Positions 1 to 26,424 of a DNA stretch of 26,424 nucleotides are shown here, in pieces (positions within the stretch are counted from its first letter, which is position 1; each line of letters starts with the position of its first letter). The notes under the pieces were generated by a model. That model was given only the letters and a program-made list of their open reading frames with translations. It was not told where the DNA came from and searched no databases. Source of the DNA: a virus; the IMG/VR virus record IMGVR_UViG_3300044970_002471, positions 1 through 26,424 of that record. One strand, 5' to 3'. Made by a program: the position numbers and the translations under genes.

Positions 1-545
1 CTGGTGCTCTGAACACTCTTGCTCAGATTGGTTATCGTGCTCCTCAGTATGGTATTGCATTTGGTTATCGTTATGGAACCGAAGGCACTCGTGTTCGTAC
101 CTTCAATGCTATTAACGGTGGTTCTGGTGCTCTTGCTTCTGGTCAATCTTCCAACAGCTATGCTATCAATGCTTACTGGCAACCTAAGAAGTCTGGTATT
201 GTACCTTCAATCTCAGGTGCTTATGGTTGGAATGATGTTAGCCTGAATTCTCTTGGTAAGACAACTCCTACTGGTGCTACCAACTCCCAGACCTGGTTTG
301 CTGGTCTTCAGTGGAGTGATGTGTTTGCTAAGGGAAATGCTGCTGGTTTTGCCATCGGTGCTCCTGGTAATGCTGCTTCACTTACTGATAGTCAGAAGGC
401 TCTGATGTGGGAAGCTTTCTATCGTTACAAAGTCAGCGATAACATTAGCATCACTCCTGCTGTGTTTTATGTTTCCAACAATCAAGGACTCAAGAATGCT
501 TCAGATAACTATGGTGGTGTGATTCAGACGACTTTTAGGTTTTGA
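1..545 (+). CDS. Cyanobacterial-type outer-membrane porin, 3' part
   Basis: Open in the frame beginning at base 3 from the window edge to TGA at 543-545, so about 180 C-terminal residues are present and the start lies outside. The translation alternates short amphipathic strands with Gly/Ser/Asn-rich turns and ends in the strand GGVIQTTFRF. A terminal Phe is the usual outer-membrane beta-barrel signal. The block with WFAGLQWSDVF, the Ala/Gly-rich stretch, EAFYRYKVSDNISITPAVFY and the final strand follow the order found at the end of marine Synechococcus and Prochlorococcus porins (OprB/iron-uptake porin type). Such proteins pass small solutes across the outer membrane. The codons are GC-richer and more uniform (GGT, GCT, GTT, CTT) than those of the glycan genes, as in highly expressed host genes. 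A strong terminator follows directly. Recent host origin is inferred. The main uncertainty is whether the 5' part is intact. Confidence 0.85.
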   Translation, partial: GALNTLAQIGYRAPQYGIAFGYRYGTEGTRVRTFNAINGGSGALASGQSSNSYAINAYWQPKKSGIVPSISGAYGWNDVSLNSLGKTTPTGATNSQTWFAGLQWSDVFAKGNAAGFAIGAPGNAASLTDSQKALMWEAFYRYKVSDNISITPAVFYVSNNQGLKNASDNYGGVIQTTFRF

Positions 546-567
546 TAAGTACTCATAAGATGATTGG

Positions 568-596
568 AACCACCCCTTTCTGGGGTGGTTTTTTTT
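568..596 (+). terminator. Rho-independent terminator after the porin gene
   Basis: A perfect 9-bp stem (AACCACCCC at 568-576, GGGGTGGTT at 582-590) with a 5-base loop runs into an uninterrupted T tract to 596. It isolates the porin transcript from the late promoter that begins seven bases further on. Confidence 0.93.
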
Positions 597-602
597 AACT
601 AG

Positions 603-610
603 TATAAATA
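603..610 (+). promoter_or_regulatory. T4-type late promoter
   Basis: An exact TATAAATA, the late promoter element of T4-like phages, also used by cyanomyoviruses. It lies between a terminator and the start of the 648-905 gene. By T4 spacing, transcription would begin near 616. Intergenic placement in the right orientation makes a chance match unlikely despite the AT-rich context. Confidence 0.75.
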
Positions 611-647
611 AGTAAAATATTTTGAAATTTATTTATAGGATTGGAAT

Positions 648-905
648 ATGGAAAATATAAAAATTAGATGTCGTTCTTGTGGAAAAGAATTGGAAGGGCA
701 TCCAATAAAAACTATAACTTGTGGTTGTCCAAATATGGCAACTATTCGTGGTGGAGTCATTACAGCATTAGATTTATCTAATATAGTAATGCTGAATTTT
801 TTTCACACCAAAGAAAAAAATAATGTATTGACAAATGAAGACATTGCTTGGCAAGAAGCACGTCGTCAAAGGAAAGTAGGACGATTGGATTTTGAAGTTC
901 GTTGA
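648..905 (+). CDS. Small zinc-ribbon-like protein
   Basis: An 85-residue protein with CRSC at residues 8-11 and TCGC near 24-27, four cysteines spaced like a small zinc ribbon (CxxC then CxC). The C-terminal half is charged and probably helical (ITNEDIAW-type acidic stretch, then EARRQRKVGR). A purine-rich AGGATT-like site precedes the ATG. The gene stands alone between the late promoter at 603-610 and the sigma-70-type promoter at 965-992, so late expression is expected. No enzyme motif is visible. A nucleic-acid-binding or structural role is possible, but the function is not recognised. Confidence 0.7.
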   Translation: MENIKIRCRSCGKELEGHPIKTITCGCPNMATIRGGVITALDLSNIVMLNFFHTKEKNNVLTNEDIAWQEARRQRKVGRLDFEVR

Positions 906-964
906 TATAAGTTTTGTAAAATACTTTACATTTTTTTAATGTCTGTTTGGTAATCAACACAAAC

Positions 965-992
965 TTGACAACCATAATGTGCTGCTTATTAT
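965..992 (+). promoter_or_regulatory. Sigma-70-type promoter for the small-gene cluster and possibly the glycan operon
   Basis: TTGACA (965-970) matches the -35 consensus exactly. It is followed after 16 bases by TATTAT (987-992), five of six bases of the -10 consensus. The predicted start near 1000 gives a leader of about 20 bases before ATG 1020. No terminator is visible between here and 19883, so transcripts could in principle enter the glycan region. Host-sigma promoters of this kind serve early cyanophage genes. Confidence 0.75.
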
Positions 993-1019
993 AACTAATA
1001 ATATTCAACTTAAAACCCT

Positions 1020-1169
1020 ATGGATCAGCACACCTATGATAATTGGGTGAAGATTAAGGCAACTTTTGAATCTTCTGGCAATACTGACAATATGTTCTAC
1101 AAGAGGGCAGTTGAAATTATAAAGACCAGAAGAGATCCTCTGGCAAAGTTTCTTGGTGATGAAAAATGA
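1020..1169 (+). CDS. Small hypothetical protein (49 aa)
   Basis: A 49-residue soluble protein starting MDQHTYDNWV and ending in KFLGDEK, rich in charged and aromatic residues and probably helical. It is the first gene after the strong promoter at 965-992, and its stop overlaps the next gene (ATGATGTATG context). It has the look of the small early proteins of cyanomyoviruses. No motif gives a function. Confidence 0.65.
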   Translation: MDQHTYDNWVKIKATFESSGNTDNMFYKRAVEIIKTRRDPLAKFLGDEK

Positions 1170-1369
1170 TGTATGAGCAAGAAGAGTTTATTACACGCAC
1201 AGAAGTTCAGGAGATGATCGATGCTTCTATACGAAGACACAACCGTAATGCTTCTATCATTAGTATGTGCGTCGGTTGGGTGGTTCTTGCTCTATTTGCT
1301 GAGGGACTTTTAAGGTTGGTTGAAGTTATTCCACCTTTACTTCCATTTCTTAAAATTACTCTAAACTAA
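1166..1369 (+). CDS. Small single-pass membrane protein (67 aa)
   Basis: The N-terminal 28 residues are charged and helical (EEFITRTEVQEMIDASIRR). One hydrophobic segment follows at about 31-50 (IISMCVGWVVLALFAEGLL), then a second Pro-containing hydrophobic stretch (VIPPLLPFLKI). It overlaps the previous gene by 4 bases. ATG 1169 is an alternative start three bases later. The N-in topology and small size suit an early membrane-acting phage protein, but the role is unknown. Confidence 0.65.
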   Translation: MMYEQEEFITRTEVQEMIDASIRRHNRNASIISMCVGWVVLALFAEGLLRLVEVIPPLLPFLKITLN

Positions 1370-1378
1370 TCTTTTTAT

Positions 1379-1483
1379 ATGGAAAAAGAAAATATGAGTA
1401 GCACAATATTTTCAGCAATGATTATTTTTGGTATAATCGGACTATTCATTGTTTGGGCACTCAATCACGCATATCCACAATGA
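1379..1483 (+). CDS. Membrane microprotein (34 aa)
   Basis: The protein begins MEKENMSS. Residues 9-27 form one strongly hydrophobic helix (TIFSAMIIFGIIGLFIVWA), and it ends NHAYPQ. The gene stops at 1481-1483, where the next gene starts in another frame (1480), giving a 4-base ATGA overlap. An internal ATG at residue 6 is an alternative start. The tight overlap with its neighbour supports it as a real gene; the function is unknown. Confidence 0.55.
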   Translation: MEKENMSSTIFSAMIIFGIIGLFIVWALNHAYPQ

Positions 1484-1602
1484 TTTTTCATATCATAGAA
1501 GCACTTGCTGCAAGTCCAATATGGTTAGGACTTTGTGGAGCAGGTTTGACTATTGCTCCGATTATTGGTATAATGATAATTCATAGATCACCTAAAAAGT
1601 AA
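1480..1602 (+). CDS. Membrane microprotein (40 aa)
   Basis: A 40-residue protein with a hydrophobic helix at about 12-34 ([20 protein letters not shown] and on) and a positively charged C-terminus (HRSPKK), which suggests C-in topology. It overlaps the preceding microprotein by 4 bases and ends 10 bases before gmd. It completes a four-gene overlapping early cluster. No function is recognised. Confidence 0.55.
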
Positions 1603-1612
1603 TATTTTTTTC

Positions 1613-2614
1613 ATGAAAATAGCATTAATCACTGGCATTACTGGGCAGGATGGTTCTTATCTTGCTGAATTACTTTTAGGAAAAGGATATGAAGTTCATG
1701 GCATTATTAGGAGGTCTTCTCTTATTAATACTCATAGAATTGATCATATTTACAACAGCATTAAACTACATTACGGAGACCTCACCGACTCTACTAACTT
1801 AGTAAGAGTTATTCAGCAGGTTCAACCTGATGAAATTTACAATCTTGGTGCTCAGAGTCATGTAAAGGTTTCTTTTGAGATGCCTGAGTATACAGGACAA
1901 ACAGATGCATTGGGAACACTCCGTGTTCTTGAAGCAGTTCGTTTGCTTGGAATGGAAGGTAATGTTCGTATCTATCAAGCATCCACCTCAGAGATGTTTG
2001 GGATGGTTCAAGAGATTCCACAGAAAGAAACCACACCATTCTATCCTCGTTCTCCTTATGGGTGTGCTAAGGTTTATGGGTATTGGATTACTAAAAATTA
2101 TCGTGAGGCATATGAAATGTATGCTTGCACGGGGATTCTTTTTAATCATGAATCTCCTCGCAGGGGTGAGACATTTGTTACAAGAAAAATTGTAAAAGCA
2201 TTATCTAAAATTTCTGTCGGACTTCAAGATTGTTTATATCTTGGTAATTTAAATGCTAAAAGAGATTGGGGACATGCAAAAGATTTTGTGGAAGCAATGT
2301 GGTTAATGCTTCAGCAAGATAACCCTGATGATTATGTAATTGCAACAGGGAAACAATATTCAGTTAAAGAATTTGTAAATGCTGCCGGTCCTTATTTTGG
2401 TCTTCATATTGAATGGAAAGGTGAAGGATTGGATGAAGTTGGAGTTGAAAAGTTTAGTGGAAAACCAATCATTCGTGTTGATTCTAAATATTTTAGACCG
2501 ACTGAAGTAGAGACTTTATTGGGTGATGCTACAAAAGCAAAGGAAAAATTAGGTTGGGAACCTAAAATTTCTTTTGAGCAATTAGTTGAGGATATGTGTA
2601 TTCATGGACAGTAA
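1613..2614 (+). CDS. gmd: GDP-mannose 4,6-dehydratase
   Basis: An NADP-dependent extended short-chain dehydrogenase that turns GDP-D-mannose into GDP-4-keto-6-deoxy-D-mannose, the precursor of GDP-L-fucose, GDP-D-rhamnose and related sugars. Visible features are the nucleotide-binding GITGQDG (8-14), the TSEMFG active-site block (125-130), the YGCAK catalytic Tyr/Lys pair (149, 153) and the family signature [16 protein letters not shown] (178-193). At 333 residues it is somewhat shorter than the bacterial enzymes of about 370, but all catalytic elements are present. No clear Shine-Dalgarno precedes the ATG. It heads the glycan run and overlaps the next gene by 11 bases. No classical GDP-fucose synthase gene follows in the window. 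Base composition is less AT-rich than in the transferases downstream. Confidence 0.95.
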
Positions 2615-3401
2615 TTTTCCAAACATTTATTGTGCAAGTTTAAAAGAAAGCAAAGACCGTCAAGAAAATATCAAAAGACAATTTTTAGAAAATAATATTC
2701 AATCATTTCAATTTCTTTTATCAGATAGATTTGAAAATACAAATGATATAATTGAAGGTTCTAAAGTATTTTATCTTGATGATGGAACAAAGGGAGCAAT
2801 AACTTCACATCTTAGAATGATAAATTATTGGTATAATAATACTAATGAACCTTATGGTTTCTTTTGTGAAGATGATCTGAGTTTAGAAACTATTCAATAT
2901 TGGAATTTTACTTGGGAAGAATTTATTGAAAATCTACCAAAAGATTGGGATTGTATTCAATTAATGTGTGCAAGTGAAAATTCTGATGATATTAGATTGA
3001 GAAGAAGAACTTGGGATGATTTTTCTGTTGGTGCTTATATTGTCACAAGAAGGTTTGCAAAAGTTTTAATTGATACTTTTATAAAAGAAGATAAATTTCT
3101 TTTGGAGTTTCCGAATAATAATGATTGGGTTCCTTTGGCAGAACATTTGATTTATTATTCACCAAAAAGTGTTGTAGATAGTCAAAATTTAGAATATAAT
3201 GTTTATGTTCTTCCTTTATTCGTAGAAGAAATAAAATTTACTACTACGTTTTTTTATAGAAAATCAAAATATTGGGGAGAAGATACTGGACTATATAAAG
3301 AAACACATAAAGGTCATCATATTGATTCTTATCATAAAGTTTTAAATTGGTGGAAAAATGTGGGAAAAAATTTATCTTTGAATGAAATATTAAATAAATG
3401 A
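2604..3401 (+). CDS. GT25-like glycosyltransferase
   Basis: A GT25-type (LPS glycosyltransferase/procollagen galactosyltransferase) domain covers nearly the whole 265-residue protein. The N-terminal [20 protein letters not shown] matches the family's opening strand and the arginine that follows it. [12 protein letters not shown] (about 61-72) is the conserved 'GEIGCALSH'-like turn, and [10 protein letters not shown] (about 86-95) holds the ExD metal and nucleotide site. ATG 2604 was chosen over the in-frame TTG at 2586 because residues from 2604 align directly with the family start. It overlaps gmd by 11 bases. Donor and acceptor cannot be told from sequence. No membrane segment is seen, so it should act in the cytosol. 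Confidence 0.8.
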
Positions 3402-4063
3402 AATTTTTAACATTCTTGAATAGTGGATGCATAGACATTTGCAAAAATATGTTAATTTCTGCAGAAAGAGTAGGAATTGATGTAAATGATTTTTATATTG
3501 CTTGCTTAGACAATAATGCATATGAAAATCTAAATGAATATAAAAATGCTTTTCTTTATGTTGACCAACCAGTAGTTGAATATCAAAATTGGACTTTTGA
3601 TGAAAATAGTGGTTTTAGAAATATTGTAAAAAATAAATGGAGCATTATTCAAAAAATTTATCAAGAACACAAAAACTTATGTTGGGTTGATACTGATATT
3701 GTATTTGTTGAAAATCCGACTGAATATATCTCAGGACACGAAGAAGTTCTTTTTCAGGGAGATTCTCCTGGATCTACTTTGTGTTCTGGATTTATGGTTT
3801 TCAATGAAAGTAAAGAATGTGAACAGATGATAAACGATTGTGCTTCTTCTGAGGGGCAGGACGATCAACTAATTATTAATGATGTAGCAATTAACAAATA
3901 TCCAGAAAATATTGCTATCCTAAATCGTGACTTGTTTCCAAATGGATATGCATATTATACTGAAGGAAAAAAGAAAAATGCTTTTATTGTTCATAATAAT
4001 TGGATGGTTGGTGTAGGCACTAAAATTGAAAAGTTTAAGGAGGAAAAATTATGGTACTTATGA
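3398..4063 (+). CDS. GT77-like nucleotide-diphospho-sugar transferase
   Basis: A GT-A-fold transferase of 221 residues. The metal-binding DxD is VDTDIVFVENP (residues 97-107), and the C-terminal HNNWMVG (about 199-205) matches the HxN/W closing motif of the 'Nucleotid_trans' (GT77) group. The middle part, GDSPGSTLCSGFMVFN followed by GQDDQL, is the expected acceptor-side block. It overlaps the preceding stop (ATGA) and the next start. It is soluble with no signal peptide. In other organisms this family adds galactose, arabinose or xylose, but specificity here is unknown. Confidence 0.7.
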   Translation: MKFLTFLNSGCIDICKNMLISAERVGIDVNDFYIACLDNNAYENLNEYKNAFLYVDQPVVEYQNWTFDENSGFRNIVKNKWSIIQKIYQEHKNLCWVDTDIVFVENPTEYISGHEEVLFQGDSPGSTLCSGFMVFNESKECEQMINDCASSEGQDDQLIINDVAINKYPENIAILNRDLFPNGYAYYTEGKKKNAFIVHNNWMVGVGTKIEKFKEEKLWYL

Positions 4064-4914
4064 AAAATGATGCATTAAGACCTGCATCAATATCACCCAC
4101 ATATCCCCCTTATCATACTGGAGAATATCTTGAGGAATATTTCTTTAAAAGATGGAATGAGGAAAATATTCAATCGGATAGAGAATATATTGATGTCTTC
4201 TGGACTAATAATTTCTGCAATTCAATGTTTGCAGGACAACAGTATAGAAATATTCAAGAAGAGTTGGATAATGTGTTAGATTCGGATGGAAAATATTTCA
4301 CGGTATCGCAATTTGATGATGGACCTTTTGAAAAATTTCCAAAAGATACTTTAATTTTCTCTGCTGGTGGGAATCGTGAAGGTGATAATATTATCCCAAT
4401 TCCTTTGATTTGTAGTTCAATCCCAAAAGAATGGATTCCAAATAAAGAAAAAACCATCTTTGCTTCTTTTGTTGGGTCACGAGATACTCATCCGATTCGT
4501 ATGGATATGTGTAAGCATCTAAGTGGCAAAAATGGATATGAAATTACTGCAGGAAACTGGTCTACAACAGTCCCTATGGATAATTTCAAAAAGTTTATTG
4601 ACATCACTTGTTCAAGTAAATTTGGACTTGCTCCAAGAGGGTATGGGAAAAGTAGTTTTAGACTTTATGAAATTCTTCAACTGGGAACTGTTCCTGTTTA
4701 TGTTTCTAATGAACATTATATTCCTTGGTTGGATGAATTGGATTGGAATGATTTTTGTATTCCTATAAATGAAGATGAGATTGAAGATATTGATACTATA
4801 CTAAAATCAATAGATGATGTAGAATATAAAAAACTTCTTGAGAATGGTAAAAAAGTTTATGAGGAGTATTTTTCTTTAGAGGGAATGTTTCAAAATATTA
4901 TAAAAAGATTATGA
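4051..4914 (+). CDS. Exostosin-like GT47 glycosyltransferase
   Basis: A 287-residue protein whose C-terminal half carries the GT47/exostosin signature SKFGLAPRGYGKSSFRLYE (189-207) followed by LGTVPVYVS, the nucleotide-sugar binding region. The start at 4051 is supported by AAGGAGG at 4037-4043, the best Shine-Dalgarno in the glycan region, and gives a 13-base overlap with the previous gene. It is all cytosolic by sequence. GT47 enzymes use UDP-activated glucuronate, xylose, galactose or GlcNAc in eukaryotes; bacterial members occur in surface glycan loci. Confidence 0.78.
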   Translation: MVLMKNDALRPASISPTYPPYHTGEYLEEYFFKRWNEENIQSDREYIDVFWTNNFCNSMFAGQQYRNIQEELDNVLDSDGKYFTVSQFDDGPFEKFPKDTLIFSAGGNREGDNIIPIPLICSSIPKEWIPNKEKTIFASFVGSRDTHPIRMDMCKHLSGKNGYEITAGNWSTTVPMDNFKKFIDITCSSKFGLAPRGYGKSSFRLYEILQLGTVPVYVSNEHYIPWLDELDWNDFCIPINEDEIEDIDTILKSIDDVEYKKLLENGKKVYEEYFSLEGMFQNIIKRL

Positions 4915-6293
4915 TACCTAAAAATATATTTCAATCATGGATAACTAAAGATCTTCATCCAGAAATACAAAAAAAAGTTAATTTAATAAAAGAGTTGAAT
5001 CCTGAATATAATTATCAACTCTATACTGATTCGGAAATTGATGAATTTGTAAATACTTTTTATCCAGGAGAAGTATCAGAATGTTTTAATAGATTGAATA
5101 TTTCCGTAGCAAAAGTTGATTTTTGGAGATATTTGGTTCTTTACAAATATGGTGGGATATATCTTGACTTGGATTCATCTATTAATGTTTCTTTGAATGA
5201 ACTTATAAATGAAAATGATAGTGCGATTATCACAGCAGAAACTAATCCAAATACTTTCGTTCAGTGGGCTTTGATTTTTGATAGAGAGCATCCAATTTTA
5301 AATAAAGTTATTGAATTAATTCTTGATAATATTCAAAATAATTCATATCCAAATGACATATTGCAAATGACAGGACCTCAAGTTTATTCTAAAGCAATAT
5401 TTGAAGTTCATTATGAAGTATTTGGAAAAGAATTAAATTTTAAAGATATAAACCAAACCACCGATATTACATTAGCTAAAAATTCTTGTTCTTATAGGAT
5501 TTATGGAGTTGATTATAATAATAAATTTACTTTTAAGTTTCCAGAAAGTGAGTATCTTTATTTTGAAAAAGAACCTTGGAGAAATGAAATAGCAAAAAAA
5601 GAACTTTTACATCCAAAGTTAAATGTTGATAATGTTTATGTTTGTCATTATAAAAAATTAGAGGAAAGAAAAAAATCTATTCTAGAACAATTTAAAGAAG
5701 AAAAAATTTATAGATATGAATTCGTAGAAAATTTTGATAAAACTAAATGGGATGTTAGAGAAATAGAAAGGGAATATCCCAAAGTGTTCAAAGATTGGAA
5801 AAAAGGATTAGATTCTTATGATGATGATGCTCAAAATTCTGAAAGATCATTAGCATTAAAACATGCATTTATTCTAAAAGATATATTTAAAAAACAGCAT
5901 CAAACAACTTTAATTTTGGAAGATGATATTATTTTGTGTGATAATTTTGTAAATTATTGCAATCATTTTATATCTCAACTTCCAGATGATTGGGATATTG
6001 CTTGGGTTGGATCTTGTTTAAATTTGCATGAACCGAGTGTTGATGGTAAATATGTTTATAAAACAAATAGAGGATCTAGATGCACTCACGCATTTTTAGT
6101 CAGTGCATCTATGGTAAATAAGGTAATAGATTGTATATCTGATATTAATCTACCTTCGGATCATTTTTATAATTATTTGATTAAAAAATTCAACTTAAAT
6201 AATTATTGGTTTGAACCTTCTTTGGCTAACCAGAGTTTAGGATACAAATCGGAAATATCTGGAAATTATTGGAACGAATCTATTGTGGGGTAA
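4911..6293 (+). CDS. Two-domain GT32-GT25 glycosyltransferase fusion
   Basis: This 460-residue protein joins two catalytic domains. Residues 1-220 form a GT32 (OCH1-like, sugar-binding DXD) domain: it opens IPKNIFQSW, has VAKVDFWRYLVLYKYGGIY (67-84) and the DLDSS DxD at 86-90. Residues 235-460 form a GT25 domain: NVYVCHYKKLEERK (241-254), SERSLALKHAF (310-320), LILEDDIIL with the ExD at 337-339, and GSRCTHAFLV near 385-395. The fusion implies that two sugars are added in sequence to one acceptor. It overlaps the previous stop (ATGA) and has its own partner GT25 upstream at 2604-3401. Both active sites look intact. Confidence 0.82.
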   Translation: MIPKNIFQSWITKDLHPEIQKKVNLIKELNPEYNYQLYTDSEIDEFVNTFYPGEVSECFNRLNISVAKVDFWRYLVLYKYGGIYLDLDSSINVSLNELINENDSAIITAETNPNTFVQWALIFDREHPILNKVIELILDNIQNNSYPNDILQMTGPQVYSKAIFEVHYEVFGKELNFKDINQTTDITLAKNSCSYRIYGVDYNNKFTFKFPESEYLYFEKEPWRNEIAKKELLHPKLNVDNVYVCHYKKLEERKKSILEQFKEEKIYRYEFVENFDKTKWDVREIEREYPKVFKDWKKGLDSYDDDAQNSERSLALKHAFILKDIFKKQHQTTLILEDDIILCDNFVNYCNHFISQLPDDWDIAWVGSCLNLHEPSVDGKYVYKTNRGSRCTHAFLVSASMVNKVIDCISDINLPSDHFYNYLIKKFNLNNYWFEPSLANQSLGYKSEISGNYWNESIVG

Positions 6294-6295
6294 TT

Positions 6296-7147
6296 ATGGT
6301 GGTGACAAAAACTTTAATAGCAAATTTTGATAAAAAAAATAAAGAAAATATAGAGATACGAGAAAAAACCGAAATGCAAAATCATCCATTTGAATTGATG
6401 GAAACAAAACACGGAAACCTCATTATAAACAAATTTGATGAATTATCTCCTTTTTGGGGAGTTGGTAGTCAAATTATGAGAAGGGGATATTATGATATGC
6501 CAGAAATCAACCTTACAAAAGAAATATTGATACAATCAAGAAAAAAATATGGTGATGGTGTAATTGCTTTAGATTGTGGGGCAAATATTGGAGTCCATTC
6601 TGTTGAATGGGGAAAATTAATGAATGGGTGGGGATCGGTATATTCTTTTGAAGCTCAAACACCAATATATTATGCTTTATGTGGTTCTTTAGTTTTGAAC
6701 AGTTGCTTTAATGTTACAGCAAAAAATATTGCTCTTGGTAAAACAAATGGACATATAGGAGTTCCAAATATTAATTATTTCAAAAATAGTTCTTTTGGTA
6801 GTGTTGAAATCAAAAAAAGAGAAAATACGGAATGGATTGGGCAAGAAATAAATTACAATAATACTTATGAGATTCCTTTATCTACAATTGATTCTTTTAA
6901 TTTTGAAAGAATTGATTTAATAAAAGTTGATGTTGAAGGAATGGAAGAGGATGTTTTTGGTGGTTTTTTAACTACTATTGAAAAATTAAAACCAACAATA
7001 TTTTTTGAACATTCTAAATCTAATAAAAATTGTTTAGAATTAATTTTAAAAAGTCGGGGATATGATATTCAGTATGAAGGAAACAATGCTCTTGCTACTC
7101 ATAATGAATCTCAAATTACTATAAATTTATCTGATTTTACCTTATAA
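6296..7147 (+). CDS. FkbM-family methyltransferase
   Basis: A 283-residue S-adenosylmethionine-dependent methyltransferase of the FkbM type. An N-terminal extension of about 80 residues precedes the SAM motif IALDCGANIGVHSVEWG. SVYSFEAQTP forms motif II, and DLIKVDVEGMEEDVFGG is the acidic motif that defines FkbM proteins. ATG 6296 was preferred to TTG 6269 because the latter would overlap the upstream gene by 25 bases without a better ribosome site. These enzymes usually O-methylate sugars. It lies between the GT fusion and the fucosyltransferase-like gene, so methyl capping of the same glycan is inferred. Confidence 0.82.
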   Translation: MVVTKTLIANFDKKNKENIEIREKTEMQNHPFELMETKHGNLIINKFDELSPFWGVGSQIMRRGYYDMPEINLTKEILIQSRKKYGDGVIALDCGANIGVHSVEWGKLMNGWGSVYSFEAQTPIYYALCGSLVLNSCFNVTAKNIALGKTNGHIGVPNINYFKNSSFGSVEIKKRENTEWIGQEINYNNTYEIPLSTIDSFNFERIDLIKVDVEGMEEDVFGGFLTTIEKLKPTIFFEHSKSNKNCLELILKSRGYDIQYEGNNALATHNESQITINLSDFTL

Positions 7148-7992
7148 TGAAAATATGCTTCTCTGATTTTTGGTCTCCTTTTGATCCAAATAATAATTTT
7201 TTCATTCACACTCTAAGAGAATTATTTGAAGATATTCAAATAGTAAATCCAGAAGATGCTGATGTAATGTTTTTCAGTGTCTTTGGGAATGAAAATAAAT
7301 TGTATAAGAATTGTAAAAAAATATTTTTTACTGGAGAAAATATAAGACCAAATTTTAAAACGTGTGATTATTCCTTAACTTTTGATTTTGAAAGTTATGA
7401 TGGTAAAAATTTTAGACTGCCTCTTTGGTATCTTTATATTGACTGGTTTAAAGTAAAAACCTATGATAATCCTCAATGGTTAATTCCTGAGGATTATCTT
7501 TACGGTAAAAATGAATATTCACTAAAAGAAAAAAATAAGTTTTGTTCTATTGTTTATGGGAAACAAGTTGATTCTAGAATCAATGCAATTCAAAATATTT
7601 CCAGATATAAAAAAGTAGATATTTTTGGAAAAGCAAATCCAAATTATCATTTACCTGATGGAGAAAAATATAAATTGGATTTAATTTCTAATTATAAATT
7701 TTCTCTTTGTTATGAAAATTCCGTAACTCCTGGTTATCATACTGAAAAACTTTTGCACGGAAAAGTAGCAGGAAATATTCCAATTTATTATGGTGACAAA
7801 ACTGTTTGTAAAGATTTTAATTCAAAGTGTTTTGTTAATACAGTAAATATGTCTGATGAAGAATTGATTGAAACAATTAAACAAATTGATACAAATAAAG
7901 AATTGTATGATAGAATGAATTCTGAACCTTTATTTGAAAATAAAATTTCTCTTGAACCATTAATTAAAAATCTTTATAAAATTTTAAAATGA
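7147..7992 (+). CDS. GT10 fucosyltransferase-like protein
   Basis: The C-terminal half has the alpha-1,3-fucosyltransferase (GT10) signature: SLCYENSVTPGYHTEKLL (186-203) and then IPIYYGD (211-217), the GDP-fucose binding loop. The N-terminal half (281 residues in total) ends in FFTGENIRPNF, also typical of the family. There is no membrane anchor, as in bacterial GT10 enzymes. It shares one base with the preceding stop and overlaps the next gene. GDP-fucose or a related GDP-6-deoxyhexose is the expected donor, which links it to Gmd at the head of the run. Confidence 0.8.
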   Translation: MKICFSDFWSPFDPNNNFFIHTLRELFEDIQIVNPEDADVMFFSVFGNENKLYKNCKKIFFTGENIRPNFKTCDYSLTFDFESYDGKNFRLPLWYLYIDWFKVKTYDNPQWLIPEDYLYGKNEYSLKEKNKFCSIVYGKQVDSRINAIQNISRYKKVDIFGKANPNYHLPDGEKYKLDLISNYKFSLCYENSVTPGYHTEKLLHGKVAGNIPIYYGDKTVCKDFNSKCFVNTVNMSDEELIETIKQIDTNKELYDRMNSEPLFENKISLEPLIKNLYKILK

Positions 7993-8714
7993 ATTTACAT
8001 TTAATTTCGTTCTGTTCACCAGAAAAAAAATATGCTTTTACTAAGAATCGATTTTATAATGAAGCATTGAATTTGGGAGTTTTTAAATCTATTAATTTGT
8101 TCTCTGAAAAAAATTGTTTTGATTATTGTAGTGAACTTTTAGAACATAAAAATTTTATGGAATCCACAAGAGCATATGGATTTTGGATTTGGAAAATTTT
8201 TTTAATATCTGAATTAATGAAATCAATTCCAGAAGATGATGTTATTTGTTATGCTGATATTGGATGTACTTTTAATATTAATGGAAAAAAAAGAATGTAT
8301 GAGTATTATGACATTGTAATGGAAAATGGTTCTTTGTGCTTTGATACTTTATATCTAGAAATAGAATATACAAAATCAGATACATACTTTAAAATATTTC
8401 CAAATGATCAAAAATATTTGTATACAAATCATAAATGTGCAACTGCCTACTTTTTGAAAAATAATAAAAAAAATAGATTATTTATTGATGAATTTAAATC
8501 AATGAGCACAGAAAATAATTATCATTATATTGATGATTCGGCATCTACCTTAAAAAATAATATTTTATTCAAAGATCATAGATACGATCAATCTATTTTT
8601 TCACTTTTAAGCAAGAAATATAATTTTCATTGCATTCCAGATGAAACATATTGGCACCCAAACTGGAATGTAGATGGAAAACAATATCCAATATGGGCAA
8701 CAAGAATACGATAA
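7989..8714 (+). CDS. Probable glycosyltransferase of unnamed family
   Basis: A 241-residue soluble protein. It contains TRAYGFWIWKIFLI (about 59-72), VICYADIGCTFNINGKKRM (about 86-104) and a late DHRYDQSIFSLL block. This pattern (GxxWIWKP, then DxGC plus N-G) recurs in a family of bacterial and phage proteins found in polysaccharide loci. The DxG at the place of a DxD and the following aromatic block resemble a GT-A fold, but no named GT family can be assigned with confidence. It overlaps the preceding gene by 4 bases. If the DxG cannot bind metal, it might be a non-catalytic partner. Confidence 0.6.
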   Translation: MNLHLISFCSPEKKYAFTKNRFYNEALNLGVFKSINLFSEKNCFDYCSELLEHKNFMESTRAYGFWIWKIFLISELMKSIPEDDVICYADIGCTFNINGKKRMYEYYDIVMENGSLCFDTLYLEIEYTKSDTYFKIFPNDQKYLYTNHKCATAYFLKNNKKNRLFIDEFKSMSTENNYHYIDDSASTLKNNILFKDHRYDQSIFSLLSKKYNFHCIPDETYWHPNWNVDGKQYPIWATRIR

Positions 8715-8723
8715 AGGAATTTT

Positions 8724-9512
8724 ATGATTTATATTACTGGGTCTAGTGGATTAATTGGAAAAAGATTTTTAGAATTGTCTAAATATCCAATTACCAAAGT
8801 TTCATATCGAGATGAACCTCAAGATGTATTTGATTCCCATGAAAATTCATGTCTCCTTCATTTGGCATGGTCTTCACTTGCAAGAAATACTTACGATGAA
8901 TTTGAGAAATTTATAAAAAATGATGTAATTAATAGTAAAAAAATATTTGATTTTTATTCAAAGAAAAATCCAAATGGAAAAATTATTTTTATTTCTACTG
9001 CTGGTGGGTTATATGTAAATCATGAAAGAACAGTTGATGAAAATTCATTGGTAAATCCAAATACCCTTTATGGTGATCTTAAATTACAAGTTGAAAATAT
9101 TTTAAAAACAGTTGAGTGTAATACACTTTCATTAAGAGTATCTAATGTGTGGGGAGGAAAATCACTACCATCAAATAGAATTAATGGTTTAGTTGATAAA
9201 CTTCTTAGTAGTGTAAATACAGATAATGTCATAGATTTATATACAAATTTTGATACTAGAATAGATATAATACATGTTGATGATTTAGTGGATTTAATTG
9301 AAAAGTGTATAGAAAAAAATTTTCATATCAAACATGATATGTTTGTAATTGGATCTCAAAGCTTGACCATTAAACAACTTTTGGATATAGTTACTTCATC
9401 GGGATATTTAAATCTTAAACTTTCCAAAAAACAGGTTAAATCTTATCTTCATGTAGAACCTCGTAGAGCATTAAATGTATTTGATTGGAAACCTAAAAAT
9501 AAATTAATATAA
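8724..9512 (+). CDS. NAD(P)-dependent sugar epimerase/reductase (short-chain dehydrogenase)
   Basis: An extended SDR of 262 residues: ITGSSGLIG (4-12) binds NAD(P), HLAWSS follows the second strand, FISTAGGLY carries the catalytic Ser/Thr, and NTLYGDLKLQ contains the YxxxK pair. RVSNVWGG is the post-catalytic motif of nucleotide-sugar SDRs. AAGGA at 8714-8718 supports the start. The small size and Y-G-D-L-K form suit a 4-ketoreductase or epimerase. Because no standard GDP-fucose synthase is present, it is a candidate to reduce the Gmd product, but that is inference. Its last residues are about 35 bases from the next gene. Confidence 0.8.
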   Translation: MIYITGSSGLIGKRFLELSKYPITKVSYRDEPQDVFDSHENSCLLHLAWSSLARNTYDEFEKFIKNDVINSKKIFDFYSKKNPNGKIIFISTAGGLYVNHERTVDENSLVNPNTLYGDLKLQVENILKTVECNTLSLRVSNVWGGKSLPSNRINGLVDKLLSSVNTDNVIDLYTNFDTRIDIIHVDDLVDLIEKCIEKNFHIKHDMFVIGSQSLTIKQLLDIVTSSGYLNLKLSKKQVKSYLHVEPRRALNVFDWKPKNKLI

Positions 9513-9547
9513 AATTTTGATAATTAAAAAAAAATCTGGAGATTAAA

Positions 9548-10231
9548 ATGGGACTTGATATTCAAAATATTAGATTATTAAATCATTGCCATCAATATGG
9601 TGATTTTAAAGATACATTAACGATTGGCAGGCAAACAATTTTTGTACATGAGGAACAATTAAAATATCTTTTAGAAGATGACTCTTTAAGTGGGATTAAA
9701 TGTGGTGAAAGTTATTGTGAGAATGTATTCATTAGTAATTATGGTTCTACTAAAGTAGATTCTATTGATTATTGTGATTATGAAGGGTGTACAATAGTTC
9801 ATGACATGAACATTCCAATTCAAAATAGTATGCAAAAATATGACACAATTTTTGATGGTGGAAGTTTAGAACATATATTTAATATAAATCAAGCATTAAA
9901 AAATGTATCCTTAATGTGTAAACCTGGAGGGCAAATCATCCATTCGTTGCCAGCAAATAATCAATGTGGGCATGGATTTTGGCAATTTTCTCCCGAATTA
10001 TTTTTATCATTGTACTCAGAAAAAAATGGTTATTCTGATACCGAAGTTTACATTGCTAGTGTTCATAGGCATGATGATATATTGAAGGTAGAACCACATA
10101 ATGCAAATGGTAGGATTGAAATAAACATAGAAGGTCCTTCTTATCTTTGGGTGAGAACGGTTTTAAAAAAAGATTCATTTAATCATGATGGTATCCAGCA
10201 GGTTGATTATGAAAGTAATTATTGGGTTTAA
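9548..10231 (+). CDS. Class I SAM-dependent methyltransferase-like protein
   Basis: A 227-residue protein with the later part of a class I methyltransferase fold: YDTIFDGGSLEHIFNI (about 99-114, motif IV-like with a post-motif His) and MCKPGGQIIHSLPANN (motif V/VI-like). The usual N-terminal GxGxG is not obvious, because the first 80 residues are diverged (SYCENVFISNYG). GGAG at 9538-9541 supports ATG 9548. It differs from the four FkbM proteins and may act on a sugar or small acceptor in the same pathway. No membrane segment is seen. Confidence 0.7.
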   Translation: MGLDIQNIRLLNHCHQYGDFKDTLTIGRQTIFVHEEQLKYLLEDDSLSGIKCGESYCENVFISNYGSTKVDSIDYCDYEGCTIVHDMNIPIQNSMQKYDTIFDGGSLEHIFNINQALKNVSLMCKPGGQIIHSLPANNQCGHGFWQFSPELFLSLYSEKNGYSDTEVYIASVHRHDDILKVEPHNANGRIEINIEGPSYLWVRTVLKKDSFNHDGIQQVDYESNYWV

Positions 10232-10285
10232 AAATATTTAACTTGGTTAAATGGATAAATTAATTAAAAATATAAGGAGTTTTTT

Positions 10286-10924
10286 GTGAATTATAAAAGA
10301 CAATCGGAATTGCCATATCCACAACCTTGGGAATGGGTAAAAGATAATATTGATTTTTATGGTGATGATTTATTTTTTGTCGATATTGGTGCTCATGATG
10401 GAATAGATTGTTCTAACACTGCTTTTTTTGAAATGAATTTGGGGTGGAATGGTATTTGTATTGAACCTCATCCAGATGTGTATTTGAAACTAGAAGAAAA
10501 TAGAAAATGCATAAAATATAATTGTTGTATTTCCGATAAAGAAGGAGAATGTGATTTTCTTGTTATAAGTGGATATTCTGAAATGTTGAGTGGTATTTAT
10601 TCTGAATATGATCAAAAACATATAGACAGGATAGAAAAAGAAATTAATTTGTATGGTGGATCTAAAAAAAATGTAAAAATAAAATCTAGAAATTTAAATA
10701 ATATTTTAAATGAAAATAATATTAAAAAAGTTGATTACTTGAGTGTAGATACAGAAGGATCTGAATTTAACATTATTAAGTCTATTGATTTTAGTAAAAC
10801 TGACATTAGTATTATTAGTGTGGAAAATAATGGATATAATAATTTTGTCAGGGAATATTTGGAAAATAATGGATATCAATTTTTAACTAAATGTTGTTGT
10901 GATGAAATATATTGCAAAAAATAA
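10286..10924 (+). CDS. FkbM-family methyltransferase, GTG start
   Basis: A 212-residue enzyme whose FkbM order is complete: FFVDIGAHDGIDCSNTAFFE (SAM motif I and the following helix), GICIEPHPDVYLKLEENR (motif II), and VDYLSVDTEGSEFNIIKSID (the acidic FkbM motif). The start is GTG at 10286, fixed by AAGGAG at 10274-10279. Together with the 16071-16742 protein it forms a close pair, with the same motif I layout (F-I/V-x-x-G-A-x-D-G-I). It is the last gene before the internal promoter at 10939. It is among the most AT-rich genes in the window. Confidence 0.87.
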   Translation: MNYKRQSELPYPQPWEWVKDNIDFYGDDLFFVDIGAHDGIDCSNTAFFEMNLGWNGICIEPHPDVYLKLEENRKCIKYNCCISDKEGECDFLVISGYSEMLSGIYSEYDQKHIDRIEKEINLYGGSKKNVKIKSRNLNNILNENNIKKVDYLSVDTEGSEFNIIKSIDFSKTDISIISVENNGYNNFVREYLENNGYQFLTKCCCDEIYCKK

Positions 10925-10938
10925 AAATTTTTTGCTGC

Positions 10939-10967
10939 TTGACTATTAGTTAAACCCATAGTATTAT
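10939..10967 (+). promoter_or_regulatory. Internal sigma-70-type promoter for the sugar-activation cassette
   Basis: TTGACT (10939-10944), 17 bases, then TATTAT (10962-10967): five of six matches in each box at ideal spacing. The predicted start near 10974 leaves a leader of only about 16 bases before ATG 10990. It lies in one of the few intergenic gaps of the glycan region, and the base composition of the genes changes here. It would also render the TTG at 10972 nearly leaderless, favouring the ATG start. Confidence 0.72.
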
Positions 10968-10989
10968 TTCTTTGTATCTATTAAAATTT

Positions 10990-11595
10990 ATGTCCGAATA
11001 TCCTAATTTTAAACACAATCATTTTCTTGATGATTATCTTGGCAATAAAGCAAAAATTAAACTTATTATACTTGATGTTGATGGTGTATTGACTGATGGG
11101 ACAAAAGTTTATGATAGGGATCACAATCCCATCCACAAAAAATTTCGATGTAAAGATTTTACAGCAATCAAAAGATTTATTGCTGCTGGAGTTAAAATTA
11201 TTATGCTTTCAGGAGATGCTTGGAATCGTGATATGGCACAAAAACGAAATATTCCTTTCTACTGCACTCGTGGTAGTGATTTGAGCCTTGATAAGTCCAG
11301 ATATATTCCTTACCTTGAGAGTAATTACGATGTGAAATCTGAAAACATGGCATTCGTTGGTGATGATTATTTTGATCTATCTATGTTCAAAAAACTGTTC
11401 TGGTCTTTCTGTCCCTCAGATGCACCACAGATTATCAAGGATAACTCACACTATGTTCTCAATGCAAAAGGTGGTGAAGGAGTTATTGTAGAACTCTATG
11501 ATTTCCTTGTGATGAAAGGTATTGTTTCTGAATCTACAGAAGAAGAAGTTGTAGAACTTGATAAGAAAGAATCGTCCAGTGCAGATATGAAGTGA
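10990..11595 (+). CDS. HAD-family phosphatase, KdsC-like
   Basis: A 201-residue HAD hydrolase of the C0 (KdsC) type. LIILDVDGVLTDGTKVYD (about 26-43) contains the Asp nucleophile and acid/base Asp. IIMLSGDAWNRDMAQKRNI is motif II, the Lys in LSLDKSRYIP is motif III, and FVGDDYFDLSMFKK is motif IV. KdsC enzymes remove phosphate from KDO-8-phosphate, and relatives act on other sugar phosphates. A 20-residue N-terminal extension and an acidic C-tail (EESTEEEVVELDKKE type) are unusual. ATG 10990 was chosen over TTG 10972 because of the promoter just upstream. It overlaps the PfkB kinase gene by one base, so a shared sugar-phosphate pathway is likely. Confidence 0.82.
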   Translation: MSEYPNFKHNHFLDDYLGNKAKIKLIILDVDGVLTDGTKVYDRDHNPIHKKFRCKDFTAIKRFIAAGVKIIMLSGDAWNRDMAQKRNIPFYCTRGSDLSLDKSRYIPYLESNYDVKSENMAFVGDDYFDLSMFKKLFWSFCPSDAPQIIKDNSHYVLNAKGGEGVIVELYDFLVMKGIVSESTEEEVVELDKKESSSADMK

Positions 11596-12272
11596 TGTGT
11601 AAAAGTATTACTTTGTACGGTCATCTGACTGTAGATCGAATATTGATTGATTTTAATGAAACTTTTTCTCTTGGTGGAATTGCTAATGTTTGGTCTGGTC
11701 TTGTTTCACTTGGTCATGGGTTGAATGTTAATATTGAACCCTTATCAATTGGTCATGCTCTTATCTTAGTTGATAGAAAAAATAATTATAGAGTTGGTAG
11801 AGGTTGTTTAAACATCAAAGAAAACAAAACAACTAATGTTGATTCTGATTGGCATCATATTTCATACATCAACCAACTTAAAGATACATTATTTTTATCT
11901 AAGTTAAATGGTGTAGTCTCTGTGGATATAACAAAAGAGCAACCAGAAAATTGTATCTCGGTGCTTCAATATATTGATTATCTTTTTATTGCGAAAGAAG
12001 ATTTATTTATGGAAATTAAAGAATTGGGGTCTCTAGTAAAGAAATATGCAATTATGCATCACCCAAGAGGTAGTGTTTTTTCTGATGGAAATACTGTACA
12101 AAAATATGATTTACCAGAAGAACTATATCTTTCTGATGTAAATGTTCTTGGTGCAGGAGATTATTTTGCTTCTGGATTTATTCATTCTATGACTAATGGG
12201 TGTGAAATAAAAGAGTCTATAGTTAATGCACATGAAGTTGCAAGTAAATTAATTAAAAAAAATCTTTTATGA
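11595..12272 (+). CDS. PfkB-family sugar kinase, short form
   Basis: A 225-residue ribokinase/PfkB-like kinase. The N-terminal LYGHLTVDRI and LGGIANVWSGLVSLG match the GGxxxN substrate-binding motif. NVLGAGDYFASGFIHSM near residue 182 is the second PfkB signature, with the GAGD anion hole and catalytic Asp. The protein is shorter than typical members (about 300 residues), so the lid and part of the core may be reduced. ATG 11595 shares its A with the preceding TGA; GTG 11592 is an alternative. In heptose pathways a PfkB-type kinase works with a HAD phosphatase and a nucleotidyltransferase, the same trio as here. Confidence 0.78.
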   Translation: MCKSITLYGHLTVDRILIDFNETFSLGGIANVWSGLVSLGHGLNVNIEPLSIGHALILVDRKNNYRVGRGCLNIKENKTTNVDSDWHHISYINQLKDTLFLSKLNGVVSVDITKEQPENCISVLQYIDYLFIAKEDLFMEIKELGSLVKKYAIMHHPRGSVFSDGNTVQKYDLPEELYLSDVNVLGAGDYFASGFIHSMTNGCEIKESIVNAHEVASKLIKKNLL

Positions 12273-13000
12273 AAAAATATAATTTACTTATTCCTATGGT
12301 TGGAAGAGGTCAAAGATTTCGTGATGCTGGATTTTCAATTCCTAAACAATTGATTCAGGTTGGTCATCAACAAATGATTGACTGGAGTATGTCGTGCATT
12401 AAAAGAGAAGATTGTAATCAAATTTTTGTAATTCGTAGAGACACAGTTGATGTTAATGGGATGGATGCTGTTTTGAAAAGTAAGTTTGGTGATGATATAA
12501 AAATTGTTATTGCCGAAAATGAAACTAATGGAACAGTTTCTTCTTGTTTGCTTGCAGAAAACTATATCAATAATGAGTTGCCAATAACTATTACGACACT
12601 TGATATGTATTTTGAACCTCACTTTGATCCAAGTCAGGTTGCAAATTCTGATGGTGTAGTTCTTACGTTTAATTCTGAAAATCCTGCATATAGTTATTCG
12701 CAAGTTGGTGATGATGGGTATGTAATTAGAACTGCGGAGAAAGAAGTAATTAGCAATCATGCACATGCTGGTCTTTATCATTTTGCAAAAGGATCAACTT
12801 TTGTAAGACTTGCAAAGGAAATGATCGAAAGAAATATTAGAGTTAAAAATGAGTTTTATGTAGCACCACTCTATAATCTTTTTATCGAAGAAGGTATGAA
12901 AATTTCCATTCAACCTATTGAACGATTGTGGTCCATGGGAACTCCTGATGAAAGAAAATATTTTTTGGATAATGAATATGAAAATCTTCAAAATCGATGA
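12269..13000 (+). CDS. Sugar-phosphate nucleotidyltransferase
   Basis: A 243-residue NTP_transferase-family protein. IPMVGRGQRFRDAGFSIPKQL (8-28) is the variant of the GxGxR...PK nucleotide-binding signature that opens these enzymes. TLDMYFEPHFD (about 109-119) holds the metal-binding Asp, and NHAHAGLYHF and IERLWSMGTPDE are the conserved later blocks. It should activate a sugar 1-phosphate with CTP, GTP, ATP or UTP; the base cannot be inferred. It overlaps the kinase stop by 4 bases and the cupin start by 23. It is a probable final step of the kinase/phosphatase cassette. Confidence 0.85.
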   Translation: MKKYNLLIPMVGRGQRFRDAGFSIPKQLIQVGHQQMIDWSMSCIKREDCNQIFVIRRDTVDVNGMDAVLKSKFGDDIKIVIAENETNGTVSSCLLAENYINNELPITITTLDMYFEPHFDPSQVANSDGVVLTFNSENPAYSYSQVGDDGYVIRTAEKEVISNHAHAGLYHFAKGSTFVRLAKEMIERNIRVKNEFYVAPLYNLFIEEGMKISIQPIERLWSMGTPDERKYFLDNEYENLQNR

Positions 13001-13295
13001 CATGAAAGGTGGATGGTTTGTTGGTGATTTTGAACCATCTACTTTTAAGAATCCTTTTTTTGAGGTCGCACACCATCAACATAAGAAGGGTAGGGGTCAA
13101 CCTCATGTCCATAAAGTCACCACTGAATTGACTTATATTATAGAAGGAGAAATGTTAGTTTCTGGTCAACATCTTGAGAGTGGTGATATGTGGATCTATG
13201 ATAAAAATGAAGTTGCTGATGTCGAGAATCTAACTAATGTCAGTCTTATTGTAGTTCGTTGGCCTTCTGTTCCTTCGGATAAGTATTTGGTATGA
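12978..13295 (+). CDS. Cupin-domain protein
   Basis: A 105-residue single cupin domain: GQPHVHKVTTELTYIIEG contains the HxH and Glu metal or substrate motif 1, and LESGDMWIYDKNEVADVEN forms motif 2. ATG 12978 sits inside the end of the nucleotidyltransferase gene; ATG 13002 is possible but would remove the MKIFKIDDM lead. Cupins in nucleotide-sugar loci are often epimerases or isomerases (RmlC, FdtA types), and some are merely sensors. The association with the cassette is firm; the reaction is inferred only in outline. Confidence 0.75.
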   Translation: MKIFKIDDMKGGWFVGDFEPSTFKNPFFEVAHHQHKKGRGQPHVHKVTTELTYIIEGEMLVSGQHLESGDMWIYDKNEVADVENLTNVSLIVVRWPSVPSDKYLV

Positions 13296-13747
13296 AATTC
13301 ATAGCACATAGGGGAAATATCTCTGGACCAAATCCTTTAAAAGAAAATAAACCAGAATATATTGATGCAGCAATTCAATCTGGATTTGATGTGGAAGTTG
13401 ATGTTAGATTACTTAATAATAAATTTTACTTAGGTCATGATGAATCTCAATATTATATTTCTACTACTTGGTTAAATGAAAGAATTAATTTACTTTGGAT
13501 ACATTGTAAAGATTTAAATACTCTTGAATTTTTTTCTAATAGTCGAAAAAGTTTTAATTATTTTTGGCATCAAAAAGATGATTTTGCGTTAACGAGTAAA
13601 AAATATATCTGGACTTATCCTGGAGAAGCATACACTTCAAAATCTGTTATTGTAATGCCAGAGTCTAATCCTAATATTGATTTTAATATTTTAAAGATGT
13701 ATAATTGTTTTGGTATTTGTAGTGATTATGTGGAAAGTATAAAATGA
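13292..13747 (+). CDS. Small glycerophosphodiester phosphodiesterase-like protein
   Basis: A 151-residue protein starting MKFIAHRGN (His6-Arg7, the GDPD HRG motif), with FDVEVDVRLLNNKFYLGHD (32-50) giving the ExD metal pair and the third His. These are the N-terminal active-site elements of glycerophosphodiester phosphodiesterases. The rest of the TIM barrel is much reduced: family members are usually 230-300 residues. It overlaps both neighbours by 4 bases. It may cleave a phosphodiester-linked glycerol or sugar, or bind such a group. A role in glycan trimming is a guess. Confidence 0.65.
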   Translation: MKFIAHRGNISGPNPLKENKPEYIDAAIQSGFDVEVDVRLLNNKFYLGHDESQYYISTTWLNERINLLWIHCKDLNTLEFFSNSRKSFNYFWHQKDDFALTSKKYIWTYPGEAYTSKSVIVMPESNPNIDFNILKMYNCFGICSDYVESIK

Positions 13748-14463
13748 AAATTGCTCTTTGTTTGTCTGGCCGTCCTTCGTATTTAAAAAAAGGATATGAG
13801 TCTTTATATGATAAAATTTTATCAAAATATAATGTGGATTGTTTTGTGCATACTTGGTGGGATCCAGGACAAGAAAATACTACGGCATATTTTGCTCCAA
13901 ATTTATCATATGGAAGAAAGTATATTTGGGAACCTGATACTTTAGAGTTTATTCAAAAAAAATATAATCCTAAAATATTTTTAAATGAACCTCAATTGAT
14001 ATTTGAACCTTATTCTGAAGTTAATTATGGAATGGGATCTTCACATCATATACATAGTTTCATGTACTCTTTATACTACTCTAATCAATTAAAAAAATTT
14101 TATGAAGAAAAAAATAGTTTTAAATATGATTTAGTCATACGAAGTAGATTTGATGTGATTTTAGAAAAATTTGATATTTGTTTAAATGAAATTGATTCAA
14201 ATTATGTCTATTCTGGATCTGCTGCTCCAGACCCTAATATAAAAAAAATAATAAAAAGTGATTTTTCTTTTGGGTCATCCAAATGTATGGATGTTTATTC
14301 TTCTATTTTTCCTAATTTTGATTATTGTTTTAAGAATATAGATAAACTGGGTGGTATATTTGTTCCTGAAAACTTAATATCTTTTATTTTGGATGAAAAT
14401 AATATCCCAAAAAAATTTATTGATGAGTATGTGATAGATAAACTTATTTTGGATAAAGAATGA
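13744..14463 (+). CDS. Probable glycosyltransferase-like protein of unnamed family
   Basis: A 239-residue soluble protein with IALCLSGRPSYLKKGYES (3-20), VDCFVHTWWDP (about 31-41) and YDLVIRSRFDVILEKF (about 128-143). The order 'LSGxxR..., DxFxHTW, xxRxRxD' marks a group of uncharacterised proteins common in bacterial capsule and phage glycan loci. The RxRFD block resembles the metal/nucleotide site of a GT-A fold. It overlaps both neighbours by 4 bases. Assignment as a transferase is inference from motif layout and context. Confidence 0.6.
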   Translation: MKIALCLSGRPSYLKKGYESLYDKILSKYNVDCFVHTWWDPGQENTTAYFAPNLSYGRKYIWEPDTLEFIQKKYNPKIFLNEPQLIFEPYSEVNYGMGSSHHIHSFMYSLYYSNQLKKFYEEKNSFKYDLVIRSRFDVILEKFDICLNEIDSNYVYSGSAAPDPNIKKIIKSDFSFGSSKCMDVYSSIFPNFDYCFKNIDKLGGIFVPENLISFILDENNIPKKFIDEYVIDKLILDKE

Positions 14464-15410
14464 AAATAGCATTTCATGATAATTCTCTTTGTTTGAGAGG
14501 AACAACTGTAGTAATTTACGACTGGGCATATTGGACTAGGCATTATCTTAATGTTGAACCAGTTATTATGTTCAATATAAAAAATAGTGTTAATGATAAA
14601 CGTGTCATTAAAAAATTTGAAAAAGAATTTCCTGTTTTTGGATATGAAGATAAAAGTGAAATTGACAAAATCTTAGATAAAAATAAATGTGATTCTTTTT
14701 TTATGATAAAAGGAGGTGAACCTGATGGTGTTATTTCCTCAAGTGCTAAAAATTTAATAAATTCAGTATCTGGATGGTGGAAACCAGAATGGATTCATGG
14801 TGATGTTTATGCTATGGGATCCAAATGGTTATCAAAAATAACTGATTATAAAATACCTTATGTTCCTCATATAGTTCATCTTCCAGACCATAGTTTTGAT
14901 ATGAGAGATGAATTGGGAATTCCTAAAGATGCATTGGTTTTTGGAAGAAATGGTGGATGGGATACCTTTGATCTTCCATTTGTAAAGCAATCAATTGTAG
15001 AAACTTTAGAAAAAAGGAATGATATTTGGTTTGTTTTTCAATATACAGAACCTTTTTATAAACATGAACGAATAATATACCTCAATCCAACTGCCGATTT
15101 GAATGAAAAGGTAAGATTCATTAATACTTCAGATGTAATGATACACGCAAGAAATATTGGAGAATCTTTTGGATTATCTTGTGCAGAATTCTCAATTAGA
15201 AATAAACCTGTAATAACATATTATAATTCTCTTGAAAGAAATCATATAGATACATTAGGAGAAAAAGGAATCTATTATGAAAATAAAAAAGATATAGATC
15301 ACATTTTATTGAATATAGATAAAAATGAAATAAATCGATTGGAATGGAATTGCTATAAGGACCATTCTCCTGAAAATTTGGTACAAAAATTTAAAGAAAT
15401 TTACTTATGA
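14460..15410 (+). CDS. GT4-like (GT-B fold) glycosyltransferase
   Basis: A 316-residue two-domain protein. VFGRNGGWDTFDL begins the C-terminal Rossmann half, WFVFQYTEPFYKH follows, and RNIGESFGLSCAEFSIRNKP (about 237-256) is the E-x7-E region that binds the donor in retaining GT-B (GT4) enzymes. A mid-protein IVHLPDHSFDMRDELGIP linker is typical. It overlaps the neighbouring genes by 4 bases at each end and has no membrane segment. The donor is unknown. Confidence 0.78.
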   Translation: MKIAFHDNSLCLRGTTVVIYDWAYWTRHYLNVEPVIMFNIKNSVNDKRVIKKFEKEFPVFGYEDKSEIDKILDKNKCDSFFMIKGGEPDGVISSSAKNLINSVSGWWKPEWIHGDVYAMGSKWLSKITDYKIPYVPHIVHLPDHSFDMRDELGIPKDALVFGRNGGWDTFDLPFVKQSIVETLEKRNDIWFVFQYTEPFYKHERIIYLNPTADLNEKVRFINTSDVMIHARNIGESFGLSCAEFSIRNKPVITYYNSLERNHIDTLGEKGIYYENKKDIDHILLNIDKNEINRLEWNCYKDHSPENLVQKFKEIYL

Positions 15411-16051
15411 ATATACAAGATTATTTAAGAGAATTGAGTAAAAATTATAAACCTACTTCAATATTGGATATTGGAGCACATCACGGAGAATTTTCTAAAT
15501 TTTGCAAGTCACTTTGGGAAGATGTGGACTTATTGATGTTGGAAGGTAATGATGAATGCGAATTCGTTTTAGATCAATTGCCATTTGATCATTGTATTGT
15601 TCTTTTGAGCGATACTAATAAAGAAGTTACTTTATATTTGAATCCAAATAACTTAAGTTGTACTGGAACTTCTTATTATAAAGAAAGAACAAGACATTAT
15701 AAAAATAGTATAGAAGTTAAGAAAAATACATATACTCTAGATGAAGTTATAGAAGATATTAATAAAAAATATGATGTAATTAAGATTGATACTCAAGGAT
15801 CTGAATTGGATATCATAAAAGGTGGATTGAAAACAGTTCAGAATTGTTCTTATTTGATAATGGAAGTTCCTATTCTTCAATATAATGAAGGAAGTCCTTT
15901 GTTTGATGAAATAGTTGAATATATGAATAGTATTGGATTTTCTGATCATGAAATTATTGAAGAACATATTTGGAAAGATCCAAATGAAGATGAATTTGAA
16001 TGTGGTCAAATTTTTCAATTAGATGTTGTTTTTAAAAAATTAAAAAATTAA
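15407..16051 (+). CDS. FkbM-family methyltransferase
   Basis: A 214-residue enzyme with ILDIGAHHGEFSKFC (motif I), DLLMLEGNDECEFVLDQL (motif II), and YDVIKIDTQGSELDIIKGG (FkbM acidic motif). The LSCTGTSYYKERTRHY block in the middle is typical of sugar-methylating FkbM proteins. It overlaps the GT4 gene by 4 bases and is followed by a 19-base gap to the next FkbM gene. The two adjacent methyltransferases suggest either two methylation positions or two sugars. Confidence 0.85.
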   Translation: MNIQDYLRELSKNYKPTSILDIGAHHGEFSKFCKSLWEDVDLLMLEGNDECEFVLDQLPFDHCIVLLSDTNKEVTLYLNPNNLSCTGTSYYKERTRHYKNSIEVKKNTYTLDEVIEDINKKYDVIKIDTQGSELDIIKGGLKTVQNCSYLIMEVPILQYNEGSPLFDEIVEYMNSIGFSDHEIIEEHIWKDPNEDEFECGQIFQLDVVFKKLKN

Positions 16052-16070
16052 AAATAAAAGGAGTTATTTT

Positions 16071-16742
16071 ATGCAATCTTATGGTTTAAATGAATTAGAT
16101 TTAAAATTATTAAAGTATATTGATTATAAAAATGGATTTTTTATAGAAGCTGGTGCTAATGATGGGATTTCACAATCAAATACCGCTTTGTATGAGTTTC
16201 ATTATGGTTGGAAAGGGTTATTGGTAGAACCAATTTATAACAAATATCTTGATTGTAAAAAAAATAGAAAAAATTCTATAGTTGAACATTGCGATCTTGT
16301 CGGTAAAAATTATAATAAAAAAACTATAAGAGGAAATTTTGATGAAACTGGATATGCTGAAAGTTTAACCGCATGTGTTTGTGATGATGGAGATTATAAT
16401 GATGATAGGTTGGTGGAACTTAAACAAAATTTAATTGAGAATAATCAATGGGCAAAGGATAATGGATACCATCCAATTGTTGAAGTGCCTGCGATTACTA
16501 TTGGAGAATTGCTAAAAAAACACAAAATAGAAAAAATAGACCTTTTTTCTTTGGATGTTGAAGGATATGAAATTTCAGCATTGAATGGACTTGACTTTTT
16601 GATAAATAGACCAAAGTATTTTTTGATTGAAATGACTTATGATGAAAGAAAAAAAGCAATTACAGAATATATGATGAGTAAAAATTATAAAATGGTCGAA
16701 TATTTTACACAAAACGATTGTTTGTGGATTGATGGTAAATGA
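16071..16742 (+). CDS. FkbM-family methyltransferase
   Basis: A 223-residue enzyme with FFIEAGANDGISQSNTALYE (motif I), GLLVEPIYNKYLDCKKNR (motif II) and IDLFSLDVEGYEISALNG (acidic motif). AAGGAG upstream at about 16059-16064 supports ATG 16071. The motif I and II wording closely follows that of the 10286-10924 protein, so these two are probable paralogues. The extra Asp-rich segment VCDDGDYNDDR is absent from the other. Role: O-methylation of a sugar, by family. Confidence 0.87.
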   Translation: MQSYGLNELDLKLLKYIDYKNGFFIEAGANDGISQSNTALYEFHYGWKGLLVEPIYNKYLDCKKNRKNSIVEHCDLVGKNYNKKTIRGNFDETGYAESLTACVCDDGDYNDDRLVELKQNLIENNQWAKDNGYHPIVEVPAITIGELLKKHKIEKIDLFSLDVEGYEISALNGLDFLINRPKYFLIEMTYDERKKAITEYMMSKNYKMVEYFTQNDCLWIDGK

Positions 16743-16748
16743 AATATT

Positions 16749-17435
16749 ATGATAAAATTGTGTGATAGTGTAAAAAATGGAAGACTTGCAAATAAATTAC
16801 TCCAGAATATTGGAATAAGTGTTCTTGCAAAGAAGTATAATTATTTTCCTGAATATCATGATATTGAGGAAAATAAATTAATTGGACTTAATTTATTTTA
16901 TGGTAAAGAAAAAAAATCAAACTTTGTTTGGTATGATGAGCATGAAAGTTTAAAAAAACTTTTAGATGGAGTAGATATAGATCATGGTATCATTTATCAT
17001 GGGTACTTTCAACAAAGGTATTTTTTATTAAATTGTAAAAAATATTTAGATGATGTAATTAAAAAAAAAGAAATAAAAAAATATAACAAAGTTTTTGTTC
17101 ATGTTAGACTTGGTGATCAGACACATACAAATCCCGGTATTTTATATTACGAAAAAATATTAGATTCCATTTCGTTTAGTGGTGGAATGATTTCTAGTGA
17201 TAGTTTAGAAAATCCAATGATAACAAATTTATCGGAAAAATATAATCTTAAAATTTTTAATTCTTCTCCGATAGATACTATAATTGTTGGATCTGAGTAT
17301 GAATATAGGGTTTTGAGTAATGGATCTTTTAGTTGGATGATTGGATATCTTGGAAATAATGACAAAGTTTTTTGTCCAACTACTTTGACTTATCATGGTG
17401 ATATGTTTGTTTATCCTGAATGGAATTATTTTTAG
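16749..17435 (+). CDS. GT11-like glycosyltransferase (fucosyltransferase superfamily)
   Basis: A 228-residue protein with the landmarks of GT11-like enzymes. NGRLANKLLQNIGIS (9-23) corresponds to the GxLGNQ-like opening, VFVHVRLGD (about 115-123) to the donor-binding HxRxGD, and LSNGSFSWMIGYLGNN (about 194-209) to the SNSSFSWW block. Length is shorter than the typical 270-300. It lies 6 bases after an FkbM gene, with no clear ribosome site. GT11 enzymes are alpha-1,2-fucosyltransferases, so a GDP-6-deoxyhexose donor is likely, and Gmd would then feed two transferases. Confidence 0.72.
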   Translation: MIKLCDSVKNGRLANKLLQNIGISVLAKKYNYFPEYHDIEENKLIGLNLFYGKEKKSNFVWYDEHESLKKLLDGVDIDHGIIYHGYFQQRYFLLNCKKYLDDVIKKKEIKKYNKVFVHVRLGDQTHTNPGILYYEKILDSISFSGGMISSDSLENPMITNLSEKYNLKIFNSSPIDTIIVGSEYEYRVLSNGSFSWMIGYLGNNDKVFCPTTLTYHGDMFVYPEWNYF

Positions 17436-17442
17436 AGGTAAA

Positions 17443-18336
17443 ATGAAAAGTTTAGTTACAGGTGCAGCAGGATTTATTGGTTCAACTCTTGTTGATGAAT
17501 TAATCAAACAGGGACACGAAGTTATTGCAATTGATAATGAGAGTGCAGAATCCAATGAAGAATTTTATTGGAATGATGAAGCACAAAATTATAAGTATGA
17601 TATTTGTGATTACGAAAAAACCAGGTCTCTTTATGATGGGATTGATTATGTATTTCATCTTGCTGCTGAGGCAAGGATTCAACCAGCAATTTTAAGTCCT
17701 ATTGAAGCAGTTAGTATTAATTGTGTAGGTACTGTTACAGTCCTTCAGTGTGCCAGAGAAGCAGGAGTAAAGAAAGTGATTTATTCTTCTACATCTTCTG
17801 GTTATGGATTTAATGAAAAACCAAATCACGAAAATCAACGAGATGATTGTTTAAATCCATATTCGGTATCTAAAGTTGCTGGAGAAAAACTCTGCAAAAT
17901 GTATAATGACTTATTCGGTCTTAAAACAATTTCCTTTAGGTATTTTAATGTTTATGGTGAAAGGCAACCTTTAAAAGGACAATATGCTCCAGTTATTGGT
18001 ATTTTCTTACGTCAACGAAAGGATGGTGAACCTCTTACTATTGTTGGGGATGGGGAACAACGTAGAGACTTTACACACGTATCTGATGTAGTTCAAGCAA
18101 ATATTCTTGCAGCAACAAAAGATATTGATGATGAATATTATGGTGAACTTTATAATGTAGGTAATGGTGTGAATTACTCAATTAATGAAATTGCAAATGT
18201 TATATCTGATAATCAAATAAATATTCCAGCAAGAATTGGAGAATCACGAATTACTCTTGCAAATAATGGAAAATTGAGAACCATTTTTGGATGGAGACCT
18301 CAAGTAAATTTAATGGATTGGATTAAAACTCAATGA
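17443..18336 (+). CDS. Nucleotide-sugar 4-epimerase (GalE/WbpP-like SDR)
   Basis: A 297-residue extended SDR: VTGAAGFIG (5-13) binds NAD, HLAAEARI follows beta 4, SSTSSGYG provides catalytic Ser/Thr, and NPYSVSKVAGE supplies the YxxxK pair. YFNVYGERQ and the GDGEQRRDFTHVSDVV block are typical of UDP-hexose and UDP-N-acetylhexosamine 4-epimerases. ATG 17443 has AGAGG at 17434-17438, favouring it over the longer reading from 17395. It is less AT-rich than adjacent transferases. Together with the 19037-19837 dehydrogenase it could give UDP-galacturonate or similar. Confidence 0.87.
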   Translation: MKSLVTGAAGFIGSTLVDELIKQGHEVIAIDNESAESNEEFYWNDEAQNYKYDICDYEKTRSLYDGIDYVFHLAAEARIQPAILSPIEAVSINCVGTVTVLQCAREAGVKKVIYSSTSSGYGFNEKPNHENQRDDCLNPYSVSKVAGEKLCKMYNDLFGLKTISFRYFNVYGERQPLKGQYAPVIGIFLRQRKDGEPLTIVGDGEQRRDFTHVSDVVQANILAATKDIDDEYYGELYNVGNGVNYSINEIANVISDNQINIPARIGESRITLANNGKLRTIFGWRPQVNLMDWIKTQ

Positions 18337-19037
18337 ATTTATTAATAGAATATTTTAGATCCCCTGATTATCAGAGGCATAGTGAATATCTTACTTGTAT
18401 TCACGAGAATTTGGAAAATGAGTACATTGATAAAGTTTATATTTTTATATCAGATGATGCAAAGTTAAATTTTCAATCTGATAAAATAGAAATTGTTCAA
18501 AGAGAAGAAAGGCCAACATATAAGGACCTTTTTGAATTTTGTAATGAAAATCTAAAAGATCAAATTTGTATTATTGCAAATGCTGATATTATTCTTGATG
18601 AAACTTTATCTGCAGTTAAAGAAACTAATTTAGATAATATTTTTGTTGCTTTAACACGATGGGAAGTATTTTGCCAAAATGGTGAGTGGTGTATTGCTCC
18701 ATTTGATAATTCTTCTTCCCAAGATGTTTGGGTGTTTACTACACCAATTAAAACAACTGAAGAAATGAATTTTACATTAGGAAAACCTGGATGTGATAAT
18801 AAAATTGCTAAATTGATGGCAGAACAAGGATATACATTAAAAAATCCAGGAAAACAAATAGTATGTGCTCACTATCATATTTCTGGACATAGAAATTATA
18901 ATAATGATGATAGAATTCCTGGTCCATATACTTGCTTAGTGCCAAATAATGATATTAATACAGAGACACAACTTATTGAAATTGATGGTTTTGATGAACA
19001 AGGAAGAGCATATATTATACAGAAGGAAAATTTATAA
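18333..19037 (+). CDS. Probable GT-A-fold glycosyltransferase of unnamed family
   Basis: A 234-residue soluble protein. Near the N-terminus, LIEYFRSPDYQRHSEYLTCI then VYIFISDD resembles the opening strand of a nucleotide-diphospho-sugar transferase. ICIIANADIILDETL (about 78-92) supplies a D at the DxD place, and TLGKPGCDNKIAKLM looks like the acceptor-side acidic motif (GxDN). HYHISGHRNY is a His-rich late block. It overlaps the epimerase gene by 4 bases. The family has no name I can give, and catalysis is not proven. Confidence 0.6.
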   Translation: MNLLIEYFRSPDYQRHSEYLTCIHENLENEYIDKVYIFISDDAKLNFQSDKIEIVQREERPTYKDLFEFCNENLKDQICIIANADIILDETLSAVKETNLDNIFVALTRWEVFCQNGEWCIAPFDNSSSQDVWVFTTPIKTTEEMNFTLGKPGCDNKIAKLMAEQGYTLKNPGKQIVCAHYHISGHRNYNNDDRIPGPYTCLVPNNDINTETQLIEIDGFDEQGRAYIIQKENL

Positions 19038-19837
19038 TGAAAATTGGAATAATTGGAAATGGATTTGTTGGTAATGCTATATACCAAAATCTAAAAAATA
19101 AGATTCAAAATTTATTTGTTTTTGATGTTGATGAAAAAAGATCTTTAAATTCTTATGATGAAACTATAAATTCAGATATTGTTTTTGTTTGTCTTCCAAC
19201 ACCAATGAAAAATAAAATGGGTGGAGGATGCAATTTATCTTATATTGAATCATTTTTTGAAGATCTTCCTAAAAATCTATCTGGGATTTTTGTTATAAAA
19301 TCTACTGTTCCTATTGGAACTACCAAAGCATTAAGTGAAAAAAGATTAGATTTAAAAATAATTCATAATCCAGAATTCTTAACTGCCAGAAATTCTGTAG
19401 AAGATTTTAATAATGCTGATAGAAATATTATTGGTGGAGAAAAAGAATCATCTCAAAAATTAGAAAATTTTTATTTAAACTATTTTCCTCATATCAAAAA
19501 TATTTTAGTTTCTTTTGAAGAATCTGAATCAATAAAATACTTTTCTAACACATATCTTTCAATGAAAGTCACTTATTTTAATTTAATGTTTGATTTATGT
19601 GACAAACTTGGAATTGATTTTGAGAAAGTTAGAAGTGGTGTTTGTTTGGATAAAAGGATTGGTGAATCTCATAGTTTGGTTCCAGGCATTGATGGAGACA
19701 GGGGATTTGGTGGAACTTGTTTTCCGAAAGATTTAAATGCTCTTAATGAAACTTTTAATGATAACGATTTGAATAGTTCTATATTTTCTGAGATTTGGAA
19801 TTATAACATTAAGATTAGAAAAAATATTGATTGGTGA
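19037..19837 (+). CDS. Short UDP-glucose/GDP-mannose dehydrogenase-type protein
   Basis: A 266-residue member of the nucleotide-sugar 6-dehydrogenase family. IGIIGNGFVGNAIY (3-16) binds NAD, VFVCLPTPM (about 50-58) and IKSTVPIGTT follow, and FGGTCFPKDLNAL (about 230-242) holds the catalytic Cys. Family members usually have 390-450 residues with a C-terminal nucleotide-sugar binding domain. That domain is missing, and a terminator begins 46 bases after the stop. It shares one base with the preceding gene. By family it oxidises UDP-glucose (or a relative) to the uronate. How it would bind the donor without the last domain is unclear. Confidence 0.78.
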   Translation: MKIGIIGNGFVGNAIYQNLKNKIQNLFVFDVDEKRSLNSYDETINSDIVFVCLPTPMKNKMGGGCNLSYIESFFEDLPKNLSGIFVIKSTVPIGTTKALSEKRLDLKIIHNPEFLTARNSVEDFNNADRNIIGGEKESSQKLENFYLNYFPHIKNILVSFEESESIKYFSNTYLSMKVTYFNLMFDLCDKLGIDFEKVRSGVCLDKRIGESHSLVPGIDGDRGFGGTCFPKDLNALNETFNDNDLNSSIFSEIWNYNIKIRKNIDW

Positions 19838-19882
19838 ATATAATTTAGCAAATCCTAACACAATTAGGTATAAATTACTACT

Positions 19883-19909
19883 AGAGGGGCTTGACCCCTC
19901 TTTATTTTT
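19883..19909 (+). terminator. Rho-independent terminator closing the glycan run
   Basis: AGAGGGG (19883-19889), loop CTTGA, CCCCTCT (19895-19901), then TTTATTTTT. The 7-bp GC-rich stem with a T-rich tail is a convincing terminator. It overlaps the following promoter: the -35 box begins in the loop. Confidence 0.82.
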
Positions 19910-19919
19910 GCTATATAAT
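19891..19919 (+). promoter_or_regulatory. Near-consensus sigma-70 promoter of the hli operon
   Basis: TTGACC (19891-19896), 17-base spacer, TATAAT (19914-19919, exact consensus). The predicted start near 19926 leaves about 20 bases before ATG 19947. It is the strongest host-type promoter in the window, overlapping the terminator by 19 bases, and should drive the HLI genes early in infection. Confidence 0.87.
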
Positions 19920-19946
19920 TCTGTAATGTTTCTTAACAAAACTTAT

Positions 19947-20156
19947 ATGACTGTAACCAAAAATGAATTTGGGCAAATGAATATGTGGGCAAAAGAACCT
20001 TCTATGTATATGACTAAGGAAGATCTTGAGCGTTATGGTATTGAACCTTATGCCGAAAAGGCGGAGAAAATGAATGGACGCTGGGCAATGGTCGGTTTTA
20101 TTGCTGCTATCATTTCTTATGTTGGCACTGGTAAACTCTTCTTCGGTATCTTCTGA
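19947..20156 (+). CDS. hli: High-light-inducible protein
   Basis: A 69-residue HLI (one-helix chlorophyll-binding) protein. AEKAEKMNGRWAMVGFIAAI (36-55) has the ExxNGRxAMxG chlorophyll-binding helix, and the end TGKLFFGIF is typical. HLIPs bind chlorophyll and carotenoid and protect photosystem II assembly; phage copies are thought to keep photosynthesis running during infection. ATG 19947 was chosen because the promoter start near 19926 makes the earlier ATG 19926 leaderless and because longer readings would run through the terminator. The N-terminal 30 residues are an extension relative to the second HLI gene at 20403. Its stop overlaps the next gene (TGATG). Confidence 0.95.
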   Translation: MTVTKNEFGQMNMWAKEPSMYMTKEDLERYGIEPYAEKAEKMNGRWAMVGFIAAIISYVGTGKLFFGIF

Positions 20157-20242
20157 TGACTGAATTAATTTTCACCATTACCTCAGTTGCATTTTTTGTG
20201 ACTTTGGGTTATGCTGTAGAGAAACTTGCCGAAACTTATTGA
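20156..20242 (+). CDS. Membrane microprotein in the hli operon (28 aa)
   Basis: A 28-residue protein: short acidic start (MTEL), one hydrophobic helix (IFTITSVAFFVTLGYAV) and an EKLAETY tail. It shares single bases with the stop before it and the start after it, as in a translationally coupled operon. It does not match the small photosystem or cytochrome b6f subunits I can recall. Its position between two HLI genes suggests a thylakoid or membrane role during infection. It is short enough that chance cannot be excluded. Confidence 0.5.
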   Translation: MTELIFTITSVAFFVTLGYAVEKLAETY

Positions 20243-20406
20243 TGAGTGCTAATATGCTTGGGCAACTTTCTGTTGCTCTTCAAGAACTGGTTGAATCTGG
20301 TGCCTGGAATAATAATGACAAACTTAAAGTCTGTATCGCAGGTACTCTACCAAAAGACAAATTTATTGTAATTCAAAACACTACTAAAAGAGGAGAAACA
20401 AAATGA
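20242..20406 (+). CDS. Small hypothetical protein in the hli operon (54 aa)
   Basis: A 54-residue soluble protein (MSANMLGQLS start). An N-terminal helix (VALQELVESG) is followed by strand-like DKLKVCIAGTLP and DKFIVIQNTTK. Its start shares one base with the stop before it, and its stop overlaps the second HLI gene by 4 bases. The purine-rich GAGGAG stretch near its end serves as the ribosome site of that gene. No family is recognised. Confidence 0.6.
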   Translation: MSANMLGQLSVALQELVESGAWNNNDKLKVCIAGTLPKDKFIVIQNTTKRGETK

Positions 20407-20522
20407 AATTCGGATGGACTGAACAAGCAGAATTGCTAAATGGAAGATTGGCAATGCTAGGATTTGTTGTTGCTGTAGGCACTTATCTCACTACCGGACA
20501 AATTATTCCTGGAATTTTTTGA
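20403..20522 (+). CDS. hli: High-light-inducible protein, short form
   Basis: A 39-residue minimal HLIP. EQAELLNGRLAMLGFVVAVG (7-26) is the chlorophyll-binding helix with the conserved Glu, Asn and Arg, and the end TGQIIPGIF is classic. It is shorter than the first HLIP and lacks its N-terminal extension. GAGG lies about 10 bases upstream of the ATG. A terminator follows after about 20 bases, so it is the last gene of the operon. Confidence 0.95.
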   Translation: MKFGWTEQAELLNGRLAMLGFVVAVGTYLTTGQIIPGIF

Positions 20523-20541
20523 TAATACTTAATATTTTTTT

Positions 20542-20574
20542 ACTCTGTTGCTAAATAAGCAGCAGAGTTTTTTT
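20542..20574 (+). terminator. Rho-independent terminator of the hli operon
   Basis: ACTCTGTTGCT (20542-20552), loop AAATA, AGCAGCAGAGT (20558-20568), an 11-bp stem with one G-T pair, then seven T. It separates early photosynthesis genes from the late and lysis genes that follow. Confidence 0.9.
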
Positions 20575-20579
20575 GTATT

Positions 20580-20744
20580 ATGCCACGAGGACAACTGACT
20601 AAAGATATTATCAAGTGTGAAGTTCTTAAAATAAAATCAAACCTGGATAAAGAGTGGATGGATAAATCTGGATATGACCCAAAATGGTTAGCACATCAAT
20701 ACCTAAATAAAGTTCTTGATAAAATAGAAGAGTATAGGTATTAA
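20580..20744 (+). CDS. Small basic hypothetical protein (54 aa)
   Basis: A 54-residue soluble protein (MPRGQLTKDI start) with charged, helix-forming segments: DIIKCEVLKIKSNLDKEWM and HQYLNKVLDKIEEYRY. Only five bases separate it from the T tract of the hli terminator, so its promoter is not obvious. A TAAATA element inside the terminator loop is one candidate. I recall similar short proteins from T4-like cyanophages, but no function. Confidence 0.65.
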   Translation: MPRGQLTKDIIKCEVLKIKSNLDKEWMDKSGYDPKWLAHQYLNKVLDKIEEYRY

Positions 20745-20756
20745 AATAAATAAATA
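20745..20756 (+). promoter_or_regulatory. Overlapping T4-type late promoter elements
   Basis: Two overlapping AATAAATA elements (20745-20752, 20749-20756) match the relaxed cyanophage late consensus NATAAATA. Transcription would begin near 20758-20762, about 20 bases before the peptidase start at 20783. This fits late expression of a lysis or virion-associated enzyme. Confidence 0.6.
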
Positions 20757-20782
20757 CCTTCAGTGTCTGTAAATATAAAAAA

Positions 20783-21454
20783 ATGACATTAGATCTTCAT
20801 AACTTTTTTAAGTATTATGATGATGGAAATTCGAATCATGTGGCAGCAGTGCAATGGTTAGAGGATAACCTTCCTGCTGAATTCATGGATGACTCAGAAA
20901 CAGAATGGATTGGAATCTTTAGAACTAAACCACCTACACCAGCAGTTCTTGATGTTCCATATTTTAATCAAGTAGATAATTATAGAGATGCACATAGAAC
21001 TTGTAACAGTTCATCATGTGCTATGTGTCTTGCTTTCCTCAAACCAGGAAGCATTAAAGGTGATGATGAATATGTTAAGAAAGTATTTGCGATTGGTGAC
21101 ACGACAGACCATGCGGTTCAGACAAAGGTTCTCGCAGGTTATGGTATTAAGTCTCACTTTAGTTATAATCTTTCTTTTGCTGACATTGATAAGAGCCTTG
21201 ATAGGGGAAAACCAGTTGTCATTGGAATTCTTCATCGTGGTTCTCTAACTTCCCCTACTGGTGGACACATGTGCGTAGTCATCGGTAAGACACCTGATGG
21301 TAAAGGATACTATGTAAATGATCCTTATGGTTCTCTAAACGATAACTATACTGGTCCAGTTACAAATGGTAAGAAGACCATTTATACCAAAGCAGTTCTT
21401 AAGCACCGTTGGGCACCTACCGGAGGGGACGGATGGGGTCGTATCTTTGATTGA
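20783..21454 (+). CDS. C39-like cysteine peptidase with shared N-terminal module
   Basis: A 223-residue protein. Residues 4-31 (DLHNFFKYYD, then AAVQWLEDNLP) form a module repeated in the endolysin at 22719. Residues 55-210 are a papain-like C39_2 domain: LDVPYFNQVDN (56-66), RTCNSSSCAM with the likely nucleophile Cys74 (C-x3-S, then A-M), GGHMCVVIG with His162, and YYVNDPYGS with the Asn/Asp pair 179-180. C39-like domains cut peptides or peptide cross-links. Its position beside a lysozyme, behind a late promoter, suggests a peptidoglycan endopeptidase or a virion maturation protease. No signal peptide is seen. No clear Shine-Dalgarno precedes the ATG. Confidence 0.8.
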   Translation: MTLDLHNFFKYYDDGNSNHVAAVQWLEDNLPAEFMDDSETEWIGIFRTKPPTPAVLDVPYFNQVDNYRDAHRTCNSSSCAMCLAFLKPGSIKGDDEYVKKVFAIGDTTDHAVQTKVLAGYGIKSHFSYNLSFADIDKSLDRGKPVVIGILHRGSLTSPTGGHMCVVIGKTPDGKGYYVNDPYGSLNDNYTGPVTNGKKTIYTKAVLKHRWAPTGGDGWGRIFD

Positions 21455-21499
21455 TAAATAATAATGCCTTAATTGGTTCGCATCTTTAAGGTAGAGGGG

Positions 21500-21519
21500 G
21501 GAGCAGAAATGCTCCTTTT
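21500..21519 (+). terminator. Rho-independent terminator after the C39-like peptidase gene
   Basis: GGAGCA (21500-21505), GAAA loop, TGCTCC (21510-21515), then TTTT and a CTTG tail. The stem is short (6 bp) but GC-rich with a stable tetraloop. It sits inside the loop of the larger inverted repeat 21471-21547. Confidence 0.72.
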
Positions 21520-21523
21520 CTTG

Positions 21524-21531
21524 TATAAATA
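21524..21531 (+). promoter_or_regulatory. T4-type late promoter of the homing endonuclease gene
   Basis: An exact TATAAATA. With T4 spacing the start is near 21537, inside the second arm of the inverted repeat and 22 bases before ATG 21559. It is directly behind a terminator, so late expression of the endonuclease should depend on it. Confidence 0.8.
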
Positions 21532-21558
21532 CTATTGCGAACCAATTTAAGAGTAGAA

Positions 21559-22194
21559 ATGGTAAATCCTAACAGGTTTTATACCTATGCCTATTTACGT
21601 GAGGATAGAACTCCTTATTACATAGGTAAGGGAGTAAGATATAGATTATTTGAAGGTAGTGGAAAACCTTGTCCTGTTCCAAAAGATAAAAATAGAATAA
21701 TCTTTCTCAAACAAAATCTTATAGAAGAGGAAGCATTTAAACACGAAACTTATATGATAAGTGTGTTCGGCAGAAAGATTGATGGTGGAATTCTTTTGAA
21801 TAAAACTTTTGGTGGTGAAGGTGCTTCTGGTAGAGTAGTCAAAGATTCCACCAGAGTAATTCTTAAAGAGAAATGTAGTGGGTGGAAACACACACCAGAA
21901 GCAATAGAAAAAATAAGACAAAGTTCTTTGAGTAGGATATATTCCCCAAAAAGTGAGGAAACAAAAAGAAAAATAAGTAATACTCTAAAAGGAAGAAAAT
22001 TATCAAAAGAGTTGGTAGATAAAAGAACTCAATCTGTCTGTAAAAATACTTATGTCATAATATCACCAGATGGGGTTAAATATAATACCAATAATTTAAA
22101 AGAATTCCAAAGACAAAATAATTTAAAACATCTTTATGATGTGGTTTCTGGTAAAAGGAAACAAGAGAAAGGTTGGACTGCTTTTAAAATATAA
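21559..22194 (+). CDS. GIY-YIG homing endonuclease
   Basis: A 211-residue free-standing homing endonuclease. The GIY-YIG domain spans 7-95: FYTYAYLRED (GIY position), PYYIGKG (19-25, YIG position), ETYMISVFG with the catalytic Glu63, and LLNKTFGGEGASG (79-91). Two NUMOD3-like DNA-binding repeats follow (HTPEAIEKIRQSS at 111-123; KSEETKRKISNTLKGRKLS at 131-149). A C-terminal helix-turn-helix-like block (YNTNNLKEFQRQNNL, 175-189; GKRKQEKGW) ends the protein. ATG 21559 was chosen over TTG 21535, because the latter lies upstream of the late transcript start. It separates the peptidase from the gene at 22217. Its stop overlaps another late promoter. It probably spreads by cutting a neighbouring site in endonuclease-free relatives. 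Confidence 0.92.
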   Translation: MVNPNRFYTYAYLREDRTPYYIGKGVRYRLFEGSGKPCPVPKDKNRIIFLKQNLIEEEAFKHETYMISVFGRKIDGGILLNKTFGGEGASGRVVKDSTRVILKEKCSGWKHTPEAIEKIRQSSLSRIYSPKSEETKRKISNTLKGRKLSKELVDKRTQSVCKNTYVIISPDGVKYNTNNLKEFQRQNNLKHLYDVVSGKRKQEKGWTAFKI

Positions 22195-22197
22195 ATA
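22190..22197 (+). promoter_or_regulatory. T4-type late promoter before the 22217 gene
   Basis: An exact TATAAATA spanning the stop codon of the endonuclease gene. The predicted start near 22203 lies 14 bases before ATG 22217. If the endonuclease gene is an insertion, this promoter belongs either to its 3' end or to the ancestral lysis genes. Confidence 0.75.
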
Positions 22198-22216
22198 ACT
22201 AAAAAGTATTTGTAAA

Positions 22217-22588
22217 ATGGACGCACAAGAACTTCGTGCCCTTCAAGAAGCTTATAATCAAGTTTATCAGGTTGATGAAGAACTTACTGGTGCTCGCAAA
22301 CAAAAAGCATCTGATTTACTTAATAGAAAACTAAGAGATGTTGAAACTCTTAGAAAACTTAGTGCTCGTAAAAGACAAAAACCAGAAGATGTTGGTTCTG
22401 GTAATAAAGCAAGAAGAAGAGCAGGTAAAGAAGTAAAGGATAGTCGTATTGCTGTATCTGATAGTTATGACTATTACGACATCATCCTCTCACACTTACT
22501 TGATGAAGGATATGCTGAAACTCCAGAAGCAGCAGAAGCAATTATGGTGAATATGAGTGAAGATTGGAGAGAGAGTATTATTGGTTAA
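22217..22588 (+). CDS. Charged hypothetical protein with acidic C-terminal motif
   Basis: A 123-residue protein. The N-terminal helix MDAQELRALQEAYNQVY is followed by a very basic middle (LNRKLRDVETLRKLSARKRQ, then GNKARRRAGKEVKDSR at about 62-77). The C-terminus, about 85-123, is acidic (YYDIILSHLLDEGY, ETPEAAEAIM, MSEDWRESI). I recall similar acidic tails on several cyanophage proteins, but have not searched. No enzymatic motif is seen. It stands behind a late promoter and ahead of the lysozyme, so a virion or assembly role is plausible. No ribosome site is evident. Confidence 0.75.
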   Translation: MDAQELRALQEAYNQVYQVDEELTGARKQKASDLLNRKLRDVETLRKLSARKRQKPEDVGSGNKARRRAGKEVKDSRIAVSDSYDYYDIILSHLLDEGYAETPEAAEAIMVNMSEDWRESIIG

Positions 22589-22594
22589 ATACTT

Positions 22595-22741
22595 ATGGAG
22601 AATGAAAACTCCTCGATTAATTTCAAGAGAAAGATCTTACAAAGAATTAAAGATCTTACAAATCACGGAAAGCACTTAGAAGCTTCCAAACTTTTCAACA
22701 AATACTTTGGAGACGACAATGGCAAGAATCGATTTACATAA
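22595..22741 (+). CDS. Small hypothetical protein (48 aa) overlapping the lysozyme gene
   Basis: A 48-residue soluble basic protein (MENENSSINF start) with helical KRKILQRIKDLTNHGKHLEA and SKLFNKYFG. It overlaps the first 23 bases of the endolysin gene, whose GGAG ribosome site lies within it. That coupling, a 6-base gap from the gene before and a plausible helical composition support it. The function is unknown. Confidence 0.55.
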   Translation: MENENSSINFKRKILQRIKDLTNHGKHLEASKLFNKYFGDDNGKNRFT

Positions 22742-23390
22742 CTTCTTCAAGTTCTATGACGAGAAGAACCCTAATCATGTGAAAGCAGTTCAATGGTTAG
22801 AAGATAACCTACCAGTCAAGTATCTGGAAGATAACGTAGATTGGGCGGAGATCTACAGAGGAAAAAAGGGTAATGCGGCACCAGCATCAGCACCAACTGC
22901 TGCCGCTCCTGTAGTTGGTGGTGACGATATGCCTATGATAGGCCTTAAATTAATCAAAGAGTTTGAAGGATGTCATCTAAAGGCATATCCCGATCCTCTA
23001 TCTGGTGGACTTCCAATCACAATTGGTTGGGGTTCAACTCGTAAGAAAGATGGATCTGCATTCCATATGGGTGATACTCTCACACAAACAGAAGCAGATG
23101 AACTTTTGATTGAACAATGTAAGAGAGAGTTTCTTCCTTCACTTCGTAAAATTCCACACTGGAATGAAATGTCTGACGGCAAAAGAGGTGCCCTACTTTC
23201 TTTTGCTTATAATCTCGGTGCTGGTTTTTATGGTTCTGGTGATTTTAATACTATCACTAAGAGACTGAAGAATAAAGAATGGGACTTAGTTCCAGATGCT
23301 TTATATCTCTACAGAAATCCTGGTTCAAATGTAGAAGCAGGTCTTGCTCGTAGAAGAAAAGCAGAAGGTGAATCTTGGAAAAAAGGTTAA
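22719..23390 (+). CDS. T4-lysozyme-like endolysin (GH24) with shared N-terminal module
   Basis: A 223-residue enzyme that cuts the N-acetylmuramic acid to N-acetylglucosamine bond of peptidoglycan. Residues 5-32 (DLHNFFKFYD, AVQWLEDNLP) repeat the module at the start of the C39-like peptidase. An Ala/Pro-rich linker (51-68) follows. Residues 71-220 are GH24: LIKEFEGCHLKAYPDPLSGG with catalytic Glu83 and Asp92, then ITIGWGST with Thr101, matching the T4 lysozyme E-D-T triad. RGALLSFAYNLGAG (157-170) and the late GLARRRKAEGESW are classic. GGAG at 22709-22712 fixes ATG 22719. It needs a holin; the next gene is a candidate. Confidence 0.93.
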   Translation: MARIDLHNFFKFYDEKNPNHVKAVQWLEDNLPVKYLEDNVDWAEIYRGKKGNAAPASAPTAAAPVVGGDDMPMIGLKLIKEFEGCHLKAYPDPLSGGLPITIGWGSTRKKDGSAFHMGDTLTQTEADELLIEQCKREFLPSLRKIPHWNEMSDGKRGALLSFAYNLGAGFYGSGDFNTITKRLKNKEWDLVPDALYLYRNPGSNVEAGLARRRKAEGESWKKG

Positions 23391-23408
23391 CCCTATTCAC
23401 AAAGGAAA

Positions 23409-23765
23409 ATGACTACTAAGAAAAACGAAAATGCTATGGGACAATTAATTCGTATATGTATCTTGGGTTGGTCTGCTGCTCTTCTTACTGCAAGTTATGC
23501 GGGCACTCTATCTAAGATGGACCCAACTTTTATCGCTACAGTCTTCACAGCATCTGCTGCTACTTTTGGTATTAATACGATGAAGAAAGGTGGAGATGAT
23601 GAAGATGAAAAAAAGCAAGAACCTAAAAGAGAAGAGTTTGTAGAAACTCCACCAGAACCACCTGCCCCTGAAGCACCACCAGAAACTCTTGAAGCAAGAG
23701 TTGAAGCACTGGAAACTAAAGTAGAAGATGGTGAAGGATTCGTTCAACCACGCACAGGAGCATAA
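23409..23765 (+). CDS. Two-helix membrane protein, holin candidate
   Basis: A 118-residue protein with two hydrophobic segments (about 12-30, LIRICILGWSAALLTASYA; about 39-57, PTFIATVFTASAATFGINT), a short loop between them, and a long charged tail. The tail has an acidic patch, a Pro-rich run (PPEPPAPEAPPE) and a coiled-coil-like ETLEARVEALETKVED. It starts 18 bases after the endolysin with AAGGAAA upstream. The two-helix topology and position resemble class II holins, but no family match is certain. It shares its last base with the next gene. Confidence 0.72.
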   Translation: MTTKKNENAMGQLIRICILGWSAALLTASYAGTLSKMDPTFIATVFTASAATFGINTMKKGGDDEDEKKQEPKREEFVETPPEPPAPEAPPETLEARVEALETKVEDGEGFVQPRTGA

Positions 23766-23878
23766 TGGCAAAATCAGCAAACAAAGGTAAGAAGGGTTCT
23801 GCTGGAGGTAAAAATTCTAAGCAGAATCAAGGTAATGCTACTGCAAAGAAAGCAAAGAACGGTGGTAAGAAAAAATAA
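23765..23878 (+). CDS. Lys/Gly-rich basic microprotein (37 aa)
   Basis: A 37-residue peptide, about one third lysine with many Gly, Ala and Asn and no acidic residue (begins MAKSANKGKK, ends KNGGKKK). It is probably disordered, and could bind nucleic acid, phospholipid or peptidoglycan. It shares one base with the stop of the holin candidate (TAATG) and is followed by a 9-base gap. The overlap suggests coupling. The gene is short but its composition is unlike random AT-rich sequence. Confidence 0.6.
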   Translation: MAKSANKGKKGSAGGKNSKQNQGNATAKKAKNGGKKK

Positions 23879-23887
23879 TGAGGTTTT

Positions 23888-24088
23888 ATGCCAAGAGAGT
23901 GGAATACTCCCAAGCGTCAATGTTGGAACGCCCCAATTCACCAAATTCTTAAAGCAATAGATAATCACACCCGCCTTCATATGGAGACGGGTGATTTTTG
24001 GCATGAAGAACAAGCACAAATATTAAGAAAATATGTAAAAGATTTAAAGATATGGATTCATAAGCAAGAAGGTGTTTGGGATGAATGA
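23888..24088 (+). CDS. Small hypothetical protein (66 aa)
   Basis: A 66-residue soluble protein rich in Trp, His and charged residues: MPREWNTPKRQCWNAPIHQ, then helical QAQILRKYVKDLKIWIHKQ. It has an upstream ATGAGG that may serve as ribosome site. It overlaps the start of the following membrane protein by 8 bases. I recall similar short proteins from T4-like cyanophages; no function is known to me. Confidence 0.65.
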   Translation: MPREWNTPKRQCWNAPIHQILKAIDNHTRLHMETGDFWHEEQAQILRKYVKDLKIWIHKQEGVWDE

Positions 24089-24233
24089 ATTTCCTTGGGG
24101 TGTAGTTATAATTCTTTGTTCTGGTTTGGTATTTACTGCTTATGTAATTTACTACATATTAAAGTTAGCATCCGAGGAGATGAAAGATGAAACATCTGAG
24201 TCTAATTCTATCAATCACAAGTCTAAGCATTAG
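24081..24233 (+). CDS. Small membrane protein (50 aa) overlapping the next gene
   Basis: A 50-residue protein with one hydrophobic helix at about 7-30 (GVVIILCSGLVFTAYVIYYI) and a polar acidic to basic tail (ASEEMKDETSESN, then HKSKH). It overlaps the previous gene by 8 bases and the next by 47. Its coding sequence includes the GAGGAG ribosome site of the next gene. It is either a real coupled membrane protein or an unusually long chance frame; the hydrophobic pattern favours the former. Confidence 0.55.
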   Translation: MNEFPWGVVIILCSGLVFTAYVIYYILKLASEEMKDETSESNSINHKSKH

Positions 24234-24399
24234 TGGTGCTCTTTGCGTAGGAGCATACATTACTTATCAAAAAGCACAGAAGATTCTAGATAATCCGGAA
24301 GCATTTGTTGGTGCTGTTGTAGAGAAACAGGTATCAAAAGCATTTGAAAAATTACCTATTCCTAAACTAAATACTGAGAAGTTTAAATTACCATTCTAA
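24187..24399 (+). CDS. Small membrane-anchored protein (70 aa)
   Basis: A hydrophobic N-terminus (LSLILSITSLSISGALCVGA, 4-23) acts as an anchor or uncleaved signal. An amphipathic C-terminal part follows (YQKAQKILDNPEAFVGAVVE, then KAFEKLPIPKL). GAGGAG about ten bases before ATG supports the start. It shares one base with the nuclease gene that follows. A signal-anchored protein just before a secreted-type nuclease fold may be a partner, but that is inferred. Confidence 0.65.
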   Translation: MKHLSLILSITSLSISGALCVGAYITYQKAQKILDNPEAFVGAVVEKQVSKAFEKLPIPKLNTEKFKLPF

Positions 24400-24803
24400 T
24401 GGATAAAGACCCATATATCTACAGAGTAAAACAAGTATTGAGAGTAGTTGATGGTGACACAATCGATGCGGATATTGATCTTGGCTTCGATATTTCTCTT
24501 ACTAAGCGAGTACGCCTTAGTGGTGTTGATACTCCGGAAAGTCGTACAACCGATCTCAAAGAAAAAGCACTTGGATTAGAAGTCAAAGAATGGTTGAAAA
24601 AAAATCTTGATGGTAAAAAAAATATTCTCATTAAAACGGAACTTCCAGACTCAACTGAAAAGTATGGAAGAATTCTTGGAAGGTTATATGTTGATGATGT
24701 ATGTCTTAATGATCGTATGATCTCTGAAGGATATGCTTGGGAATACTCAGGAGGAACAAAGAAAAAGGATTTTGCTGAACTTGACGCAAAGCGTAAGAAG
24801 TGA
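24399..24803 (+). CDS. Staphylococcal-nuclease-like (thermonuclease) protein
   Basis: A 134-residue SNase-fold protein. VLRVVDGDTIDADID (13-27) contains the Asp pair of the calcium site, VRLSGVDTPES (39-49) has catalytic Arg and Glu positions, and EKYGRILGRLYVDD (66-79) supplies the second catalytic Arg. CLNDRMISEGYAWEYSG ends the barrel. Such enzymes cut DNA or RNA to nucleotides with calcium. There is no signal peptide in the 134 residues, so it probably acts in the host cytoplasm (host DNA breakdown or nucleotide recycling), unless released at lysis. It shares one base with the upstream gene and four with the downstream gene. Confidence 0.9.
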   Translation: MDKDPYIYRVKQVLRVVDGDTIDADIDLGFDISLTKRVRLSGVDTPESRTTDLKEKALGLEVKEWLKKNLDGKKNILIKTELPDSTEKYGRILGRLYVDDVCLNDRMISEGYAWEYSGGTKKKDFAELDAKRKK

Positions 24804-25003
24804 TTTACTTTAATATTGTAAGACTATTCTTAATCATTTGGAGTGCTTTAATGATTTCTGCTGTTGAATCTGTTGCGATTCGCACAGAAGGACAAGTGGA
24901 ACTTGATAATGCTAGTAGAGATGCTTATACTAAAGTTCTTGTACTTGCTGTAGGTTCTTTTCTTGGTGATGTTGCATTTAAAATAAAGAATAAATCAAAA
25001 TAA
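24800..25003 (+). CDS. Small two-segment membrane protein, GTG start
   Basis: A 67-residue protein beginning with GTG at 24800, which overlaps the nuclease TGA by 4 bases. Hydrophobic segments lie at 3-21 (YFNIVRLFLIIWSALMISA) and about 44-59 (TKVLVLAVGSFLGDVAF), and it ends in a basic tail. It is the last rightward gene and meets the leftward gene 25004-25687 with no gap. The function is unknown. Confidence 0.6.
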   Translation: MIYFNIVRLFLIIWSALMISAVESVAIRTEGQVELDNASRDAYTKVLVLAVGSFLGDVAFKIKNKSK

Positions 25004-25687
25004 TTACTTTGAGTGAAACTTCTTATATTGTTCTTTCTTTTCGTTCTTCCCTTCTTTTTTGAGTAACTTATTGACTTTTTTCATAGAAGAAGTTTTTTCA
25101 AAAGCAAAATAAACCTGAAGTTCATAAGGAGTAAGATCTCTATTCAAGAGTTTCTTACCCCTTATGAATATCTGCTGAACAATAGGTTTCATTTTACCTA
25201 CCATCCATTCCACCAAAGATTTGCCAACAATAGCCGCAGCAACAGAAGCAGTAGCAGTGGTGCCAGCAAGCATAACCTGTTCTTTCGGAGGAACTGGAAC
25301 TTCCCCGATGATTGGTACTTCAATGACGGGTACTCCTAAATTACTAGTTTGTATTGGTTGATCGGAATATTTCCGATCATCTGGGGGGGTTTGAACAACT
25401 GGGGGCAGTTGAGGGGTAGGGGTAGTATCTGGAAGTCCTCTGGATTTTTCTTCTTTTTCTTCTTCTTTCTTTTTTTGCTCTGCTCTTACGGCAGCATCAA
25501 ACTCTTCTTGAGTTGGAACATCGATCACTGGATACTTTATAGTGGTATCTGGCATATTAATAATTGGCATATCAACACTTGGTATCACAGATCGTTCTGC
25601 TTTCCTAATTACGGGAGGTTCTATTGTTGGAATAATTGATGGAGCATCAATCCTAGAAGAATTAATTTTTATTGGTTTTATTTCCAT
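25004..25687 (-). CDS. Pro-rich protein with membrane-like segment
   Basis: A 227-residue leftward protein. Residues 1-60 are a repetitive Pro/Ile/Val stretch (IIPTIEPPVI, VDMPIINMP, KYPVIDVP). Residues 61-84 form a highly charged helix (EQKKKEEEKEEK). A Pro/Thr-rich linker follows (TTPTPQLPPVVQTPP), with a second PVIEVPIIGEVPVP. A hydrophobic Ala/Gly-rich segment lies at about 138-156 (VMLAGTTATASVAAAIVG). The end is basic (NKLLKKEGKNEKKEQYKK). The layout recalls virion or envelope-spanning phage proteins, but no family is known to me. The gene overlaps the start of its upstream neighbour 25662-26267 by 26 bases. Confidence 0.7.
   Translation of the reverse strand: MEIKPIKINSSRIDAPSIIPTIEPPVIRKAERSVIPSVDMPIINMPDTTIKYPVIDVPTQEEFDAAVRAEQKKKEEEKEEKSRGLPDTTPTPQLPPVVQTPPDDRKYSDQPIQTSNLGVPVIEVPIIGEVPVPPKEQVMLAGTTATASVAAAIVGKSLVEWMVGKMKPIVQQIFIRGKKLLNRDLTPYELQVYFAFEKTSSMKKVNKLLKKEGKNEKKEQYKKFHSK
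25359..25379. repeat. Perfect 9-bp inverted repeat inside a coding sequence
   Basis: TGATCGGAA (25359-25367), loop TAT, TTCCGATCA (25371-25379). It codes DDRKYSDQ on the minus strand within the Pro-rich linker of the 25004-25687 gene. No T tract follows on either strand, so it is not a standard terminator. Confidence 0.85.
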
Positions 25688-26267
25688 TTGCTACATCCTG
25701 TACTCTTGGATACTTCACAATAATATCAGCACAAATTTTTGCATAGGGACTTTGTGGATGAAATGAAATTCCATTCTTTAATGCTTCACCACACTTCAAA
25801 AGTCTCACAAGTTCAAAGTCAAGTCTTGCCTTATCCGATTCTGCTTGTTGTCTTGAAATTTCTACACGAGCTCTTGCCTTACAAAGTTCTTGTAATGAAC
25901 CATCTAGAGGAAAATTAAAACCCAAACTTACTCCAAAGTTTCCACTATGAGATTGGTATGATGTTGGGTCTTGATTTCCATTGAAACTTCCCAAAGCAAA
26001 TGGAGCAACACTCATTGTAGGACCCTGACATGAAACTCCATTACCAAATGTATTCAAGGCATAAGGACCTTGAAGCACCTGAACTGCCTGATTCACAACA
26101 CTACCTGTTGCTGAAGCACTTGGACCTGCAATATTCGTATTACTTGGTGCTTGTTGTGCTTTACTTCTTGTGGAATCTGCAAGTGCTAATAATAATATTC
26201 CTGTTACTGTGTAAAGACCGATATTGAGTTTGTTACTGAATCTTCGGTAGTTTTGCGATCTATCCAT
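25662..26267 (-). CDS. Exported or membrane-anchored hypothetical protein
   Basis: A 201-residue leftward protein. The N-terminus has basic residues (DRSQNYRRFSNK), a hydrophobic helix at about 16-31 (IGLYTVTGILLLALAD) and a possible cleavage at SKA-QQ near 37, which together resemble a signal peptide. A Gly/Ser/Asn-rich middle (NTNIAGPSASATGSVV) and GNFGVSLGFNFPLDG suggest beta-strands. A helical region follows with KARARVEISRQQAESDKARL and three spaced Cys (residues about 128, 158, 177). It overlaps the next gene by 26 bases and the upstream one by 64. A periplasmic or virion location is inferred; the family is not recognised. Confidence 0.72.
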   Translation of the reverse strand: MDRSQNYRRFSNKLNIGLYTVTGILLLALADSTRSKAQQAPSNTNIAGPSASATGSVVNQAVQVLQGPYALNTFGNGVSCQGPTMSVAPFALGSFNGNQDPTSYQSHSGNFGVSLGFNFPLDGSLQELCKARARVEISRQQAESDKARLDFELVRLLKCGEALKNGISFHPQSPYAKICADIIVKYPRVQDVANGNKTNKN

Positions 26268-26424
26268 GTTTCCTTTGCCACTCCAGGAGTCAGATATGTC
26301 TCACTAAATTGGAATGGAGCACCTTGAGTTTGAATTGTGTAATTCATACCAGGAGCAGGAGTTCCTGGTATATTAATGTTGGTGCCAGTGACTGTATAAG
26401 ATGTTCCAGTAGTATATTCTATTT
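26204..26424 (-). CDS. Hypothetical protein, 3' part (72 residues in window)
   Basis: Open from the window edge leftward to TAA at 26204-26206 in the frame from base 26422. The residues are Thr/Gly/Pro-rich, with strand-like SYTVTGTNINIPGTPAPG, then MNYTIQTQGAPFQF and LTPGVAKETWIDRKTTED. The Thr-rich beta pattern suggests a structural or surface protein. It overlaps the next gene by 64 bases, a long overlap, yet both frames look coding: here a polar SVTNSISVFTQ end, there a signal-like N-terminus. The start is outside the window. Confidence 0.65.
   Translation of the reverse strand, partial: IEYTTGTSYTVTGTNINIPGTPAPGMNYTIQTQGAPFQFSETYLTPGVAKETWIDRKTTEDSVTNSISVFTQ

Follow-up and report, generated by a model that had tools for sequence, protein, structure and literature searches.

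A putative tandem small antisense RNA and target leader upstream of homing endonuclease genes in T4-like cyanophages

The gene for a GIY-YIG homing endonuclease (HEG; 21559-22194, plus strand, 211 aa) in a T4-like cyanophage record of 26,424 bases, the whole of which is referred to as the window, is preceded by a leader with two late-type promoters in tandem. Promoter 1 probably directs a small antisense RNA of about 57 nt, and promoter 2 the HEG mRNA, which bears the target of that RNA. The anatomy of the leader, the covariation of its arms, the conservation of both promoters, the link to many HEG families and the carriage by an insert are shown by sequence comparison. For the T4-like cyanophages as a group, the evidence tips slightly towards one mobile module common to HEGs of unrelated families, consisting of a small antisense RNA gene and a target leader with late promoters and with seeds that diversify rapidly yet are always complementary; the diffusible RNA would determine how much nuclease is made and could also silence the same element when a co-infecting phage brings it, as a copy control of homing elements by RNA.

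The nuclease gene, its insertion and its leader

Domain and family searches with the ORF at 21559-22194 matched NUMOD3, the homing endonuclease family PHROG 314 and other families of nucleases, and all features of the GIY-YIG HEG class are present, namely the YxY...YIG motif (here YAY...YIG), NUMOD DNA-binding repeats and insertion polymorphism. The product is, as judged from its sequence, a GIY-YIG homing endonuclease with predicted cleavage activity. Relatives were found by similarity search in Synechococcus myoviruses, e.g. S-SRM01, and a PDB sequence search with the HEG as query gave no match. Two GIY-YIG HEGs, PQC13_gp114 of S-SRM01 (L001, 3110-3868) and b23_0045 of B23 (L002, 2993-3616), are labelled 'translation initiation factor 2' in GenBank, apparently a misannotation.

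The inserted segment (21453-22614, plus strand), which comprises the HEG cassette and a small gene at 22217-22588, was delimited by comparison with L198 and L199, in which the same peptidase-lysozyme neighbourhood is present without the insert and reads ...GATTAATTTC. At the same junction the window reads GATT, then the insert beginning with GATAAATA, then GATTAATTTC. Because the uninserted L198 and L199 are without promoter 1, this promoter is considered to have arrived with the insert. In many cyanophages, relatives of the small gene brought by the insert almost always lie behind a late promoter and leader of stereotyped form, ATAAATA-actaaaaagtatt; in the window this promoter is overlapped by the HEG stop codon. 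The genes for a C39-type peptidase (20783-21454) and a phage lysozyme (22707-23390) adjoin each other in phages without the insert, and their products resemble each other in an N-terminal segment (LHNFFK-YD...AVQWLEDNLP) that may be a targeting domain present in both. Elsewhere in the window, a long series of sugar-nucleotide, glycosyltransferase-like and methyltransferase-like ORFs was recognized by eye from the translations at 1613-19837, and an open-ended ORF at 3-545 had a Pfam match to the carbohydrate porin family OprB (E 3e-9), which is unexpected on a phage contig; it was possibly acquired from a cyanobacterial host.

An initial annotation of the leader had described a 12-bp inverted repeat, with TATAAATA and a terminator-like hairpin lying inside it, and had placed the end of the second arm 11 nt before ATG 21559; all of this was confirmed. 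The repeat is perfect, and arm 1 (AATTGGTTCGCA, 21471-21482), the putative antisense seed, lies 53 nt from arm 2 (TGCGAACCAATT, 21536-21547), the putative target. All parts of the leader are on the plus strand. Promoter 1 (GATAAATA, 21453-21460) has the form NATAAATA, which is the published cyanophage late promoter (PMC2984593), and its predicted start is G21466. The predicted RNA of about 57 nt (21466-21522), proposed from its fold and conserved anatomy, would consist of a 5' hairpin (P1), with strands GCCTTAA (21466-21472) and TTAAGGT (21486-21492) and arm 1 mostly in the loop, and a terminator-like hairpin GGAGCA/TGCTCC followed by TTTTCTT (21500-21522); its folding energy is -19.7 kcal/mol (z -2.30). 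Promoter 2, a late promoter (TATAAATA, 21524-21531), is followed by CTATTG and therefore has its consensus start at G21537, and arm 2 would form the 5' end of the HEG mRNA. A weak Shine-Dalgarno-like AAGAG follows at 21549-21553, within the extended pairing in the fold and cofold.

RNA folding of 21440-21570 gave -38.2 kcal/mol (z = -3.64 versus dinucleotide shuffles), with an inner GC hairpin at 21500-21515 followed by TTTTCTT. The extended stem that had been proposed is present in this fold: the arms are paired, and pairing extends to about 18 pairs with two single-base bulges and reaches AAGAGU. The late start that had been placed near 21537 agrees with the predicted consensus start at the edge of arm 2 and the conserved purine at +1, and RNA beginning there is without the stem, as had been expected; the fold of 21537-21620 (z = -1.17) has a free 5' end, and the structure of the longer RNA is lost. 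A search of Rfam with window positions 20400-22800 gave no family match up to E = 1.

Conservation of the leader among relatives

A HEG protein scan of viral contigs yielded 64 loci, nearly all of which have the same leader plan with differing arm sequences. A covariance model made from 41 leaders matched 19 of 20 records, with 52 matches below an E-value of 0.001 and often several per genome, and those ORFs 3' of the matches that were read are of HEG type. In S-SRM01 (NC_070963), the predicted elements begin at 17953, 48433, 51247, 55959, 62406 and 192421. Downstream of the leader lie genes for endonuclease VII-like proteins, HNH/Mob-like nucleases and three or more types of GIY-YIG nuclease. 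Six or more predicted nuclease types have the leader in front of them, and it evidently swaps between these types. Weaker but complete elements were found in the cultured marine phages S-B68, S-N03 and MC09. Weak model matches in T4, S-PM2, Syn9 and S-RSM4 (E 0.008-0.9) were rejected, as they showed no convincing arm pair and no HEG, and their resemblance is limited to the terminator and late promoter. Orphan small RNAs, considered as proof of action in trans, were sought with a model of the small RNA only; none was found, and every match coincides with a full element. No description of this leader was found in the open-licence literature.

A total of 86 leaders were parsed (83 distinct, from T4-like cyanophages), and their common plan consists of NATAAATA, 5 nt, the P1 hairpin with arm 1 largely in its loop, a GC hairpin with a T-rich tail, TATAAATA, 4-5 nt, arm 2, 6-16 nt and ATG. 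Recurrence of this arrangement with different arms in dozens of relatives is far beyond chance. Six leaders (L031, L038, L281, L288, L303 and L304) have an extra 10-12-nt TATTATAAACTCT-like insertion between the terminator and promoter 2, which resembles a duplicated late promoter. At L029, the insertion site of which looks the same as that of L049, the HEG, promoter 2 and the target arm are intact, and promoter 1, P1 and the terminator are missing (about 130 nt upstream of 2306). The segment separating the late promoters has apparently been deleted, and L029 is a natural test case; the small-RNA unit can evidently be lost.

Promoter conservation was assessed in 40 leaders obtained by protein similarity only, with promoter 1 unused in the search; this separate set was used because later leaders came from the model, which includes promoter-1 columns. 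At promoter 1, TAAATA was present in 40/40, T at -1 in 36/40 and a purine at +1 in 39/40, and the corresponding figures at promoter 2 were 40/40, 37/40 and 40/40. The T and the purine are equally spaced at both promoters, in this set and also in the 83-leader set, and the distance from promoter 1 to P1 is fixed. That the upstream site is probably a working promoter is argued mainly from the start-site signature common to the two promoters. In the initial annotation, GATAAATA at 21453-21460 had been treated as a complication; its position was right, but the sequence belongs to the conserved plan of the element and was brought in by the cassette.

The arms are complementary over 8-16 bp in all 86 leaders, among which there are 50 distinct 9-mers at the mRNA 5' end. 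Arm pairs that differ between relatives include TTGGTTCGCA/TGCGAACCAA, GTTGACTGAC/GTCAGTCAAC, TTGGTGGT/ACCACCAA and GACGGCA/TGCCGTC. Compensatory variation in relatives had been named as a check on the initial reading, and the arms, which vary widely yet stay complementary, show that their base pairing matters. Mean duplex energy was -21.4 kcal/mol for cognate arms versus -10.0 kcal/mol for non-cognate arms, and the net hybrid energy from cofolding, after opening of both RNAs, was -13.5 versus -3.5. The strands of P1 are also kept complementary across many classes (GCCTTAA/TTAAGGT, TGCTCT/AGAGTG, TGTCTGT/ACAGATA), with a stem score of 5.5 versus 3.98 for shuffled partners (maximum 4.26), above all 200 shuffles; this covariation is partly confounded, as one and the same 5' strand pairs with both the P1 3' strand and the mRNA. 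With the MAFFT alignment A3 as input, RNAalifold found the terminator stem alone; P1 was missed because its strands are out of register in that alignment, and a separate script was therefore used to test it. The terminator hairpin and T-rich tail have equivalents in the leaders, with compensatory changes in the stem; the T-run is short (3-5 T) and is poor in a few leaders (L041, L047).

Permutation of seeds within versus between genomes gave a suggestive but non-significant distinctness (mean energy 137/2000, strong cross-pairs 523/2000), and within-genome orthogonality of seeds was dropped as proof of action in trans. As one record also has two identical seeds, no pressure for specificity was demonstrated.

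Proposed mechanism and alternative readings

According to the proposed mechanism, which is the most probable reading, the leader would be a self-contained control cassette of a mobile HEG. The gp55-type late promoter at 21453-21460 would start an RNA of about 57 nt at about 21466, which would fold into a 5' hairpin showing arm 1 in its loop and end at the intrinsic terminator, and the late promoter at 21524-21531 would start the HEG mRNA at about 21537, with the target arm at its extreme 5' end. The target would be the first 11-15 nt or so of this mRNA: the loop of the small RNA would pair in trans with nucleotides 1-11, and the 5' strand of P1 would then invade towards AAGAG beside the start codon. 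The predicted complex would cover AAGAG next to AUG and block ribosome loading, and nuclease output would be kept low in proportion to copy number. RNA from upstream, or extending past the terminator, would have both arms and form a silent cis duplex, a T4-style early block. We infer transcription, termination and pairing in trans, and the repressive sign of the effect is suggested by geometry and precedent. The parts of the leader would all be explained if a small antisense RNA acts on the promoter-2 mRNA, a proposal that includes the initial reading as a special case and accounts for three conserved parts that would otherwise be idle.

That initial reading was a T4-like early/late switch, of which the arm pairing, the late promoter between the arms and the late start were upheld. 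As the whole story, i.e. a pure cis switch in which read-through RNA hides the ribosome site and promoter 1 and P1 are incidental, it is rather unlikely, although it agrees with the covariation of the arms, the promoter between them and the 3' arm at the ribosome site, and has exact precedents in I-TevI, segB and mobE (PMC2988022, PMC3014915). It leaves unexplained a conserved, correctly spaced and insert-borne promoter 1, as well as the conserved P1 hairpin around arm 1 and the T-tailed terminator hairpin between the arms, which have no role in a pure switch; moreover, the promoter-1 RNA would itself be late yet has arm 1. Because promoter 1 is itself late-type, the two-promoter unit is not a simple separator of early and late RNA.

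The small RNA might instead act positively, its pairing with the 5' end protecting the HEG mRNA from 5'-dependent decay. Pairing that begins at mRNA nucleotide 1 is compatible with this, as are the many families that leave 9-16 nt free before AUG, but families with 15-16 bp pair up to 6-7 nt before AUG, the extended pairing covers AAGAG, and the known T4 precedents are repressive, and protection is considered improbable. Still less credit is given to the inverted repeat as a DNA operator for autorepression of the late promoter by the nuclease, as in I-TevI. The arms do flank promoter 2, and the operator of I-TevI overlaps its late promoter (PMC2988022), but unrelated nucleases (HNH at L283 and GIY-YIG at L031; likewise L275 and L055) have near-identical leaders with identical arms in front of them, one GIY-YIG N-terminal family has many different arms, and arm-to-arm compensation is expected for pairing and not for a protein site; the operator reading was dropped on the ground that leaders are exchanged between unrelated nucleases. 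The least credible reading, in which promoter 1 is left over from the insertion target, a host late promoter on which the cassette landed, and the remainder is an ordinary terminator and late promoter, draws on the native TAAATA at or near the junction in the empty sites of L305, L049 and L035, but is contradicted for the window by L198/L199. Four independent insertions (window, L053, L304 and L060:5315) have empty sites with neither promoter 1 nor a TAAATA, and the spacing to P1 is fixed.

Relation to known systems and significance

A late promoter or start at the second arm of a ribosome-site hairpin has been described for I-TevI and segB of T4 and mobE of Aeh1 (PMC2988022, PMC3014915). Like these and the hairpins of e, soc and 49, the present leader has a 5' arm upstream, a 3' arm at the ribosome site and, between the arms, a late promoter whose predicted start excludes the 5' arm, with a HEG downstream. 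Unlike them, it begins with a second late-type promoter, has a hairpin of its own around arm 1 and contains a terminator in the stretch that separates the arms, and one leader type with co-varying arms is common to several unrelated HEG families. In the T4 type the late RNA is without the 5' arm, whereas the promoter-1 RNA would include arm 1 whether or not it is terminated. As in type I toxin-antitoxin pairs (zorO-orzO, PMC3919570; tisB/istR-1), a small RNA, here a putative one, has a promoter and a terminator to itself and complements the 5' leader of the adjacent gene, and the complementarity is kept by covariation; here the two are in tandem on the same strand, pairing covers 8-16 bp from mRNA nucleotide 1, and the RNA is a predicted one. 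The targets are homing endonucleases and not small hydrophobic membrane peptides. As one defining feature of each class fails, the leader was filed under neither T4 hairpins nor type I pairs.

For cyanophage HEGs, the one antisense RNA that has been reported is CfrI of cyanophage S-PM2, which has ~225 nt and is antisense to psbA and the HEG (PMC2984593). The RNA predicted here is likewise linked to a cyanophage HEG but is short and lies on the strand of the HEG itself, unlike CfrI, which is on the opposite strand, and the model search of S-PM2 gave no significant match (E 0.26). I-TevI protein binds an operator that overlaps its own late promoter (PMC2988022), and the present leader likewise has a regulatory site overlapping a HEG late promoter; the site of I-TevI is a protein operator, whereas the arms here co-vary independently of nuclease family.

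The comparative data predict exact RNAs, with their start sites, ends, seeds and targets, several per genome and including the cultured phages S-SRM01, B23, S-B68, S-N03 and MC09, and they are testable at once. If the proposal is true, the many natural seed pairs would constitute a set of small antisense regulators, and the leader would reveal how selfish nucleases keep themselves in check during late infection.
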